Of a DNA stretch of 64,000 nt, positions 1-64,000 are shown piece by piece. The position numbers and the translations under genes are program-made. Numbering within the stretch: position 1 is the first letter of the stretch; each line of letters begins with the position of its first letter. This DNA is from Bradyrhizobium sp. ORS 278 (GTDB taxonomy: Bacteria; Pseudomonadota; Alphaproteobacteria; Rhizobiales; Xanthobacteraceae): the NCBI RefSeq assembly GCF_000026145.1, contig NC_009445.1, positions 7,067,001 to 7,131,000 on the forward strand. The letters are read 5' to 3'. Below the pieces are notes generated by a model. That model was not told the DNA's origin. It did no database searches and saw nothing but the letters and a program-made list of their open reading frames with translations.

Positions 1-864
1 GAACCGCACCGCCTCCTCGAACGCATTGCGCGCCAGCGACGGATCGGCGCGCAGCCGCGCCCATTGGTCCGGGAAGCGCGCCAGGCAATACACCGCAGCG
101 CCGATGCCATAGACCGTGGTGTCGAGGCCGGCGGACAGCAGCGAGCGCACCAGCAATGGCGCCTCGGCCGGCGTGATCTCGCCGCTATCGCTGAAGGCGT
201 GAATGCAGGCGCCGAAGCCGCCGGGCGCGAGATTGTCGCGCTGGCATTGCTCCGTGACATAGGCCTGGTGCGGCGCCGAGCGCTCGATCGCCTGCTGTCG
301 CAATTCGTTCGGCGGCCCGAAGGCGTTGAACACGAGGCTCGCATAGGAGATGAGATGGTCGCGGCCTTCGGCCTTGAGGCCGAGCGCATCGGGGAACACC
401 GACAGCGGATAGGCCTCGGCGAGATCGGGGATGGCATCGAACGAGCCACGCGCCACGAGGTCATCGATCTTGGCCTCGGCCGCGGCCATGAAGCCGTCCC
501 GCAGCCGCTTCATCACCGCCGGCGAGAGCACCTTGCTCAGCACCGCGCGGGTGCGCGTATGCGCCGGCGGATCGGCCTCGAGGATCAGGCTCGGCGGCCG
601 CCACGGCTTCTCCTTGGCGAAGTCGCTGAGACCCACGCCGCGGCTGGAGCAGAATGTCTGCGGATCGTTGAACACGGTATAGACCTCGGCATAGCGCGCG
701 ACGCCGTAGACGTTCCACTGGTCGAGATAGACGACGGGGCCCGCCTCGCGCATCTGCTCGTGCGCCGGATAGGGATCGTCGAAGAAGCCGTAGGAGAACG
801 GATCGATGGCGAGGCGCGGGATGGCGGACGCGACAGCGGCGGAGGAAAGAGCTGTTGGGTTCAT
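1..864 (-). CDS. cytochrome P450, 3' end outside the window
   Basis: This is the N-terminal 288 codons of a heme-thiolate monooxygenase of the soluble bacterial type; the frame is open to the window edge, so the C-terminal part with the heme-ligand Cys loop is missing. The I-helix oxygen-activation motif is visible as SAGLDTT, and the last residues (FEEAVRF) are the start of the K-helix ExxR motif, exactly where they should be. There is no signal peptide or membrane anchor. The ATG at 864 begins MNPTALSS. It is divergent from a MarR regulator across about 77 bases, which suggests that MarR protein controls it. The substrate cannot be read from the sequence. Confidence 0.93.
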   Translation of the reverse strand, partial: MNPTALSSAAVASAIPRLAIDPFSYGFFDDPYPAHEQMREAGPVVYLDQWNVYGVARYAEVYTVFNDPQTFCSSRGVGLSDFAKEKPWRPPSLILEADPPAHTRTRAVLSKVLSPAVMKRLRDGFMAAAEAKIDDLVARGSFDAIPDLAEAYPLSVFPDALGLKAEGRDHLISYASLVFNAFGPPNELRQQAIERSAPHQAYVTEQCQRDNLAPGGFGACIHAFSDSGEITPAEAPLLVRSLLSAGLDTTVYGIGAAVYCLARFPDQWARLRADPSLARNAFEEAVRF

Positions 865-941
865 GCTGACCTCTCGAAGTTTGGCCTTGTCATGCGGCTT
901 TTCGTATCCGTATGAGTGGCGATGCATGGACGCTGGGGATC

Positions 942-1460
942 ATGAGCGAGACAAAGGGAACGCCGCGCAAGACGCTGCCGCGCGAGCCTGAGGGACAAGG
1001 TCGGGGCCACGGCCTCACGCTCGACCTCGACCGCTACGTGCCGGCCTTCATCACCTTCATCGCCAACAAGCTGTCGAACAGCGCCACCGCGTTCTATCAG
1101 CGCAATTTCGGCGTCAACGTCACGGAATGGCGGATCATGTCGCTGCTGGCGATCGAGCCGGGCATTCCGGCCTCGCGCATCTGCAGCGTGATCGGCTTCG
1201 ACAAGGGGCCCGTCAGCCGCACTCTGGCGCTGATGAAGAACCGCGGCCTGATCGCGATACGCAACGATCCGCAGGACGGCCGCAGCCATTCGATCTCGCT
1301 GACCGCAAAGGGACGGGCGACCCACGACAGGGTGATCATCGCCGCGCTCGAGCGCGAGCGGCGGCTGCTGGCCTGCCTCGACGAGAGTGAGCGCGAAGTC
1401 CTCATCACGCTGCTGCGCCGCCTCCACGACAATCTCGACGCCGTCACCGGCGCGGGCTGA
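942..1460 (+). CDS. MarR family transcriptional regulator
   Basis: Winged-helix repressor of the MarR type, about 172 residues from this start. The DNA-binding core reads VNVTEWRIMSLLAIEPG, then ICSVIGFDKGPVSRTLALMK (recognition helix), then the wing NDPQDGRSHSISLTAKG. C-terminal helices form the dimer interface in this family. An in-frame ATG at 912 would add ten residues, but the one at 942 is preceded by GGGG a few bases upstream and 912 has no visible ribosome binding site. It is divergent from the P450 gene, so control of that monooxygenase by a small phenolic-type ligand is a reasonable inference. Confidence 0.88.
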   Translation: MSETKGTPRKTLPREPEGQGRGHGLTLDLDRYVPAFITFIANKLSNSATAFYQRNFGVNVTEWRIMSLLAIEPGIPASRICSVIGFDKGPVSRTLALMKNRGLIAIRNDPQDGRSHSISLTAKGRATHDRVIIAALERERRLLACLDESEREVLITLLRRLHDNLDAVTGAG

Positions 1461-1807
1461 TCGGCACGCGCACGATCGAACGCGCGACTGACCCTTCCGG
1501 TCAGCGCATCCCACCGCGCGCGCGCAAGCGGCCGCGCCTGCTGCGAGCAGGCCGCACATGGCATTTCCGTCCCTTGTTCGAACGCGCCGGATCCTGCGCG
1601 CGTCACTTGTTTACGGGACCATCGTTCCACGGATTAGTTGCTTTGGCAACGATAAATTTTGCGCGGCGCGACCTGCCGCAGCGCGAGAGAGGCGCCTCGC
1701 CTCATAAGTCGCATTTTAATCATCGGCGAAGCGGCGCAGCAATTTCGCCCTGTTATGCAAGGTCATATCGGCGCGCCGCAGTCGTGGCGCGCTTGCGGGA
1801 GGGGCGC
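1461..1807. other. intergenic region without a gene
   Basis: About 350 bases with no supported gene. A perfect inverted repeat GTTGC-TTTG-GCAAC lies at 1637-1650 in an AT-richer stretch. It is FNR/CRP-like in layout but does not match the TTGAT-N4-ATCAA consensus. It could be an operator for the DUF805 gene that follows. Confidence 0.4.
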
Positions 1808-2350
1808 ATGTTGGGGTTCATCTTCGGGTTCAATGCGCGCCTCGGCCGGCTGCAGTTCTTCCTGGCTTCGCTGGCCCTCGGCGTCATCACGGTGATCCTG
1901 GCGGTCGCAGTAGCCTTTGCCGTGGCCGCCATGGCGCCGCAGAAATCGGTGCTGGCCATCAGCGTGCCGATCCTTGCGGTGATCGGCATTTCCCTGCTGG
2001 CGAACCTGATGCTGCAGGCGATGCGCTTTCGCGACATCGGCTGGGACCCCGTCTGCGTCATTCCGGCCTGGATCGCGGTGATGGCGCTGGACTACGTCAT
2101 TGCCAGCCGTTTTCCCGAATACGCCGCGACGGCAGAGCATTCGGGCACGTGGGTTGGCGCGCTGATCAATCTCGCCATGTGCATCGCGCTGCTGTTCTTT
2201 CCCAGCAGCGCTGGCGACACCCCGTCATATGGCCCGGCCGTGAGCCACGTGCCGCCGCCGGCGTCCCGCAGCAGCCGCAGCGCCGGCTCCGCGACCGAGG
2301 CCCGGCTGGCGCGCATCACGGGCGGCGACAGCCAGCGGCGTGGGTGGTGA
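1808..2350 (+). CDS. DUF805 family inner-membrane protein
   Basis: About 180 residues with the DUF805 pattern: an amphipathic start with a GRLQFF element (residues 11-16), then several hydrophobic helices (about 18-42, 50-70, 80-97, 115-132) and the conserved RDIGW after helix two. The tail after residue 135 is polar and Arg/Ser rich. The function of DUF805 proteins is not established. The open frame extends upstream to 1574, but the residues before this ATG are polar and unlike the family, so the start at 1808 (MLGFIFGFNARLG) is preferred. Confidence 0.8.
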   Translation: MLGFIFGFNARLGRLQFFLASLALGVITVILAVAVAFAVAAMAPQKSVLAISVPILAVIGISLLANLMLQAMRFRDIGWDPVCVIPAWIAVMALDYVIASRFPEYAATAEHSGTWVGALINLAMCIALLFFPSSAGDTPSYGPAVSHVPPPASRSSRSAGSATEARLARITGGDSQRRGW

Positions 2351-2465
2351 TCGCGCCGGCGGGACGATAGACGTCCGCTATCACTGCATAGCCAAGGCGG
2401 CCTTGAAGCAACCAAGGCCGCGCGTGTTGATTTGAGGCTGGGGCACGTCAGCGAAAGCCAGCGTC

Positions 2466-3740
2466 ATGACCGAACAGGCCGGCAACCTTCACCACGTTGT
2501 CATCGTCGGCGCCGGCTTCGGCGGCCTGGAAGCCACCTATCGGCTCGCCGGTGCGCCCGTCCGCATCACGCTGATCGACCGCCGCAACCATCATCTGTTC
2601 CAGCCGCTGCTGTATCAGGTCGCCACCGCCTCGCTGGCGACCTCGGAGATCGCCTGGCCGATCCGCTCGCTGATGCGCGACCGGCCGGAGGTCACGACCC
2701 TGTTCGCCAACGTCAAGGGCGTCGACAAGGCAGGGCGACGCGTGCTGCTCGACGATGGCGCCGACGTCAGCTACGACACGCTGGTGCTCGCCACCGGCGC
2801 GCGGCATGCCTATTTCGGCCATGATGAATGGGAGCCGTTCGCGCCTGGCTTGAAGACGCTGGAGGATGCGACGACGCTGCGGCGCCGCATCCTGGTGGCG
2901 TTCGAGCGCGCCGAACGCGAGATCGACCCGGCCAGGCGCGCGGCCTGGATGACCTTCGTGATCATCGGCGCCGGCCCGACCGGGGTCGAACTGGCAGGAA
3001 CCATCGCCGAGATGGCACGCGCGACGCTGCCGCCCGATTTCCGCAGCATCGATACGCACGAGGCGCGCGTGGTGCTGATCGAAGCCGGACCGCGCGTGCT
3101 CGGCGGCTTTCCCGAAGACCTTTCGGCCTACACGCAGAAGTCCCTCGAGAGCATCGGCGTGGAGGTCGTGCTCGGCCAGCCCGTGACCGAGTGCACCGCC
3201 GACAACGTCGTCTATGGCGGCCGCTCGGTGGCGACGCGAACGGTCATATGGGCCGCCGGTGTCCGCGCCTCGCGGGCGGCGGAATGGCTTGGCGCTCCGG
3301 CGGACCGGGCCGGACGGCTGCAGGTCGCGCCCGACCTGACCGTGCCCGGCCACCCGGAGATCTTCGCTATCGGCGACACCGTGACGGTGCCGGCCTGGGA
3401 CGGCAAACCGGTCCCCGGTATCGCGCCGGCGGCGAAGCAGGAGGGCCGCTATGTCGCCCAGGCCATCAAGGCGCGCCTCGCCGGGCAGGCGCTGCCGCCG
3501 TTCCGCTATCATCACGTCGGCAGCCTTGCCCAGATCGGCAAGCGGCTCGCGGTGATCGATTTCGGCTGGATCAAGCTGCGCGGCGCCCTGGCATGGTGGA
3601 TCTGGGGCCTAGCCCACATCTACTTCCTGATCGGGCTGCGCAACCGGCTCAGTGTCGCCCTGAGCTGGCTGTGGATTCATGCGCGAGACCAGCGCGCGGC
3701 GCGCCTGATCACCCAGGGCAGCAGCAAGGTGATGGACTGA
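2466..3740 (+). CDS. ndh: type II NADH dehydrogenase (NAD(P)/FAD-dependent)
   Basis: Single-subunit, non-proton-pumping NADH:quinone oxidoreductase of 424 residues. The FAD-binding Rossmann motif is VVIVGAGFGGLEA near the N-terminus and the NADH-binding one is VIIGAGPTGVELAG at about 160-173. The second FAD contact is the IFAIGDT motif near residue 300. The family-typical HHLFQPLLYQVATA segment (residues 38-51) is present. A C-terminal amphipathic or hydrophobic stretch (WIWGLAHIYFLIGLRNRLSV) would hold it on the inner face of the membrane. The gene stands alone. Its role is probably NADH reoxidation feeding quinol to oxidases such as the bd oxidase at 28239. Confidence 0.92.
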   Translation: MTEQAGNLHHVVIVGAGFGGLEATYRLAGAPVRITLIDRRNHHLFQPLLYQVATASLATSEIAWPIRSLMRDRPEVTTLFANVKGVDKAGRRVLLDDGADVSYDTLVLATGARHAYFGHDEWEPFAPGLKTLEDATTLRRRILVAFERAEREIDPARRAAWMTFVIIGAGPTGVELAGTIAEMARATLPPDFRSIDTHEARVVLIEAGPRVLGGFPEDLSAYTQKSLESIGVEVVLGQPVTECTADNVVYGGRSVATRTVIWAAGVRASRAAEWLGAPADRAGRLQVAPDLTVPGHPEIFAIGDTVTVPAWDGKPVPGIAPAAKQEGRYVAQAIKARLAGQALPPFRYHHVGSLAQIGKRLAVIDFGWIKLRGALAWWIWGLAHIYFLIGLRNRLSVALSWLWIHARDQRAARLITQGSSKVMD

Positions 3741-3860
3741 CGTCTGATTAAAGAATGAGCAATTCGCCTGCTTTGCAGGATCGTTTCGCCCCGCGGTCGC
3801 CGCATGAACCGAACAAACCACTGACACAGAACCTATTTTGGAGATTGCCCACGCGCCGGC

Positions 3861-3872
3861 AATGTACACAAT
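3861..3872. promoter_or_regulatory. candidate GntR/FCD operator abutting the sigma-54 promoter
   Basis: AATGTACACAAT agrees at 10 of 12 positions with ATTGTATACAAT, a palindrome typical of FCD-subfamily GntR operators. It touches the -24 element of the atzF promoter, where a bound repressor would block sigma-54 polymerase. A similar site (ATTGCATACAAA, also 10 of 12) lies upstream of the divergent transporter operon at 16065. The likely binder is the GntR protein encoded at 7482-8213. This is inference from motif resemblance only. Confidence 0.35.
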
Positions 3873-3887
3873 GGCACGGCGCTTGCT
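3872..3887 (+). promoter_or_regulatory. sigma-54 (RpoN) promoter of atzF
   Basis: TGGCACGGCGCTTGCT matches the sigma-54 consensus TGGCACG-N4-TTGC at every defined base, with the invariant GG and GC ten bases apart. Transcription would start near 3898, leaving a leader of about 70 bases before the GTG at 3970. A short dyad CCTGC-TTT-GCAGG at 3767-3779, about 100 bases upstream, is in the right range for an enhancer site but is not an NtrC consensus. Confidence 0.85.
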
Positions 3888-3969
3888 AACCTCGACGTCA
3901 GACCGGCGACGCGGAGCGTAACGATATGGCAAGCGAGACTTCGGGCTCACGACAGACGTGGAGCGCCGC

Positions 3970-5760
3970 GTGAGCGAAACCGTCGCTGAAATCCTCGCCG
4001 CCCATCGCGCCGGCCTGATCACACCCCGAGACACAATCGCCCGCTGCTACGAGCGGATTCGCGCCCATGGCGATCCCGCGATCTTCATCAATCTGCGTGA
4101 CGAGGCCGAGGCGCTGGCCGAGGCGGACAGCCTGCTCGGGAAAGATCCCGCCGCGCTGCCGCTCTACGGCGTGCCGGTTGCGGTCAAGGACAACATCGAC
4201 GTTGCCGGCCTGCCGACCACCGCCGCCTGCCCGGCCTTCGCCTATACGCCCACGCGGGATTCGACCGCGGTGGCGCGGCTGCGGGCGGCCGGCGCGATCA
4301 TCATCGGCAAGACCAATCTCGACCAGTTCGCCACCGGCCTCGTCGGCGCGCGGTCGCCCTATGGCATTCCGAAAAACCCGGTGCGCGGCGATCTGGTGCC
4401 GGGCGGCTCGAGCTCCGGCTCGGCGGTCGCCGTGTCGGCGGGTCTCGTTCCGCTCTCGCTTGGAACGGACACAGCCGGCTCGGGCCGCGTGCCGGCGATG
4501 CTGAACAACATTGTCGGGTTGAAGCCGAGCCTTGGCATGATCTCGACCACCGGACTGGTGCCGGCCTGCCGGACGCTCGACTGCATCTCGGTGTTCTCGC
4601 TGACGGTCGACGATGCGGTCACCGCGCTGTCTGTGATGACGGCGCCCGATCAGCTCGATCCGTTCTCGCGTGACCGGCCGCTGGCCGCGGTGACGACCTT
4701 TCCCAAGGGGGTAAAGCTCGGCGTTCCCCGTCCCGGCCAACTGATCTTCTTCGGCGACAAGGCCGCGGAAGCCGCCTATGGCGCGGCCGCGGCGCGCTTC
4801 GTCAAGCTCGGCGCCGAGCTGGTCGAATTCGATCTCGAGCCGTTCTATGAGACGGCGCGGCTGCTCTATGAAGGTCCGTGGGTCGCCGAGCGCTATCTCG
4901 TGATCCGCGATCTGCTGGCGTCGGATCCCGACGCGATTCACCCGGTGACGCGCGAGATCACCATCGGCGGCGCCCGCGGCAGCGCGGCCGACACCTTCGC
5001 GGCGCTGTATCGGCTGCAGGCGCTGCGCAAGGTCGCCGAGCGCACCTTCGGCGAGATCGATGCGATGCTGCTGCCGACCGCGCCGACCGCCTACACGACC
5101 GCGGAGGTGCTCGCCGATCCGATCCTGCTCAACAGCCGGCTCGGCACCTACACCAACTTCGTCAACCTGCTCGATCTGTGCGGCCTCGCAGTGCCGGCCG
5201 CGATGCGTGGCGACGGCATTCCGTTCGGCGTCACGCTGCTGGCGCCCGCCGGCCGCGATGCCGCGCTCGCCAGCCTGGGCCGCGCCTTCCATGCGGACAC
5301 CGCGCTGCCAGTCGGCGCCAAGCCGGTGCCGCAGCCGCCGCTCGCGCCGATATCGCCGTCGCTGCATGGCGACGAGATCGCCGTCGTCGTGGTCGGCGCA
5401 CATCTCTCCGGCATGGCGCTGAATCACGAGCTGACCAGCCTCGGCGGCCGTATGCTGGAGGCGGCATCGACCGCGCCGGACTACAAGCTCTACGCGCTGT
5501 CGACGACGCCGCCCAAGCCCGGCATGCTCAGGATCGAGGATGGCAAGGGGACCGCGATGGTCGTCGAACTATGGGCCCTGTCGGCGGCGAGCTTCGGCAA
5601 GTTCGTCAACCTCATCCCGCCGCCGCTGTCGATCGGGACGATCAGGCTGGCCGATGGCCGCAGCGCCAAGGGCTTTCTGGTCGAGCCCGCCGCACTCGAC
5701 GGCGCACGCGACATTTCGGAATTCGGCGGCTGGCGCGCCTACATGGCGCAGAAGGGCTGA
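3970..5760 (+). CDS. atzF: allophanate hydrolase
   Basis: Cytoplasmic amidase-signature enzyme of about 596 residues that splits allophanate to ammonia and CO2. The catalytic triad is readable from this start: Lys73 (AVKDNID), cis-Ser147 in GGSSSGS and nucleophile Ser171 in GTDTAGS, with the family's 24-residue Ser-Ser spacing. The amidase domain covers about residues 1-440. The remainder (about 465-596) matches the allophanate-hydrolase C-terminal domain (HLSGMALNHEL onward). GTG at 3970 is chosen because GGAG lies six bases before it; GTG at 3958 is possible. No urea carboxylase gene is near, so the supply of allophanate is more likely the AtzE/AtzH route encoded beyond the IS element. Transcription is predicted from a sigma-54 promoter. 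Confidence 0.92.
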   Translation: MSETVAEILAAHRAGLITPRDTIARCYERIRAHGDPAIFINLRDEAEALAEADSLLGKDPAALPLYGVPVAVKDNIDVAGLPTTAACPAFAYTPTRDSTAVARLRAAGAIIIGKTNLDQFATGLVGARSPYGIPKNPVRGDLVPGGSSSGSAVAVSAGLVPLSLGTDTAGSGRVPAMLNNIVGLKPSLGMISTTGLVPACRTLDCISVFSLTVDDAVTALSVMTAPDQLDPFSRDRPLAAVTTFPKGVKLGVPRPGQLIFFGDKAAEAAYGAAAARFVKLGAELVEFDLEPFYETARLLYEGPWVAERYLVIRDLLASDPDAIHPVTREITIGGARGSAADTFAALYRLQALRKVAERTFGEIDAMLLPTAPTAYTTAEVLADPILLNSRLGTYTNFVNLLDLCGLAVPAAMRGDGIPFGVTLLAPAGRDAALASLGRAFHADTALPVGAKPVPQPPLAPISPSLHGDEIAVVVVGAHLSGMALNHELTSLGGRMLEAASTAPDYKLYALSTTPPKPGMLRIEDGKGTAMVVELWALSAASFGKFVNLIPPPLSIGTIRLADGRSAKGFLVEPAALDGARDISEFGGWRAYMAQKG

Positions 5761-5903
5761 GAACAGCGAAGCCGTAGAGCTTGTGAGCCAATTTGAGTTC
5801 AGGGCTGAGTTTGCGACGAGGGGGCTGTCGCCGCGGGATAGCCGTTGTGGGCGGCTCTGTGCGGCGGATTGTCCCGGAGGATCCCTCGGATGCCGCTCCC
5901 GGC

Positions 5904-7290
5904 GACTATGATGCTGCTTTTTGACAGGCGATGAGGTGCAATCCTTGCAGAAGGTTGTTGGTGAACGCGTACCAGCTCACGACGGCGCGAACCTTGTCGA
6001 TGCCGCGTACCGTCACTTGCCGGAGGTCCCAGTTGCGCCAGCGGGCGTGGATGCATTCGCACAGCGAGCGGAGCTGATACTGAGCCTTGCCGGCTTCGCT
6101 CGCCATGCGCGCTCGCCAGGCCGCCACACCAGGGCCATCGGTATCTCGGGGCAGATAAGGATCAACACCGCTTTTTTGCGAGCGCGGCGGACAGTAGATC
6201 TCGATGTTCTGGCCATGCGCCCATTCGATGTCGTCGCCACGGCAGTATCCGCCATCGACGAGGTAGCGCCTGGGCAGGCGTTGCAGCTTGTCGCGCAGCC
6301 GCTCCAGCATCGGTCGCATCAGGCCGCCGTCTGATCCGTTGTTGTCGATGTCGATTGCGACCACGATCATCGCAGCTGCAGCGCTGACGACCTGCACGTT
6401 GTAGGCGGGACGGAAGCCGGCATCGGCCATCTTCATCCGCCGCGCCTGCGGATCGGTGGTGGAGGCCCGAGGCTCCTTCGGCTTCTTGCCGTTACCGCCT
6501 TTTTCCTCGAGCTTCTGGCGCTTGCGCTTGATCTCCTCCAGCGCCGCCTGCGCCGCTTCGACCTTCTGTTTATGCTCGCGTGCGGCGCGCTCACGCGCCG
6601 CGCGGATGCGCCGGTTGCTGGCTTCTGGATCTGCATCGACTTCCCGCTTGAGCTCTTCCACCACCTCCGTTGCTTCCGCCAGCTTCTGCTGCAGCCTCGC
6701 TTCGCGCCGGAACGAGCTGGCCCCCGCATTGGCGCGGATCCGCACCCCGTCCTGTGCCAGCGTATCGAGATCGACCAGCCCGGCCTCGCTCAACGCCGCC
6801 AGATGTTCGCTCATCAGGCGGTCGAGCACATCGGCACAGCCGACGCGGAAGTCCGATAGCGTGTGATAGTTCAGCGATACCCCGCCACACAGCCAGCGAT
6901 AGGCATCATGGCTCTCGCACAGGCGATCCAGCGCCCGAGCACTGCCGACGCCGTCGCTGGTGGCATAGAGCCAGAGCGCCAGCAAAAGGCGTGGCGACGG
7001 TGCCGGATGACCAGGCCTGTTCTCCCGCGCCTTCACTCGGTCTTCCAACTCGCTCAGGTCGAGCGTCTCGACATAGGTCCAGATCATCCGCGCCGGATGA
7101 TCCTGCCCGATCAGGCTGTCGATATCGACCGCGCGCAGCTCGACCTGGTTGCGCTCCGGAACCCGCAGACGAGGCGCACCCTTCGGAAGCTCCCGCGCTT
7201 TGGGACCCGACTGCTCCGGCAATCCATCGAAAAGCTCGTCCTTAGCCATCATGACCTCCAGCAAACCGCTCCGCTCAGAGAATCATAGTC
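5904..7290 (-). mobile_element. IS1182 family insertion sequence
   Basis: About 1.39 kb element with one transposase gene. The proposed ends are the inverted matches GACTATGAT at 5904-5912 and its complement at 7282-7290, which continue imperfectly inward (11 of 13). The left match overlaps the transposase stop codon. No clear target-site duplication is visible next to these ends, so the exact boundaries are uncertain. The element sits between atzF and the GntR gene, two genes whose 3' ends would otherwise face each other. Confidence 0.65.
5906..7264 (-). CDS. IS1182 family transposase
   Basis: 452 residues, intact frame. The N-terminal region has the helical DNA-binding part typical of IS1182/IS5-like transposases (DIDSLIGQDHPARMIW, then RLLLALWLYAT). 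A Lys/Glu-rich coiled coil at about residues 190-260 precedes the DDE core: a first Asp in LAQDGVRIRAN, a second Asp in YLVDGGYCRGDD, and a C-terminal helix with CECIHARWRNW in place of the usual YRQR-type Glu region. ATG codons at 7252 and 7249 are alternative starts. No frameshift or internal stop is seen, so the copy may be active. Confidence 0.93.
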   Translation of the reverse strand: MLEVMMAKDELFDGLPEQSGPKARELPKGAPRLRVPERNQVELRAVDIDSLIGQDHPARMIWTYVETLDLSELEDRVKARENRPGHPAPSPRLLLALWLYATSDGVGSARALDRLCESHDAYRWLCGGVSLNYHTLSDFRVGCADVLDRLMSEHLAALSEAGLVDLDTLAQDGVRIRANAGASSFRREARLQQKLAEATEVVEELKREVDADPEASNRRIRAARERAAREHKQKVEAAQAALEEIKRKRQKLEEKGGNGKKPKEPRASTTDPQARRMKMADAGFRPAYNVQVVSAAAAMIVVAIDIDNNGSDGGLMRPMLERLRDKLQRLPRRYLVDGGYCRGDDIEWAHGQNIEIYCPPRSQKSGVDPYLPRDTDGPGVAAWRARMASEAGKAQYQLRSLCECIHARWRNWDLRQVTVRGIDKVRAVVSWYAFTNNLLQGLHLIACQKAAS

Positions 7291-7323
7291 AGCGAGAATA
7301 GGCATCGAAAGATTCACAGCCTC

Positions 7324-7461
7324 GTAGGGTGGCCAAAGCGGCCGCCGCCAGGTGGCAGCGTGCCGACCGTCGGGCAGCGTGCTCATCAGTACGGCGGTGG
7401 GCACGGCGCCACAGACATCCCGTGCACGGAAACTGCACGGCAGCGCCTTTGCCCACCCTAC
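7324..7461. repeat. intergenic inverted-repeat element (GTAGGGTGG type)
   Basis: Terminal arms at 7324-7338 and 7447-7461 are complementary at 14 of 15 positions, enclosing about 108 bases with GTGGGCACG-type internal pieces. A related unit with GTGCCCACC / GGTGGGCACG arms lies at 58487-58572. It lies in the gap between the IS element and the 3' end of the GntR gene and has no coding content. Confidence 0.6.
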
Positions 7462-7481
7462 AGCTCAAACTGCGAGCTATG

Positions 7482-8213
7482 CTACACCGACACCGCGTAG
7501 ATCTCGTACTCGCCGCGGACCAGCTCGATATGGGCTTTCATCGCGCTCGCAGCACCTGCTTTGTCGCCGCGCATGATGGCGACGACGACGCGGTCGTGCT
7601 CGGCATGCGACTTGGCGAGACGGCCGAGGTTGCGGAACTGGGCGCGGCGGAACGGCTGCACCCGGACCCGCGTCGCCAAGGTGATCTCGGCGATATAGGT
7701 GTTATGCGCGCCCGCATAGATCGAATTGTGGAAACGCTCATTGACCTCGTGAAAGCGCTCGGGATTGCCGGCATGGCTGAGGTTGCGCAACTCCTCATGA
7801 ATGGCTTCGAGCCGCTGCCGCTCCACCGGCGTCATGCGCTGCGCGGCAAGCCCCGCGCACAGGCCTTCCAACTCGGCCATGGCCTCGAACATGCCCGTGA
7901 GACGATCGACGGAGGGGCGCGCGACGACGGCGCCGCGATGCGCGCGTGCCTCGATCAAGCCGGAGGCCGCAAGCTGGCGCAGCGCCTCGCGCACCGGCGT
8001 ACGTGACACGTTGAAGCGCTTCGCGATCTCGGTTTCGTCCAGCGGTGCGCCCGGCGCCAGCGCGCCACGCACGATGTCATCGGCGAGTTGCAGGCGCAGC
8101 TCCTCTGCGCGCGTGATCTTCGCCACCGCAGGCGGCGCACGCTCGGGGCGCGGCATCTCGGAAACGCGAGCGATCCGCTGGCGCGTGCGCGGCGGAAGAT
8201 CGTCCAGGCTCAT
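7482..8213 (-). CDS. GntR family regulator, FCD subfamily
   Basis: 243 residues. The winged helix covers about 35-105 (LRLQLADDIVRGALAPG, then the recognition part FNVSRTPVREALRQL). The all-helical FCD effector domain follows, with its metal/ligand pocket residues suggested by the HEVNERFHNSIY segment and the later HAEHDRVV. It is the last gene of the transporter/atzGEH run, three bases after atzH, so it is probably co-transcribed and ligand-responsive for the same substrate. Candidate operators are at 3861 and 16065. Confidence 0.9.
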   Translation of the reverse strand: MSLDDLPPRTRQRIARVSEMPRPERAPPAVAKITRAEELRLQLADDIVRGALAPGAPLDETEIAKRFNVSRTPVREALRQLAASGLIEARAHRGAVVARPSVDRLTGMFEAMAELEGLCAGLAAQRMTPVERQRLEAIHEELRNLSHAGNPERFHEVNERFHNSIYAGAHNTYIAEITLATRVRVQPFRRAQFRNLGRLAKSHAEHDRVVVAIMRGDKAGAASAMKAHIELVRGEYEIYAVSV

Positions 8214-8216
8214 GCC

Positions 8217-8609
8217 TCAGCCGCCTTTTGCTTCGTCGATGATGCTGACATGGGCGGCGACAATTCTCCAGCCCTCCGGAAACCGGATCCATGTCTGCAT
8301 CTGCCGCCCGACCTTGCCCGGCGCGCTGTCGCGATAGAACAGCGTGGAGGCGACGGCGGTGTCGCGGCCATAGGTCGAGATCACGGTGCGAGCCGTGCGC
8401 CGCATCAGTCCGATCGGCGACCGCGCCGAGCGGAACGCCGAGATCTCGCCATAGCCGTAGAGGTTCTCGCCGATGCCGTAGCGCAGCGTTCGCGCGTCGT
8501 TGCGAAACAGCTCGTCGAGCACGGCGACGTCGTTGCTGACCAGGGCCTGTTCATACCGCTGGAACTGGGCGGTGACCTCCGCGACGACGTCAGGCAGATC
8601 GACTTCCAT
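8217..8609 (-). CDS. atzH: AtzH-like protein (DUF3225), decarboxylating ureide amidohydrolase
   Basis: About 130 residues with a SnoaL/NTF2-like fold pattern: FQRYEQALVSNDVAVLDELF, GENLYGYGEI and a terminal GWRIVAAHVSII strand. This matches the AtzH/DUF3225 family, whose Pseudomonas member converts 1,3-dicarboxyurea to allophanate. The start at 8609 (MEVDLPDVV) lies inside the end of atzE, a 20-base overlap implying translational coupling. A longer in-frame reading to 8831 is only shadow of atzE. Assignment rests on family resemblance plus the atzG-atzE context. Confidence 0.82.
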   Translation of the reverse strand: MEVDLPDVVAEVTAQFQRYEQALVSNDVAVLDELFRNDARTLRYGIGENLYGYGEISAFRSARSPIGLMRRTARTVISTYGRDTAVASTLFYRDSAPGKVGRQMQTWIRFPEGWRIVAAHVSIIDEAKGG

Positions 8610-10053
8610 TCTCCAGAACTCCTCTCGGGGCCGGCGCGGCGGCCACGCCAAGCTGTTGCAAGGCGTGGGCCACACGCAATGCGACATGTTCACACCAGGG
8701 CGCGGCGATGATCTGCACGCCGATGGGCATCGGCGCGAGCGGAATCGGCACGGCGACGACGGGAAGTCCGATGAACGAGATCGGCTGGGTATGGATGCCG
8801 ATATTGGCGCGCACCGGTAGCTCGACGCCATCCAGCACGAAGGTTGCCTGCCCCAGTTTCGGCGCGACGCATGGCGTCGCGGGCGCGATCAGCACGTCGA
8901 CCGATCTGAACAGCTCCAGCACCTTCGCCCGATACCAGCGGCGGAATTTCTGCGCGCGGTCGACCATCGGCGCCGGGATCATCGCGCCGGCGATCAAACG
9001 ATCGCGCACCGCGGGATCGAAATCATCGGGACGCGTGCGCAGCCGGTCGAGATGCAGCGATGCACCTTCGGTCGTGCTGATGACGTAGGCCGCAGCGCGG
9101 GCGCGCGCCGCTTCGGGCACCTCGATGACCTGCGTCACCTTCAGAGCGGCGACAACGCGACTGACGGCTTCGGCCGCTTCGGGAAACAGGTTCTTCTGAA
9201 AGTGACCGCCGGCGATCGCGATGCGCAGACCGTCGAGCCCCTGCGAGAGCTGGCCAGACACCGGCTCCGGAGCACGCGAGGTGCAAGCGGCATCGTCGGA
9301 ATCCGGCCCCTGCATCACGTCATAGGCAAGCGCGAGATCCTCGACCGAGCGGGCGAACGGACCGAGATGATCGAGGCTCATCACGAACGGAAACGAGCGC
9401 GCGCGCGACAGCCGACCATAGGTCGGCTTCAGACCGAAGATGCCGCAGAACGACGAGGGCACGCGGATCGAGCCATTGGTGTCGGAGCCGAGCGCGATCG
9501 GCACCAGGCCGCCGCCGACGGCGCTGCCCGAGCCGCCCGACGAGCCGCCGCTCATCCGGGTCGGATCATGCGGATTGCGCGACGGGCCATCATGGATGTT
9601 CTCGCCGGTGAAGTCATAGGCGTATTCGCCCATGTTGAGCGCGCCAACGAGAACGGCGCCCGCGGCTTCCATTCGCTCGATCAGCGTCGAGTCGCGCGGC
9701 GCGGGTGCGCGATCACGATTGATCTTGGAGCCGGCGCGGGTCGGCAGATCAGCGACGTCGAACAGGTTCTTTACCGCGAACGGCACCCCGGCGAGCGGCC
9801 CGACAGGTTTTCCGGCCGCGATATCGGCATCGACGGCGCGTGCCTTCGCCCGCGCCCGCTCGGCGGTGATGTCGGTAAAGGAATTGAGCACACCATCGCG
9901 GGCCGCGATCCGCGCCAGCGCGGCGTCGGTGGCCTCGACAGCGGTGAGCTTGCGGGCGGCGACCGCGGCGGCAATGGCGCCTGCGGTCATCTCGGAAGAA
10001 TCAAGCGGTGAAGACACTGGCAGGCTCGGCTTCGTCAGGCAGGGAGAATTCAT
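8590..10053 (-). CDS. atzE: AtzE-type amidohydrolase (1-carboxybiuret hydrolase catalytic subunit)
   Basis: 487-residue amidase-signature enzyme related to GatA. The triad is Lys95 (FAVKNLF), Ser171 in SGGSSGG and Ser195 in GSDTNGS, again with 24-residue spacing. In known systems AtzE works as a complex with the small subunit AtzG and converts 1-carboxybiuret to 1,3-dicarboxyurea. The preceding atzG overlaps its 5' end. Starts at GTG 10017 and ATG 9990 are also possible because family members vary at the N-terminus. The true substrate could be another N-carboxylated or ureido compound, since no cyanuric acid hydrolase is encoded nearby. Confidence 0.85.
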   Translation of the reverse strand: MNSPCLTKPSLPVSSPLDSSEMTAGAIAAAVAARKLTAVEATDAALARIAARDGVLNSFTDITAERARAKARAVDADIAAGKPVGPLAGVPFAVKNLFDVADLPTRAGSKINRDRAPAPRDSTLIERMEAAGAVLVGALNMGEYAYDFTGENIHDGPSRNPHDPTRMSGGSSGGSGSAVGGGLVPIALGSDTNGSIRVPSSFCGIFGLKPTYGRLSRARSFPFVMSLDHLGPFARSVEDLALAYDVMQGPDSDDAACTSRAPEPVSGQLSQGLDGLRIAIAGGHFQKNLFPEAAEAVSRVVAALKVTQVIEVPEAARARAAAYVISTTEGASLHLDRLRTRPDDFDPAVRDRLIAGAMIPAPMVDRAQKFRRWYRAKVLELFRSVDVLIAPATPCVAPKLGQATFVLDGVELPVRANIGIHTQPISFIGLPVVAVPIPLAPMPIGVQIIAAPWCEHVALRVAHALQQLGVAAAPAPRGVLENGSRSA

Positions 10054-10192
10054 CGACCAGCTTCGCCATTTTCAGCGAGACCTCGAGATTGGCGCGGATC
10101 GCCGGCCGCCATGCGTCATTGATCGGCAAGCCCAAGGCGCGCCCGACCACGTCGATATAATCGTCCCAAGATTTGTCCGATGGCTCAGCCAT
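10001..10192 (-). CDS. atzG: AtzG-like small subunit (DUF4089)
   Basis: 63 residues: an all-helical GatC-like protein ending in the family signature LPDEAEPASVF. The middle reads WRPAIRANLEVSLKMAKLVDEF, the helix that in AtzG packs on AtzE. A strong ribosome binding site (GAGGGGGAG) precedes the ATG, and the gene starts 13 bases after the ABC ATPase stop. Its 3' end overlaps atzE. Its presence directly before atzE is the main reason for calling the pair AtzEG rather than a generic amidase. Confidence 0.85.
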   Translation of the reverse strand: MAEPSDKSWDDYIDVVGRALGLPINDAWRPAIRANLEVSLKMAKLVDEFSLPDEAEPASVFTA

Positions 10193-10205
10193 GCAGCTCT
10201 CCCCC

Positions 10206-12032
10206 TCAATGCGCCGGCAGCGGCGGATGCGGAATCGCGGTCAGCAGCTCGCGCGTATAGGCGTCCTGTGGATCACCTAGCACACGTTCGGACGTGCCTT
10301 CCTCGACGATTCGGCCCGACCGCATCACGATCACACGATCGCACAACAGCCGCACCACGTTCAAATCATGGGAGACGAACAGATAGCTCATCCCTAACTG
10401 CTGCTTGAGATCCTGCAGCAGGTTGAGCACGACCGCCTGCACCGAGACGTCGAGCGCCGCGGTCGGCTCGTCGAGGATGACGAGCTTCGGGTGCAACGCA
10501 ATCGCCCGCGCGATGCCGACGCGCGCTTTCTGTCCGCCCGACAATTGGTGCGGAAAACGGTCGAGGAGGTTCAGCGGCAGGCCGACCATGGTGGCGAGTT
10601 CCTCGCAGCGCGCACGCAGCGCATCGCGGCCTTTGATGTCGCCGAGCTGCAGGATCGGATCGGCGATGGCGCGGGCCGCCGTGAAGCGCGGATTGAGGCT
10701 GTCGGTCGGATCCTGAAACACCATCTGGATGCGGCTGCGCTGCGGCAGCCGCGCGAAGGCCTGCGGCAGGATGTTGCCGATCTCCTCGCCGTCGAAGCTG
10801 ATGCGGCCCGAGGTCTGATCGAGCAACCGCATCACCATCATCGACGTCGTCGACTTGCCGCAGCCGGACTCGCCGACCAGCCCGACGCTCTCGCCATGAC
10901 CGACGGTGAAGCTGATGCCGTCGACGGCACGGAACACCTCGGGCTCGACCGCCGGCTTGCGCCCGAACAGTTTCGACAAGGTCGCGGAGGCGCCCTGGCG
11001 GGGATATTCCTTGACCAGCTTGTCGACGAGGAGAAGCGGCTTGCTTTTACTCGTACTATGCTCGCGTTCTCCGCTCCGCTCGCCCTCCCCGCTCCGCTCG
11101 TCACCCCCGGGCTTGACTCGGGGGTCCATCTCCTTGAGCGACTCTTGCGACGTGGGATGGATCGCCGGGTCAAGCCCGGCGATGACGGGCTGTGGTGTGG
11201 GCGACGCCTCATCCTCCGGCAGGAGATCGCGCAGAGACACACCGAGCCGCGGCGTCGCGCGCATCAGCTTGCGTGTGTACGGATGCTGCGGATTGGCGAA
11301 AATATCGGTGGCCTTGGCGGTCTCGACCACGCGGCCCTTCTCCATCACGACGACGCGGTCGCAATAGGCTGCCGCGAGGCCGAGATCATGCGTGATCAGG
11401 ATCGTCGACATGCCCCGGCTCTTGGTGAGCTCCACGACGAGATCCATCACCGCCTTCTGCGTGGTTACGTCGAGGCCGGTGGTCGGCTCGTCGGCGATCA
11501 GGAGTTGCGGATTGCAGGCCAGCGCCAGCGCGATCACGACGCGCTGGCACATGCCGCCGGACAATTCGAACGGATAGGCGTGATAGCGCTCGCGCGGGCG
11601 GGTGATCTTGACCTGCTCGAGGGCGGCGATGGCCTTCTCGGCGCGATCGCTCGCGGCCGCCTGGGCGTGCTGCTTCAGCACATCCTCGATCTGCTGGCCG
11701 ACTTTCCGGATCGGGTTGAGCGCGGCGCGCGGGTTCTGGAAGATCATGGAAATCTCCCGCCCGCGCAGGTCGCGCATCTCGGTCTCCGCGGCCGCCTTGA
11801 CGTCGACGCCGGAGAACATCACCGAGCCCTCGGCGATGCGCCCGGCGCGGTCGAGAATGCGCATCACGGCGTAGGACGTCACCGACTTGCCCGAGCCGGA
11901 CTCGCCGACGATCGCGAGTGTCTCGCCCTTGGCGACGGAGATGTCGACATGCTGCACCGCCTTGACGATGCCGCGGCGAGTGGAGAATTCGACGGTGAGA
12001 TCGCGAACGTCGAGCAGCGGCTGCGCGGTCAT
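10206..12032 (-). CDS. peptide/nickel-type ABC transporter, fused double ATPase
   Basis: 608 residues containing two complete OppD/OppF-type ATPases in one chain. The first has Walker A GESGSGKS (about 43-50), signature LSGGMCQR and Walker B LLIADEPTT. The second has GESGCGKS, LSGGQKAR and LVILDEPTA, and both have the C-terminal peptide-type tail (HPYTRKLMRA, DAYTRELLTA). It energizes uptake through the two permeases encoded upstream. The linker between the halves (about residues 281-312) is not ABC sequence: it is a translated copy of an intergenic palindromic repeat (see 11100-11188). Confidence 0.93.
   Translation of the reverse strand: MTAQPLLDVRDLTVEFSTRRGIVKAVQHVDISVAKGETLAIVGESGSGKSVTSYAVMRILDRAGRIAEGSVMFSGVDVKAAAETEMRDLRGREISMIFQNPRAALNPIRKVGQQIEDVLKQHAQAAASDRAEKAIAALEQVKITRPRERYHAYPFELSGGMCQRVVIALALACNPQLLIADEPTTGLDVTTQKAVMDLVVELTKSRGMSTILITHDLGLAAAYCDRVVVMEKGRVVETAKATDIFANPQHPYTRKLMRATPRLGVSLRDLLPEDEASPTPQPVIAGLDPAIHPTSQESLKEMDPRVKPGGDERSGEGERSGEREHSTSKSKPLLLVDKLVKEYPRQGASATLSKLFGRKPAVEPEVFRAVDGISFTVGHGESVGLVGESGCGKSTTSMMVMRLLDQTSGRISFDGEEIGNILPQAFARLPQRSRIQMVFQDPTDSLNPRFTAARAIADPILQLGDIKGRDALRARCEELATMVGLPLNLLDRFPHQLSGGQKARVGIARAIALHPKLVILDEPTAALDVSVQAVVLNLLQDLKQQLGMSYLFVSHDLNVVRLLCDRVIVMRSGRIVEEGTSERVLGDPQDAYTRELLTAIPHPPLPAH
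11100..11188. repeat. palindromic repeat located in frame inside the ABC ATPase gene
   Basis: Two stem-loops, CCCCCGGGCTTGACTCGGGGG and CGCCGGGTCAAGCCCGGCG, separated by a spacer, form one repeat unit. The same unit type occurs between genes at 12053-12183 and 35595-35679. Here it is translated on the minus strand as the linker VIAGLDPAIHP ... MDPRVKPGGD, keeping the frame of the fused ATPase open. Confidence 0.8.
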
Positions 12033-12052
12033 GATGCTCTCCCGTATTGGCG

Positions 12053-12183
12053 TCCGTCATGCGCGGGCTTGACCCGCCTGCGGGGCAGAAGCCCCTTCGG
12101 CGCGGCGAAGGCCTGCGCATCCATCAAAACCAACAAGTTCGTCGTCGGTCGATGGATTGCCGGGTCGAGCCCGGCAATGACGG
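12053..12183. repeat. palindromic intergenic repeat
   Basis: Unit with arms CGCGGGCTTGACCCGC and TTGCCGGGTCGAGCCCGGCAA, ending AATGACGG, filling the gap between the double ATPase and the permease. It is the same family as the copy inside the ATPase gene. It may act as an mRNA stabilizer or attenuator between transporter genes. No gene lies here. Confidence 0.7.
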
Positions 12184-12209
12184 AGTTTTGGTGTGGTCCG
12201 CTCATCGCC

Positions 12210-13109
12210 TCACGTCCTGCGCTGCGGGTCGACGATGTCACGCAGACCGTCGCCGAGCAGGTTGAAGCAGAACACGGCGATCATCAGCGCCAGGCCGGGG
12301 AACAGCGCGATCCACCATTCCCCCGACACCATGAAGGACGCGCCTTCGGCGACCATGATGCCCCATTCCGCCGTGGGCGGCCGCACGCCGAGGCCGATGA
12401 AGGACAGGCCCGCTGCGTTGAGGATCGCGTAGCCCATGGTGAGCGACATCTGCACGATCATGATCGGCATGATGTTGGGCAGGATGTGGCCGAGCAAGAT
12501 GCGCATCTCGCTGTTGCCCGACAGCCGTGCCGCCTGCACGAAGCCGGCATTGCGGCGGACATTGGCTTCCGCGCGCGCGACGCGCGCATATAGTGGGAAG
12601 TTCACGATCGCGGTGGCGATGATGATGTTCTGCACGGTGTTGCCGAGCGCGGCGACGATGCCCATCGCCAGCACGAACAGCGGGAACGCCATGATGGTGT
12701 CGGCGACGCGTCCGACGATGCGGTCGGTCCAGCCGCCGAAGAACCCGGCTGCGACTCCGGCGAGGCCGCCCATGAAAAACACCAGCGCGACCGAGGCCAC
12801 CGCGATGAAGGTGTCGAGCCGGGTCGCGACCACGACGCGGCTGAAGATGTCACGGCCGAGCTGATCGGTGCCGAACCAGTGCGCCGCCGATGGCGGCTTC
12901 AATGCGGATGCCGTATCGCTGGCCAACGGGTCATAAGGCACGATCCACGGCCCGAGGACCGCCGCGAACAAGATGACCACCAGCAGCCCGAAGGCGAAGC
13001 CGGTGACTTTGTTTTCGGCGAGCACGTAGCGCGTGTGCCCGATCAGGGCCACGATGCTGGACGTGCGGGCGGATGCGGCAGGTTCAATGGTCGGCGCGAC
13101 AGTGCTCAT
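12210..13109 (-). CDS. peptide/nickel-type ABC transporter permease (DppC/OppC type)
   Basis: 299 residues, about six transmembrane helices. The N-terminal OppC-type segment (VPYDPLAS, then HWFGTDQLGRDIFSR) is followed by the binding-protein-dependent transport fold with the EAA-like loop AARLSGNSEMRILLGHILPN. It overlaps the preceding permease by four bases (ATGA), so the two are co-translated. It pairs with that protein as a heterodimeric channel for the solute bound by the 14316 binding protein. Confidence 0.93.
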   Translation of the reverse strand: MSTVAPTIEPAASARTSSIVALIGHTRYVLAENKVTGFAFGLLVVILFAAVLGPWIVPYDPLASDTASALKPPSAAHWFGTDQLGRDIFSRVVVATRLDTFIAVASVALVFFMGGLAGVAAGFFGGWTDRIVGRVADTIMAFPLFVLAMGIVAALGNTVQNIIIATAIVNFPLYARVARAEANVRRNAGFVQAARLSGNSEMRILLGHILPNIMPIMIVQMSLTMGYAILNAAGLSFIGLGVRPPTAEWGIMVAEGASFMVSGEWWIALFPGLALMIAVFCFNLLGDGLRDIVDPQRRT

Positions 13110-14119
13110 CCTTCCAACCTCACACGCGGGTCGATGACGCCATAGAGAATGTCGATGACGAGGTTGAGGACGACGTACATGACCGCCATGGTCAGCACGA
13201 AGCCCTGCACCGGCGCAAAGTCGGAGGCGATCAGCGCCTCGACTGCATAGGAGCCGATGCCAGGCCAGGCGAACACCTTTTCCACCAGCACATTGGCGCC
13301 GAGCAGGAAGGAGAACACCATGGACAGGGTCGTGATCACCGGCAGCATCGCGTTGCGGAAGGCGTAGGTGACGGTGACCGTCGAGGGCGACAGGCCGGAC
13401 GCGCGCGCGGTGCGGACGAACTCCGACGACAGCACCGACAGCATCGACGCCCGTGTCATGCGCGCGACCGGCGCCAGCGAGAAGATCGCGAGCGTCGCCG
13501 CGGGCAGAATCAGCTGGCTCAGCGCCGAGCGGAACGCCTCGCCGTCACCAGCGATCAGCGTATCGATCAGATAGAACCCGGTCACGCTGTTCGGCGCGCT
13601 GTAGAACACGTCGAGCCGGCCGAGCGGCGCTGGCGACCAGCCGAGGCGGAAATAGAACACATAGACCAGCACGAGCCCGGTGAAGAACACCGGCAGCGAA
13701 ACACCGGCCGTCGTGACGACGCGACAGGTGTGGTCGATCCATGACCCCGGCCGCGTCGCCGCGAGCACGCCGAGCGGCAGCGCAATTGCAACCGAGACCA
13801 GAAGGCCAAGCAGTGTCAGTTCGGCCGAGGCCGGCAGGCGGTTGCGAATTTCGGTGGCGACAGGTTGGCCGGTCGTCAGCGAGCTGCCGAGATCCCCATG
13901 GGCGAGATCGACGGTGTAGCGGAAGAACTGCTCGACCAGCGGCTTGTCGAAGCCGAGCTTCTTGCGGATCTGCTCGACGGCTTCCTTAGTGGCGGCGGGG
14001 CCGGCGAAATAGGCGGCGGGATCGCCGGGCAGCGCGCGCGTGAGCAGGAAGGTGACGATCACGACGCCGATCAGCGACGGAATGGCGAAGGCGAGGCGCT
14101 TTGCGACGAGGCTCAGCAT
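13106..14119 (-). CDS. peptide/nickel-type ABC transporter permease (DppB/OppB type)
   Basis: 337 residues. The N-terminus LAFAIPSLIGVVIVTFLLTRALPGDP is characteristic of DppB. It is followed by the FRYTVDLAHGDLGSSLTTGQPV extracytoplasmic region, several membrane helices and the EAA-like motif RTARASGLSPSTVTVTYAFRNA. It lies between the binding-protein gene and the DppC-type gene in a minus-strand run and overlaps the latter by four bases. Confidence 0.93.
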   Translation of the reverse strand: MLSLVAKRLAFAIPSLIGVVIVTFLLTRALPGDPAAYFAGPAATKEAVEQIRKKLGFDKPLVEQFFRYTVDLAHGDLGSSLTTGQPVATEIRNRLPASAELTLLGLLVSVAIALPLGVLAATRPGSWIDHTCRVVTTAGVSLPVFFTGLVLVYVFYFRLGWSPAPLGRLDVFYSAPNSVTGFYLIDTLIAGDGEAFRSALSQLILPAATLAIFSLAPVARMTRASMLSVLSSEFVRTARASGLSPSTVTVTYAFRNAMLPVITTLSMVFSFLLGANVLVEKVFAWPGIGSYAVEALIASDFAPVQGFVLTMAVMYVVLNLVIDILYGVIDPRVRLEG

Positions 14120-14170
14120 GGGCGGGGCCTCGCTGAAATGGGTACCGTTCGCGCTGCAAAGAGCAGACGG

Positions 14171-14272
14171 CTCCCTCCCCCCTTGTGGGGGAGGGTTGGA
14201 GAGAGGAGTGAGCCGAGAAGGTGGTGCCTGTGGCTACCCCCCTCCCTGCCCCTCCCCCACAAGGGTGGAGGG
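14171..14272. repeat. C/G-tract palindromic intergenic repeat
   Basis: Left unit CTCCCTCC-CCCTTGTGGGGGAGGG (14171-14195) and right unit CCCCTCCCCCACAAGGGTGGAGGG (14250-14272) are mutually complementary and each is self-palindromic. They sit in the 196-base gap between the binding-protein and DppB genes. Such structures between a binding-protein gene and its permease often limit read-through, giving excess binding protein; that role is inferred. Confidence 0.6.
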
Positions 14273-14315
14273 AATGAAAGAGATCGGGCCGCCTCACTCA
14301 CCCCAGCCACGCCGC

Positions 14316-15941
14316 TCACCCCTTCACCAGCGCGCGATAGTCGAGGCGGCGGTGGAACCAGTACTGATAGCCGGAGATGTTCTTCTGCATCGCGACGTTG
14401 ACGAACGGCTGATACAGCGGAATGCGCGGCACGTCGGCGAAGGCGAGGTCGACGAAGCCCTTGACGTCGGCATCGTAGGCCGCCTTGTCGCCCGTCGAGG
14501 CAGCATCGCGGGCGCCGTTGATGAGCTTGTCCATCTCCGGCGACTTGTAGCTCATCGTGTTGAACACGGAATTGTTGCCGTGATAGCACCAGTAGAAGAA
14601 GTATTCGGGGTAATCGAGCCAGCCTGAGAAGATGTTGGTGAAGAGCGGCATCTCCTTCTTGTTCAGCTCGGTGCGCCAGTTGGCGCCGGGCACCTTGTTG
14701 ATCGTGGTCTTGATCCCGAGCTGCGCGAGGCTCTCCTGCACCAGCACGCAGAGCGGCTCGTTGACCTGCGCGAAGTTCAGATCGAACGAGATCGTCGTCT
14801 CGAACCCGTTGGCGTAGCCGGCCTCGGCCAGCAGCGCCTTCGCCTTCTCCATGTCGGTGACATACTTCGTCGGCTGCGGCCAGGCCACCTCGGTCGCCTT
14901 GTCGGCCGGTGCCCCGAACATCGGATTGGCGAGGCCGAACATTACGGCGTCGATGATCTTCTGATAGGGCATGGCATAGGCGAGCGCCTGGCGCACCTTG
15001 GGATTATCGAATGGCGGCTTGGTCACGTTCATGCCGATGTACTGGATGCCGTTCGAGATCGGCAGCGAAATCACGGTGTGCTTGCCGTTCGACTTCATCT
15101 CCTGGAAGTCCTTGTTCGGCAGCTCATAAGAAATGTCGGCATCGCCGCGCTCCAGCAGCGCGCGGCGGTTGCCGGCCTGCGGCACCATGCGCCAGATCAC
15201 GCGCCTGATCTTCGGCAGCGGCCCGCACACCCAGTCGTCGTTGCGTTCCATGACGACCTCGGTGCCGGCGGTCCACTTCGTCACCTTGTAGGCACCGGAG
15301 CCTGCCGTCTGCTGCTTGGTGTATTCGAGACCCCACGGATCCTTGTCGGTGGCGTTCTTCTTTACCAGCTCGGAATTGACCACACAGGGCACGATGACGG
15401 CGAGATCCGGAATCGTCAGACGGTCCTTCTTCAGAAAGTCGACGCGCACGGTGTAGTCGTCGACGATGACGAACTGCTCCGGCTTAGTCAGCGAGCCCGC
15501 GCTCATCTGAAAGGTCGGGAAGCCACCGACGCTGACCGCGCGGTCGAGCGACCATTTGACGTCCTTGGCGGTGACCGGCGTGCCATCGTGGAATTTGGCG
15601 TTCTTGCGCAGCTTGAAGGTCGCCGACATGTCGCCGATTGTCATGTCCTCGGCAAGCTCGGGCTTGAACTTGTCGCGGTCGTAATACGGGATGCCGCCGG
15701 GGCCACTCTTCATCTCGTGGCTGATCAGACGGTCGTAGCAATTCCACGACACCTCATAGCCCGGCACGTTGGTGCCGACGCCATGGATGTCGAGATTGTT
15801 GGGGCCGCCCTCGGACACGATGAGCAGCGTCTCGGACCGCGCGTCGGCCTTGGCGGAGGACATCACCGCCGGCGCCATCGGCAGCGCGGCGCCTGCCGCC
15901 AAACCGGACACGGACTTCAGAAAATCGCGACGCTTCATCAA
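14316..15941 (-). CDS. ABC transporter substrate-binding protein, family 5
   Basis: 541 residues, periplasmic. A twin-arginine signal (MKRRDFLKS, then an Ala-rich stretch to about residue 32) indicates Tat export, as is common for this family in rhizobia. The family 5 core is visible (LAEDMTIGDMSATFKLRKNA, FHDGTPVTAKDVKWSLDRAV, and NVTKPPFDNPKVRQALAYA). It is the first gene of the transporter/atzGEH/gntR run and is preceded by a sigma-54 promoter. Family 5 proteins bind peptides, opines, nickel chelates and other compounds; here a ureide or biuret-like nitrogen source is inferred from the enzymes. Confidence 0.93.
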   Translation of the reverse strand: MMKRRDFLKSVSGLAAGAALPMAPAVMSSAKADARSETLLIVSEGGPNNLDIHGVGTNVPGYEVSWNCYDRLISHEMKSGPGGIPYYDRDKFKPELAEDMTIGDMSATFKLRKNAKFHDGTPVTAKDVKWSLDRAVSVGGFPTFQMSAGSLTKPEQFVIVDDYTVRVDFLKKDRLTIPDLAVIVPCVVNSELVKKNATDKDPWGLEYTKQQTAGSGAYKVTKWTAGTEVVMERNDDWVCGPLPKIRRVIWRMVPQAGNRRALLERGDADISYELPNKDFQEMKSNGKHTVISLPISNGIQYIGMNVTKPPFDNPKVRQALAYAMPYQKIIDAVMFGLANPMFGAPADKATEVAWPQPTKYVTDMEKAKALLAEAGYANGFETTISFDLNFAQVNEPLCVLVQESLAQLGIKTTINKVPGANWRTELNKKEMPLFTNIFSGWLDYPEYFFYWCYHGNNSVFNTMSYKSPEMDKLINGARDAASTGDKAAYDADVKGFVDLAFADVPRIPLYQPFVNVAMQKNISGYQYWFHRRLDYRALVKG

Positions 15942-15978
15942 GTGCTCCCACGGACTACGACCGGCGAGAGCAGAGATC

Positions 15979-15993
15979 GCAATCTTCGTGCCA
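15979..15993 (-). promoter_or_regulatory. sigma-54 (RpoN) promoter of the transporter/atzGEH operon
   Basis: On the minus strand the sequence is TGGCACGAAGATTGC, a full match to TGGCACG-N4-TTGC with GG and GC ten bases apart. The predicted start of transcription is near 15967, about 26 bases before the ATG at 15941. Its match to the promoter of atzF at the other end of the block suggests a common nitrogen-limitation control. Confidence 0.85.
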
Positions 15994-16064
15994 AGCGCAG
16001 CAGCGAACCAAGTCTTTGATTAAATTTGGCTTTGCTTAGGAAGAGGCAATCGCTCCTCCGTCTC

Positions 16065-16076
16065 ATTGCATACAAA
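16065..16076. promoter_or_regulatory. candidate GntR/FCD operator
   Basis: ATTGCATACAAA matches 10 of 12 positions of the FCD-type palindrome ATTGTATACAAT. It lies about 75-85 bases upstream of the sigma-54 promoter at 15979-15993, in the surrounding AT-rich stretch. A similar site is at 3861. Binding by the co-encoded GntR protein is inferred. Confidence 0.3.
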
Positions 16077-16132
16077 TAACGAAATTTGATTGCGTTTTAG
16101 GCAGAGCTCGACTGCTGCCCGTGGGACCGGCA

Positions 16133-17554
16133 CTATTGGCAAAAATCTTCATTGTTGATGCGCTGACAGCGCGGGCCGGCCACCACGGCCTGGCGCGAGC
16201 AGCCGTCCTGGGTGTCGACCTTCTTCAACGCCCGGAGCGCAGCCATGGTCGGCCGGTGCCAGAGATAGTGCTCGTCGGTGAGCAGCGAGGACCGCCTGAG
16301 GCCGCCGACTGTCGGCGGATCGAACGACCCACTCGGCGATCCGCCCATGCAACCCAGCCGGGTCAGCTCCTCCTGGATGCGGGAAATTAGTTCGCGCCCT
16401 TCGAAGGTCGGCCCCGCGCTGTCCAGCACCATCGCTTCGCGCAGTCGCGATGCTGATGCGCGCGCCTCGAGCGCTTCAGGCGAGTCGGGAAACAACGAGG
16501 CCACAAGGTCGAAGGCCGCGGGCGTTCGAACCTGGCGGGCTCTCGCCAACACCTCGGCCGCCCCTGAATTGGCCGCCGGCCTGCGATCGGCGGATGCAGC
16601 TCGGCGCTGCTGCAGCACCTGGCGCGCCTGCGCGGCCTCCTCGCTGCCGGGGAAGCGGTCGACCAGCAGTTCGAACAGGGCGACATTGTCCGTTTCGGTC
16701 GCCGCCGCGAGCAGTTGGGCCGACTGGCTTGGCGGCGGCGCGGGCGGGAGGAAATAGAAGTCCTGCTCAATCGACGTGGACTCCCATGGGATCTGCTGCT
16801 CGGCTGTTGCCAGCCTGACCTGCCGGCGCACGCTCTTAAAAACGTCCTCCAGCTTCTCGCCGGGCATGCTCATCGCCTGCGCCAGGGCAAGCGCGTAGGG
16901 GCTGTGGCCGTTGTCACCGTCGAACGCGGCTTTTCCCGAGCCGGTCGCCGATGCGATGAAGGCACCATAGACCGCGCCCATCGGCGCCAGCCCGAGCAGC
17001 GCGTTCGATGTCGCCGCCCCCTCCGGGAATGGATTGTCGCGACACGCATCGAGGATCAGAATATTGACGCGGTTGCCGGCCGATGACAGTCGGTCCGCAA
17101 TACGCTTGACGCTCACGGCCCGGCCGGCGATGTCCGCCTTGCGCTTGATGTCCGCGTCGACCGGCACGAGGTAATTGAGCCCGTCGCTCTCCAGACCATG
17201 GCCGGCATAGTAGAACACCGAAACGGCGTCGGGGCCGCGCTGCCTGATGACTTGTGCGAACGCCTCGACGTCCTCACCCATCGCCTTCAAATCGCGATTC
17301 GCCCTCAGCGTGACATCGAAGCCGAGCTGTCGAAGCCTTTCGGCAATCAAATCGGCGTCCTTGCCAGGATTTTCGAGCGGGCGGAGCTGCGAGTAGCGGG
17401 CGTTGCCGATGACGAGAGCCACGCGCGGCGCCGAGCTCGGTACCGTTTTCCTCTGAGCGTCGGCCGCCCAACCTGCGACGATGCCGTTCAGGACGAGCCA
17501 GACGGCGAGAGCCCCGATGGGCCAGACCGAGCGCGGGAAAAAACTTGTTCGCAT
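16133..17554 (-). CDS. secreted or membrane-anchored caspase-fold (peptidase C14) protein
   Basis: 473 residues. A hydrophobic segment at about 11-30 ending WAADAQ is a signal peptide or anchor. The p20 caspase-like domain covers about 44-270, beginning RVALVIGNARY. The catalytic dyad His119 (YYAGHG) and Cys171 (LDACRDNPF) is intact, so proteolytic activity is plausible. The region from about 285 to 375 is helical and Ala/Arg rich. The end (ISRIQEELTRLGCMGGSPSG) resembles a degenerate peptidoglycan-binding repeat. It is divergent from a run of secreted unknown proteins, separated by about 100 bases. Substrate unknown. Confidence 0.88.
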   Translation of the reverse strand: MRTSFFPRSVWPIGALAVWLVLNGIVAGWAADAQRKTVPSSAPRVALVIGNARYSQLRPLENPGKDADLIAERLRQLGFDVTLRANRDLKAMGEDVEAFAQVIRQRGPDAVSVFYYAGHGLESDGLNYLVPVDADIKRKADIAGRAVSVKRIADRLSSAGNRVNILILDACRDNPFPEGAATSNALLGLAPMGAVYGAFIASATGSGKAAFDGDNGHSPYALALAQAMSMPGEKLEDVFKSVRRQVRLATAEQQIPWESTSIEQDFYFLPPAPPPSQSAQLLAAATETDNVALFELLVDRFPGSEEAAQARQVLQQRRAASADRRPAANSGAAEVLARARQVRTPAAFDLVASLFPDSPEALEARASASRLREAMVLDSAGPTFEGRELISRIQEELTRLGCMGGSPSGSFDPPTVGGLRRSSLLTDEHYLWHRPTMAALRALKKVDTQDGCSRQAVVAGPRCQRINNEDFCQ

Positions 17555-17656
17555 GTTCGCATGATACCGAAGCGCTCACGACGCGCCACCCTCATCGAAT
17601 TGACGCCAGACAGCAGCTATGGTCCGCTCCGGCATTTCCACTTGCGCAGCGCCCTG

Positions 17657-18223
17657 ATGCCGCGACCTACAATCATAGTGCTGATCGGTTGCTTGCTGTG
17701 GAGCGGGTCGGCGACGGCGGAGGTCCTGAGCGGCCGCGAAGTCCAGAACCTTCTGGCCGGCGGCCCGGAGGGCACCACGATCGTTTTCCAAGGCGGAACC
17801 GACAAGCTGTTCTTTTCCCCGGCGCTGAAGAACAGGCTGCGGGTGAGCCCCGAACTGGGGCCCGATTTCATCAAGCGGAAGATCCTGCGCAGCACGGTCG
17901 CGGAGGGCGTGTTCGTCAGCGCGTCGATCGACAACGGCAAGCCGCGAACGATCACCGGGATTGCGGGGATCGCCGCCGACAACGACAGCGGACACGGAAT
18001 CCTGACGCTGCTGCAGACATTTCCCGACGATACCAGCCTCAAGGCGTTCGAGAAGCGTGACCGGCTCTATGCCGTCGTGATCGTCGAGGATGCGCCAGGC
18101 GGCATTGTGTGCCGCAGATCACAGTGGGAGAGGCTGTTTTCACTCAAGGGGGATCCGAAGATGATGACGGTGCCGTGCGAATTCCTCGTCGGCAATGCCA
18201 TCACGCCCTCGACGGGCAGGTAA
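17657..18223 (+). CDS. secreted protein of unknown function
   Basis: 188 residues from this ATG (MPRPTIIVLIGC), with a signal peptide likely cleaved after SATA at about residue 21. The open frame reaches upstream to 17198 but that part is antisense to the caspase gene, so the ATG directly before the signal peptide is chosen. Two Cys residues near the C-terminus (VCRRSQW, VPCEFLV) could form a disulfide. I recognize no domain. It is followed by three tandem paralogous small secreted proteins with gaps of 20-50 bases, suggesting one operon divergent from the caspase-fold gene. Confidence 0.75.
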   Translation: MPRPTIIVLIGCLLWSGSATAEVLSGREVQNLLAGGPEGTTIVFQGGTDKLFFSPALKNRLRVSPELGPDFIKRKILRSTVAEGVFVSASIDNGKPRTITGIAGIAADNDSGHGILTLLQTFPDDTSLKAFEKRDRLYAVVIVEDAPGGIVCRRSQWERLFSLKGDPKMMTVPCEFLVGNAITPSTGR

Positions 18224-18247
18224 CAGCAGACAGCGGGACGACTGAAG

Positions 18248-18712
18248 ATGACGAGCGCAACGTTAACGGGCCCCTCCGCCACGCGCTCCGGGCGCTGGCT
18301 GCTCATGGCAGCGCTGGCGCTGTTCACACTGCTTGCATTCCTGCCGGCACGGCCGGCCATGGCCTCAGGAGCGCTGATTGCGGCATCCAACGAAGCGACG
18401 GCCGGACTGGACGCATGCGGCACCAGGAAAAGTGCGGATCTCTACAAGTGCGTCGCCGACGTCCTCGACCGGTTGAACGCCCGGATCGCACCGATCAACG
18501 TGCCCGAGACCAAACGCGCCTTGCAGACGGCTGCACAGGAGCTGCGGTCCGCAACTTCCAAGACCCTTGCCATGTCCGCAATCGCGCGCTGCCAATCCGC
18601 CATTTCCGCCGTCATCCGTCAGGAGCGCGCAGCCGGTGGCGAAGCCAAGGGCCTTGCCGCGGTCGCCGGCGTGCTGTCCCGCGCTATGCGCCTGATCCAG
18701 AGCAAAGGCTGA
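18248..18712 (+). CDS. small secreted protein, tandem paralog 1 of 3
   Basis: 154 residues. After a hydrophobic signal segment ending about ARPAMA comes a conserved body shared with the next two genes: a Cys, then LYKCVADVLDRLNARIA, VPETKRALQTAAQELR, an Ala/Ser helix, ARCQSAI and the end AMRLIQSKG. Three Cys positions are shared by all copies. The body is predicted helical and without a domain I recognize. The start at 18248 lies 24 bases after the preceding gene. Confidence 0.75.
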   Translation: MTSATLTGPSATRSGRWLLMAALALFTLLAFLPARPAMASGALIAASNEATAGLDACGTRKSADLYKCVADVLDRLNARIAPINVPETKRALQTAAQELRSATSKTLAMSAIARCQSAISAVIRQERAAGGEAKGLAAVAGVLSRAMRLIQSKG

Positions 18713-18761
18713 CCAGAAGGGGCGCGTGTCGGCGAAGGTTTCGTCTGCAAGGGGGAAAGAC

Positions 18762-19256
18762 GTGAAACTCAGAAAGCTGTTGGAGAACGTGTCGTGCGCT
18801 TTCAGCGGGAGATGGCGACGCTGCCTGCCCGTCGCGGTGCTGGCGTTGGTCGTGCTGGCCGGCCCATGGCAGGTTCGGCCAGCGACGGCGTCGAGCGCGC
18901 TGATCGCCGCGTCGACCCAGGCGGTCGGCGGACTCGAAATGTGCAGGAGCAAGCAGGGCAAGGAGCTCTACAATTGCGTGGCCGACGTGCTCGACCGGCT
19001 GGCCTCCAACATTGGCGCGGCCAATGTCCCGGAGACGCAACGGGCGCTGCAGACCGCGGCGACCGGCTTGCGCGCCGCCACTTCCAAGGCCCAAGCCGTT
19101 TCGGCAATTGCACGCTGCCAATCGGTGATCTCCGGGTACTTGAAGCAGGTGCGCGCGGCCGGAGATCGCTATGTCCCGGGATTGGGCGACACTGGCCTGA
19201 TCTCGATCTCGGGGGTGCTGTCGCGCGCGATCCAGCTGATCCAGAGCAAGGGCTGA
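18762..19256 (+). CDS. small secreted protein, tandem paralog 2 of 3
   Basis: 164 residues from a GTG preceded by a GGGGG ribosome binding site about six bases upstream; an in-frame GTG at 18726 lacks one. The signal segment LPVAVLALVVLAGPW ends near ATAS. The body repeats the family pattern: CRSKQGKELYNCVADVLDRL, VPETQRALQTAATGLRAATSKA, ARCQSVIS, and the end AIQLIQSKG. It is closest to paralog 1. Function unknown. Confidence 0.75.
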   Translation: MKLRKLLENVSCAFSGRWRRCLPVAVLALVVLAGPWQVRPATASSALIAASTQAVGGLEMCRSKQGKELYNCVADVLDRLASNIGAANVPETQRALQTAATGLRAATSKAQAVSAIARCQSVISGYLKQVRAAGDRYVPGLGDTGLISISGVLSRAIQLIQSKG

Positions 19257-19278
19257 CCCACAGGCGGGACACGCAGGC

Positions 19279-19749
19279 ATGCCTTCCGAGACGCAATCTC
19301 ACCGTCTGACGCTGGCGACGATAATGCTGGCCTTGCTGGCACTGCTCGCCGCCACGCCTGTCCGGGCCGACGCAGGCATGGCTGCCGCCGCAATGTCCGC
19401 CAATGGCGGACTCGCGGCTTGCTCCGCCAACACTGGCAAGGCGCTTTACGAGTGCGTTGCCAATGTACTGGACAAACTGAGCAACGACATAACGGCGCCT
19501 GGCGTGCCGGAGACGCGCCGCGCGCTCAGCAATGCCGCGGCGGGGGTGCGTGCGGCCGCGACCAAGGCGCAGGCCCTGTCGGCCGTGACGCAGTGCCGGG
19601 CGTTGATCACGAGCGCCCTCGCCAAGGTGCGCGCGCTTGGCGGCGGCTACGTCGCCGGCTGGGGTGGCGGCGCCGGAGCTGGAGCGGGGCTGGCAGCCGT
19701 CTCCGATGTGCTCGCTCGCGCAGCCAAGCTGATCCAATCCAAAGGATGA
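19279..19749 (+). CDS. small secreted protein, tandem paralog 3 of 3
   Basis: 156 residues, 22 bases after paralog 2. The signal peptide LATIMLALLALLAATPVRADA is clear. The body has the family pattern (CSANTGKALYECVANVLDKL, VPETRRALSNAAAGVRAAATKA, TQCRAL, end AAKLIQSKG) with a Gly/Ala-rich insertion (GWGGGAGAGAG) before the last helix. It is the most diverged of the three. It ends ten bases before a convergent gene. Confidence 0.75.
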   Translation: MPSETQSHRLTLATIMLALLALLAATPVRADAGMAAAAMSANGGLAACSANTGKALYECVANVLDKLSNDITAPGVPETRRALSNAAAGVRAAATKAQALSAVTQCRALITSALAKVRALGGGYVAGWGGGAGAGAGLAAVSDVLARAAKLIQSKG

Positions 19750-19759
19750 GCGGTGCAGC

Positions 19760-20716
19760 TCAGTCTGGCCAGACCAGTGCCTGCAGCTCATCGAAACTGC
19801 GGACCTTGGATGGCCAGTCCGGGATGCAGATGTGCCGCACGGGATCGCTGGCCCTGTGCAACAGCATCAAGGCGAGCAGCCGGCGCTTGAACTGCCAGGT
19901 GATCTCGCCGGGCGTCAGGCCATAGCCTTCGAACAGAGCGCGCACACGTCCCCGATGGCCGGCCGCCATGAAGGCACTGGGCCCCAGCAGGTCGTATTCG
20001 CCGAACCCGGCCATGACATCGCCGAAGTCGAACAGCCCGCTCAGACGCCAGCCTCTGCCGTCCGGTGCGACCAGGAAGTTCTCCGGAATGTATTCCCCGG
20101 TCAGAATGACGGGCGATGGATCCCGCGGCAGGATTGCAGCCGCCTCCTGCAGCAGATCATCCAGCTCATCCAGCAAAGGCGACGGCAGGCCGAGCCGCTG
20201 ATGGCGATCGCGGCAGGCTGCGAATTGAGCCTGCAGGAAATCGGACCAGCTCGGCCCAAGCGCGAGCAACTCGCCGGCCGGGACCCGCTGGACATCGGCG
20301 ATCAGCCGGCCGAGTTGCCGGAGCATGTGCTGCTTGTCCGGCTCGTCCAGTTGCGGCCAGACCTCGGAGGCAGGATCGCCGTCGAGACGCGTCATGATCA
20401 GATAGGACCAGCCGTCGCGTTCGCCCTCGTACAGCAGTTCGGGCGTGGTCACATCGGCCAGACGACGGAACATCAGACGCAGCGTCGTCCGCTCCGACAG
20501 GAACTGGTCCCGAAGCAGGGATGGGAAGATCTTCAGGATCGCGCCGTCACCGATCGAGGCGACCAGATTGGTGCCAGCGCCAAACGGCACGAGGCGCGCG
20601 GCGGCATGGCCATGGCTCCGAGCAATGTCATGCGCAGCCGGCAGCCAGCATGCCGTATCGGCACGCAGGCGCCGCAACTGCGCGGCATCGGCGACATCAG
20701 GCAACCGCGCCATCAC
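19760..20716 (-). CDS. aminoglycoside-phosphotransferase/choline-kinase fold protein, altered catalytic loop
   Basis: 318 residues with the APH-family layout: nucleotide loop FGAGTNLVASIGDGAILKIF (44-63), hinge SYLIMTRLDG (about 104-113), catalytic loop TGEYIPEN (206-213) and metal-binding DFG (230-232). In active APH enzymes the loop is HGDxxxxN; here His is Thr and the catalytic Asp is Glu208, while Asn213 and Asp230 are kept. Activity may be changed or lost. Its ATG overlaps the stop of the upstream binding-protein gene, so the two are translationally coupled. The substrate is unknown. Confidence 0.75.
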   Translation of the reverse strand: MMARLPDVADAAQLRRLRADTACWLPAAHDIARSHGHAAARLVPFGAGTNLVASIGDGAILKIFPSLLRDQFLSERTTLRLMFRRLADVTTPELLYEGERDGWSYLIMTRLDGDPASEVWPQLDEPDKQHMLRQLGRLIADVQRVPAGELLALGPSWSDFLQAQFAACRDRHQRLGLPSPLLDELDDLLQEAAAILPRDPSPVILTGEYIPENFLVAPDGRGWRLSGLFDFGDVMAGFGEYDLLGPSAFMAAGHRGRVRALFEGYGLTPGEITWQFKRRLLALMLLHRASDPVRHICIPDWPSKVRSFDELQALVWPD

Positions 20717-22059
20717 CGATCCGGGCTTGCGCGCTCGAATTGCCGCAGCAGGCGATTGCCGCGTTCGACGGCGGCATCCAGCGCTGCGTGCGCCGGCTTG
20801 CGGCCGCTGAACGCCTGCTCCATCTCGTCCTCGACCGCGTCGCGGATCAGCACGAAGGAGCCGAGTCGCAGGCCGCGCGAGTTCTCGGTCGGCGGATGCA
20901 GTGTCACCTGTTCGATCGAGATCGCCGTGCCCGGATTGCGGTCGTAGAAACCTTGCGCGCGGGTGAGATCGAACGCAGCCTGGGTGATCGGCAAATAGCC
21001 CGTGTTCTGATGCCAGGCCGCCTGGACATCCGGCCTTGACAGATAGGCGAAGAACTTGGCGACGCCCTTATATTCCGCGGCAGGACGGTCGCGCAGCACC
21101 CACAGCGTCGCACCACCGATGATCGAATTCTGCGGCGCGCCCGCAACGTCGGGCCAGAACGGCATCATGCCGAAGCCGACCTCGAACTTCGAGTTCGCCT
21201 TGATGTCGGCGCGCGTCGCCGAGGAGCCGATGAAGATGCCGCACTCCCCCTTCTGGAAGCGTGGCTCGGCTGCCTGACCCCGGCCGCCATAGTCGAACAC
21301 TTTGCCCTTCTGCCAATCGGCGAGTTGCGCGATGTGACGCGTCACAACAGGATGATTGAAGGTCAGCACGGCGTCCAGGCCACCAAAGCCGTTGGCCTTG
21401 GTGGCGATGGGCAGATTGTGGAATGCCGCGAAGTTCTCGATATGGATCCAGGACGGCCACGACGTTGTGAAGCCGCACGCCACGCCATGCTCGCGCAGAC
21501 GTTTGGCGGCCTGTCCGAGCTCTGGCCAGGTCCGCGGCGCGATCGCGGGATCGAGTCCGGCGGCGCGGAATTGATCCTTGTTGTAATAGAGGATCGGCGT
21601 CGACGCGTTGAACGGGAACGACAGCAGATTGCCGTCGGCGTCGGCATAGTAGCCGGCGACGGCCGGTAGATAGGCCGATGGCGAAAAGCTTTCCTGCTCG
21701 TCGCGCATCAATTCGAACACCGGATAGATCGCGCCCCTGGCCGCGGTCATGGTGGCCGTCGCGATCTCGTTCACCTGGACGATCGCCGGCTGGCCGCGCG
21801 AGCGAAACGCGAAGATGGCCGCGGTCACGGTCTCCGTGTAGCTGCCCTTGTAGCTCGGCACGATGCGATAATCGGACTGCGACGCGTTGAAGTCCGCCGC
21901 GAGACGGTCGACCTGCTTGCCGAGTTCGCCCGACATCGCATGCCACCACATGATGTCGGTCGCGGCATGGGCCGTCTCGGCGCAAGCAGCCGCAGCAGAA
22001 AGGATTCCAATCCAAAGCATGCGCAAGAAAATCGACACCTGACGCGAACTCCGAATCAA
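20713..22059 (-). CDS. ABC transporter substrate-binding protein, UgpB (sn-glycerol-3-phosphate) type
   Basis: About 448 residues, periplasmic, extracellular solute-binding family 1. A signal peptide ends near AETAHAA. The body matches UgpB: IMWWHAMSGELGKQVDRLAADFNAS, then PFNASTPILYYNKD, GECGIFIGSSATRADI and a late AYLSRPDVQAAWHQNTGYLPIT. No permease or ATPase genes accompany it; instead the APH-fold gene follows with a 4-base overlap. The start is uncertain: TTG at 22059 gives a signal with positive charges, ATG at 22020 does not. Confidence 0.85.
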   Translation of the reverse strand: MIRSSRQVSIFLRMLWIGILSAAAACAETAHAATDIMWWHAMSGELGKQVDRLAADFNASQSDYRIVPSYKGSYTETVTAAIFAFRSRGQPAIVQVNEIATATMTAARGAIYPVFELMRDEQESFSPSAYLPAVAGYYADADGNLLSFPFNASTPILYYNKDQFRAAGLDPAIAPRTWPELGQAAKRLREHGVACGFTTSWPSWIHIENFAAFHNLPIATKANGFGGLDAVLTFNHPVVTRHIAQLADWQKGKVFDYGGRGQAAEPRFQKGECGIFIGSSATRADIKANSKFEVGFGMMPFWPDVAGAPQNSIIGGATLWVLRDRPAAEYKGVAKFFAYLSRPDVQAAWHQNTGYLPITQAAFDLTRAQGFYDRNPGTAISIEQVTLHPPTENSRGLRLGSFVLIRDAVEDEMEQAFSGRKPAHAALDAAVERGNRLLRQFERASPDR

Positions 22060-22461
22060 TCAATAAAATCTCGCCGTGGACGAAAATCGCCATCGGGCGA
22101 ACTCTAGAGTTCGACAACCCTTGGCTGCAACAACTTTGCGGCAAACCATTGACGCGTGGCGCTTTGGCGTCAGAATGGCCTTATAGCACCGGACGGGGGC
22201 TAAACTTGAACCTTTTTGCCGCCGGACCGACCTCATCATCAGGGGGAAAGTGTTGCCTGTGTACCGCGCTCGTCTTTCGTCGACGTCGAGAGTGGACGCT
22301 TCGCCGGTGCTGACGCAGGCTGCGGCGGGCGCGTGGTCCCGTGCGCGCGGGCCTTGCCGCCCCGCAGCGGCAACGCGCTTTGCATCGCAACACGGGAGTT
22401 CGGCTGCGCGGGACGGATCCTGCGCAGATAATATTCGCAAACGCGGCCCGAGGTAGCGATC
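22060..22461. other. intergenic region upstream of the histidine kinase operon
   Basis: About 400 bases between two divergent genes. It probably holds both promoters. The only other item seen is a weak small open frame at 22250-22456 (listed separately). Confidence 0.4.
22250..22456 (+). CDS. possible small leader ORF upstream of the histidine kinase
   Basis: A 68-codon frame starting with GTG three bases after AGGGGG, a strong ribosome binding site, and ending five bases before the kinase GTG; its stop overlaps the kinase ribosome binding site (GAGG). The protein is Arg/Ala/Ser rich, has no hydrophobic segment and looks like GC-rich noise. Only the placement supports it. Confidence 0.2.
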   Translation: MLPVYRARLSSTSRVDASPVLTQAAAGAWSRARGPCRPAAATRFASQHGSSAARDGSCADNIRKRGPR

Positions 22462-24543
22462 GTGGCGCGATCCGAGCAGCGGGCCCCCTTTCACCAGCCA
22501 CTCAGCCTGGCGGTTCTCGGGCGCGCTCGGATCGTGCGCGTGCTCCGGGCTGTGCCCATACGTTGGCGCATCCTCTCAATTGCCGCCCTCAACTCCGCCG
22601 TGGTGATCGTGCTCGCCGCGCTGATCTGGAACGGCGCCCGGGTGCTGGGCACGGCCTGGGACGACGTCCGCCAGGTGCGCGAGTCCGACAAGGTGCTGGC
22701 GCTGCTGGAGAGCGAGACCAGCCGGCTGCAGAACCTGATCCACCGCTACATCAATCAGCCGAGCCCGGAGCTGTTCGCCGAGATCCTGCTGCTGCGCGAG
22801 GCCGTGCTCGGCACGCTGACGACGCGCGCCTCGACCGATCCCATGCTGTCGGGATCGGTCGAGGATCTGGAGCGCGTCACCGTGCGCTTCCTCGACGGCT
22901 TCGGCGAGCTGCGCGGCCTGCAGGCGACGATCTCCAAGACCTATGAGGAGGAGGTGCTCGGCCCTGCCCGAGACATCGCCGGACTCTATTCGGCGATCGA
23001 AGGCGCGACCGGCCATCGCGACGCGGAGATCTGGCCGTCGCTCGGCAAATCGCGCGAGGCCTTCACGGCGATGCTGGTGGCCGCCAACTCCTACTATCTG
23101 TCGCTGACGCCGACCTCCGCGGATGACGCCCGCCGCAACATCGAGACGATCGAGAAGACCATCCCCGTCATGTCGGGCCTCGCCGACAATGACCCGCAGC
23201 ACCTCGCGCTGCAGCGGCTCTCGGCGCGCGCCGCCGCGCTACGCGCCGGGTTTTCCAAGCTGACGGATCAATTGAGCAATCGCACCGAGCTGTTGCGCAA
23301 CACCATCGACGCGAGCCAGGCGGAGACCATCGCCGTGATCGACGGGCTGTCGGTGAAGATGCGGCAGCACGAACAGAAGGCGCAGGCGACCTTCGACAAA
23401 ACCCTGCGCGACATCTCGCGCCGCGTGCTGTCGATTGCGGTCATTTTCCTCGGAATCATCCTGTCCGCCGGCGTGCTGATCGCACTGTCGATCCGGCTGC
23501 CGCTGCAGCAGATCATGGCGTCCATGCGCGCCATCACGCTTGGCGACTACGATCGGCGGGTTCAGGGGACCGAGGCGCGGGACGAGGTCGGCGCGATGGC
23601 CCGCGCAGTGGAGGTGTTCCGTGAGAACGCCATCGCCAAGCGCAAAACCGAGGACGAACTGCGGACAGCCAAGGAGAAGGCCGAAAGCGCGCTGCTCGAG
23701 CTCAATGCCGCGCAGCGCAATCTGATCGACGCCGAGCGGCTCGCGGCGCTCGGCGGCCTGGTCGCCGGCGTGGCTCACGAGGTGAACAACCCGATCGGCA
23801 TCAGCCTGACCGTCGCCTCGAGCTTCGCGCGCCGGGTCGAGATTTTCGAAGCTGCGCTGCGGTCGCCTGAAGGGGGCCTGCGACGGTCGCAACTGGAGGA
23901 GTTCGTGCGCACCTCGCGCGACGCCTCCGAACAATTGGTCGCCAATCTGCAGCGCGCCGGCGAGCTGATCCAGTCGTTCAAGCAGGTCGCCGTCGACCGG
24001 TCGCACGCCGAACGGCGGACTTTCGTCTTGAGCGAGGCCACCGATCAGATCATCACCAGCCTGAAGCCGGTGCTCAAGCGCGCCCCGATCACGCTGTCCG
24101 TCGATGTGCCCGAGGGACTTTTCATCGACGGCTATCCCGGGTTCTATGGCCAGATCCTGACCAACCTTTTCCTCAACGCGGTCAACCATGCCTTTGCCGA
24201 TGGCCGGTCGGGGACCATCTCGATCGCGGCGCGTCCTCGCGGCGCGGATGACATCGAGATCATTTTCGCCGATAACGGTGCCGGCATGACCCCCGAGGTC
24301 CAGCGTCAGGCTTTCGACCCGTTCTTCACGACGCGCCGCAACGAGGGTGGGACCGGATTGGGCCTGCATATCGTCTACAATCTCGTGACTCAGCAGCTCG
24401 GCGGCCGCATGATGCTGGAATCCCGCGAGGGACAAGGCACGACTTTTCGGATAATCATGCCGCGGGTCGCCAAGGGCGACACCGAGACAGCAATGGGTGA
24501 CGGAACGACGCAATGGCCGAACAGGACGATGTCCTCCACCTGA
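22462..24543 (+). CDS. membrane sensor histidine kinase (HAMP-HisKA-HATPase)
   Basis: 693 residues. Membrane helices at about 36-56 and 319-341 enclose a large helical periplasmic sensor domain. A HAMP domain follows (LPLQQIMASMRAITLGDYDRR), then a coiled coil (340-425), the dimerization helix with phospho-accepting His439 in GVAHEVNNPIG, and an ATPase with N-box NLFLNAVNHAF, G1 DNGAGM and G2 GGTGLGLHIV. GTG at 22462 has GAGG eight bases upstream. It overlaps the next kinase gene by 31 bases. The signal sensed is unknown. Confidence 0.92.
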   Translation: MARSEQRAPFHQPLSLAVLGRARIVRVLRAVPIRWRILSIAALNSAVVIVLAALIWNGARVLGTAWDDVRQVRESDKVLALLESETSRLQNLIHRYINQPSPELFAEILLLREAVLGTLTTRASTDPMLSGSVEDLERVTVRFLDGFGELRGLQATISKTYEEEVLGPARDIAGLYSAIEGATGHRDAEIWPSLGKSREAFTAMLVAANSYYLSLTPTSADDARRNIETIEKTIPVMSGLADNDPQHLALQRLSARAAALRAGFSKLTDQLSNRTELLRNTIDASQAETIAVIDGLSVKMRQHEQKAQATFDKTLRDISRRVLSIAVIFLGIILSAGVLIALSIRLPLQQIMASMRAITLGDYDRRVQGTEARDEVGAMARAVEVFRENAIAKRKTEDELRTAKEKAESALLELNAAQRNLIDAERLAALGGLVAGVAHEVNNPIGISLTVASSFARRVEIFEAALRSPEGGLRRSQLEEFVRTSRDASEQLVANLQRAGELIQSFKQVAVDRSHAERRTFVLSEATDQIITSLKPVLKRAPITLSVDVPEGLFIDGYPGFYGQILTNLFLNAVNHAFADGRSGTISIAARPRGADDIEIIFADNGAGMTPEVQRQAFDPFFTTRRNEGGTGLGLHIVYNLVTQQLGGRMMLESREGQGTTFRIIMPRVAKGDTETAMGDGTTQWPNRTMSST

Positions 24544-26258
24544 TCGACGACACCGGCTTCGCAGAGGACGCCCAATCGGCCCGGAAATGGAAGATCGCCG
24601 TCATCGACGACGACCATGCCGTACACGATGGCACCCGATTTGCGCTGTCGGACTACAGCTTGAACGGCCAGGGTCTCGAGATCCTCTCCGCCTACTCGGC
24701 GGCTGAGGGCCGCATCCTGATGCGCGAGCATGGCGACATCGCTGCAGTGCTGCTCGATGTCATCATGGAGACCGATGTCGCCGGCCTGGAGCTCGTCGAA
24801 TACATCCGCAACGAGATCAGGAACGAGACCGTCCGCATCATCCTGCGCACCGGCCAGCCTGGCCAGGCGCCGGAGCGGCGGGTCATCGTCCAGTACGACA
24901 TCAACGACTACAAGGCCAAGACCGAGCTCACCGCCGACAAGCTGTTCACCTCGCTGACCGCGGCGCTGCGCAGCTATCAGCAGCTCGAGCGCATGGTGCA
25001 GACCCGCCGCGGCCTGGAGATCATCATCGACGCGGCCTCGACATTGTACGACTTCAAGTCGATGCAGCGGCTCGCCGAAGGCGTGCTGACTCAGATCGCG
25101 TCGCTGCTGAACGTCGATTGCGCCGGCATTCTCGTGCTGCGCGACGACGGCAGCCCGAGAGAGGATTTTTCCGTATTGGCCGGCTCCGGCTGCTACAGCC
25201 GCTTCTCCGGCGCCGTCACCTCGCGCTCGCTCGACCCGGACCTGCGCGGCATGGTCGAGGCCGCCTTCAGGCAGCGGACGAACGAATTCGCCGACCACAA
25301 GACGGTGCTGTACCTGCGGACCGGCTCCGGCCGGGAGGTGGTGGTTCTGCTGCAGGCCGAGCGGCCCTTGTCCGAGACTGACCGCTCGCTGGTCGAGATC
25401 TTCTCCAGCCGCCTGTCGATCGCCTTCGACAATGTGATCCTGTATCAGCAGCTGCATGAGGCCAACACCCAGCTCGAGGACCGTGTCGCCCAGCGCACCC
25501 GCGCCCTGATGCAGGCCAACCGGCGGCTGTCGGCGCAGTGGCTGCGGCTGCAGCGCGCCAACGGTTTCAAGAACGAAATTTTGGGCACCGTTGCCCACGA
25601 TCTGAAGAATCCGCTCGGCGTGATCCTCGGACGTACCGAGATGCTGACGGAGCTGGTCGCCACAGGCGCATCGGCTGACGGCATCGCCAGCCAGATCGGC
25701 CACATCCGTGATGCGGCCAAACGGCTGACCTCGATGGTCGACCATCTGATCTCGGATGCGATGGCCGACGCATTCGACATCACGATCCGCCGCGAGCCGG
25801 TCGATATCGCCGCTTTGATCCACGAGGTGGTCGAGGCCAACCAGCCGCTGGCGCTCAACAAGCAGCAGGTCATCGCGGTGTCGGCGCCGCCGCAGCTCTC
25901 GACGATGTGCGACATCGACCGCATCCGCGAGGCGATCGACAATCTGCTGAGCAACGCCATCAAATACAGCCCGATCGGCGGGCGGATCAGCGTTGACGTC
26001 ACCGACGATGGCGACAACACCATCATCGGCATCACCGACCAGGGCGCCGGACTGTCGCCGGAGGATCTCGGCCGGCTGTTCGGGCGGTTCCAGCGCCTCT
26101 CGGCCAAACCGACCGCGGGCGAGAGCTCGACGGGGCTCGGCCTGTCGATTGTCAAACGCATCGTCGACATGCATGGTGGCGAGGTGACGGCCAAGAGCGA
26201 TGGGCCGGGATCGGGGTCAACCTTCACCATCACACTGCCTGCGGCCGAGTTGTCATGA
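24513..26258 (+). CDS. response regulator-DUF3369-histidine kinase hybrid
   Basis: 581 residues, cytoplasmic. An N-terminal receiver domain (VIDDDHAVHDG; phospho-Asp in LLDVIMETDVAG) is joined to a DUF3369 domain (about 155-320, LRSYQQLERMVQTRRGLEIII onward). A coiled coil (EANTQLEDRVAQRTRALMQ), HisKA with GTVAHDLKNPLG and a HATPase (NLLSNAIKYS, DQGAGLS, GLGLSIV) follow. This receiver-first order suggests it is phosphorylated by the preceding kinase and passes the signal on. It overlaps the next gene by four bases. Confidence 0.92.
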   Translation: MAEQDDVLHLIDDTGFAEDAQSARKWKIAVIDDDHAVHDGTRFALSDYSLNGQGLEILSAYSAAEGRILMREHGDIAAVLLDVIMETDVAGLELVEYIRNEIRNETVRIILRTGQPGQAPERRVIVQYDINDYKAKTELTADKLFTSLTAALRSYQQLERMVQTRRGLEIIIDAASTLYDFKSMQRLAEGVLTQIASLLNVDCAGILVLRDDGSPREDFSVLAGSGCYSRFSGAVTSRSLDPDLRGMVEAAFRQRTNEFADHKTVLYLRTGSGREVVVLLQAERPLSETDRSLVEIFSSRLSIAFDNVILYQQLHEANTQLEDRVAQRTRALMQANRRLSAQWLRLQRANGFKNEILGTVAHDLKNPLGVILGRTEMLTELVATGASADGIASQIGHIRDAAKRLTSMVDHLISDAMADAFDITIRREPVDIAALIHEVVEANQPLALNKQQVIAVSAPPQLSTMCDIDRIREAIDNLLSNAIKYSPIGGRISVDVTDDGDNTIIGITDQGAGLSPEDLGRLFGRFQRLSAKPTAGESSTGLGLSIVKRIVDMHGGEVTAKSDGPGSGSTFTITLPAAELS

Positions 26259-27010
26259 GTCAGAGCCAGCACATCATCATCGTCGACGATGAGGCACCCG
26301 CCCGCGAGATGGTGGGCGATTACCTCAAGATGCACGGTTTCACGGTGACCTTGTGCGACGGCGGCAAGAGCCTGCGCAGTGCCATCGAGACTGGCCCGGC
26401 CGATCTCGTGGTGCTTGACCTCAACATGCCCGAAGAGGACGGGCTGTCGATCATCCGCGACCTCAAGGGCCGCACCAACATCCCGGTCATCATGTTGACG
26501 GCGACCGCGAGCCCGATCGATCGCGTCGTCGGGCTCGAGCTCGGCGCGGACGATTACGTCGCCAAGCCCTGCGAGCTGCGCGAGCTGATGGCCCGCATCC
26601 GATCGGTGCTGCGCCGCAGCGCCCCGGCCAAGGTTGCCGCCGCGGCCGTGGCGGCTGCTCCGGAGCCGGCTCCGGCCAAGGCTCCGGATCCGCAGCTGGT
26701 GCGGTTCGGCACCAAATGGCTCGATCTGGACGCTCAGGCGTTGCGCGACGACGAGGGTAACGAGCATCCCTTGACCGCTTCCGAATTCGGCCTGCTCAAG
26801 GTGTTCGCCGCCAACCCGAAGCGGGTGCTGTCGCGCGAGCGACTGCTGGAGCTCGCGAACGCCCGGGATGCCGAGGCATTCGACCGGGCAGTGGACCTGC
26901 GAATCATGCGAATTCGGCGCAAGATCGAGCCGGATCCGACCAAACCAGCCGTGATCCGGACCATTCGCGGCGGCGGCTACCTGTTCTCGCCGTCCGGCGA
27001 CAAGGCCTGA
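26255..27010 (+). CDS. OmpR/PhoB family response regulator
   Basis: 251 residues. The receiver domain has acidic DDE (IIVDDEAPAR), phospho-Asp in VVLDLNMPEEDG, Thr in MLTATAS and Lys in YVAKPCELREL. An Ala/Pro-rich linker (about 125-150) leads to a winged-helix OmpR domain (LTASEFGLLKVFAANPKRVLSR and the end TIRGGGYLFSP). It is the probable output of the two kinases before it, with which it forms an overlapping operon. Confidence 0.93.
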   Translation: MSQSQHIIIVDDEAPAREMVGDYLKMHGFTVTLCDGGKSLRSAIETGPADLVVLDLNMPEEDGLSIIRDLKGRTNIPVIMLTATASPIDRVVGLELGADDYVAKPCELRELMARIRSVLRRSAPAKVAAAAVAAAPEPAPAKAPDPQLVRFGTKWLDLDAQALRDDEGNEHPLTASEFGLLKVFAANPKRVLSRERLLELANARDAEAFDRAVDLRIMRIRRKIEPDPTKPAVIRTIRGGGYLFSPSGDKA

Positions 27011-27136
27011 CGGCGGCCGGCGCGCGAGTAGCGCCTGCAGTCGGCGCGCGCGTTTATTCCATTTTCTGGAACCCAGACTTCCTCATTGTGGAATAAGGCA
27101 CATTTCCGCCACGACTGTTTCGCGATGTGCGGTGCG

Positions 27137-27229
27137 ACGAAACATTTCTGGCCAGCCACGAAACCATTTTCCTGGTTTGGTGCAGACGTCCCGAAACGGG
27201 CACTCCGTAACAATCCCACCCGTCGAAAC
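27137..27229 (+). promoter_or_regulatory. array of four CGAAAC motifs upstream of the ECF sigma gene
   Basis: CGAAAC occurs at 27138, 27159, 27192 and 27224. The first two sit in longer direct repeats (ACGAAAC-ATTT-CTGG and ACGAAACCATTTTCCTGG) exactly 21 bases apart, two helical turns. The other spacings (33 and 32) are near three turns. This looks like a binding array for a protein on one face of the DNA, possibly the adjacent OmpR-type regulator. Confidence 0.4.
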
Positions 27230-27261
27230 GCCGCAAGGGGGCGGCGGAACGGGAGAGTGCC

Positions 27262-27873
27262 ATGCAGAACGTCGTTGCCATCAATTCCGCCGCCAGCCAG
27301 GGCATCATCGCGGCCCAGGCGACCACGGACGACATGCTCCTCGAGAGCATTGCCGATGGCGATCGGACCGCGATGCACACGCTTTATGCGCGTCACAATG
27401 TGCGGGTCTATCGCTTCATCCTGCGCATCGTCCGCGACACCACCGTCGCCGAGGACCTGGTCAGCCAGGTGTTCCTGGACGTGTGGCGCACCGCCAAGCA
27501 GTTCGAAGGCCGCTCGCAGGTCTCGACCTGGCTGCTCTCGATCGCCCGCTTCAAGGCGCTGACCGCGCTGCGCCAGCGCCGCTTCGAGGATATCGACCAG
27601 GACGAGGTGCGCGAGATCGCCGACGACAGCGACACGCCGGAGACCTCGCTCGAGCGCGCCACCACCAGCGCCATCCTGCGCGCCTGTGTCGCCAAGCTGT
27701 CGCCGGCCCATCGCGAAATCATCACCCTGATCTACTACCATGAGAAGTCAGTGGAGGAGGTCGGCCAGATCATCGGCATCCCGCAGAGCACGGTGAAGAC
27801 CCGTATGTTCTACGCTCGCAAGCACCTGGCCGAGCTCCTGCGCTGCGCCGGCGTCCACAGCCTCGCCGCGTAA
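27262..27873 (+). CDS. ECF-type RNA polymerase sigma factor
   Basis: 203 residues. Region 2 is seen at MLLESIADGDRTAMHTLYARHNVRVYRFILRI ... AEDLVSQVFLDVW and SQVSTWLLSIARFKALTALR. Region 4 is at LSPAHREIITLIYYHEKSVEEVGQIIG with the recognition helix IPQSTVKTRMFYARKHL. A GGGAGAG ribosome binding site precedes the ATG. No zinc-finger anti-sigma gene adjoins it, which is unusual for ECF factors. Its neighbors are a phosphorelay operon (upstream) and cytochrome bd genes (downstream, after a terminator). Confidence 0.92.
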   Translation: MQNVVAINSAASQGIIAAQATTDDMLLESIADGDRTAMHTLYARHNVRVYRFILRIVRDTTVAEDLVSQVFLDVWRTAKQFEGRSQVSTWLLSIARFKALTALRQRRFEDIDQDEVREIADDSDTPETSLERATTSAILRACVAKLSPAHREIITLIYYHEKSVEEVGQIIGIPQSTVKTRMFYARKHLAELLRCAGVHSLAA

Positions 27874-28086
27874 TCTCCATTCATCCCCGTCGGGGCCGAC
27901 GTTCCGGCGGGTTCCAAAAAAAGACGACGCGCGAAAATCGCCGAATGAAACAATTGAAACAATCGGCGAAATCACCTGGAAAATTTCGACGGTTAGAACG
28001 TTAGTCATCAACCGGGTCCCAGTCCCCCAGCTGATCCCGGTTTCGAGCGAGCAAATTCAAGGATACCTCCACCTTCCCTGTTGCTC

Positions 28087-28126
28087 CGAAGACCCGGCGG
28101 ATTCCCCCGCCGGGTCTTCGTCGTTT
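28087..28126 (+). terminator. rho-independent terminator
   Basis: Perfect 14-base-pair stem (CGAAGACCCGGCGG paired with its complement) with a six-base loop ATTCCC, followed by TCGTTTT. It lies about 210 bases after the ECF sigma gene and separates it from cydA. The stem is strong enough to stop transcription from either side. Confidence 0.85.
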
Positions 28127-28238
28127 TGGGACCCGCGGCCACGCCGTAGGGCGATTTGACCATTTGATATCGACCCGCGCCGGTGCAATTGTCCGCGCGA
28201 CAGGGGCCCGCGCGCCTCGCAATGACGGACGGTCGAGG

Positions 28239-29642
28239 ATGTTCGGTTTGGATGCGGTGGAGCTGGCGCGTGCGCAATTCGCCTTCACAGTGATCTTCCA
28301 CATCATCTTCCCTGCCTTCTCGATCGGGCTTGCCTCCTACCTCGCGGTGCTCGAGGCGCTGTGGCTGTGGACCGGACGGGACGTCTACCTCAACGTTTTC
28401 AACTACTGGCTCAAGATCTTCGCCATCGCATTCGCGATGGGCGTCGTGTCGGGCATCGTGATGTCCTATCAGTTCGGCACCAACTGGTCGGTCTATTCCG
28501 ACAAGGTTGGCCCCGTCATCGGCCCGCTGATGGCCTATGAGGTGCTGACCGCGTTCTTTCTCGAAGCCGGCTTCCTCGGCGTCATGCTGTTCGGGCTGAA
28601 GCGCGTCGGCCCGAAGCTGCATTTCCTCGCCACCCTGATGGTCGCGGTCGGCACCTTGATCTCGGCATTCTGGATCCTCTCGGCCAATTCCTGGATGCAG
28701 ACGCCGGCCGGCTACGCCGTCAATGCCGAGGGCCAGTTCGTCTCGATCGATTGGCTGAAGGTGATCTTCAATCCGTCGTTCCCCTACCGCCTCGTCCACA
28801 TGGTTCTGGCGGCCTATCTCACGACCTCGCTGGTGGTCGGCGCAGTCGGCGCCTGGCATCTCCTGCGCAATCCGCATCTGCCGGGGCCACGCGTGATGTT
28901 CTCGATGGCGATGTGGATGGCCGCGCTGGTCGCGCCGCTGCAGATTTTGGTCGGCGATCAGCATGGTCTCAACACGCTCGAGCACCAGCCGGTGAAGATC
29001 ATGGCCATGGAGGGCCATTTCGAGAGCCACAAGGATGGCGCGCCGCTGTATCTGTTCGGCTGGCCCGACCAGGCCAAGGGCGAACTGAAATGGGCGCTCG
29101 GCATTCCCAAATTCGGCTCGCTGATCCTCAAGCACCAGATCGACGCGCCGATGGCCGGGCTCGACACCGTACCGCGGCAGGATTGGCCGCCGGTGCCGAT
29201 CACCTTCTGGTCGTTCCGCATCATGGTCGGGCTGGGCCTGCTGATGCTGGCGCTCGGCCTGTTCAGCCTGTGGGAGCGCTGGCGCGGCCGGCTGTACATC
29301 AATCGAAACCTGCATCGCTTCGCGATCGCAATGGGCCCCGCAGGCTTCGTCGCCGTGATCGCCGGCTGGGTCACGACCGAGACCGGCCGACAGCCGTACA
29401 CCGTGTACGGCCTGCTGCGCACCGCCGATTCGGTCTCGCCGCTGGCGGCGCCGGCGGTCGGGACCTCGCTGCTGGCGTTCATCATCGTGTACTTCATCAT
29501 TTTCGCCGCAGGCGCGCTGTACATCCTGCGCCTGATGGCCGAGCCGCCGCACCCTGGTGAGCCCGGCCTGAGCAGCGCGCAGCCGGTCCGGACCGCCGGC
29601 ATCACGCCGGCAGCCGGCGTCGTGCAGGGAGCGGGATCATGA
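28239..29642 (+). CDS. cydA: cytochrome bd-type ubiquinol oxidase subunit I (cyanide-insensitive type)
   Basis: 467 residues from ATG 28239, nine or so membrane helices. The N-terminus MFGLDAVELARAQFAFTVIFHIIFP carries the heme-ligand His, and the GRQPYTVYG motif typical of bd oxidases is present near residue 385. It is shorter than E. coli CydA and has the short quinol loop of the CIO branch. It reduces O2 to water with quinol electrons. The open frame extends to 28164 but those residues are not family sequence. It overlaps cydB by four bases. Confidence 0.95.
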   Translation: MFGLDAVELARAQFAFTVIFHIIFPAFSIGLASYLAVLEALWLWTGRDVYLNVFNYWLKIFAIAFAMGVVSGIVMSYQFGTNWSVYSDKVGPVIGPLMAYEVLTAFFLEAGFLGVMLFGLKRVGPKLHFLATLMVAVGTLISAFWILSANSWMQTPAGYAVNAEGQFVSIDWLKVIFNPSFPYRLVHMVLAAYLTTSLVVGAVGAWHLLRNPHLPGPRVMFSMAMWMAALVAPLQILVGDQHGLNTLEHQPVKIMAMEGHFESHKDGAPLYLFGWPDQAKGELKWALGIPKFGSLILKHQIDAPMAGLDTVPRQDWPPVPITFWSFRIMVGLGLLMLALGLFSLWERWRGRLYINRNLHRFAIAMGPAGFVAVIAGWVTTETGRQPYTVYGLLRTADSVSPLAAPAVGTSLLAFIIVYFIIFAAGALYILRLMAEPPHPGEPGLSSAQPVRTAGITPAAGVVQGAGS

Positions 29643-30649
29643 GCGTCGCCGTCGATCTCGCCACGCTTTGGGCCTTCATCATCGCGCTCGCTGTGTTCAT
29701 CTATGTCGTGATGGACGGCTTCGATCTCGGCCTCGGCATTCTCTTCCCGCTGTTTCCGGCCAAGCACGACCGCGACACCATCACCAACACGGTCGCGCCG
29801 GTGTGGGACGGCAACGAGACCTGGCTGGTGCTCGGCGGCGGCGGGCTGATGGCGGCGTTTCCGCTCGCTTATTCCATCCTGCTGCCGGCGCTGTATGCGC
29901 CGCTGATCGCGATGCTGGTCGGGCTGATCTTCCGCGGCGTCGCGTTCGAATTCCGCTGGCGCACGCGCGCCACACGCAATCTCTGGGACATTGCCTTTGC
30001 TGGCGGCTCCTGGATCGCGGCGCTGGCACAGGGCATCGCGCTCGGCGCCATCCTGCAGGGCGTCCATGTCGAGGGCCGGCATTATGCCGGCGGCTGGTGG
30101 GACTGGCTGACGCCGTTCAGCATTCTCACCGGCGTCTCTTTGGTTGCCGGCTACGCCCTTCTTGGCGCGACCTGGCTGATCCTGAAGACCGAGGGCGACC
30201 TGCGCGACAAAGCCTACCGGATCAGCTGGTTCTTCCTGTTCGCGATGCTGCTCGCGATCGCGGCGGTCAGCCTGGCGACGCCGCTGCTCACCAATCAATA
30301 CGCACATCGCTGGTTTCAGCTGCCGACCGTGATCTTCGCAGCACCGGTGCCGCTCGCCGTCATCGGGGTCACCGTGCTGATGATGAAGAACCTCGCCCAG
30401 AAGCACGACGGCTGGCCATTCTTTCTGGCCCTGGCTCTCTTCTTGCTCTCCTATGCCGGTCTCGGCATCAGCATCTATCCCTACATCGTGCCGCAGAGCA
30501 TCACGATCTGGCAGGCGGCGGCGCCGGAGCGCAGCCAACTGATCATGCTGCCCGGCGTGCTGGTGCTGGTGCCGCTGATTCTCGGCTACACCGCCTGGGC
30601 CTATTGGGTGTTTCGCGGCAAGGTCAGCCACGACGCCGGCTATCATTGA
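29639..30649 (+). CDS. cydB: cytochrome bd-type ubiquinol oxidase subunit II
   Basis: 336 residues with eight or so membrane helices. The family signature is at VMDGFDLGLGILFPL and WDGNETWLVLGGGGLMAAFP. It is structurally needed for oxidase assembly and forms the second half of the heterodimer. It is translationally coupled to cydA (ATGA), and its stop TGA overlaps the start of the small gene that follows. Confidence 0.95.
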   Translation: MSVAVDLATLWAFIIALAVFIYVVMDGFDLGLGILFPLFPAKHDRDTITNTVAPVWDGNETWLVLGGGGLMAAFPLAYSILLPALYAPLIAMLVGLIFRGVAFEFRWRTRATRNLWDIAFAGGSWIAALAQGIALGAILQGVHVEGRHYAGGWWDWLTPFSILTGVSLVAGYALLGATWLILKTEGDLRDKAYRISWFFLFAMLLAIAAVSLATPLLTNQYAHRWFQLPTVIFAAPVPLAVIGVTVLMMKNLAQKHDGWPFFLALALFLLSYAGLGISIYPYIVPQSITIWQAAAPERSQLIMLPGVLVLVPLILGYTAWAYWVFRGKVSHDAGYH

Positions 30650-30774
30650 TGCCCACTCCCGAGCCCGCCCCGCTCGCCAAGCGCCTCGCCTGGTTCGTTG
30701 CCCTGTGGCTGGCCGGCCTGGCCACCGTCGGTGCGGTCGCCTTCCTGCTGCGGCTCTGGATGAAGCTCGGATGA
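30649..30774 (+). CDS. DUF2474 family small membrane protein, CydX-like
   Basis: 41 residues, starting in the TGATG overlap with the cydB stop. One membrane helix (WFVALWLAGLATVGAVAFLLRLW) is flanked by Lys/Arg residues. DUF2474 proteins are encoded after cydB in many CIO-type operons and are thought to play the part of CydX in oxidase stability. Size, position and helix pattern support the call. Confidence 0.85.
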   Translation: MPTPEPAPLAKRLAWFVALWLAGLATVGAVAFLLRLWMKLG

Positions 30775-30883
30775 CGGCGGACGACCCGCGCTCAGCTTGA
30801 CTTTGCGGCCAAGATGCCCCTGAAATTTGGCGGGTGGTTTTGATCGGGCAAGCTTCGCAGGGGTCCGTTGAGGAGAGCTTTGA

Positions 30884-31477
30884 ATGCCGAGTTTCCATCG
30901 CCTGCTGTGTGCAGCCAGCGCCATCATCGCGCTGGCGCTGTCCACATCGCACGGCTTCGCCCAGTCCGAGGATCCTGGTGACCAACCCGGTCTCGTCGCC
31001 GATGACGGCTACGAGCTCGATCCGGAATGGCGCAAGCAGGTGGTCTATTTCCGCACCACCGAGCCGCCGGGCACGATCATCGTCTCCACCGCCGAGCGCT
31101 ATCTCTATCTGGTGCAGCCGGGCGGCCGCGCCATCCGCTACGGCATCGGCGTGGGCCGCGACGGCTTCCAGTGGCAGGGGCTGCTGCAGATCACCAAGAA
31201 GGCCGAGTGGCCGGACTGGACGCCGCCGCCGGAGATGATCCAGCGCCAGCCTTATCTGCCGCGCTTCATGGCCGGCGGTCCCGGCAATCCCCTGGGCGCG
31301 CGCGCGATGTATCTGGGCACCACCGTGTACCGCATCCACGGCACCAACCAGCCCTGGACCATCGGCACCAAGATTTCCTCCGGCTGCTTCCGCCTGGTGA
31401 ATGCTGATGTCGCCGACCTGTTCGACCGCGTGCCCGTCGGCACCAAGGTCGTGGTGCGGCAGAAGCCGGAACTGTGA
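30884..31477 (+). CDS. L,D-transpeptidase (YkuD domain)
   Basis: 197 residues, periplasmic, with a signal peptide ending near SHGFAQ. The YkuD catalytic motif is complete: His152 (IHGTNQPWTIG) and Cys168 (SSGCFRL), spaced as in the family. It would form 3-3 cross-links in peptidoglycan or attach proteins to it. It stands alone about 110 bases after the bd oxidase genes. Confidence 0.94.
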   Translation: MPSFHRLLCAASAIIALALSTSHGFAQSEDPGDQPGLVADDGYELDPEWRKQVVYFRTTEPPGTIIVSTAERYLYLVQPGGRAIRYGIGVGRDGFQWQGLLQITKKAEWPDWTPPPEMIQRQPYLPRFMAGGPGNPLGARAMYLGTTVYRIHGTNQPWTIGTKISSGCFRLVNADVADLFDRVPVGTKVVVRQKPEL

Positions 31478-31543
31478 CGGCGGCCTCAGCCGCCGGACAT
31501 TCAGCCATCGCTTTGTCCTGACATTTTCCGAAAGAGATTCATC

Positions 31544-32581
31544 ATGCGCACTTTCCGAGGCGGCCTGCTGATCGGGCTTGCCGTTGCCGTGCTCGTCGCG
31601 GCGCTCGCCGTCACCTATGAAATGTACGACACCCGCACCCTGAAGCGCACTGTCCGCCGCGGCGAGGTGCTGTGCGGCGTCAATGCCGGCCTGCCCGGCT
31701 TCTCGATCCCCGACGACAAGGGCAACTGGACCGGCTTCGACGTCGATTTCTGCCGCGCCGTGGCGGCCGCGATCTTCGACGACCCGAAGAAGGCGCGGTT
31801 CGTGCCGCTCGACGCCAGCGAGCGCTTCAAGGAGCTGCAGAGCCGCAAGGTCGACATCCTCTCGCGCAACACCACCTGGTCGATGGCGCGCGAGCAGAAC
31901 TACGACCTGTATTTCCCGGCGGTCGCCTATTACGACGGCCAGGGCTTCATGGTGCCGCGGGCGCGCAAGCTGGAGACCGCGCTCGACCTCAACGGCAGCA
32001 AGGTCTGCGTGCAGGATTCGACGACCAACGCGCTCAACCTCGGCGACTACTTCCGTGCCAACAACATGAAGTACGAGGAAGTCAAGCTCCCGAAGCTGGA
32101 CGACGTTCTCAAGGCCTATGACAGCGGCAAGTGCGATACCTTCACCGCCGACGTCTCGCAGCTTTACGCGCTGCGCCTGGTGCTGACCAAGCCGGGCGAT
32201 CACGACATCCTGCCCGATCTGATCTCCAAGGAGCCGCTCGCTCCCGTCGTGCGCCAGCGCGACGACGACTGGATGATGATCGTGAAGTGGACGCTGTATG
32301 CGATGATCAATGCCGAGGAGCTCGGTGTCACCTCCAAGAACATCGACGAGGCGCTGAAGTCGAAGAAGCCGGACGTGATGCGGCTGGTCGGCAACGAGGG
32401 CACCTACGGCCAGGACCTCGGCCTGTCGAAGGACTGGGCCGCGCGCATCATCCGCCACGTCGGCAATTACGGCGAGGTCTACGAGCGCAACGTCGGCAGC
32501 GAGTCCAAGCTGAAGATCCCGCGCGGCATGAACCAGTTGTGGAACGCGGGCGGCATTCAGTACGCGCCGCCGATCAGGTAG
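31544..32581 (+). CDS. general L-amino-acid ABC transporter binding protein (AapJ/BztA type)
   Basis: 345 residues, family 3 binding protein with an N-terminal hydrophobic segment (GLLIGLAVAVLVAALAVTY). It has AapJ features: RGEVLCGVNAGLPGFSIPD, WTGFDVDFCRAVAAAIF, QSRKVDILSRNTTW, the KVCVQDSTTNALNL segment and the end NQLWNAGGIQYAPPIR. It is normally encoded with permeases AapQ/AapM and ATPase AapP, but none follow here, so this is a solitary copy that may feed a transporter encoded elsewhere. Confidence 0.9.
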   Translation: MRTFRGGLLIGLAVAVLVAALAVTYEMYDTRTLKRTVRRGEVLCGVNAGLPGFSIPDDKGNWTGFDVDFCRAVAAAIFDDPKKARFVPLDASERFKELQSRKVDILSRNTTWSMAREQNYDLYFPAVAYYDGQGFMVPRARKLETALDLNGSKVCVQDSTTNALNLGDYFRANNMKYEEVKLPKLDDVLKAYDSGKCDTFTADVSQLYALRLVLTKPGDHDILPDLISKEPLAPVVRQRDDDWMMIVKWTLYAMINAEELGVTSKNIDEALKSKKPDVMRLVGNEGTYGQDLGLSKDWAARIIRHVGNYGEVYERNVGSESKLKIPRGMNQLWNAGGIQYAPPIR

Positions 32582-32587
32582 GGTTTT

Positions 32588-32698
32588 CGTCATACCCTCG
32601 CCATCATCGCGAGGAGCTTCGCGACGAAGCGGTCCAGGGTTGTCACAGCGACTCTGGATTGCTTCGCTTCGCCGCTTCGCTCGCAATGACGGAGCATC
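32588..32698. repeat. palindromic intergenic repeat
   Basis: ATCGCGAGGAGCTTCGCGACGAAGC followed by GATTGCTTCGCTTCGCCGCTTCGCTCGCAATGACGG. The two halves are complementary (CATCGCGAG / CTCGCAATG arms and GAAGCGGTCCAG / CTGGATTGCTTC). This is a further repeat family in the window; a remnant of its end (CGCCTCGCAATGACGG) appears at 28213 upstream of cydA. Confidence 0.65.
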
Positions 32699-33430
32699 GA
32701 GCAACCTTCTCGCGACGCGCTCCGCGCCCGAGCTCTGCAAAACTTCACCCTCTCCACATCGAGGGCGCAGGGAAGGCCAGGCACCGACTGGCACCTGCGG
32801 TCCGCCTGCGAAAAAAATGCAGGCGGCAGAACCACAGGATCAGCCGGAGCAACCCGGCCTTCCCTGCGCAATGGCTTTACGCTTATGGCGCGCTCTCCTC
32901 GGTGTCCGGCTTGTTAGCCACCGTCGCCGGCAGGATCATCCTTGCCTGCCGGCTTGGCATCAGCACCGCGATGCCGGGACCACGCGCTTTCGCGTCCGCA
33001 TTGGCTTCGTTCGTCGGCACGATCTCTCATGCTGCGATCCAATGCGGCCATCGCATCACCGGCCCGACACTCGTGACGATCGCGAAGCGTCCCTCTTGTG
33101 GGCCGTGACGCGGGCAATGTGCAGCTGATTTGCCCGACGACACAACAGCTGTCAGATTGCGACAAAGTGGCACGACGGGCAGTTTTGTCCGACGGCATCG
33201 AACAATTCACCTTGCGGTTTCATGTGCATGCCGCGCGTCACCGCGCGACGTCTTTGCGAGGCTCACGAGTTCGTGAACGCGCATTCAGATCCATCCGAAC
33301 TCAGCGGTCGTAACGAACCCGACCAATCCGGTCAGGGTGGTGCGACCTGGAGGACAGGATGAACAGGGGCCGCAAATCCCTTTTTGCGCATCAGCCAACT
33401 CATCAGTTCAGTTCACAAGGAAACACTCGA
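32699..33430. other. long noncoding stretch
   Basis: About 730 bases without a convincing gene. The part from 32740 to about 32880 contains CCCTCTCCACATCGAGGGCGCAGGGAAGGCC and a distant complement GGCCTTCCCTGCGC (32860-32873), so it can fold into a long hairpin-like structure and is probably another repeat unit. The part after 33100 is less GC-rich and should hold the fasciclin gene promoter. I see no RNA gene I can name. Confidence 0.45.
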
Positions 33431-33943
33431 ATGACGCTGGGAATCCGTTCGTTCGTCGCCGGCGCGTTGATGCTGGGCGCGCTCTCCATGTCAGCCACCG
33501 CCGCTCGCGCGGCAGATATCGTCGACACCGCCGTCGGCGCCGGCCAGTTCAACACGCTCGTCGCGGCCGCTAAGGCTGCGGGCGTCGTGCCGGTGCTGAA
33601 GAGCAAGGGCCCGTTCACCGTGTTCGCGCCGACCGACGCGGCATTCGCGGCGCTGCCGCCGGGCACGGTCGAGGACCTGCTGAAGCCGAAGAACAAGGGC
33701 AAGCTCGCGGCGATCCTGAAGTATCATGTCATTCCGGGTGCGGTGAAGGCGGGCGACGTTGCCGGCAAGAAGCTCAGCGTGAAGACCGCGGAAGGCCAGA
33801 AGGTCAACGTCGACGGAACCATGTTCGGCGTGCAGGTCAACGACGCCCGTGTCGTGCAGGCCGACGTGGTCGCCTCGAACGGCGTCATCCACGTCATCGA
33901 CAAGGTGCTGCTGCCGCCGGCCAAGACCGCGATGCATCACTGA
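33431..33943 (+). CDS. secreted fasciclin (FAS1) domain protein
   Basis: 170 residues with a signal peptide ending AARAAD and a single FAS1 domain. H1 motif is GPFTVFAPTDAAFAALP, H2 motif is SNGVIHVIDKVLLP, and the YH between them is at LKYHVIPG. AAGGA lies before the ATG at 33431; an upstream in-frame ATG at 33359 adds non-signal residues and is not used. Single-domain FAS1 proteins of rhizobia (Nex18-like) are secreted and linked to surface interaction. Role here unknown. Confidence 0.92.
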   Translation: MTLGIRSFVAGALMLGALSMSATAARAADIVDTAVGAGQFNTLVAAAKAAGVVPVLKSKGPFTVFAPTDAAFAALPPGTVEDLLKPKNKGKLAAILKYHVIPGAVKAGDVAGKKLSVKTAEGQKVNVDGTMFGVQVNDARVVQADVVASNGVIHVIDKVLLPPAKTAMHH

Positions 33944-33962
33944 TAAAGCATTGACTGAAACG

Positions 33963-33996
33963 AGAGCGCGCCGTTGATGACGGCGCGCTCTTTGTT
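33963..33996 (+). terminator. rho-independent terminator after the fasciclin gene
   Basis: Perfect 12-base-pair stem AGAGCGCGCCGT with loop TGATG, followed by TTGTTGG. It starts 20 bases after the fasciclin stop codon. Confidence 0.8.
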
Positions 33997-34074
33997 GGCG
34001 AGCTCTGATGTCGCGACGTTCAAGATCGTGGAGGCGCAACGGTCCTATGAGGACCAATGTCGTCGCCGCAACAC

Positions 34075-34375
34075 CGGTGTCGTCCCTGCCTTGAGCCGGG
34101 ACCCATAACCACCGTCCGGAATTTGGCGAAGGCTGGAGCTGCCAGCGCGCTTCACCCCATCGTCCTGTGGTCATGGGTCCCGGCGTTCGCCGGGACCACA
34201 GCTGCGGGTGTGGCGCGACCTCGGCCAGTTACAAGGACTGCAGCTGGGCCAGTTTCCGAAGACTGTCGTACCCCGCGAAGGCGGGGTACCCAGTGCGCCG
34301 CGGCGCCTCGGCCTATCACGACTTTCTCGGCGTACTGGATCGTCCGCCTTCGCGGACGATGACAGTGGAGAGTGG
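34075..34375. repeat. two palindromic intergenic repeat units
   Basis: Unit one (about 34080-34202) begins TCGTCCCTGCCTTGAGCCGG, continues GACCCATAACCACC and GGCTGGAGCT, and ends TGGGTCCCGGCGTTCGCCGG. It is the same family as the tandem array at 53712. Unit two (about 34264-34370) has GTACCCCGCGAAGGCGGGGTAC and CGTCCGCCTTCGCGGACG hairpins. They fill the gap between the fasciclin terminator and the acyl-CoA dehydrogenase 3' end. Confidence 0.7.
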
Positions 34376-34405
34376 AGCCGGAGCGAGTGCAATAACGGGA
34401 TTGGC

Positions 34406-35545
34406 TCAGTATCCCCTCAGCTGCGCCAGCTGCGCCGCGTGATAGTTCGCATCGCCCAGCAGCTCCTCGCACACCCGGGCCCGCTTCATGAAGAAGCCGA
34501 TGTCGAACTGATCGGTCATGCCCATGCCGCCATGCATCTGCACGCCCTCCTGCACGGCGCGCGTCGCGGTGGCGCCGGCGCGGGCCTTGGCAACGGCGAC
34601 GGAAGCCGTCGCACCTGCGGGATCGGCATCGAGCGCCTGCAGCGATTTCAGCACCGCGGCGCGGGTGATCTCGATTTCGATGTAGAGCTGCGCGGCGCGG
34701 TGCTGCAGCGCCTGGAATTCGCCGATCGCCTTGCCGAACTGCTTGCGCTCCTTGAGATACGCCACCGTGCGGCCGAACACCTCCTCGCTCAGGCCCACCA
34801 TCTCGGAGGCAACGGCGCCGCGGCCCAGATCAAGCACGCCGCCGAGCACCGCCGCGCCGCCATCGACCTCGCCGAGCACATGATCGGCCGTGACCTCGAC
34901 ATTGTCGAAGGTGATCCGCGCGGCATTATGCGCATCGACCATGATGGTGCGCTCGATATTGATCCCCTTGGCTTTGGGATCGACCAGGAACAGCGTCAGG
35001 CCCTCGCGCTCGCCCGGCTCGCCGGCGCTGCGCGCGACGACGAGCAGGAGATCGGCGACGTGACCGTCGACCACCATCGATTTAACGCCGTCGAGCTTGA
35101 AGCCGTTGCCGGCGCGCTTGGCGTGGAGCGAAGTATGCAGCGGGCGATGCTTGGCGCCTTCATCGAGGGCGAGAGCCGCAAGCAGCTTGCCGCTGGCGAT
35201 CCTCGGAAGATACTCCGACTTCTGCGCAGCCGAACCCGCACGCGTCAGCGCGGACGCTGACAGCACCGAGGTCGCGAGGAACGGCGACGGCATCAAGGTG
35301 CGGCCAATCTCCTCCATCACCACGCCGGCTTCGACCGCGCCGAGACCGGAGCCGCCGTGCTCTTCCGGCACCAGCAGGCCGGCGAAGCCCATCTCGGCAA
35401 AGGTGGCCCAGAGCTCGCGCGAGAAGCCGGTCTCGTCGCGGCTGTCGCGTAGCTTGCGCAAATGCGCCACCGGCGCGTGATCGGAGATCAGACCGCGCGC
35501 GCTATCGCGCAGCATGGATTGTTCTTCGGTGAGGAGGAGAGGCAT
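34406..35545 (-). CDS. acyl-CoA dehydrogenase family protein, subunit lacking the catalytic Glu
   Basis: 379 residues with the three-part acyl-CoA dehydrogenase layout (TEEQSMLRDSARGLI; GLLVPEEHGGSGLG; RKQFGKAIGEFQALQHRAAQLYIE; VQMHGGMGMTDQFDIGFFMKR). The helix-G position that carries the base in isovaleryl-type enzymes is Gly241 (LDLGRG), and the other known position (EGT) reads LLGDAN, so no general base is seen. Such chains are known as the non-catalytic half of heteromeric dehydrogenases. The partner is probably the enzyme encoded 146 bases upstream on the same strand. Confidence 0.9.
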   Translation of the reverse strand: MPLLLTEEQSMLRDSARGLISDHAPVAHLRKLRDSRDETGFSRELWATFAEMGFAGLLVPEEHGGSGLGAVEAGVVMEEIGRTLMPSPFLATSVLSASALTRAGSAAQKSEYLPRIASGKLLAALALDEGAKHRPLHTSLHAKRAGNGFKLDGVKSMVVDGHVADLLLVVARSAGEPGEREGLTLFLVDPKAKGINIERTIMVDAHNAARITFDNVEVTADHVLGEVDGGAAVLGGVLDLGRGAVASEMVGLSEEVFGRTVAYLKERKQFGKAIGEFQALQHRAAQLYIEIEITRAAVLKSLQALDADPAGATASVAVAKARAGATATRAVQEGVQMHGGMGMTDQFDIGFFMKRARVCEELLGDANYHAAQLAQLRGY

Positions 35546-35594
35546 GGCGGCTGTCCAGTGTCGATGTTGTTTGGGAGCGAAGCTCGTTCAGCTC

Positions 35595-35679
35595 GTCATG
35601 GCCGGGCTTGACCCGGCCATCCACGTCTCTCCTCGTGCGGATGGACGTGGATGCCCGGGTCGAGCCCGGGCATGACGGA
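35595..35679. repeat. palindromic intergenic repeat
   Basis: Hairpins TGGCCGGGCTTGACCCGGCCA and TGCCCGGGTCGAGCCCGGGCA ending TGACGGA, between the two acyl-CoA dehydrogenase genes. It is the same family as 11100-11188 and 12053-12183. Confidence 0.75.
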
Positions 35680-35691
35680 GTGTGGGGTGAA

Positions 35692-36891
<1,200 letters not shown>

Positions 36892-37051
36892 GTCTGATCC
36901 TCGCGCGTTTCCATGTCTGCTGTCGTTGGAACGACCTAACCTCAGCCCTTACTGAAATTCAATATCGATGTCGCCGCATCGGGCTGCGCTCTCGCCATGC
37001 ACCGCGATCTATGGTCATGATGCCGCCGCGTGAAAATACGAGGAAACGACC

Positions 37052-37597
37052 ATGCGCCTGAAACTTCTTTCGCCTGGCGAAATGAGCGCCGACCAGCGCC
37101 AGACCTATGACGAGTCGATCGCCAGCAAGCGCGGCTCGCCGCCGCCGCCGATGATGGCCTGGCTGAACAGCCCGGAGATGGCGCGGCACGCGACAAGGCT
37201 CGGCGCCTTCCTGCGTTACGACACGGTCTTTCCGGCCGCGCTGTCGGAGATCGCAATCCTGGTGACGGCGCGGCACTGGACCGCGCACTACGAATGGTAC
37301 GCGCATAAGCGCCTGGCACTGGCCGGCGGCTTGGACATCAAGATCATCGAGGATATCCGCGACCGCAGAACGCCGGAATTCTCCGATCCCAAGGCGAAGA
37401 TGATCTACGACGTCGCGAAGTCATTGCACGAGGGCCATGGCCTGACGGACGCCCTCTATGCCGAGGCCATCGCGCTGCTCGGCGAGCGCGGCCTGGTCGA
37501 GATCATCGGCCTGTGCGGCTACTACACGATGGTGTCGATGACGCTGAATGCCTTCGAGTTCGATCTGCCGGAGGGCGAGGTGTCGGAGTTGAAGTGA
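37052..37597 (+). CDS. carboxymuconolactone decarboxylase family protein
   Basis: 181 residues, alpha-helical AhpD-like/CMD fold. Family segments are FPAALSEIAILVTARHWTAHYEWYAHKRLA and the later IYDVAKSLHEGHGL and LCGYYTMVSMTLNAF. The CxxC of the peroxidase-type AhpD proteins is absent, so it is closer to the decarboxylase or uncharacterized branch. AGGA precedes the ATG. It is divergent from the acyl-CoA dehydrogenase gene. Confidence 0.88.
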   Translation: MRLKLLSPGEMSADQRQTYDESIASKRGSPPPPMMAWLNSPEMARHATRLGAFLRYDTVFPAALSEIAILVTARHWTAHYEWYAHKRLALAGGLDIKIIEDIRDRRTPEFSDPKAKMIYDVAKSLHEGHGLTDALYAEAIALLGERGLVEIIGLCGYYTMVSMTLNAFEFDLPEGEVSELK

Positions 37598-37643
37598 ATC
37601 GGAGAAACAGACGACGTTCTCACCGCTGCGGTGCCCATGACTG

Positions 37644-37825
37644 TGCCCTCTCCCCCAAGGCGAAGCAAAGCTTCGCCAGGGTGGGAGAGGGCTACACAGC
37701 CGGCAGCCACAGTCTCACTCGGGTGAGGGGTTCGTGCCACAAACTTAGTCTTGAGCCCGGGGCAACCCCTCACCCGGCTTTCATGCTGCGCATGAAAGCC
37801 ACCCTCTCCCACAAGGGGAGAGGGT
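37644..37825. repeat. nested palindromic repeat (CCCTCTCCC type)
   Basis: Outer arms CCCTCTCCC / GGGAGAGGG and inner arms CGGGTGAGGGGTT (37720-37732) / AACCCCTCACCCG (37764-37776) form a nested palindrome. Extra small hairpins GCGAAGCAAAGCTTCGC and GGCTTTCATGCTGCGCATGAAAGCC are inserted. It is the same family as 58621-58776. No coding content. Confidence 0.7.
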
Positions 37826-37892
37826 GCACCGCCCGAGTCGCTTGATAGTCAGCACTCTCTTAGACGAGCCTGCTGATCTAGCTCCACGAAAC

Positions 37893-39107
37893 TCAGCCCG
37901 CCGCCACGCGCCGTTTCGACGACCACACCAGCGCAAGCACGCACAGGCCCAGCAGCACCGGGGGGAACACCACCATGTTCACCGCGGACCAGCCGAAATG
38001 CGCGAGCAGCTGTCCCGACGAGAACGAGCCAAGCGCCATCAGGCCGAAGATCAGGAAATCGTTGAACGCCTGTACCTTGTTGCGCTCGGCCGACGTATGC
38101 GTCTCCAGCACCAGAGCGGAGGCGCCGACGAAGCCGAAATTCCAGCCGACGCCAAGCGCGAACAAGGTGGCCCAGAAGTGCATGGCGGTGAGGCCCGACA
38201 GGCCGATGATGGCAGCAACGGCTTCCAGCGCCAGGCCGAGCGCGACGATGACGGGAGCGCCGAAGCGTGCGATCAGCGCGCCGGTGAAGAAGCTCGGGCC
38301 GTACATCGCGACGATGTGCCATTGCAGGCCGAAATTGGAATCCGAGACGGTGAGCCCGCACATCTGCATGGCGAGCGGCGCCGAGGTCATCACCAGGTTC
38401 ATGACGGGATAGGCGATGGTGCCGCACAGCGCGGCAGCGATGAAGCGTGGCTGGCGCACGATCTCGAACAAAGGCCGGCCGCCATGCAGATCGGCGGCGA
38501 CTGGCTTCGGCAGATCGACCCCAGCGACGATGCCCATCGCGATCAGCGCGACCGCCGCCTGCACAAGATAGCTGAACGCGAACAGATAAGGCTGCCAGAC
38601 GTCCATGGTCCATTGCACGAGCTGCGGACCGAGCAGGCCGGCGAAGATGCCGCCGGCCATCACCCACGACACCGCCTTGGGCCTGAACTCCGCGCTCGCG
38701 CCATCCGCCGCGGCAAAGCGGTATGATTGTGCGACGGCGCCATAGAGGCCGCCGAGAAACGTGGCCAGACAGAACAGCGCGAACGAGCCGCGCAGGATCG
38801 CGAAGCAACCGAGCACGCCGGTGACCGCGCCACAGAAGGTGCCGATCAGGAAGGCGGCGCGGCGGCCGTAGCGGCGCGAGATCGCGCCGGTCGGCAACGT
38901 GCCGGCGGCGAGCCCGACGACGTACATCGAGATCGGCACGGTCGCGAGCCCGATGTTCGGCGCGATGGTGACGCCGACGATCGCGCCGGTGGCGAAGATC
39001 ACCGCCGAGTTGGCGCCGGTCAGGGCCTGCGCGGTAGCCAGGCGCGCCACGTTGCGGCGGGCGCGGGCGTCGTCGGTCGTGTCGTCGCTCACGGTCAGGT
39101 CGATCAT
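37893..39107 (-). CDS. MFS transporter
   Basis: 404 residues, about twelve membrane helices, with the MFS loop 2-3 signature (GAISRRYGRRAAFLIG) and a long central loop. ATG 39107 (MIDLTVSDDTTDD) is chosen; the TTG at 39188 would add a polar stretch unrelated to membrane proteins. It resembles YfcJ/arabinose-efflux-like drug exporters in general layout. Substrate unknown. Confidence 0.88.
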   Translation of the reverse strand: MIDLTVSDDTTDDARARRNVARLATAQALTGANSAVIFATGAIVGVTIAPNIGLATVPISMYVVGLAAGTLPTGAISRRYGRRAAFLIGTFCGAVTGVLGCFAILRGSFALFCLATFLGGLYGAVAQSYRFAAADGASAEFRPKAVSWVMAGGIFAGLLGPQLVQWTMDVWQPYLFAFSYLVQAAVALIAMGIVAGVDLPKPVAADLHGGRPLFEIVRQPRFIAAALCGTIAYPVMNLVMTSAPLAMQMCGLTVSDSNFGLQWHIVAMYGPSFFTGALIARFGAPVIVALGLALEAVAAIIGLSGLTAMHFWATLFALGVGWNFGFVGASALVLETHTSAERNKVQAFNDFLIFGLMALGSFSSGQLLAHFGWSAVNMVVFPPVLLGLCVLALVWSSKRRVAAG

Positions 39108-39300
39108 CTCGGATGTCCGGAGGCGCGGGCCACGCGCCCCTTGCTCGGGTGTGGCCGCACTATTGCGGGAAGGCTGCGCCGGAGGCAACGGGCGTGATCA
39201 GAGGCAAGCCATGCACGACGGTTGATTCGACAGCTCCGGCCGGCCCGGCTAATCCAGCCAGCGGTATTGTCGCGTCAACGGCCGCTGCGGAGCTTGAGCC

Positions 39301-41367
39301 ATGTCAATCGACGATCGTCCGACCCTCGCCGCGCCCGACGACGATCCGTATCTGTGGCTCGAGGATATCGAAGGCGAGCGCCCGCTCGCCTTCGTCGCGG
39401 CGCAGAATGAGCGCACGCTTGCCGCGTTCGGCGGCGCCGCCTTCGCGCGGGATCGCGACGCGCTGGCCGCGATCTTCGATCGCCCCGACAACATCCCCTT
39501 CGTCAGCCGCCGCGGTGGGCTGCTGTACAATCAATGGAAAGACGCGACTCATCCGCGCGGCTTGTGGCGGCGCACGACAATGGACGAGTTCCGCAAAGCG
39601 CAACCCAAATGGGAGCTGCTGCTCGACATCGATCGCCTCGCCGCCGAGGAAGGCGAGGACTGGGCGCTGAACTGGGTCTCGACCCTGCCGCCGGCGCATG
39701 AGCGCGCGATCCTGGCGCTGTCGCGCGGCGGCAGCGACGCGGTGGTGCTGCGCGAGTTCGATCTCACCACGAAGCGCTTCGTCGAGGGCGGCTTCACGTT
39801 GAGCGAGGCCAAGGGCGGCGTCGACTGGGTTGACGCCGATACGCTGCTGCTGTCGAGCGCTTACGGCGAGGGCATGGCGACGCCCTCAGGCTATGCGCGC
39901 ACGGTGCGGCTGTGGCGACGCGGCGCGCCGGTCGACGCGGCGCCGGTCATCTTTGCCGCTGCGAATGAGCAGTCGGTGTGGGTGCGCGCTGGTGTCGATC
40001 GCAGCGTCACGCCGTTCAGGGTGTGGTTTTCGGAAGGGCTCGACTTCTTCAACCATCATCTGTGGCTCGGCGATGCCGGCGGCGCGCGGACGCGGCTCGA
40101 CCTGCCGACCGACAGCTGGGCCATACCGGACGCGGACTGGCTGGCGATCAAGCTGCGCCAGCCCTGGACCGTGGGCGGGATCACGCATGCGGCGGATGTC
40201 GTGCTGGGGATCTCCTTGTCGGCATGTCTCGCCGGCTCGCCCGCGTTCGCTAAACTCTTCGAGCCGGGCCCGCGCCGCGCGCTGCAGGGGCTGTACTGGG
40301 CCGGCGGCCGGCTGGTGCTGTCGATCCTCGATGAGCTCAAGCCGCAATACGAGGTGTGGACGCCGGCGGCGCAGGGCTGGAGCCGTCGGCAGCTGCCGGG
40401 ATTGCCCGAGCTGGCCACCGTCAACGTCTGGCCGCTCGACAGCGACGAGCTGACCGGCAATGGCGATCTGCTCGCCAGCGTCCAGGACCCGCTGACGCCG
40501 CCGTCGCTGCAGTTAATTGAGAGTTTCGGCGCGCCCGCCGTGCTGAAGCAGGCGCCGCGCACCTTCACCGCCGACGGATACGTGGTCACGCGATACGAGG
40601 CGGCCTCGGTGGATGGCGTCGGCATTCCCTACACGCTGACCGGCCCCGCGAAGCTCACCGGCGATGCGCCGGTGTATATGAGTGCCTATGGCGGCTTCGG
40701 CCACAGCATCCGTCCGGCCTACAATGCCGCGCTCGGCAAGCTGTGGCTGGAGCGCGGCGGCAGCCTGGTCGAAGCGAACATCCGCGGCGGCGGCGAGTTC
40801 GGCACCGCCTGGCACGACGCCGGACGCTACGCCGGCAAGCGGCTCGCGCATGATGATTTCGCCGCCGTGGCCGCCGATCTCGTCCGCCGCGGCATCACGG
40901 TGCCGAAGCGCATCGCCGCGCAAGGCGGCTCCAATGGCGGCATCCTGATCACCAACATGCTGGTGCGCTATCCCGAGCGCTTCGGCGCGCTGTTCTGCAC
41001 CATCCCGCTGATCGACATGCGCCGTTATACGAAGCTTCTGGCGGGCGCGAGCTGGATCGCCGAGTATGGCGATCCGGACAAGGCCGAGGACTGGGGCTGG
41101 CTGCAGACCTACTCCGCCTATCACACCGCAAAGCCCGGCCAGCCTTATCCGCCCATCCTGATCGCCACGACGCGGCGCGACGACCGCGTGCATCCGGGAC
41201 ATGCGCGCAAGATGACGGCGAAGCTGCAGGCGATGGGCTATGACAGCTATTTCTACGAGCCCGCCGCCGGCGGCCACGGCTACGGCACCGACAACCGCGA
41301 GCGCGCCAGCTTCATCACCCTCGGCACGCGGTTTCTGGCGCGGCATGTGGGGCTGGAGATGGGATAG
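39301..41367 (+). CDS. prolyl oligopeptidase family serine peptidase (S9)
   Basis: 688 residues. A beta-propeller N-terminal part (DPYLWLEDIEGERPLAFVAAQNERT opens the domain) gates an alpha/beta-hydrolase C-terminal part. Catalytic residues are visible: Ser544 in QGGSNGG, Asp at 627-628 (RRDDRVHPG) and His659 (GGHGYG). There is no signal peptide, so it is cytoplasmic as usual for this family and cleaves short peptides, mostly after Pro or acting as an oligopeptidase. Confidence 0.95.
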   Translation: MSIDDRPTLAAPDDDPYLWLEDIEGERPLAFVAAQNERTLAAFGGAAFARDRDALAAIFDRPDNIPFVSRRGGLLYNQWKDATHPRGLWRRTTMDEFRKAQPKWELLLDIDRLAAEEGEDWALNWVSTLPPAHERAILALSRGGSDAVVLREFDLTTKRFVEGGFTLSEAKGGVDWVDADTLLLSSAYGEGMATPSGYARTVRLWRRGAPVDAAPVIFAAANEQSVWVRAGVDRSVTPFRVWFSEGLDFFNHHLWLGDAGGARTRLDLPTDSWAIPDADWLAIKLRQPWTVGGITHAADVVLGISLSACLAGSPAFAKLFEPGPRRALQGLYWAGGRLVLSILDELKPQYEVWTPAAQGWSRRQLPGLPELATVNVWPLDSDELTGNGDLLASVQDPLTPPSLQLIESFGAPAVLKQAPRTFTADGYVVTRYEAASVDGVGIPYTLTGPAKLTGDAPVYMSAYGGFGHSIRPAYNAALGKLWLERGGSLVEANIRGGGEFGTAWHDAGRYAGKRLAHDDFAAVAADLVRRGITVPKRIAAQGGSNGGILITNMLVRYPERFGALFCTIPLIDMRRYTKLLAGASWIAEYGDPDKAEDWGWLQTYSAYHTAKPGQPYPPILIATTRRDDRVHPGHARKMTAKLQAMGYDSYFYEPAAGGHGYGTDNRERASFITLGTRFLARHVGLEMG

Positions 41368-41404
41368 CGACTGCGCTTCTTTGTAAGGCGCGCTGCCGGC
41401 CTCA

Positions 41405-41545
41405 CTTACCACCGTCATCCCGGCGAACACCGGGATCCATACTCCGCAGCAGGAGTGTGTTGCGACGACAGACGTCACGCCGATCTCGCGTCACGACTGC
41501 TCCCTATGGTTATGGGTTGCGGCGTTCGCCGGGACGACGACCATG
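41405..41545. repeat. palindromic intergenic repeat
   Basis: Begins ACCGTCATCCCGGCGAACACCGG and ends GCGGCGTTCGCCGGGACGACG, with a partly complementary body including ATCCATACTCC. It is a degenerate member of the family that is tandemly arrayed at 53712. Confidence 0.65.
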
Positions 41546-41568
41546 GGCGGCGCTGCGCCGTCGGCAAC

Positions 41569-42246
41569 TCAGGCTGCCCTTGCGAACACCAGGATCATGT
41601 TGTTGGCAGGCATTTCCACGGTTTCGCGCAAGGTCAGGCCATTGCGCACGGCGAGGGCTTCGAGGTCCGTGATGTCGCGGACGCCCCACTCGGGATTGCC
41701 CTCGCGCAGGGACGCGTCGAACACGGCGTTGCTGACCGCGGTGTGCTTGCCGTCGCGCTTGAACGGGCCGTAGAGCACGAGCAGCCCGTCCGGCGAGAGC
41801 ACCTCGCCTGCGCCGGCGAACAGGCCCCCCGCCACCGACCACGGGGCGATGTGGATGACGTTGGCGCAGAAGATCGCGGTCAGTTGCGCCGGCCCGCCGG
41901 CCGCCTTGAACCCGGCGACCCAGCCGGCATCTGAGAGGTCGATACGTTGGGCATCGCGGATGTTGGACAGTCGCGAGTGCTTACGCCATGCCGCGATGCT
42001 GGCGAGATGGTTGGCATTGAAGTCGCTCGGCCACCACATGAGATCGGGACGCTGCGCGGCGAAATGAACGATGTGCTGGCCGGTGCCGCTGCCGGCTTCC
42101 AGCACGCCGCCCGCGCGGCCCTCCAGCCATCGCGCCAGCACGGCCCAGATCGGTTGATGGTTGCGGTGGAACGCGGCGGCGTCCAACCGTCCGTCCGGTT
42201 CCACCGGCCGGCCGTCCCGGCCGAACTCCACGACATACTCCGCCAT
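41569..42246 (-). CDS. DUF938 family SAM-dependent methyltransferase
   Basis: 225 residues. The SAM-binding motif is VLEAGSGTGQHIVHFA, preceded by the DUF938 N-terminus AAFHRNHQPIWAVL. Further family segments are WWPSDFNANHLASI, IFCANVIHIAPW and GLLVLYGPFKRDG. The substrate of DUF938 proteins is not established. It is divergent from the sox gene cluster. Confidence 0.92.
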   Translation of the reverse strand: MAEYVVEFGRDGRPVEPDGRLDAAAFHRNHQPIWAVLARWLEGRAGGVLEAGSGTGQHIVHFAAQRPDLMWWPSDFNANHLASIAAWRKHSRLSNIRDAQRIDLSDAGWVAGFKAAGGPAQLTAIFCANVIHIAPWSVAGGLFAGAGEVLSPDGLLVLYGPFKRDGKHTAVSNAVFDASLREGNPEWGVRDITDLEALAVRNGLTLRETVEMPANNMILVFARAA

Positions 42247-42398
42247 TCCAATTCTCCCGGCCGCCCGCTGGACGGCCTCGTTAACCGCGTTGCGCCGGCC
42301 ACCATACGCGCATTGTCAGCCGATGGTCTTTATGCTTTGCACCCCCTATATTGCTGACATCACCGAGACGTCGGAACCTCACCTTGTTCACATCCGTC

Positions 42399-42740
42399 AT
42401 GCGTACCGCCCTGGCGCTGGGGTTTTCGCTCGCCATGTCCCTCGCGATGTCCGCAATTGCCCTCGCCCAATCCGGCGCCGCCGAGGGCCAGAAGCTCGCC
42501 TTCGACCGCGGCAAGGGCAATTGCCTGACCTGCCACGAGATCAAGGGCGGCGACCTGCCGGGCTCGATCGGGCCGAAGCTCGAGAACCTCAAGGCGCGGT
42601 ACGACCGTGCCGAGCTGACCGCGATCCTCAACGACGAGACGGTCCGCAATCCGCTGACGGTGATGCCGCCGTTCGGCCGCAACCGCATCCTGACCGAGCA
42701 GGAAATCAGCGCCATCGTCGATTTCCTGCAGACCCTCTGA
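42399..42740 (+). CDS. soxX: SoxX, c-type cytochrome of the thiosulfate oxidation complex
   Basis: About 113 residues with a signal peptide (MRTALALGFSLAMSLAMS, cleavage near ALAQ). A single heme c site CLTCH follows, with the likely axial Met in VMPPFG. SoxX pairs with SoxA in the periplasm to couple thiosulfate oxidatively to SoxY. ATG 42399 is chosen for the signal peptide; TTG 42351 is the far edge of the frame. It is the first gene of the sox run. Confidence 0.93.
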   Translation: MRTALALGFSLAMSLAMSAIALAQSGAAEGQKLAFDRGKGNCLTCHEIKGGDLPGSIGPKLENLKARYDRAELTAILNDETVRNPLTVMPPFGRNRILTEQEISAIVDFLQTL

Positions 42741-42759
42741 TTTTCGTTTGGAGACATTC

Positions 42760-43254
42760 ATGACTGCCTCGTCCTGCCCGCAGGCCCATCGCCGCCTATT
42801 CCTGAAGGGCGCCGGCCTCGTCGCGCTGATCGGCCTCGGCAACGCCGTGCTGCACGCCGCGCCCGTGTTCGCCGCAACCAACGACAACAAATATCCCGAG
42901 GATGCCTTCAGGCAGAAGAACGCGCCCGACGCGATCAAGGCGCTGTACGGCCGCGACCACGAGGCCTCCGACAAGATCAAGCTGGACGCGCCTGAAATCG
43001 CTGAGAACGGCGGCGTGGTACCGATCGCGGTGTCGACGACCTTGCCGAACGTCACCTCGATTTCCTTCATCGTCGCCGAGAACCCGAACGCCCTGGCCGC
43101 ATCCTACAAGATCCCCGAGGGCACGGTGCCGGCGGTGGCGAACCGGCTGAAGATGGCCAAGACCTCCAGTGTCATCGCGCTCGTCGAATCCGGCGGCAAG
43201 CTGTACAGCGCGACCAAGGAAGTGAAGGTCACCGTCGGCGGCTGCGGCGGCTAG
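42760..43254 (+). CDS. soxY: SoxY, thiosulfate-oxidizing carrier protein
   Basis: 164 residues. A Tat-type signal (HRRLFLKGAGLVALIG) leads to the SoxY body, ending in the signature VTVGGCGG whose Cys carries the sulfur substrate on a swinging arm. It forms a heterodimer with SoxZ, encoded 13 bases downstream. Export of SoxYZ as a folded pair by Tat explains why SoxZ has no signal peptide. Confidence 0.95.
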   Translation: MTASSCPQAHRRLFLKGAGLVALIGLGNAVLHAAPVFAATNDNKYPEDAFRQKNAPDAIKALYGRDHEASDKIKLDAPEIAENGGVVPIAVSTTLPNVTSISFIVAENPNALAASYKIPEGTVPAVANRLKMAKTSSVIALVESGGKLYSATKEVKVTVGGCGG

Positions 43255-43267
43255 GGGGAGAACGATC

Positions 43268-43579
43268 ATGGCTTCGAGCATTCGCGTCCGCGCAATCCTG
43301 AACGGCGAGATCACCGAGGTGCAGACGCTGATCCAGCACCCGATGGATACGGGCCTGGTGAAGGACGCCAAGGGCGAGGTGGTTCCGGCGCACTACATCC
43401 AGCAGCTCACCTTTACGCACAAGGACAAGGCCGTGTTCCTGGCCGACTGGGGCACTGCCGTGTCCAAGGACCCCTATGTGAAGTTCGCCTTCAAGGGCGC
43501 CGCCAAGGGCGACGAGCTCAAGGTGAGCTGGGTGGACAACAAGGGCGCCACCGACAGCCTGACGGCGACGATCCAATGA
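43268..43579 (+). CDS. soxZ: SoxZ, sulfur carrier complex partner
   Basis: 103 residues, no signal peptide. The family pattern is IRVRAILNGEITEVQTLIQHPMDTG, VPAHYIQQLTF and the C-terminal KVSWVDNKGATDS. AGGGGGAG precedes the ATG. Its stop overlaps the soxA start by four bases. Confidence 0.95.
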   Translation: MASSIRVRAILNGEITEVQTLIQHPMDTGLVKDAKGEVVPAHYIQQLTFTHKDKAVFLADWGTAVSKDPYVKFAFKGAAKGDELKVSWVDNKGATDSLTATIQ

Positions 43580-44421
43580 GCGCGATGCGCCTGCTTCTCG
43601 TCGTCGCTGCGGCGCTCGGGTTCGGCGCATCGGCCGCCGCCGCCGACAAGTCCGATCCGGCCGGCGACGCCAAGGCGTTCCAGGACTACTTCGTCAAGAA
43701 GTTCCCGAAGGTGGCGTTCGACGATTTCGTCAACGGCCCGTATTCGATGAACGCCGACATGCGCCGGCAATGGGAGGAGAAGGAGCAGTTTCCGCCTTAC
43801 GAGTTCGCGCTCGAGGCCGGCAAGGAGATGTTCGCCAAGCCGTTCGAGAACGGCAAGACCTATGCGGACTGTTTCCCGAATGGCGGCATCGGCATCCGAC
43901 AGACCTATCCGTATTTCGACGACAAGGAAGGCAAGGTCGTCACGCTCGAGCTGGCGCTGAACCGCTGCCGTGAGGCGAATGGCGAGCAGCCCTATTCCTA
44001 CGTCAAGGATGAGATGGCGTCGCTGACCGCCTACATGGCCTACACCTCGCGCGGCAAGCGCTTCGACATCAAGATTCCCGACGATCCGCGCGCGCTGGAC
44101 GCCTTTGAGAAGGGCAAGGAATACTTCTACACCCGCCGCGGCCAGCTGAACTTCTCCTGCGCGAGCTGTCACGTGCAGAGCCCGGGCGAACGCATCCGCG
44201 CCGAGATCCTGGCGCCGGCACTCGGCATCCTCAACGCGATGCCGATCTACCGCTCCGAATGGAGCGGCATGGGCACGATCAGCCGCCGCATCGTCACCTG
44301 CAACAGCCAGACGCGCGCCGTGCCGCTGGAGCCGCAGTCGGACGAATACCGCAACCTCGAATATTATCTCTCCTACGTGTCGAACGGCCTGCCGGTTTCA
44401 GGACCGGGAGCGCGGCCATGA
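43576..44421 (+). CDS. soxA: SoxA, c-type cytochrome of the thiosulfate oxidation complex
   Basis: 281 residues with signal peptide ending AAAADK. One heme c site is seen (FSCASCH, about 193-199); the first heme site of diheme SoxA forms is replaced by ADCFPNGG, so this is the monoheme type. The active-site Cys is in VTCNSQTR near residue 243. With SoxX it initiates thiosulfate binding to SoxY. Confidence 0.94.
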   Translation: MSAMRLLLVVAAALGFGASAAAADKSDPAGDAKAFQDYFVKKFPKVAFDDFVNGPYSMNADMRRQWEEKEQFPPYEFALEAGKEMFAKPFENGKTYADCFPNGGIGIRQTYPYFDDKEGKVVTLELALNRCREANGEQPYSYVKDEMASLTAYMAYTSRGKRFDIKIPDDPRALDAFEKGKEYFYTRRGQLNFSCASCHVQSPGERIRAEILAPALGILNAMPIYRSEWSGMGTISRRIVTCNSQTRAVPLEPQSDEYRNLEYYLSYVSNGLPVSGPGARP

Positions 44422-44771
44422 AAAACATCTCACGAAACATCTTCCGAAACAGCTCAGCAACAAACGTCATGAAAAAGATCGCCTTCGCCATGATGGTGTC
44501 GGCGGTCTGCGCCGGCTCCGCGCGGGCCGCGTCGGAGTCGGACTATCTCGCGGCTGTGGCGGCGGCCGAGAGCGCCAACAAGGAAGCCGGACGTCTGCGC
44601 AACCAATGGACCGTCACACAGGCTGCACTGACTGCTGCGAAGAAGGCGGCGGAGTCGGGCAATTTCGACGCCGCGCTCAAATCGGCGCAGGAGGCCGAAG
44701 CGCTCGCCAAGGCCTCGATCGTCCAGGCCACCAGCGAGAAGCAGCGCTGGAAGGACCTGGAGATCCGCTAG
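44418..44771 (+). CDS. soxK: SoxXA-binding protein (SoxK/SAXB-like)
   Basis: 117 residues, starting in the ATGA overlap with soxA and preceded by GGGAG. A long polar n-region leads to a signal segment IAFAMMVSAVCAGSARA. The mature part is about 80 residues, Ala/Lys rich and helical (AAAESANKEAGRLRNQWTVT, AAESGNFDAALKSAQEAEALA). This matches the small protein that binds and activates SoxXA in other sox clusters. A second in-frame ATG at 44469 lacks a ribosome binding site. Confidence 0.8.
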   Translation: MKNISRNIFRNSSATNVMKKIAFAMMVSAVCAGSARAASESDYLAAVAAAESANKEAGRLRNQWTVTQAALTAAKKAAESGNFDAALKSAQEAEALAKASIVQATSEKQRWKDLEIR

Positions 44772-44781
44772 GACGCGAACG

Positions 44782-46530
44782 ATGATCCGGCGCCGGGATT
44801 TTCTGAGAGCTTCAGGAGCCGCGATGCTCGCCGCGCCGGCGCTGCTGCGCAACGCCCGCGCCGCCGACACCGTCAGCCTCTACGATGTCGAGAAGTTCGG
44901 CAACGCCCGCATCCTGCACATCACAGATACGCATGCGCAGCTACGGCCGGTGTATTTCCGCGAGCCCAGCGTCAATCTCGGCGTCGGCGAGATGTGGGGC
45001 AGGCCGCCGCATCTGGTCGAGCGCGCGTTCCTCGATCGCTATGGCATCCGCCCCGACAGCGCCGAGGCCTATGCCTTCACCTCGTTCGACTTCGAGAAAT
45101 ATGCCGGCCGCTTCGGCAAGATGGGCGGCTTCGCGCATCTGAAGACGCTGATCGACAAGCTGCGCGCCGATGCCGGCGATCATCGCTCGCTGCTGCTCGA
45201 CGGCGGCGACCTCTGGCAGGGCACGGGACTCGCCAATGCGATGCGTGGCGCCGACATGGTGAGCGCGGCCAATCTGCTCGGCATCGACGCGATGACCGGG
45301 CATTGGGAATTCACCTATGGCGAGGAGGCGCTGCGCGCCAATCTCGCGCGCTTCAAGGGCGAGTTCCTGGCGCAGAACGTATTCCTCACCGAGGAGGCGG
45401 CGTTCAACGATGCCAAGGCGTTCGACCGCGGCTCGGGCCGCGTGTTCAAGCCGGCCACGATCAAGGAGATCGGCGGCGCGCGCATCGCGGTGATCGGCCA
45501 GGCCTTCCCGTACGTGCCGATCGCCCATCCGCGCCGCTTCACGCCCGACTGGACCTTCGGCATCCGCGAGGAGGAGCTGCAGAAGCTGGTCGACGCCTTG
45601 CGCGGCGCCGACAAGGTCGATGCGGTGATCCTGCTGTCGCACAACGGCATGGATGTCGACCTGAAGCTCGCGAGCCGCGTCACCGGCATCGACGTCATCC
45701 TCGGCGGCCATACCCATGACGCGATCCCGCAGCCTGTCGCGGTCAGCAACGCCAAGGGCGCCACGCTGGTCACCAATGCCGGGTCGAACGGCAAATTCCT
45801 CGGCGTGCTCGATCTCGACGTCGGCAAGGGCCGCGTCGCCGACGCGCGCTACCGGCTGCTGCCGGTGTATTCGGAGCTGCTGAAGCCGGATCCGGCGATG
45901 CAGGCGCTGATCGATCAGACGCAGCAGCCCCAGGTGGCGGCCTGGAGCGAGAAGCTCGCGACCTCCGACCGGCTCTTGTATCGCCGCGGCAATTTCGAGG
46001 GCACGACCGACGACCTGATCTGCGCGGCGCTGCGCCGCGAGCTCGACGCCGAGCTCGCGCTGACGCCCGGGTTCCGCTGGGGCCCGAGCGTGCTCGCCAA
46101 CCAGTCGATCATGCTGGAAGACGTGCTGGCGCAGACCGCGATCACCTACCCGGAAACCTACGTGCAGCGGCTGACCGGCGCGGAGATCAAGGCCGTGCTC
46201 GAGGACGTCTGCGACAACCTCTTCAACGCGGATCCCTATCTGCAGCAGGGCGGCGACATGGTGCGTACTGGCGGCTTCTCTTACCGCTGCACGCCGTCGG
46301 AACCGATCGGCCACCGCATCTCGGATCTCACGCGCGATGATGGCCGTCCCTTGGAGGCGAGCAAGGGCTACAAGGTCGCCGGCTGGGCGTCGATGAACGC
46401 ACAGGATGGCAAGCCGGTGTGGGACGTGGTCGCCACCCATCTGCGCGACGGCCAGCTGGTGCTGGTGGGAACCAACAAGGTCACGCTGTCGGGAATCGAC
46501 GGCAATCCCGGATACGCCTCGCAATCCTGA
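44782..46530 (+). CDS. soxB: SoxB, thiosulfohydrolase
   Basis: 582 residues, 5'-nucleotidase-like dimanganese enzyme of the periplasm. A twin-arginine signal (MIRRRDFLRASG) is followed by metal-site motifs ITDTHAQLRP, LDGGDLWQG, GHWEFTYG and LGGHTHD. It releases sulfate from SoxY-bound thiosulfate. No soxCD genes follow. Confidence 0.96.
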   Translation: MIRRRDFLRASGAAMLAAPALLRNARAADTVSLYDVEKFGNARILHITDTHAQLRPVYFREPSVNLGVGEMWGRPPHLVERAFLDRYGIRPDSAEAYAFTSFDFEKYAGRFGKMGGFAHLKTLIDKLRADAGDHRSLLLDGGDLWQGTGLANAMRGADMVSAANLLGIDAMTGHWEFTYGEEALRANLARFKGEFLAQNVFLTEEAAFNDAKAFDRGSGRVFKPATIKEIGGARIAVIGQAFPYVPIAHPRRFTPDWTFGIREEELQKLVDALRGADKVDAVILLSHNGMDVDLKLASRVTGIDVILGGHTHDAIPQPVAVSNAKGATLVTNAGSNGKFLGVLDLDVGKGRVADARYRLLPVYSELLKPDPAMQALIDQTQQPQVAAWSEKLATSDRLLYRRGNFEGTTDDLICAALRRELDAELALTPGFRWGPSVLANQSIMLEDVLAQTAITYPETYVQRLTGAEIKAVLEDVCDNLFNADPYLQQGGDMVRTGGFSYRCTPSEPIGHRISDLTRDDGRPLEASKGYKVAGWASMNAQDGKPVWDVVATHLRDGQLVLVGTNKVTLSGIDGNPGYASQS

Positions 46531-46631
46531 ACCGAATGGCGCACCGCAACGACGCTGCTTCGGCGCCGCATGGATGACCGCGGCCCGACCGTGGTCTAAA
46601 CCGGCCTCGATCCGAATCGGGAGGAAGCGCG

Positions 46632-47672
46632 ATGATCTTCCGCCAATTGTTCGACAGCGTCTCCGGCACTTACAGCTACATTCTTGCGAGCCGCTCCGGC
46701 GGCGAGGCTGTCATCATCGATCCCGTGCTGGAGAAGGTCGACCGCTATTGCCAGCTGCTGCGCGAGCTCGACTTGCGCCTGGTCAAGGCGATCGACACCC
46801 ATTTGCATGCCGATCACGTCACCGGCCTCGGCGCGCTGCGTGACCGCACTCATTGCGTCACCATCATGGGCGAGCAGACCAAGGCGGACGTGGTGGCGAT
46901 GCGCGTCGGCGAAGGCGACAGGATCGCCATCGAGGGTCTCAGCCTCGATGTGATTTACACGCCGGGGCACACTGACGATTCCTACAGCTTCCTGATGGCC
47001 GACCGGGTCTTCACCGGCGACACGCTGCTGATCCGCGGCACCGGCCGCACCGACTTCCAGAACGGCGACGCCCGGCAGCAATATGATTCGATTTTCAACA
47101 AGCTGCTGCGGCTGCCCGATGACACGCTGGTCTACCCCGCGCACGACTACAAGGGCGACACCGTTTCCACGATCGGCGAGGAGCGCCGCTACAATCCGCG
47201 GCTTCAGGTGCAATCCGTCGACGATTACGTGGCGCTGATGGCCAAGCTGAAGCTGCCGAACCCGAAGATGATGGACGTCGCCGTGCCAGCCAACATGCGC
47301 GTCGGGCTGCATCAGGAGGAGCTGACCAGACAGGGCCTGGCCCTGTCGGCCCGAGAAGCGATCGAATGCCTCGGACGGCCCGACGTGCTGCTGGTCGATC
47401 TGCGCGAGGCTTCGGAGCGCGCCAAGCACGGCACGCTGTCAGGCGCGCTGCATGCGCCCTACCCTGGGATCGCCGACAATCTCAAACCCGGCGGCATGCT
47501 GCGCGAGGTTGCCGCCGCCACCGGGCGCCGCATCGTGTTCTTCTGCGCCTATGGCGAACGCTCGGCCATGGCCGTTCAGACGGCGCAAGACGCGGGCTTG
47601 GCCAACACCGCGCACATCGAGGGCGGACTCGATGCATGGAAGAAGGCCGGTGGACCGGTGGTTGCAGGGTAG
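46632..47672 (+). CDS. persulfide dioxygenase-rhodanese fusion (ETHE1-like MBL fold)
   Basis: 346 residues. The N-terminal metallo-beta-lactamase fold (THLHADHVTG at about 56-65, later YTPGHTDDS and YPAHDYKG) is of the ETHE1 persulfide dioxygenase type with a mononuclear iron site. The C-terminal rhodanese domain (about 245-345) has its active Cys in FFCAYGERSAMAV. Fusions of this kind oxidize glutathione persulfide to sulfite and transfer sulfur. GGGAGGAA precedes the ATG. Its place after soxB suggests it detoxifies sulfane sulfur left by an incomplete Sox pathway. Confidence 0.9.
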   Translation: MIFRQLFDSVSGTYSYILASRSGGEAVIIDPVLEKVDRYCQLLRELDLRLVKAIDTHLHADHVTGLGALRDRTHCVTIMGEQTKADVVAMRVGEGDRIAIEGLSLDVIYTPGHTDDSYSFLMADRVFTGDTLLIRGTGRTDFQNGDARQQYDSIFNKLLRLPDDTLVYPAHDYKGDTVSTIGEERRYNPRLQVQSVDDYVALMAKLKLPNPKMMDVAVPANMRVGLHQEELTRQGLALSAREAIECLGRPDVLLVDLREASERAKHGTLSGALHAPYPGIADNLKPGGMLREVAAATGRRIVFFCAYGERSAMAVQTAQDAGLANTAHIEGGLDAWKKAGGPVVAG

Positions 47673-47797
47673 ACGCGAAACAAGCTGCGCCATGAACCCG
47701 CCGCGATGGACGCCAACTGTCGCCGGCGTCAAGATGCGGTTCGAGTGGCCACGATTGTCGTGCCAATCGGCTGCATTGCGTTCCAGGGGGCCGGTCC

Positions 47798-49399
47798 ATG
47801 GCTGCGCGCGGGTATGACTACATCATCGTTGGCGCAGGCTCGGCGGGATGCGTGCTCGCCAACAGATTGTCGGCGGACCCGGCGTGCCGGGTGCTGCTGC
47901 TGGAAGCCGGCGGCTCCGACCGGAACTTCTGGCTGCGGATTCCGATCGGCTATTACAGGGCGATCTACGACAAGCGCTTCTCGCGCCTGTTCGACACCGA
48001 GCCGAGCGAGCTCACGGCCGGCCGGGCGATCGTCTGGCCGCGCGGCCGCGTGCTCGGCGGCTCGTCCTCGATCAACGGCCTGATCTTCATTCGCGGCGAG
48101 CCCGCCGGCTTCGACGACTGGGAACGCGCCGGCGCGCGTGGCTGGAGCTACAATCATCTGCTGCCGTTTTTCCGGCGCTACGAACGCTATGAGGGCGGAG
48201 ACAGCCAATATCACGGCGGCCTTGGCGAGTTTTCGGTGTCTGAGCTGCGCACAGGCAATCCCGCTTCGCAGGCCTGGGTCGATGCCGCGGCCGAATTCGG
48301 GCTGCCGCGCAATCCCGATTTCAACGGCCCGACGACGCTGGGCGCCGGCAGCTATCAGCTCGGTATCGGACGCCACTGGCGCTCCAGCGCAGCGACCGCG
48401 TTCCTCCACCCCATCATGAACCGCGCCAACCTGACGGTCGTGACCGGCGTCCAGGTCAGCCGCGTGATATTGCGCGGATCGTCGGCGAGCGGCGTGGAAT
48501 GGATCAAGGACGGCACCATCACATCCGCCATGGCCGATCGCGAGGTGCTGCTCGCGGCCGGCGCGCTGCAGTCGCCGCAGCTCTTGCAACTGTCGGGGAT
48601 CGGCCCAGCCGATCTGTTGCGCCGGCTCGGCATTCCCGTCGTCGTCGACGCGCCGGAAGTCGGCGAGAACCTGCAGGATCATTATCAAGCACGCATGATC
48701 GTGCGCCTGAAGCAGCCGATCTCGGTGAACGACCAGGTTCGCAGTCCCTATGAGCTCGCCAAGATGGGGCTGCAATGGCTGTTCGCCGGCAGCGGTCCGC
48801 TGACCGCCGGGGCCGGCCAGGTCGGCGGCGCCGCCTGCACCCATCTGGCCAGCGGCGGCCGCCCGGATGTGCAGTTCAACGTCATGCCGCTGTCGGTCGA
48901 CAGGCCGGGAACGCCGCTGCACAGCTATTCCGGCTTCACGGCGTCGGTCTGGCAATGTCATCCGCAGGCGCGCGGCCGGATCGCGATCCGCTCGACCGAC
49001 CCGTTCGAGCAGCCCACGATCGCGCCGAACTATTTCGCCGAAGAGGCCGACCGGAAGACCATCGTCGCGGGCCTCGAGATGCTGCGCGACATCTTCAGAC
49101 AGCCGTCGTTCCAGAAGCTGTGGGACATCGAGGTCGCGCCGGGCGCGGCGGTGGCGAGCGCGCCCGGCCTGTGGGATTTCGCGCGCAGCACCGGCGGGAC
49201 GGTGTTTCATCCGGTCGGCACCTGCCGCATGGGCGGCGATGATCACGCGGTGCTCGATCCGGCGTTGCGCGTCCGCGGCGTGGACCGGCTGCGCGTCATC
49301 GACGCCTCGGTGATGCCGCAGATCACCTCGGCCAACACCAACGCGACGAGCCTGATGATCGGTGAGCGCGGCGCGGCGCTGGTCGGCGGAGAACCGTGA
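47798..49399 (+). CDS. GMC family FAD oxidoreductase (choline dehydrogenase-like)
   Basis: 533 residues. The FAD-binding N-terminus is YIIVGAGSAGCVLANRLSAD, the GMC signature 1 is WPRGRVLGGSSSINGLIFIRG, and signature 2 is GALQSPQLLQLSGIGPADLL. The catalytic His region is GTVFHPVGTCRMG and ITSANTNATSLMIGE. It oxidizes an alcohol, unspecified; a glycine-betaine pathway role is not supported as no betaine aldehyde dehydrogenase is near. AGGGGG precedes the ATG. Confidence 0.93.
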   Translation: MAARGYDYIIVGAGSAGCVLANRLSADPACRVLLLEAGGSDRNFWLRIPIGYYRAIYDKRFSRLFDTEPSELTAGRAIVWPRGRVLGGSSSINGLIFIRGEPAGFDDWERAGARGWSYNHLLPFFRRYERYEGGDSQYHGGLGEFSVSELRTGNPASQAWVDAAAEFGLPRNPDFNGPTTLGAGSYQLGIGRHWRSSAATAFLHPIMNRANLTVVTGVQVSRVILRGSSASGVEWIKDGTITSAMADREVLLAAGALQSPQLLQLSGIGPADLLRRLGIPVVVDAPEVGENLQDHYQARMIVRLKQPISVNDQVRSPYELAKMGLQWLFAGSGPLTAGAGQVGGAACTHLASGGRPDVQFNVMPLSVDRPGTPLHSYSGFTASVWQCHPQARGRIAIRSTDPFEQPTIAPNYFAEEADRKTIVAGLEMLRDIFRQPSFQKLWDIEVAPGAAVASAPGLWDFARSTGGTVFHPVGTCRMGGDDHAVLDPALRVRGVDRLRVIDASVMPQITSANTNATSLMIGERGAALVGGEP

Positions 49400-49426
49400 G
49401 CGGAGGCGCGCTGAGCGCCCGCATCA

Positions 49427-50608
49427 TCAGCGCCTCGGATAGCTCGCCAGCGCGTCGAGCTGCCGCTGCGCCTCGGGCGATCCCCATTCGCGGGCGCGCT
49501 GGTACCACATCCTCGCCTGGGCGAGATCTGTTCCTGCATCAGATACGCCGAACTGCTTGAGCGAGGCCGGATCGTAGGTCTTGGCGAGGAGAAGCGCAGC
49601 CCGCGAGTCGCGCGCCTCCGCGGCACGCAGCAGCTGCAGCCGCGCGCCCTGAACCTCGCCGCTCGCCAGCAGTTCCTGCGCCCGCCGCACGAAGGCCGCG
49701 ACCTCATTCGGAGTCCACGCCAGAACGGGATCGGGCGCAGCCGCTGGCGGCGGACTGGCCACCACCGGCGCAGGTGCCGGCGCGGCCACCGCGGGCGGAG
49801 GATCCGGCGGCTGCGGCGCGGGAGCCTTGACGTCCGGCGCCGTCGAACCGGTGACGACGACGGTGCTGGGCGGAGCCGTCCAGGTCAGGTGGACGAACGA
49901 TTTCACCAGCGTCGTTCCATCCGCATCATGCAGCTCGAGCGGAAGATTCATCTCGCCGACGAAATCCGACGGCGGCACGATGATCGCATCTGCAACGTCC
50001 ATGGCCGGCACGCGCCACTCCTCGGAACCGAGGCGCCGGCCGGCCGTGACGCGCGTACCGAGCGGCAGCCTGCCGATGATCACCACCATGCCGGCGGCCG
50101 GATTCTCGATCGCGACGCCGAGCTGAAGCTGCGCATTGGGGGGACCGCTATTGCCACTCACGATCAGCGTCGGGGCGGAGGATATCGGCGTGCCGGTCAA
50201 ATAAGCGGCCCGGAATGCGGACCACGCGGCGGCGCCCTTCAGCTTCGAGGCCGACATCGGAGAGGTGATGACATAGGCGAAGCCGGCGGAGCCGACCGCA
50301 AGCACGAACAGTGCGACTTTGATTCCCATGCGAGGTTTGCGCCGAGGCTCGACGAAGGACGGTGCGGCGACGAATTCCGGATCGAGCCGTTGCCGCTCTG
50401 CCCGCGCCACCGCCTCGTTGAACACGTCGCGACGCATGGGAGTGCCCGCGCCATGATCGATGGGTGATGCGAGGCGGGTGGCGGGGTCGCTCACCGCGCG
50501 CGCCGGCTCATCCAACCGAGCCTCATCCGAGCCGTCCGCCTCGCGCGGACGTCGCGGGGCGTAGTAACGCAAGCTGTTGGGGGACTTCTCGTCGTCCTGC
50601 TCAATCAC
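49427..50608 (-). CDS. membrane-anchored Sel1-like repeat protein
   Basis: About 393 residues from a GTG with a GGGGGG ribosome binding site; the frame extends to 50707 without one. A charged cytoplasmic N-terminal part (about 1-95) is followed by one membrane helix (IKVALFVLAVGSAGFAYVIT) and a periplasmic region. A Pro/Ala-rich linker (about 270-310) precedes Sel1/TPR-like repeats (VRRAQELLASGEVQGARLQLL; QARMWYQRAREWGSPEAQRQL). Function unknown. It is convergent with the GMC gene, 27 bases apart. Confidence 0.8.
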   Translation of the reverse strand: MIEQDDEKSPNSLRYYAPRRPREADGSDEARLDEPARAVSDPATRLASPIDHGAGTPMRRDVFNEAVARAERQRLDPEFVAAPSFVEPRRKPRMGIKVALFVLAVGSAGFAYVITSPMSASKLKGAAAWSAFRAAYLTGTPISSAPTLIVSGNSGPPNAQLQLGVAIENPAAGMVVIIGRLPLGTRVTAGRRLGSEEWRVPAMDVADAIIVPPSDFVGEMNLPLELHDADGTTLVKSFVHLTWTAPPSTVVVTGSTAPDVKAPAPQPPDPPPAVAAPAPAPVVASPPPAAAPDPVLAWTPNEVAAFVRRAQELLASGEVQGARLQLLRAAEARDSRAALLLAKTYDPASLKQFGVSDAGTDLAQARMWYQRAREWGSPEAQRQLDALASYPRR

Positions 50609-51085
50609 GCCATTCCCCCCTTCCCGCTCCGTCGGGTCCGCCTGCCTACGCGGGACCCATCTGAGCGACTCGGACTCGCGGCAACCCGCACGCCGCGGTG
50701 CCAACATCTCGATCGATCTTTGTTTGATCGACCCCTATCAGTTTGATTGCCACGTGCGGCATTTGCGCCAGCCAACGTGATCTGTTTGACCCCAGCCGAT
50801 GCAGCCGGGTGAATCCAGTGATGACGACCACCTCTTCGGAGGTCGTTCCATGACCCTGCGCAGACATCACGAGTCCCCACCCGATTCGTCCAGTCCGGCT
50901 CACAGCACCGGGACACGCTAAGATAGCACAGACTAATCAAAAATGTGGCGGAAAATGAGCTTCGAGTCGTCAAGATGAGGAAAACGCCCGAAATATGCCG
51001 CTCTCGTCGATCGCGCCAAGATTGCATGGGTTAGCGCCAGCCGAGGCGGCGCCCAGGTCAGATGCACGGCTCAGCGCGTCCGTCC
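50609..51085. other. intergenic region without a gene
   Basis: About 480 bases holding no supported gene. It includes the 5' side of the Sel1 protein gene and an AT-richer stretch at 50925-50960. No clear repeat or RNA gene is visible. Confidence 0.4.
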
Positions 51086-52099
51086 TCATGCCTTGATGAC
51101 CGAAAGGAACAGGCTGGGATCGAAATAATCGACGGCAGGCACGGGCTTTTCGATCTTGCCGATCCGGGCGTAGAAGTTCGAGACCTGCTGGAGCCAGTCG
51201 GTGATCGCGCCATTGCTATAGAGCCGTCGCCAGACCGCGGTCGGGAACACCCGCATCGCGCCGAACTGCTCGCGCATGTCTCGATCCGGCACCTGCGCGT
51301 AGTACTTCTCGTGCAGCACGTTCAGCGCCTCGTTGGAGCGAGCGATCAGCATGTCGTTCCCCTCGGTCCACGCCTTGATCACGCGCGCCAGAACAGGCCG
51401 GTTGCTGGTCATATAGGCGGCCGAGGCAGCCCAGCCGCCGACCACGGCCGCGCTGGGATAATAGGCCCCCGCATCGAGCAGCTTCTTCGCCCATGTCACT
51501 TTCTCGCGCACCGCGATGTTGAACGGCACCCACAGCGCGACCGCGGGGACCTCGCCGGTGATGAACGCATTCACCGCCTCCGGCATCGGCTTGCTCACGA
51601 GCTCGATGTCGGTCGGCTGAAACTGGTTTTCGCGCAAGGCATTGTCGAGGAAGACGTGTGCGGTGGTGCCGGCCGTCGTCGCGACGCGCTTGCCGCGCAG
51701 ATCCGAGAATTGGCGGATGCCCTGGTCCTCGCGCACCCACAGCTGGGCGGTCGCGAACTCGATCGAGTTGGCCAGGAACATCTTGCCCTGCCCGCGTGCG
51801 GGAAAGTTCGAGATCACCGCGCCGGTGGCCAGCATGTCGATCTCGCCGCCCGACAGCGCCGTGAACAGTTCGATGCCGGTCTTGAACTCCTTGAACTGCG
51901 GATCGAGGCCATTCTTGGCCCACGATCCCAGATGGTCGGCAAGCCAGATCTGGCCGTCGACGGCCAGCGTGTGCAGATGGCCGATCCTGATCTTCGTCCG
52001 CGCCTGCGCGAGCGCAGGGCCGCCAAGCGGCGATAGTCCAGCCGCGGCCAACCCAAGTGAGCCGCAACTGGCGGCAATGAATCTGCGCCGATCCAACAT
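51086..52099 (-). CDS. ABC transporter binding protein, nitrate/taurine type, paralog A
   Basis: 337 residues, periplasmic. The RRRFIAASCG N-terminus indicates Tat-like export. Body: KIRIGHLHTLAVDGQIW, LSGGEIDMLATGAVISNFPARGQGK, KRVATTAGTTAHVFLDNAL. It is clearly paralogous to the binding protein at 54224-55219. A ribosome binding site GGGAGGGG abuts the ATG. It has no permease of its own and may share the ABC complex encoded at 55244-56835. Ligand unknown; sulfonate, nitrate or pyrimidine-like ligands fit the family. Confidence 0.88.
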   Translation of the reverse strand: MLDRRRFIAASCGSLGLAAAGLSPLGGPALAQARTKIRIGHLHTLAVDGQIWLADHLGSWAKNGLDPQFKEFKTGIELFTALSGGEIDMLATGAVISNFPARGQGKMFLANSIEFATAQLWVREDQGIRQFSDLRGKRVATTAGTTAHVFLDNALRENQFQPTDIELVSKPMPEAVNAFITGEVPAVALWVPFNIAVREKVTWAKKLLDAGAYYPSAAVVGGWAASAAYMTSNRPVLARVIKAWTEGNDMLIARSNEALNVLHEKYYAQVPDRDMREQFGAMRVFPTAVWRRLYSNGAITDWLQQVSNFYARIGKIEKPVPAVDYFDPSLFLSVIKA

Positions 52100-52493
52100 C
52101 CCCTCCCATCGCTATCGCGTCATGATCTGGAAAGCGGGCCGATTGCTTCGGCCACTCATTGTCCTGCAGGACGCCAACCTGCTGCCGCCGCGCCCACGAC
52201 GTCCAGCAGCCGGGCACGCGCGCGACGGACAACGCATCGCGAGCGACCGCGGATCTCTCCAAACAACTCAGGTATGTATGGCTTCATCATGACAACCGCC
52301 TCAATCACAACTTTATTTTTTGCGTTTTATGCCCTTAAAATTGTAGCGGCGATCAAACAACCGCCAAGATGTGGCTAAATCTTCGCCGGCGAAAGTCGAA
52401 CTAATCGCTCTTTGGTTGCACTGATGCCGGATTCGCGCGCAGCGAATCCGAAACATGCCGTCATGCCTGCTGACAAACGATCGGGAGAGTCCG
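52100..52493. other. intergenic region between divergent transport genes
   Basis: About 390 bases with an AT-rich centre (52300-52350, AACTTTATTTTTTGCGTTTTATG) that probably holds promoters for both flanking genes. No gene seen. Confidence 0.4.
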
Positions 52494-53702
52494 ATGATGG
52501 ACCGCCAGAGCTGCAAATGTCCTCAGATTGATCCAGGTCTCGCTCAGCTGACATCCGGCGATCGCGGCAAGCGGCGCATCCGACCGTTGCTGATGGCGAT
52601 CTCGATGGTGCTGACAGCGCTCGTGCTCTCCGGCCTGCGCGCCAACGACGCGTTTGCGATCGAGCAGGCGCCCACGGCGCAGCCCGCCCGGCCGCTGCGG
52701 ATCGAGGACCAATGGAAGGCCAAGCTCAACGCCAATACGGTCGCGATCGTGGCGGGCAGCCCCGAAGAGACCTATCTGGACATCACGCATGATCTCGCGG
52801 TGGTGCTCAACGACGAGAATTTGAGGCTGCTCCCGATCGTCGGCCTTGGCGGCGCACAGAACATCCGCGACGTGCTCTATCTGCGCGGCGTCGACATCGG
52901 CCTCACCTCGACGCAGATGCTGCGCTACTTCGCTTCCACGGGCGAGCTGGGCACCGGCCTGGAGAACCGGCTGGTCTACATTGCCCGCCTGTTCCCCGAG
53001 GAGATGCATGTCGTCGCCAGCCGTAACATCCGGACGATCGAGGAGCTGACAAACAAGAAGGTGAACTTCTCGGATGCCGGCTCGACGACGCAGATCACGG
53101 CACGCGACGTGTTCGGCCTGCTCGGCATCTCGGTTCAGGAGGTCAATCTCAGCCAGGCCGATGCGATCGAGGCCATCAAGCGCGGGGAGATCGCGGCGAC
53201 GGTGGCGTTCTCCGGCAAGCCGGCTGGCTTCCTGGCGCGGCTCTCCGCGCGGGACAATCTGCATCTGCTCGAGGTGCCCTATAGCCGCAGTCTGCAGAAC
53301 GTGTATCAGCCGGGCCAGCTCGAGCCGGCGCTCTATCCCGGCCTCGTTGATTCGGCTCAGGCCGTGCCGACCGTCACCGTCGATTCGGTTCTCATCACCA
53401 ACAACTGGCCGCCGGCCAGCGAGCGATATCGCCGCGTCGCGCGATTCGTCGAGGAGTTTTACGCAAGGCTGCCGGAGTTGAAGAAGCCGCCGCGGCATCC
53501 GAAATGGCAGGAGGTCGATCTCAGCCGCGACCTGCCGGGATGGCAGCGCTTCCCGCTGGCGCAGGATCTGTTGCAGCAGGCGCAGTTCGAGCAGTTCCGG
53601 GCGGCTCGCGCCCAGGGACGGCCGATGCCGGAGACGGTCGCCGACAAGCAGCGCCTGTTCCGCGAGTTTCGCGAATGGTCAGAGAGCGAACGCAAGCGAT
53701 AG
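52494..53702 (+). CDS. TAXI family TRAP transporter solute receptor
   Basis: About 402 residues. A polar n-region and a membrane-directed signal (MAISMVLTALVLSGLRA, ending near AFAIEQ) are followed by the TAXI fold: VAIVAGSPEETYLDITHDLAVVL, GGAQNIRDVLYLRGVDIGLTS, VNFSDAGSTTQITARDVFG and EIAATVAFSGKPAG. GGGAG precedes ATG 52494; the frame reaches 52455 without one. No TRAP membrane subunits lie near, so this is an orphan receptor. Confidence 0.82.
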   Translation: MMDRQSCKCPQIDPGLAQLTSGDRGKRRIRPLLMAISMVLTALVLSGLRANDAFAIEQAPTAQPARPLRIEDQWKAKLNANTVAIVAGSPEETYLDITHDLAVVLNDENLRLLPIVGLGGAQNIRDVLYLRGVDIGLTSTQMLRYFASTGELGTGLENRLVYIARLFPEEMHVVASRNIRTIEELTNKKVNFSDAGSTTQITARDVFGLLGISVQEVNLSQADAIEAIKRGEIAATVAFSGKPAGFLARLSARDNLHLLEVPYSRSLQNVYQPGQLEPALYPGLVDSAQAVPTVTVDSVLITNNWPPASERYRRVARFVEEFYARLPELKKPPRHPKWQEVDLSRDLPGWQRFPLAQDLLQQAQFEQFRAARAQGRPMPETVADKQRLFREFREWSESERKR

Positions 53703-53711
53703 GACGAAAGC

Positions 53712-54175
53712 GCCGCAACACGCTCCGCCGTCGTCCCGGCCTCGAGCCGGGACCCATAGCCACCTCAGCCAAAGGTGGAGCGAGCTGGAGCTCCAGCGTG
53801 CTTGACAATGGGTGTCACGGAGTATGGGTCCCGGCGTTCGCCGGGACGACGCCGAGGTGATTGCGAACGTGCCGCAACACACTCCGCCGTCGTCCCGGCC
53901 TCGAGCCGGGACCCATAGCCACCGAAGCCAAAGGTGGAGCAAGCTGGAGCTCCAGCGTGCTTGACAACGGGTGTCACGGAGTATGGGTCCCGGCGTTCGC
54001 CGGGACGACGCCGAGGTGATTGCGAACGTGCCGCAACACACTCCGCCGTCGTCCCGGCCTCGAGCCGGGACCCATAGCCACCGAAGCCAAAGGTGGAGCA
54101 AGCTGGAGCTCCAGCGTGCTTGACCACAGGCGTCGCGGAGTAGGTCCCGGCGTTTGCCGGGACGACGGATCGGCA
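53712..54175. repeat. three tandem copies of a 159-base palindromic repeat
   Basis: GCCGCAACAC starts copies at 53712, 53871 and 54030, an exact 159-base period; copy three is shortened near 54172. Each copy contains GTCCCGGCCTCGAGCCGGGAC, CAAAGGTGGAGC, AGCTGGAGCTCCAGCGTGC and GGGTCCCGGCGTTCGCCGGG. As 159 is a multiple of three, open frames run through all copies, but they do not code. Related single units are at 34080, 41405 and 60662. Confidence 0.9.
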
Positions 54176-54223
54176 CGAGACGCATCAGCGCGCGGCGCCT
54201 CTCGCACGGACCCATCGCGAGCC

Positions 54224-55219
54224 TTACGCCAGCGTGGTGAGATAGAGACTCGAATCGAAATAGCTGCTGGCCGGCGTGAACTCCTTGATGCCGGCGTTCG
54301 CCATGAAGAAATCGGTCGACTGCTGCAGCCAGGCCGTGACCGTGCCGTCCGCGTATTTCGACTTCCATTCCTGGGCGGTGAACATCTTCTGCGCCGCGAA
54401 CTGCTCCTTCAGATCGGTCAGCGGCGTCTGCGGGTAATGCGCCTTCTGCAGCGCATCCAGCGCGTCTTCGCTGTGCGCGATCATGTAGTCATTGGCTTCG
54501 GCCCAGCCTCTGATCAGATTGGCGAGCGCGGGCTTGTTGGCCTCGTAATAATCGTTGCGGGCGGCCCAGCCGCCCATGATCGCCGCCTGGGGATAGTAGG
54601 CCGAGGCATCGGTGAGCTTCACCGCGCCCGGAACCTTCTCGCGCACCGTGATGTTGAACGGCACCCAGAGCGCGACCGCCGGAACGGCGCCGGAGATGAA
54701 TGCGGTGACTGCGGCCGGCATGGTCTGGTTGACCAGCTCGACCTCCTTGGGATCGACCTTGTTGGCGCGCAGCGCCTTGTCGAGGAAGACATGCGCCGTA
54801 GTGCCAGTCGTGGTCGCGATCCGCCTGCCCTTGAGATCGGCGAAGGATGAAATCCCCTGATCGGAACGCACCCAGAGCTGCGCCGTCGCCACCTCGATGT
54901 CGTTGATCAGGAACACCTTGCCCTGGCCGCGCGCCGGGAAGTTCGACACCACCGCACCGGTGGCCAGCACATCGAGGCTGCCGCCGATCAGGGCCTGGAA
55001 CAGTTCGAGGCCGGTGTTGAACTGGCGTAGCTCCAGATCGAGGCCGTGCTTGTCGAACGAGCCGCGGTCGATGCCCGTCCAGATCTGGCCGTCCACGGCC
55101 AGCGTATGCAGATAGCCGACGCGGATGCGGGCTTTCGACTGGGCCATCGCGGGCGCCGCCAGCGTGGCGCCGCCGATGACGGCTCCGGCCGCCGTGCTCA
55201 GGAATTGTCGCCGATCCAT
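54224..55219 (-). CDS. ABC transporter binding protein, nitrate/taurine type, paralog B
   Basis: 331 residues, periplasmic, with MDRRQFLSTAAGAV Tat-like start and cleavage near APAMAQ. Body matches paralog A: RIRVGYLHTLAVDGQIWTGID, GGSLDVLATGAVVSNFPARGQGK, RRIATTTGTTAHVFLDKAL, AVPAVALWVPFNITVREKV. It follows the ATPase and permease genes on the same strand, so it is the cognate binding protein of that system. GGGAGG precedes the start. Confidence 0.9.
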   Translation of the reverse strand: MDRRQFLSTAAGAVIGGATLAAPAMAQSKARIRVGYLHTLAVDGQIWTGIDRGSFDKHGLDLELRQFNTGLELFQALIGGSLDVLATGAVVSNFPARGQGKVFLINDIEVATAQLWVRSDQGISSFADLKGRRIATTTGTTAHVFLDKALRANKVDPKEVELVNQTMPAAVTAFISGAVPAVALWVPFNITVREKVPGAVKLTDASAYYPQAAIMGGWAARNDYYEANKPALANLIRGWAEANDYMIAHSEDALDALQKAHYPQTPLTDLKEQFAAQKMFTAQEWKSKYADGTVTAWLQQSTDFFMANAGIKEFTPASSYFDSSLYLTTLA

Positions 55220-55243
55220 GATACGCCTCCCTGTGATCGTTTT

Positions 55244-56068
55244 TCAGTCTGCAGCAACGAATGAATGTGCCGGCGCCGTCGTCGCGGTGTACTCGTCCAT
55301 CACGAGGCGGCCGACGCGGGCCCGCAACTCGGCAAACTCGCGCCGCTCGCGCAGCTGCTCCGTGCGCGGATAGGCGAACGGCACCTCGACGATGTCCTTG
55401 ACCCGGGCCGGACGCGCCGTGACGACCACGATCCGCGAGGCGAGGAACACCGCCTCCTCCACCGAATGCGTGATCAGCATCACCGATTTGCGTTCGGCGG
55501 CCAGGACGCGAAGCAGCAGGCTCTGCATGTGGATGCGGGTCTGCGCGTCGAGCGCGCCGAACGGCTCGTCCATCAGCAGGAAGCGCGGCTTGACCGCGTA
55601 GGCGCGCGCGATCGCCAGGCGTTGGCGCATGCCGCCGGACAGATGCTTCGGATAGGCATTGGCGAATTCACTGAGACCCATCAGCGCGAGATAATGCGCG
55701 CAGATCTCGTCGCGCTCGGCGGCCGGCACGCGATTCGCTTTCAGGCGCAGCCCGAAGGCGATGTTGTCGCGCACGGTGAGCCAGGGGAACACGCCGTAGT
55801 CCTGGAAGATCACGCCGCGCTCCGGGCTAGGCCCCGTCACGGGCCGATCGTCGAACAAGATGCGTCCGGAGGTCGGGGCCTGGAACCCCGCAAGCATGTT
55901 CATCATCGTGGTCTTGCCGCAGCCGGACGGACCGATCACCGCGACGAACTCGCCTTCGTCGATGTCGTAGCTGATGTCGTCGATCACCGTCAGGCGACCG
56001 CCTTTCGTATCGAAGCCGAGCGACACATGGTCGAACCGCGCCCGTCGCGCTCCGGCACGGCTCGTCAT
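55244..56068 (-). CDS. ABC transporter ATPase, nitrate/taurine type
   Basis: About 274 residues from the ATG that overlaps the permease stop (ATGA). Walker A GPSGCGKTT, Q-loop VIFQDYGVFPWLTV, signature LSGGMRQRLAIARA, Walker B FLLMDEPFGALD and switch His in LITHSVEEAV are all intact. The FPWLTV segment after the Q-loop is typical of the SsuB/TauB/NrtD branch. Confidence 0.93.
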   Translation of the reverse strand: MTSRAGARRARFDHVSLGFDTKGGRLTVIDDISYDIDEGEFVAVIGPSGCGKTTMMNMLAGFQAPTSGRILFDDRPVTGPSPERGVIFQDYGVFPWLTVRDNIAFGLRLKANRVPAAERDEICAHYLALMGLSEFANAYPKHLSGGMRQRLAIARAYAVKPRFLLMDEPFGALDAQTRIHMQSLLLRVLAAERKSVMLITHSVEEAVFLASRIVVVTARPARVKDIVEVPFAYPRTEQLRERREFAELRARVGRLVMDEYTATTAPAHSFVAAD

Positions 56069-56835
56069 GCGACCGCCCGGTCCTGCCACACCAGCAGCCA
56101 GGCGCTGAGCCGGCGCAGCAAGGTGTCCATGATCAGCGCAACGGCGCCGATGCAGATGATGCCGACATAGATGACGTCGAGCAGGAAGTAGGTCGAGGCG
56201 TTCTGGATCGTTGCGCCGAGCCCGCGCTGCGCGGCGATCAGCTCCGAGGCCACCAGCGTCGCCCAGGTCACGCCGAGCGCGACGCGCAGCGCCGTCAGGA
56301 TGTGCGGCACCGTCAGCGGGATGATCACCTTCAGAAAGGTCTCGAGCTCGGTCGCGCCAAGCGTCTGCGCGACACGGATGTAGAGCGGCGTGATCTGCGA
56401 GACGCCTTCATACATCACGATCACGCCGGAGAAGAACGCGGCGTAGAACAGGATCACCAGCTTGGCGAGTTCGTCGACGCCGAAATAGACGATGACCAGC
56501 GGAATGAGCGCGATCGGCGGCAGGGCGCGGAAGAAGTTGATCAGTGGGTCGGCGAAGCTGCGCGCCGGCCGGTACCATCCGATGAGAAAGCCAGCCGGCA
56601 CCGCTGCCGCAATCCCGAGCGTCACGCCGGCGAACACGCGGCGCGCCGAGGCGAAGATGTCGTAGAGCAGGCCATGATGCAGCAGCAGGTCGACGAAGCG
56701 CGCACCGACCTGCTGGGGCGATGGAACCAGGGCGTCGTTGACGAAGCCGCTCAAGCGCACCGCGTACCACAACATGAGGACGCAGATCCAAGGCGCGAGG
56801 CGCAGCACGAAGGTTCTCAGACCACGCACGTGCAT
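56065..56835 (-). CDS. ABC transporter permease, nitrate/taurine type
   Basis: 256 residues, six or so membrane helices, with the EAA motif VAQTLGATELETFLKVIIPLTVPHIL and the SsuC/TauC-type segments FFRALPPIALIPLVIVYFG and LGVTWATLVASELIAAQRGLG. ATG 56835 (MHVRGLRTF) is chosen; the open frame continues to 57330 but those residues are low-complexity and antisense. First gene of the permease-ATPase-binding protein operon. Confidence 0.9.
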   Translation of the reverse strand: MHVRGLRTFVLRLAPWICVLMLWYAVRLSGFVNDALVPSPQQVGARFVDLLLHHGLLYDIFASARRVFAGVTLGIAAAVPAGFLIGWYRPARSFADPLINFFRALPPIALIPLVIVYFGVDELAKLVILFYAAFFSGVIVMYEGVSQITPLYIRVAQTLGATELETFLKVIIPLTVPHILTALRVALGVTWATLVASELIAAQRGLGATIQNASTYFLLDVIYVGIICIGAVALIMDTLLRRLSAWLLVWQDRAVA

Positions 56836-57260
56836 GTCACATCTACTCGCACTTGCTCGCTCGATCGCGTCCGACCATAGGCCATGCAGAATCACCATAC
56901 AAGTTGCATGGGAACCAGGTTGCACGGTGAGGGCCATACGTGGCACGCAGATGGCAGAGGCAGCGTAGTTCACGCGGAAGTTGATCTGGTATGCAGTTCT
57001 TAGTCCCGACGGCCCTTTTGACGCGTTGTCTGCGCGCTGATGAGGACGAGGTGGCAATGTCGAGCACGGCGGGCAGCGCCGCCGGGGTCGCGGCAGACGC
57101 ATGTTCCGCGCACGTGCCATGCAGTAGCGTTCATGGACAGTGAACCACAATCGTCGATAGTGTGACGCTTCGTCGCGCCACGGCGCGAGAGCGCGCGACC
57201 GGGGGTGAGCCGTCGCGACAATCCAAACGCATATGGACCCGGGAGCCGAACGGATCACGC
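56836..57260. other. intergenic region between divergent transporters
   Basis: About 425 bases between the permease and MFS genes. At 56941-56956 on the plus strand TGGCACGCAGATGGCA keeps the GG-N10-GC spacing of a sigma-54 promoter but has TGGC in place of TTGC. It could serve the MFS gene 300 bases downstream or be chance. Confidence 0.3.
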
Positions 57261-58484
57261 ATGGCTGACGTTCTTGCCGCATCGCAACATAGCGGTGCTC
57301 CGGTCCGGGCCGCCTCCTCGCTGCGGACACTGGCGCTGATCTCGCTCGCCCATTGGGTCAGCCACCTGCACATGCTGGTGCTGCCGATGCTGTTTCCCTA
57401 TCTCAAGCAGAAGCTCGGGGTCGGCTATGTCGAGCTCGGCTTTCCGCTCACCGTCTTCGCGGTGGTCTCGGCGCTGACCCAGGCCCCGGTCGGCTATCTC
57501 GTCGACCGCGCCGGCGCTCGCCGCATCCTGCTGCTGGGCCTGACGCTCGGCGGGCTTTCGCTCGCGATGCTCGGTGTCTACCTGAGCTACGCCAGCCTGG
57601 TCGTCTCGGCCGTGCTGCTCGGCCTCGCCAATGCGGTCTATCACCCCTCCGACTACGCGCTGCTGTCGGCGCATATGGAAGAGAGCCGGATGGGCCGCGC
57701 CTTCGGCGTGCACACTTTTGCCGGCTATCTCGGCGGCGCAGTCGCGCCGGCCGTCATGGCCGCGCTGGTCACCACCGTCGGCGGCTCCGGTGCGCTGATC
57801 GCAGCTGGCCTGGTCGGGCCTCTCGCCGCGTTGCTGCTCCTGGTCGGCAACGTGCCGGAGGTGCCGCCGCATCCGCACGCCACCAAGGCTGATGGCACCA
57901 AGGTCAAGCAGCCGGGCCTGCTGACGCCGATGCTGATGCTGCTGACCGTGTTCTTCATGCTGCTCAGCCTGTCCAACGCCGGCATCTCCAGCTTTGGCGT
58001 GGTCGCCTTCATGAACGGCTACGGCATCTCGTTCTCGACCGCCAACATCGCGCTCACCGCCTTCCTGGGCGCCAGCGCGGTCGGCGTGCTCGCCGGCGGC
58101 CAGCTCGCCGACCGCATCCGTCATCACAATCTGGTCGCTGCGGTCGCCTATGCGATCAACGCCGTGCTGGTGCTGATCATCACCTTCGTCAGCCTGCACC
58201 CCGTGCTGCTGGTTGCGATCATGCTGACCGCGGGCTTCATGAGCGGCGTGATCGCGCCGTCGCGCGACATGCTGGTGCGCAACGCCGCCCCTCCCGGCGC
58301 CGCCGGCCGCGCCTTCGGCATCGTCTCCACCGGCTTCAACTTCGCCGGCGTCGTCAGCCCGCTGCTGTTCGGCTGGATCATGGACATGAACGCCCCGCGC
58401 TGGGTGTTCGGCACGTCAGTGGTGTTCATGCTGCTGACCATCGTGCTGGCGTTCTTCACCGAGCCGAAGAAGAAGATGACGTAG
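57261..58484 (+). CDS. MFS transporter
   Basis: About 407 residues, twelve membrane helices. MFS motif A is seen as GYLVDRAGARRILLLG in loop 2-3. ATG 57261 (MADVLAASQ) is chosen; the frame extends to 57162 with a basic stretch unlike this family. There is a long cytoplasmic loop between helices 6 and 7 (VPPHPHATKADGTK). It resembles fosmidomycin-resistance-like exporters in overall layout. Substrate unknown. Confidence 0.87.
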   Translation: MADVLAASQHSGAPVRAASSLRTLALISLAHWVSHLHMLVLPMLFPYLKQKLGVGYVELGFPLTVFAVVSALTQAPVGYLVDRAGARRILLLGLTLGGLSLAMLGVYLSYASLVVSAVLLGLANAVYHPSDYALLSAHMEESRMGRAFGVHTFAGYLGGAVAPAVMAALVTTVGGSGALIAAGLVGPLAALLLLVGNVPEVPPHPHATKADGTKVKQPGLLTPMLMLLTVFFMLLSLSNAGISSFGVVAFMNGYGISFSTANIALTAFLGASAVGVLAGGQLADRIRHHNLVAAVAYAINAVLVLIITFVSLHPVLLVAIMLTAGFMSGVIAPSRDMLVRNAAPPGAAGRAFGIVSTGFNFAGVVSPLLFGWIMDMNAPRWVFGTSVVFMLLTIVLAFFTEPKKKMT

Positions 58485-58486
58485 CT

Positions 58487-58572
58487 GTCGTCGTGGGGTA
58501 GGCAGAGCTCAGCGTGCCCACCGCCAAGACCATCGCGGTGAACGGTGGGCACGCTTCGCTCCGCCCACCCGA
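58487..58572. repeat. palindromic intergenic repeat (GTGCCCACC type)
   Basis: AGCGTGCCCACCGCCAAGACCATCG is followed by CGGTGAACGGTGGGCACGCTTCG; the GCGTGCCCACCG / CGGTGGGCACGC arms are complementary. It is related to the unit at 7324-7461 and lies right after the MFS stop, where it may also act as a transcription stop. Confidence 0.65.
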
Positions 58573-58620
58573 CGCAAGGGCTCCGGTTTTTGTTAGTCCG
58601 GCAACGCTGTCAAATGCAGC

Positions 58621-58776
58621 GCCCTCTCCCCTTGCGGGAGAGGGCATGTAGGACGTTTCAGCAAGCTCGGTCGGGTGAGGGGTATCTCTCCGCGAGTGCG
58701 CCTGTGGAGAGATACCCCTCACCCGACCGAGCGAATGGATAGGCCGGCGATGCCCTCTCCCGCAAGGGGAGAGGGC
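58621..58776. repeat. 156-base nested perfect palindrome
   Basis: Outer arms of 27 bases (58621-58647 and 58750-58776) are perfectly complementary, and inner arms of 27 bases (58665-58691 and 58706-58732) are also perfect. The two spacers between outer and inner arms are 17 bases each but not complementary. The outer arm is itself self-complementary (CCCTCTCCC ... GGGAGAGGG). Family as at 37644-37825. Confidence 0.85.
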
Positions 58777-58903
58777 GCAGCAATGAGCACTGCAACGGCT
58801 GGGCTTGGGTCCCGACGCAACCCAGCCCTCACCTCCCGCGTGTTGACATCATCGTCGGCCGGCCGATGATGCGGTCAACAACAACATCCGGGGACGACAC
58901 GCC

Positions 58904-60622
58904 ATGACGCAGCCTGATCTCGTGATCCGCGGCGGAACGATTGCCGATGGCTCTGGCGGCGAGCTGTACGAAGCGGATGTCGCTATCACAGGCGGCCGCA
59001 TCGTCGACGTCGGCAGGATCGCCGCGTCCGGGCGCGAGGAGATCGACGCGCGCGGCAAGCTCGTGACCCCCGGCTTCGTCGACGTCCACACCCATTATGA
59101 CGGCCAGGTCACCTGGAGCCACGACATCTCGCCGTCGTCGCAGAACGGCGTCACCACCGCGATCATGGGCAATTGCGGCGTCGGCTTCGCACCGTGCCGG
59201 CCGGCCGACCACCAGCGGCTGATTCAGCTGATGGAAGGCGTCGAGGACATTCCCGAGCCGGTGCTCGAAGCCGGCATTCCCTGGGAGTGGGAAAGCTTTC
59301 CCGATTATATGGAATGGCTGGGCAAGCGCTCCTTCGATCTCGACATCGGCGCGCAGCTGCCGCATGCGGCGCTGCGCGTCTACGTGATGGGCGAACGCGG
59401 CGCGCGGCGTGATCCGGCCACGGCCGACGACAGCCGCGCCATGGCGGCGCTGGCGCGCGATGCGGTCAAAGCCGGGGCGCTCGGCTTCTCCACCTCGCGC
59501 ACGCTCAACCACCGCACCTCGACCGGCGACTACACGCCGACGCTCAAGGCCGGCGAGGATGAGCTGACGACCATCGCGAGCGCGATGCACAGCGCCGGCC
59601 GCAGCGTGCTGCAATTCGTGCTCGACATCTCCACCATCCACGAAGACCTGCCGATGATGCTGCGCATCGCCGACGCAACGAAATGCCCGATCTCGTTCTC
59701 GGTGACGCAGAACGATCGCGCGCCGCAGCGCTGGCGGCAGACGTTGGCGGAGATCAACGCGGCGGCCGCGCGCGGCCTGTCGGTGACGGCACAGATCGCG
59801 GCGCGCCCGGTCGGACTGCTGCTCGGGCTGGAATTGTCACGCAACCCGCTGCAGACCCATCCGAGCTACCAGGCGATCGCGCATCTGCCGCTGTCCGAAC
59901 GCGCCGCGCGGATGCGCGATCCGCAGCTCCGCGCGGCGATCCTGAGCGAGCAAGCCAGTGCGACCGACGACCCGCTGTTCTTCAAGCCGAACTACGACAA
60001 GATGTACCTGCTCGGCGATCCGCCGGACTATGAGCAGCCGCCGGAGCGGTCGCTCGGCGCCCAGGCGCGTGCGCGCGGCTGCCGGCCGGAGGAGCTGGCC
60101 TATGATGCGATGCTGACGGACGGCGGGCGCGGCATGCTCTACGTGCCGTTCCTCAACTATTCCGACGGCAACCTCGACGCCACCTATGAGATGCTGCGCG
60201 ACCCCAGCAGCGTGCCAGGCCTCAGCGACGGCGGCGCGCATTGCGGCATCATCTGCGACGCCAGCTTCCCGACCTATCTGCTGACGCACTGGACCCGCGA
60301 CCGCACGCGCGGCGACAGGCTGTCGATCCCGTTCGTCGTCGCGGCGCAGTCGCGCAAGACCGCGCTCTCCGTCGGCCTCGGCGATCGCGGTCTGATCGCG
60401 CCCGGCTTCAAGGCCGACGTCAACGTCATCGATTACGACCGGCTGCATCTGCATCCGCCCAAGGTGCATTACGACCTGCCGGTCGGCGGTCGCCGGCTAA
60501 TGCAGGACGTCGACGGCTACGAGGCGACGATCGTGTCGGGCATCGTCACGCGCAGGCACGGCGAGGCCACCGGCGCACGGCCGGGGCGGCTGGTCAGGGG
60601 CGCGCGCGCTGGGATGCAATAA
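58904..60622 (+). CDS. N-acyl-D-amino-acid deacylase family amidohydrolase
   Basis: 572 residues of the amidohydrolase superfamily. The metal motif [16 protein letters not shown] (about 60-75) and the D-aminoacylase segments [32 protein letters not shown] and [23 protein letters not shown] are present. Predicted to hydrolyze N-acyl-D-amino acids or related amides in the cytoplasm with zinc. It lies between two MFS genes; the convergent one may import its substrate. Confidence 0.92.
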
Positions 60623-60654
60623 CCTCAGCGCGAGCGTTCCCGCGTCGTCCACTC

Positions 60655-60805
60655 ATCCTCGGTCGTCCCGGACGCGCGCGCAACGCGCTCGCCGATCCGG
60701 GACCGATAACCACAGGGAGCTGTTTGGGGCACCTTGGTCGATCGAGGCCGCCCAGCCACGATCGACGGTGGCTATGGGTCCCTGCGCAAGGCCGGCACGA
60801 CGCCG
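60655..60805. repeat. palindromic intergenic repeat
   Basis: Begins CGGTCGTCCCGGACGCGCGC and ends GGCTATGGGTCCCTGCGCAAGG-type sequence, with TCGATCGAGG and CCACGATCGACGG inside. It is a diverged single copy of the family arrayed at 53712, between convergent genes. Confidence 0.6.
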
Positions 60806-60824
60806 AATAGATGGCGCGCACTCC

Positions 60825-62138
60825 TCACGCAAATTCCGGCGCGACCGCCTCATCCACCTGCAGGCGCGCGCGTTCTGTGTTCGGCCAGAGCAGCGCCAGT
60901 CCGAGCAGGCCGGAAATCACCATGATGACCGCGTTGATGGTGAAGCCGGACATGTAGCCTTCGAGCATGCTGCCGGAAGCCTGGATCATCTTGCCCATCA
61001 CGACCGGCGCGATGATGCCGGCCAGCGTGTACAGGGCACCGTAGATCGAGATGACGGCGCCACGCTGCGCGACCGGCGTGAACTCGCCGATCATCGGCGG
61101 GCAGACGACGTAGATCGAGCCGCACAGGCCTGATCCGACCACGACCAGCGCGATCTTGGCCGACGCCCCGTCCACATGCGGCATCGCGGCCATCAGCGCC
61201 CCGCCGATCACCAGCGGCGTCGCACCGAGCACACCGCGCGCCAGGCGCGTGGACACGCCGCGCGCCATCAGCATCTGCGATGCGAAGCCCGTCGTCAGCA
61301 CCACGCATGCGCCGAAGATCCACGGCAGGATCGAGATGAAGCCGGCCTGCGCCTGCGAGAAACCGAGGCCCTTGATCAGGAACGGCGTGAACCAGGTCAA
61401 TCCGAGCGACAGCGCCCAGTAGGCGCCGAAGGTCGCCGCCACGCAACCCAAGAAGGTCCTGCTGGTCAGGATCTGCAGATACGGCACGCGCTGTTCGCGG
61501 ACGGCGACCGGGTCCAGCTCCGCCAGCGGTCCTTCCCGGCCGAGCCACAGCCACGCCGCGCTCCACATCAGGCCGACCACGCCCAGCGCGCCGAACGCAT
61601 AGTGCCAGCCATGATTCACGATCACCCAGTTCAAGGCGGGCACCGCGAGGATGACGCCGAACGCGGAGCCCTGCGACAGGATCGCGGTCGGCATCGCGCG
61701 CTTCTCGTCGGGAAACCATTTGTAGATCGCGTGAACCGCGACCGAGGCTGCCGGACCTTCGCCGGCGCCGAGAATGATTCGGCAGATCAGCAGCGTCGTG
61801 AAGCCGACGGTGCCGACCATCGGGAATTGCGCCACCGCCCACACCAGCGCCAGCACCAGGAGGACCCAGCGCGTCGGCACCTTGTTGACGATGAAGCCGA
61901 CCACGATCGCCGCGAGGGAGAACAGCAGGAAGAACGACGAGCCGAGCAGCCCGAACTGCTCGGCGCTCAGATTGAGCTCGGTCATGATCGGAACGCCGGC
62001 GAGGCCGACAACGATCTTGTCGGCAAAGTTCACCAGCATGAACAGAAACAAAAGGAAGGTGATCCTCCACGCGCCCTTCGGCGTGGACGCCGTGCTGGCG
62101 CGGGCATTGCTCTTGAGCGTCGTTGGCGCGGCCATCAT
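60825..62138 (-). CDS. MFS transporter, anion:cation symporter-like
   Basis: 437 residues, twelve membrane helices. The N-terminus FLLFLFMLVNFADKIVVGLAGVPIMTELNLS and the RIILGAGEGPAASVAVHAIYKWFPDEKRA segment are typical of the ACS family that imports organic anions such as sugar acids and phthalates. It ends about 200 bases from the convergent D-amino-acid deacylase. Substrate unknown. Confidence 0.88.
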   Translation of the reverse strand: MMAAPTTLKSNARASTASTPKGAWRITFLLFLFMLVNFADKIVVGLAGVPIMTELNLSAEQFGLLGSSFFLLFSLAAIVVGFIVNKVPTRWVLLVLALVWAVAQFPMVGTVGFTTLLICRIILGAGEGPAASVAVHAIYKWFPDEKRAMPTAILSQGSAFGVILAVPALNWVIVNHGWHYAFGALGVVGLMWSAAWLWLGREGPLAELDPVAVREQRVPYLQILTSRTFLGCVAATFGAYWALSLGLTWFTPFLIKGLGFSQAQAGFISILPWIFGACVVLTTGFASQMLMARGVSTRLARGVLGATPLVIGGALMAAMPHVDGASAKIALVVVGSGLCGSIYVVCPPMIGEFTPVAQRGAVISIYGALYTLAGIIAPVVMGKMIQASGSMLEGYMSGFTINAVIMVISGLLGLALLWPNTERARLQVDEAVAPEFA

Positions 62139-62394
62139 CCACCCCCGTTGTTTGTTTTGATCCGCCTCTGTGCTTCGGGCGTTTTGTCGATGCTACCCAC
62201 GAAGCGCCGCTGCGCGCAACCCGATCGCGCACTAAGCCTCTGTTGCAACGCGAGAATTTCACTCTCGAGCTGCGCGAGGACCACCACGCAATCTCGCCGC
62301 GAGAGGACGTGCGATCACATCATGCGCTCTGCGAAGAACGAGCGCGTGATGTTCGCGTTTGCCCTTGTTATGCTGTGATGCAACAACCCCGATC

Positions 62395-63054
62395 ATGCTC
62401 GTGCTCAGCGTTCGTCATCTCACCAAATCCTACCGATCCGGCGGCGAGCCGATCAAAGTCCTCCGCGGCGTCGACCTCGACGTGGCCTCCGGCGAGCGCG
62501 TGGCGCTGACCGGCGAATCCGGCTCGGGCAAGAGCACGCTGCTGCATCTCATTGCCGGGCTCGATGCGGCCGATGACGGCGACATCACGCTCGACGGAGC
62601 GTCGGTCGGCGCGCTGGACGACGCCGGCCGCGCCGCAATCCGGCGCGAGCGGCTCGGGCTGGTGTTCCAGCAGTTCAATCTGGTGCCGAGCCTGTCGGTG
62701 CAGGACAATCTCAGCTTCCAGGCGCGGCTGGCCGGGCGGCACGATCCGGTCTGGCACACCGAACTGGTGGAGCGGCTCGGCCTGAAACCGCTGCTCAAGC
62801 GCTATCCCGAGCAGCTGTCCGGAGGCCAGCAGCAACGCGTCGCCATCGGCCGCGCGCTGGCGATCAAGCCTGCGCTGCTCCTCGCGGACGAGCCGACCGG
62901 CAATCTCGACGAGGACACCGCCGACGAGGTGATGGCGCTGACGCGCGATCTCGTCGCGCGCACCGGCTGCGGCTTCCTGATGGTGACGCATAGCGCACGG
63001 CTCGCGGCGATGCTCGACCGCCACGTCCATCTGCATGCGGGCCGCGTCGCATGA
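62395..63054 (+). CDS. ABC transporter ATPase, LolD/MacB-type exporter
   Basis: 219 residues. Walker A GESGSGKST, signature LSGGQQQRVAIGRAL, Walker B LLLADEPTGNLD and switch His VTHSARLA are intact; the DEPTGNLD form marks the LolD/MacB branch. ATG 62395 (MLVLSVRHL) is chosen; the frame extends to 62359. It overlaps the permease gene by four bases. Confidence 0.92.
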   Translation: MLVLSVRHLTKSYRSGGEPIKVLRGVDLDVASGERVALTGESGSGKSTLLHLIAGLDAADDGDITLDGASVGALDDAGRAAIRRERLGLVFQQFNLVPSLSVQDNLSFQARLAGRHDPVWHTELVERLGLKPLLKRYPEQLSGGQQQRVAIGRALAIKPALLLADEPTGNLDEDTADEVMALTRDLVARTGCGFLMVTHSARLAAMLDRHVHLHAGRVA

Positions 63055-64000
63055 GACGCGCGGTGTGGATCCTCGCCGTGCTGCTCAGCCACTGGCGGCG
63101 GCATCCGATGCAGCTCGCGACCTTGCTGATCGGCCTGATCTCGGCCACCGCGCTGTGGAGCGGCGTGCAGGCGCTGAACCAGCAGGCGCGCAGCTCCTAT
63201 GATCGCGCCGCGGCGATCTTCGGCGGCGCGCGCACGCCGATGCTGGTCGCCAAGGACGGCAAGATGCTGCCGCAAAGCGTGTTCGCCGCCTTGCGCCGCG
63301 CCGGCTGGCCGGTGTCGCCGGTCGTCGAGGGTCGCGTGCAGATCGATGGCCGCTCGATCCGGCTGCTCGGCATCGAGCCGTTCAGCATTCCCAAGGAGGT
63401 CGGCGATGCGCCGACGGTCGGCCGCAGCGAGCTCGAGGCGTTCCTGACGCCGCCGCACCGGACGCTGATCTCGCCGGAGACGCTGGCCGAAATCGGACTC
63501 AAGGACGGCGCGACGCCGCGACTCAGCAACGACGCGGTGCTGCCGCCGCTGATGGCGCAACAGCAGCTCGCGCCCGGCGTGCTCGTTGTCGACATCAGCG
63601 ACGCGCAACGGCTGCTCGACAAGCCCGGCCAGATCTCGCGGCTCTTGCTCGGCAAGACGACCGCGCAGCGCGCGCCGTTGCAGAGTTTTGCGGACGGCCG
63701 CCTGCAGCTGGTGCAGCCGGAGGCCGAGACCGATCTGGAGCGGCTGACCGACAGCTTCCATCTCAACCTCACCGCGTTCGGCCTGCTGTCCTTCGTCGTC
63801 GGCCTGTTCATCGTCAACTCCGCGATCGGCCTCGCCTTCGAGCAGCGGCTGCCGGTGCTGCGCACCTTGCGCGCCTGCGGCGTGTCGGCGCGTCAGCTCA
63901 ACGCCGTGCTGATCGGCGAGCTCATCGCGTTCGCCCTGGTCGCGGGCATCGTCGGCCTGGTCTGCGGCTATGTCATCGCAGCGACGCTGCTGCCGAACGT
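63051..64000 (+). CDS. FtsX-like ABC permease, 3' end outside the window
   Basis: 316 codons to the window edge. One membrane helix near the N-terminus (LATLLIGLISATALWSG), a large extracytoplasmic domain (about 40-230) and then helices of the FtsX/MacB-type domain (FGLLSFVVGLFIVNSAIGLAF, with VLRTLRACGVSARQLNAVLIGE). The rest of a DUF214-type permease, with further helices, should follow beyond 64000. Together with the ATPase it probably exports a lipoprotein-like or toxic substrate. Confidence 0.9.
   Translation, partial: MRRAVWILAVLLSHWRRHPMQLATLLIGLISATALWSGVQALNQQARSSYDRAAAIFGGARTPMLVAKDGKMLPQSVFAALRRAGWPVSPVVEGRVQIDGRSIRLLGIEPFSIPKEVGDAPTVGRSELEAFLTPPHRTLISPETLAEIGLKDGATPRLSNDAVLPPLMAQQQLAPGVLVVDISDAQRLLDKPGQISRLLLGKTTAQRAPLQSFADGRLQLVQPEAETDLERLTDSFHLNLTAFGLLSFVVGLFIVNSAIGLAFEQRLPVLRTLRACGVSARQLNAVLIGELIAFALVAGIVGLVCGYVIAATLLPN

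Follow-up and report, generated by a model that had tools for sequence, protein, structure and literature searches.

Candidate triuret-utilization locus of Bradyrhizobium sp. ORS 278: an atzGEH gene run with a Dpp-type importer, atzF and sigma-54 promoters

Introduction

Klebsiella and further enterobacteria carry hpxWXYZ genes for oxalurate, which encode homologs of AtzG, AtzE and AtzH in this order. In Pseudomonas sp. ADP, these three genes belong to the cyanuric acid operon atzDGEHF on the conjugative plasmid pADP-1 (PMC6219798). The reactions of TrtA, AtzEG and AtzF are established in the literature; the role assigned to AtzH was deduced by its authors from pathways assembled in vitro, and in their 2018 paper the contexts of atzGEH clusters outside s-triazine degraders gave little further evidence on its specific function (PMC6219798). 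The same paper describes ggt-atzGEH clusters and beta-proteobacterial clusters that combine atzF, an ABC transporter and atzG-atzE-atzH, the latter being given no substrate or upstream enzyme. Herbaspirillum sp. BH-1 and Rhizobium leguminosarum have a triuret pathway, TrtA-(TrtB)-BiuH-AtzF, which forms carboxybiuret first, proceeds via decarboxylation and BiuH, and ends with AtzF (as outlined in a part of PMC7948467). Nitrifiers carry trtA-biuH-atzF together with a Bmp-type ABC transporter (a part of PMC12625717).

Results

The window, a 64,000-nt stretch of NC_009445.1, contains one minus-strand run encoding, in this order, a solute-binding protein (SBP), DppB, DppC, a fused DppD-DppF ATPase, an AtzG-like protein, AtzE, an AtzH-like protein and a GntR/FCD regulator (Table 1). 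All genes that an initial annotation had named here (atzG, atzE, atzH, atzF, ABC importer, GntR) were recovered by profile matches. Its view of a single gene run applies to the importer, atzGEH and gntR, but atzF is convergent to this run and outside it, and an IS1182-family element, which the annotation did not mention, lies between. This element, with possible ends near 5897 and 7297 and imperfect end repeats, was absent from 20/20 genus neighbourhoods and from all 66 named loci with enough flank. The order atzF-gntR-atzHEG was kept in 20/20 genus loci and the importer in 19 of the 20, hence the arrangement is not due to chance. In R. palustris, importer-G-E-H-gntR-F are all co-directional.

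Table 1. Features of the window and the distant trtA gene
Feature	Position	Strand	Evidence or remark
sigma-54 (-24/-12) promoter TGGCACGGCGCTTGC, before atzF	3872..3886	+	11/11 consensus positions
AtzF allophanate hydrolase	3958..5760	+	Amidase + AH_C; NF006043, TIGR02713, PF21986, over cut-off
IS1182-family element, atzF/gntR interval, not part of function	5897..7297	- (transposase 5906-7264)	NF033551, 370 bits
GntR/FCD regulator, final gene of run	7482..8213	-	PF00392, PF07729; 3 bp after atzH
AtzH/HpxZ, predicted 1,3-dicarboxyurea decarboxylating hydrolase	8217..8609	-	PF11533, NF033625
AtzE-family amidase, predicted 1-carboxybiuret hydrolase	8590..~9990 (ORF open to 10053)	-	NF006631, TIGR02715, over cut-off
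AtzG-like non-catalytic AtzE partner	10001..10192	-	PF13318, E 1e-18
Fused DppD-DppF-type ATPase	10206..12032	-	two ABC_tran stretches + oligo_HPY
ABC permease, DppC type	12210..13109	-	PF00528/PF12911; 4 bp overlap with dppB
ABC permease, DppB type	13106..14119	-	PF00528/PF19300
Solute-binding protein family 5, periplasmic, Tat-type signal	14316..15941	-	PF00496, E 5e-83; no NCBIfam cut-off reached
sigma-54 (-24/-12) promoter TGGCACGAAGATTGC, before importer-atzGEH-gntR run	15979..15993	-	11/11 consensus positions
TrtA-type protein, 2.56 Mb (window at 7.07 Mb)	G000:C1:2560442-2561167		encoded with a membrane permease

The locus shares the atzG-atzE-atzH order and atzF with pADP-1, with AtzE 53–55% identical and the AtzH pocket residues conserved. 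In contrast to the plasmid operon (PMC6219798), the block has no atzD, includes the importer and GntR in the run and is a core chromosomal gene set. From hpxWXYZ it differs by the missing HpxW, a γ-glutamyltransferase-type protein (GGT), the presence of AtzF and the signature residues of AtzE. In the beta-proteobacterial clusters, genes of these kinds likewise lie together (PMC6219798); added here are conservation in alphaproteobacteria, a link to TrtA and the promoters.

AtzE scored 744.6 bits with NF006631 (cut-off 461) and has the Ser-Ser-Lys amidase signature and an AtzG partner gene (PF13318) upstream. Its best PDB match was 6c62 (488 bits), with which its Lys and GGSSGGSG motifs align; the AtzG-like protein matched chain C of 6c62 at E 0.9 only. 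In an AtzE tree the window protein falls in the carboxybiuret-context clade. At 12 group-separating columns, chosen afterwards, it has the carboxybiuret-type residue throughout, the Pseudomonas ADP enzyme at eight; at the other four the latter shows the GGT-type residue, which counts against the triuret reading. N91, E122, H313, D323 and D330 are common to the window and ADP enzymes, whereas F, A, Y, R and E stand there in six of seven AtzE linked to a GGT. The seventh, from A. caldus, has the ADP-type residues and belongs to the clade of the window protein, yet adjoins a GGT gene, which likewise counts against the triuret reading. The 8/12 residues common with ADP AtzE bear indirectly on the substrate of the window enzyme, predicted to be 1-carboxybiuret. 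AtzH reached 201.7 bits (HpxZ equivalog cut-off 135), and the equivalents of Tyr22, Arg46, Arg63, Arg66, Arg73 and Arg96, an arginine-rich pocket, are identical, of which the Tyr and Arg46 are not diagnostic because 2rcd also keeps them. AtzF, with its amidase and AH_C parts, is the sole AH_C match in the genome.

The two sigma-54 sites of Table 1, scored against the -24/-12 consensus, are the only such sites within the 64 kb; both fall within the limits of the initial annotation (3861–15993). Promoters of this kind, expected of a sigma-54/NtrC regulon, recur at least at 9/11 positions before the SBP gene in 25/25 Nitrobacteraceae loci tested (24 distinct contigs), before atzF in 20/20 genus loci and before trtA in 28/28 distinct genomes, with a background rate of 4.8% at this threshold. 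No sigma-54 promoter was found upstream of the strain's own biuH, nor of its cyanuric acid hydrolase (CAH) gene, where the best score was 7/11.

In agreement with the initial annotation, the block holds no AtzD-family or biuret hydrolase gene. A lack of any upstream enzyme is not supported, since genes for CAH, for BiuH and for a triuret hydrolase of TrtA type lie elsewhere in the genome. The TrtA-like protein matched PDB TrtA with 280 bits and BiuH with 228. At 13 positions checked it reads DFFNEKKAECYQI, identical to TrtA at all of them, comprising catalytic D24, K129 and C162 as well as TrtA-consensus F35, N41, A134, E160, Y187 and I205. At the first five of these latter positions the BiuH consensus is Y, Y, S, D and T, and the BiuH used for comparison has V at 205; the six correspond to those picked out in a part of PMC7948467 as differing between both enzymes. 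The protein is predicted to hydrolyse triuret and not biuret. A second hydrolase at 4.45 Mb has the BiuH residue pattern, and the AtzD-family protein, encoded about 0.5 Mb from the block, is CAH-like (PDB 4nq3 456 bits, barbiturase 255). As BiuH (4.45 Mb) is linked neither to TrtA (2.56 Mb) nor to AtzF (in the window), there is no TrtA-BiuH-AtzF operon.

In other genomes TrtA does occur beside these genes. Terrarubrum flagellatum has SBP-DppB-DppC-ATPase-TrtA-PermX-atzF-atzG-atzE-atzH in one run, Microvirga ossetica AtzH-AtzF-TrtA-PermX-AtzE and Paroceanicella TrtA-PermX-AtzG-AtzE. TrtA adjoins atzF in three Bradyrhizobium genomes, lies inside the locus in Bradyrhizobium sp. S69 and is found in 9/29 AtzH loci outside the genus. 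Against the triuret reading, TrtA is within the locus in 0/20 genus loci and 1/80 named loci, and unlinked in the strain's own genome. The importer is absent from genome G009 and from 5/66 named loci (L149, L162, L165, L171, L174), which likewise counts against it; L171 is the named locus with TrtA inside.

The block belongs to the core gene set of the genus: AtzH was found in 191/195 genomes, and a TrtA-level match in 183. Among these 183, 48 lacked a second hydrolase match at E<=1e-20 and hence BiuH, and CAH too was missing from 31 of the 48; in these 31, carboxybiuret has no visible source other than TrtA and no visible consumer other than AtzGE. TrtA is likewise absent from the four genomes without AtzH and from a fifth in which the match is weak, but these genomes are small or incomplete and the joint absence may reflect genome reduction. 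In a phylum draw with the genus removed, AtzH and TrtA occurred together in 16/388 genomes versus 2.1 expected (p 9e-14). TrtA without AtzH was seen in nine genomes and AtzH without TrtA in 16, which speaks against the triuret reading. A BiuH-level match accompanied TrtA in 9/9 genomes without AtzH versus 9/16 with AtzH (one-sided p 0.02).

Discussion

We propose that the locus is probably the larger part of a sigma-54 nitrogen-limitation regulon that serves the use of triuret and comparable small polyureides. TrtA would convert triuret to 1-carboxybiuret and NH3, from which AtzG-AtzE would remove the terminal amide to give 1,3-dicarboxyurea. AtzH might then decarboxylate this product to allophanate ahead of its decay to urea, and AtzF would release NH3 and CO2. 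Such a route would bypass biuret, with the unlinked BiuH and CAH, which have no sigma-54 promoter, as possible salvage enzymes or entries from the side. Triuret or a close relative may be imported by the SBP-Dpp importer and/or the permease. The proposal draws on gene content, conservation, the residue fingerprints of TrtA and BiuH, the genomes in which TrtA is linked with atzF/atzE/atzH and the common promoter type, as read from sequence; from these we infer that the strain's own proteins perform the reactions of the literature and that the importer cargo is triuret or a relative. With the pathway outlined in a part of PMC7948467 it would share the TrtA fingerprint, carboxybiuret as first product and AtzF as last enzyme, but AtzGE and AtzH would replace decarboxylation and BiuH, the promoters are of sigma-54 type and trtA is a separate unit. 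The Dpp-type importer and/or PermX stand in place of the nitrifiers' Bmp-type transporter (a part of PMC12625717).

Oxalurate catabolism of the Hpx type, in which AtzG/E/H would correspond to HpxX/Y/Z and convert oxalurate to oxamate for hydrolysis by HpxW, appears unlikely. AtzH does exceed the NCBIfam HpxZ equivalog cut-off, but ADP AtzH is itself named HpxZ and the name thus does not discriminate. GGT genes occur in 8/29 non-genus loci; in the block there is none, and neither a linked nor an orthologous HpxW was found, the five GGTs of the genome being only 24–32% identical to the HpxW-type proteins of L093 and L090 (with L094, hpx-type loci by gene content), whereas GGTs adjoining atzGEH elsewhere are 41–74% identical to them. 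Moreover, GGT and AtzF/TrtA/BiuH/CAH showed no overlap in the 29 loci (8 versus 13; p 0.003, ignoring kinship), the 12 AtzE columns chosen afterwards point to the carboxybiuret type, and the oxalurate products would be of no use to AtzF. It is also doubtful that the own CAH, a dispersed AtzD, chiefly supplies carboxybiuret to AtzGEH-AtzF as in pADP-1. CAH shares a locus with atzE-atzH in L071, L074 and pADP-1, and since each of the 120 genus genomes that carry the AtzD family has a TrtA-level match, both carboxybiuret sources are indistinguishable there. However, the family is patchy, with 120/195 genus genomes compared with 191/195 for AtzH, and CAH was nearby in 0/66 named loci. The initial annotation had named an AtzD gene elsewhere, co-regulated with the block, as contrary to its reading; an AtzD-family gene exists, but its promoter type does not indicate co-regulation. 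Cyanuric acid may enter the route from the side, but it would not be the purpose for which the set arose.

Peptides are the usual ligands of family-5 binding proteins, which counts against triuret as cargo. The peptide-type importer could thus bring in another ureide, such as a ureido-peptide, an allantoate derivative or another N-carbamoyl compound, to be trimmed by AtzGE; near the same importer, an allantoate amidohydrolase-type gene (L075) and an AllG gene (L079) hint at allantoin-derived substrates. We regard this as improbable, as the same importer family accompanies TrtA in L216, L075 and L085 and TrtA is reported to be highly specific for triuret. A role of AtzF in urea or guanidine carboxylation, with atzGEH as its neighbor by accident, is very hard to sustain. 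AtzF is the only AH_C match and two DUF1989 matches lie at 4.55 Mb, but no urea or guanidine carboxylase in the genome exceeds the TIGR02712 cut-off, the lack of urea carboxylase also favoring triuret, and atzF adjoins atzGEH in 20/20 genus and 63/66 named loci and is co-directional in R. palustris.

The initial annotation is supported in so far as the locus is devoted to a nitrogen compound, probably a natural ureide, and does not merely form a cyanuric acid pathway; this agrees with the distribution of AtzH and AtzD, with the distance of CAH and with the lack of the block's sigma-54 promoter there. A different chemistry is unneeded, the most likely intermediate being the same 1-carboxybiuret, derived from triuret. 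In the literature searched, we did not find the TrtA link of atzGEH clusters; it offers a concrete, testable substrate for these clusters and a biuret-free triuret route. Enzymes so far characterized in herbicide breakdown would most likely let this soil and nodule bacterium draw nitrogen from small urea-chain compounds such as triuret when nitrogen is scarce. Fluxes of purines and ureides through legume nodules are large. Since triuret can form by uric acid oxidation (a part of PMC7948467), a core Bradyrhizobium pathway could be relevant to how nitrogen is recycled in nodules and soil, and also to the fate of triuret in urea fertilizer.

Through the TrtA link, a herbicide-era invention of AtzGE, an idea cited in a part of PMC12625717, becomes unlikely. 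We may tentatively suggest, with less confidence than the pathway itself, that atzG-atzE-atzH-atzF is an old proteobacterial triuret operon, which nearly all Bradyrhizobium carry and which has an importer and nitrogen control of its own, and that pADP-1 atzDGEHF derived from it when CAH replaced the triuret hydrolase. The closest partner of ADP AtzE in the tree is the AtzE of the TrtA-BiuH cluster L088 (100/100), and that of L085 joins them at 97/84.

A proposed route from triuret

The most likely role of the locus is nitrogen scavenging from triuret via TrtA (triuret hydrolase), AtzGE, AtzH and AtzF. TrtA would convert triuret to carboxybiuret, on which AtzGE, AtzH and AtzF would then act in turn, bypassing biuret. 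The TrtA product is described as 1-carboxybiuret (PMC7948467), as is the substrate of AtzEG (PMC6219798). For TrtA, AtzEG and AtzF the reactions have been established in other systems, and for AtzH they were inferred there; we infer their use here.

The initial annotation reported no ring- or biuret-opening enzyme in the block, an absence that does not extend to the genome, which encodes a cyanuric acid hydrolase (CAH, AtzD family) at 6.57 Mb, a biuret hydrolase (BiuH) at 4.45 Mb and a TrtA-type hydrolase at 2.56 Mb. The first is CAH-like (456 bits to 4nq3 vs 255 to barbiturase). Nearby (L009:1746-9522) are genes for two TonB-dependent receptors and an ExbB-type protein, which could hint at outer-membrane uptake. 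BiuH shares 78% identity with its R. leguminosarum counterpart across 203 shared columns and scores 417 bits with NF050097 (cut-off 370); its gene adjoins ABC transporter genes that look Bmp-type, identified by eye here (L213) as in L071, L073, L083, L086 and L087, and by profile scan in L085 only. The third hydrolase scores 280 bits to TrtA vs 228 to BiuH. Residues F35, N41, A134, E160, Y187 and I205 are reported to tell TrtA from BiuH, and most swaps to the BiuH residue, A134S excepted, to impair triuret activity (PMC7948467). At a 13-position fingerprint, 46 hydrolase matches in the fetched loci (42 distinct genes, four genomes being included twice) show DFFNEKKAECYQI as in TrtA, and 11 (10 distinct) show DFYYEKKSDCTQV as in BiuH; one protein is one position off TrtA, and two Salipiger proteins match neither. 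At these positions the 2.56-Mb protein reads as TrtA, the 4.45-Mb one as BiuH.

Organization and conservation of the locus

The reading of the importer and the GntR regulator as one run with atzG-atzE-atzH was borne out. The run extends on the minus strand from 15941 to 7482, and several of its neighbouring genes overlap or are separated by a few bases. The overlaps are 4 bp for dppB/dppC and 20 bp for atzE/atzH; gaps of 13 bp and 3 bp lie between the ATPase gene and atzG and between atzH and gntR. The AtzG-like protein matched PDB entries weakly (E 0.9). For the solute-binding protein (SBP), the best matches among solved structures (5u4o, 6hlx (AgaA), 8upi, 1uqw) were too distant to tell the substrate. 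Upstream of the operon, 16133-17554 encodes a caspase-domain (Peptidase_C14) protein.

Features of the locus and its flanking promoters
Feature	Position	Strand	Remark
Sigma-54 site before importer	15979-15993	minus	11/11
Solute-binding protein	15941-14316	minus	start of run
Dpp-type importer, two permeases and fused ATPase		minus	between SBP and atzG genes
AtzG-like, AtzE, AtzH		minus	downstream of importer genes
GntR/FCD regulator	to 7482	minus	end of run
IS1182-family element	5897-7297		between convergent atzF and gntR; imperfect 19-nt end repeats
AtzF	3958-5760	plus	convergent to minus-strand run
Sigma-54 site before atzF	3872-3886	plus	11/11

In the window atzF is convergent to the run. 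Two loci of Rhodopseudomonas palustris (L160, L172) have importer, atzG, atzE, atzH, gntR and atzF all co-directional, and from this we conclude that atzF belongs to the system. Feeding of AtzF by a urea or guanidine carboxylase was ruled against, since a family-profile scan found no such carboxylase over cut-off in the genome. The IS1182-family element occupies most of the atzF-gntR gap without visible damage to genes; it is absent from all 20 genus neighbourhoods inspected and hence probably a recent insertion.

AtzH is present in 191 of 195 genus genomes (181 of the 183 good ones). All 20 of the genus neighbourhoods fetched retained the order atzF> <gntR <atzH <atzE <atzG, and 19 of the 20 the importer. 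Among 80 loci of named relatives, 66 had flank enough to score; these contained AtzH (66), GntR (64), AtzF (63), the ATPase (62) and SBP, DppB and DppC (61 each). Beta-proteobacterial clusters of atzF, ABC genes and atzGEH were described in 2018, in the relevant part of that paper with no substrate assigned (PMC6219798).

Sigma-54 promoters

The 64-kb window holds two sigma-54 sites of 11/11, both flanking the system, and three more scoring 10; as background, 4.8% of 330-bp stretches of the window reach at least 9, 1.3% at least 10 and 0.46% 11. The importer promoter scores at least 9/11 in 25/25 Nitrobacteraceae loci (24 distinct contigs, L069 and L112 being one); of three further loci, two fall below 9/11 and the stretch in L216 is too short to score. 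Before atzF, 20/20 loci reach at least 9/11, 19 of them at least 10. The trtA promoter reaches at least 9/11 in 32/32 loci, representing 28 distinct genomes (24/28 at 10 or more), a set made up of the 20 best TrtA matches in the genus and 12 chosen loci (four genomes twice), L201-L203 among the latter, rather than a random draw. By these upstream scores the distant trtA shares its promoter type with the locus, and the CAH and BiuH genes do not. A scan of 3600-16300 found no sigma-70 promoters vs 1.8 expected. In an rpoN mutant of Bradyrhizobium sp. DOA9, atzE and several dpp/ddp genes are reported as lowered (PMC13207237), a likeness by gene name only.

Linkage of trtA to atz genes

In the source genome trtA is followed by a gene for a conserved membrane protein of about 550 residues with about 11 hydrophobic windows (PermX, L197:10254-11909), a pair retained in 9 of 11 other fetched genus loci. 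PermX gave no Pfam, NCBIfam or PDB-profile match, and two public records name a homologue 'regulator'; the motifs of PermX suggest a putative purine-permease-like fold. Genome G009 (L044, L207), the only one of the 20 without the importer at the locus, likewise lacks PermX beside trtA. In three genus genomes (L201-L203), examples picked because trtA was listed near atzH and hence not a rate, trtA adjoins atzF, with the PermX gene in between in two. In Bradyrhizobium sp. S69 (L171), trtA and PermX both lie within the locus, and the importer is missing there. Terrarubrum flagellatum (NZ_CP091852.1) carries a single run, SBP-permease-permease-ATPase-TrtA-PermX-atzF-atzG-atzE-hpxZ, whose proteins are 49-82% identical to those of the source genome (SBP over partial length; atzG called by annotation). 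The nodule isolate Microvirga ossetica has AtzH-AtzF-TrtA-PermX-AtzE, and Paroceanicella profunda TrtA-PermX-AtzG-AtzE.

Outside the genus, 34 AtzH loci passed the cut-off, and 29 were fetched, leaving out those of genomes G447, G488, G533, G561 and G564. The 29 fetched loci contained TrtA (9), BiuH (8), AtzF (8), CAH (4), a Dpp-type importer (4) and a gamma-glutamyltransferase (GGT, 8). One locus (L071) combines GntR, BiuH, CAH, AtzF, AtzE, AtzH and TrtA; another (L085) has Dpp-type importer genes within a TrtA-BiuH-AtzF-AtzE-AtzH cluster. In four further loci (L083, L084, L086, L087), AtzH homologues cluster with TrtA and/or BiuH, with AtzE absent from the fetched stretch, an arrangement in which the decarboxylation of carboxybiuret may fall to AtzH-family proteins.

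A literature search found no publications joining triuret with Bradyrhizobium, and among the matches listed no published link of TrtA genes to atzGEH clusters. The text consulted of PMC7948467 names AtzEG as able to use the TrtA product, and no genomic TrtA-atzEG link was seen in it. A TrtA-AtzH association is hinted at in print, as the part of PMC12625717 consulted lists trtA, biuH and atzH together in nitrifiers.

Oxalurate and cyanuric acid as possible alternative substrates

AtzGEH might instead serve oxalurate breakdown together with an HpxW-type GGT; this reading was tested against the linkage of GGT genes, the identity levels of their products and the residues that AtzE carries. The GGT queries for the named loci were four genes of the source genome (L003-L006); a fifth (L007/L008, one frame) was compared separately. 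Among the 29 non-genus loci GGT never occurs together with AtzF, TrtA, BiuH or CAH (p 0.003; relatives are not independent, and neither E-values nor p-values here account for kinship). In a 38-row AtzE tree the window protein falls within a 26-row clade (support 100/98). In this clade, neighbours of carboxybiuret type, a label depending partly on same-family atzF beside atzE, accompany 22 rows; three have none and one, Acidithiobacillus caldus, has GGT; Pseudomonas sp. ADP AtzE pairs with that of L088, whose cluster includes TrtA and BiuH. Twelve columns part carboxybiuret-context AtzE (at least 22/25) from six GGT-linked AtzE. The window protein has the carboxybiuret-type residue at 12/12. 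ADP AtzE has it at 8/12 (N91, E122, H313, D323 and D330 among them), its other four residues being of the GGT type. The A. caldus protein, a seventh GGT-linked one, is mostly carboxybiuret-type. Since the columns were picked for separating the groups, the residues are support, not proof. Taken together, these comparisons lower the probability of the oxalurate reading. At the A. caldus locus (L220:6664-12898), a ring-opening amidohydrolase lies beside ureidoglycolate lyase, xanthine dehydrogenase, atzG-atzE-hpxZ and GGT, possibly a mix of oxalurate and ring-opening chemistry.

Cyanuric acid, in turn, may enter through CAH in genomes that have it. As the main purpose of the locus it has become less probable: the AtzD family is patchy in the genus (120/195 genomes), and CAH was found in 0 of the 66 named loci with enough flank. 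The initial annotation had raised an AtzD gene elsewhere, co-regulated with the block; an AtzD-family gene is present elsewhere, but the shared promoter type is missing, the CAH gene, like that of BiuH, having no sigma-54 site upstream (best 7/11).

Distribution of TrtA and BiuH

Triuret use through AtzGEH also accords with the distribution of the hydrolases. The TrtA query matches 184/195 genus genomes at E<=1e-20, and 183 at E<=3e-78, a level set after the scores were seen, with G176 next at only 6e-56. In 48 of these 183 no second hydrolase match appeared at E<=1e-20, and BiuH thus was not found, though with at most 14 candidates scored per genome it may have been missed in some. All 48 carry AtzH, and 31 also are without the AtzD family; in those 31, TrtA is the sole carboxybiuret source that is visible, and AtzGE the sole consumer.

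Without the genus, the phylum draw comprises 388 genomes, of which 32 have AtzH, 25 have TrtA and 16 have both (2.1 expected, p 9e-14, kinship ignored), the TrtA level of E<=3.2e-75 again being set after the scores were seen, with the next matches (1.8e-70 and weaker) at BiuH level. Discordant are nine genomes with TrtA and no AtzH, and 16 with AtzH and no TrtA, seven of these of GGT type. A BiuH-level match is found in 9/9 TrtA genomes without AtzH vs 9/16 with it (one-sided p 0.02, kinship ignored), which fits AtzGEH substituting for BiuH.

A TrtA-type hydrolase is also encoded on an Escherichia plasmid, one of 78 plasmid records of that genus that match the TrtA query at E<=1e-40. The fingerprint was read in this one, the IncF plasmid pACN001-B of E. 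coli (L218), whose protein is 62% identical to that of the source genome and has the full TrtA pattern. Its gene neighbours fdrA, DUF1116 and DUF2877 genes and those for a carbamate kinase and a cytosine permease.
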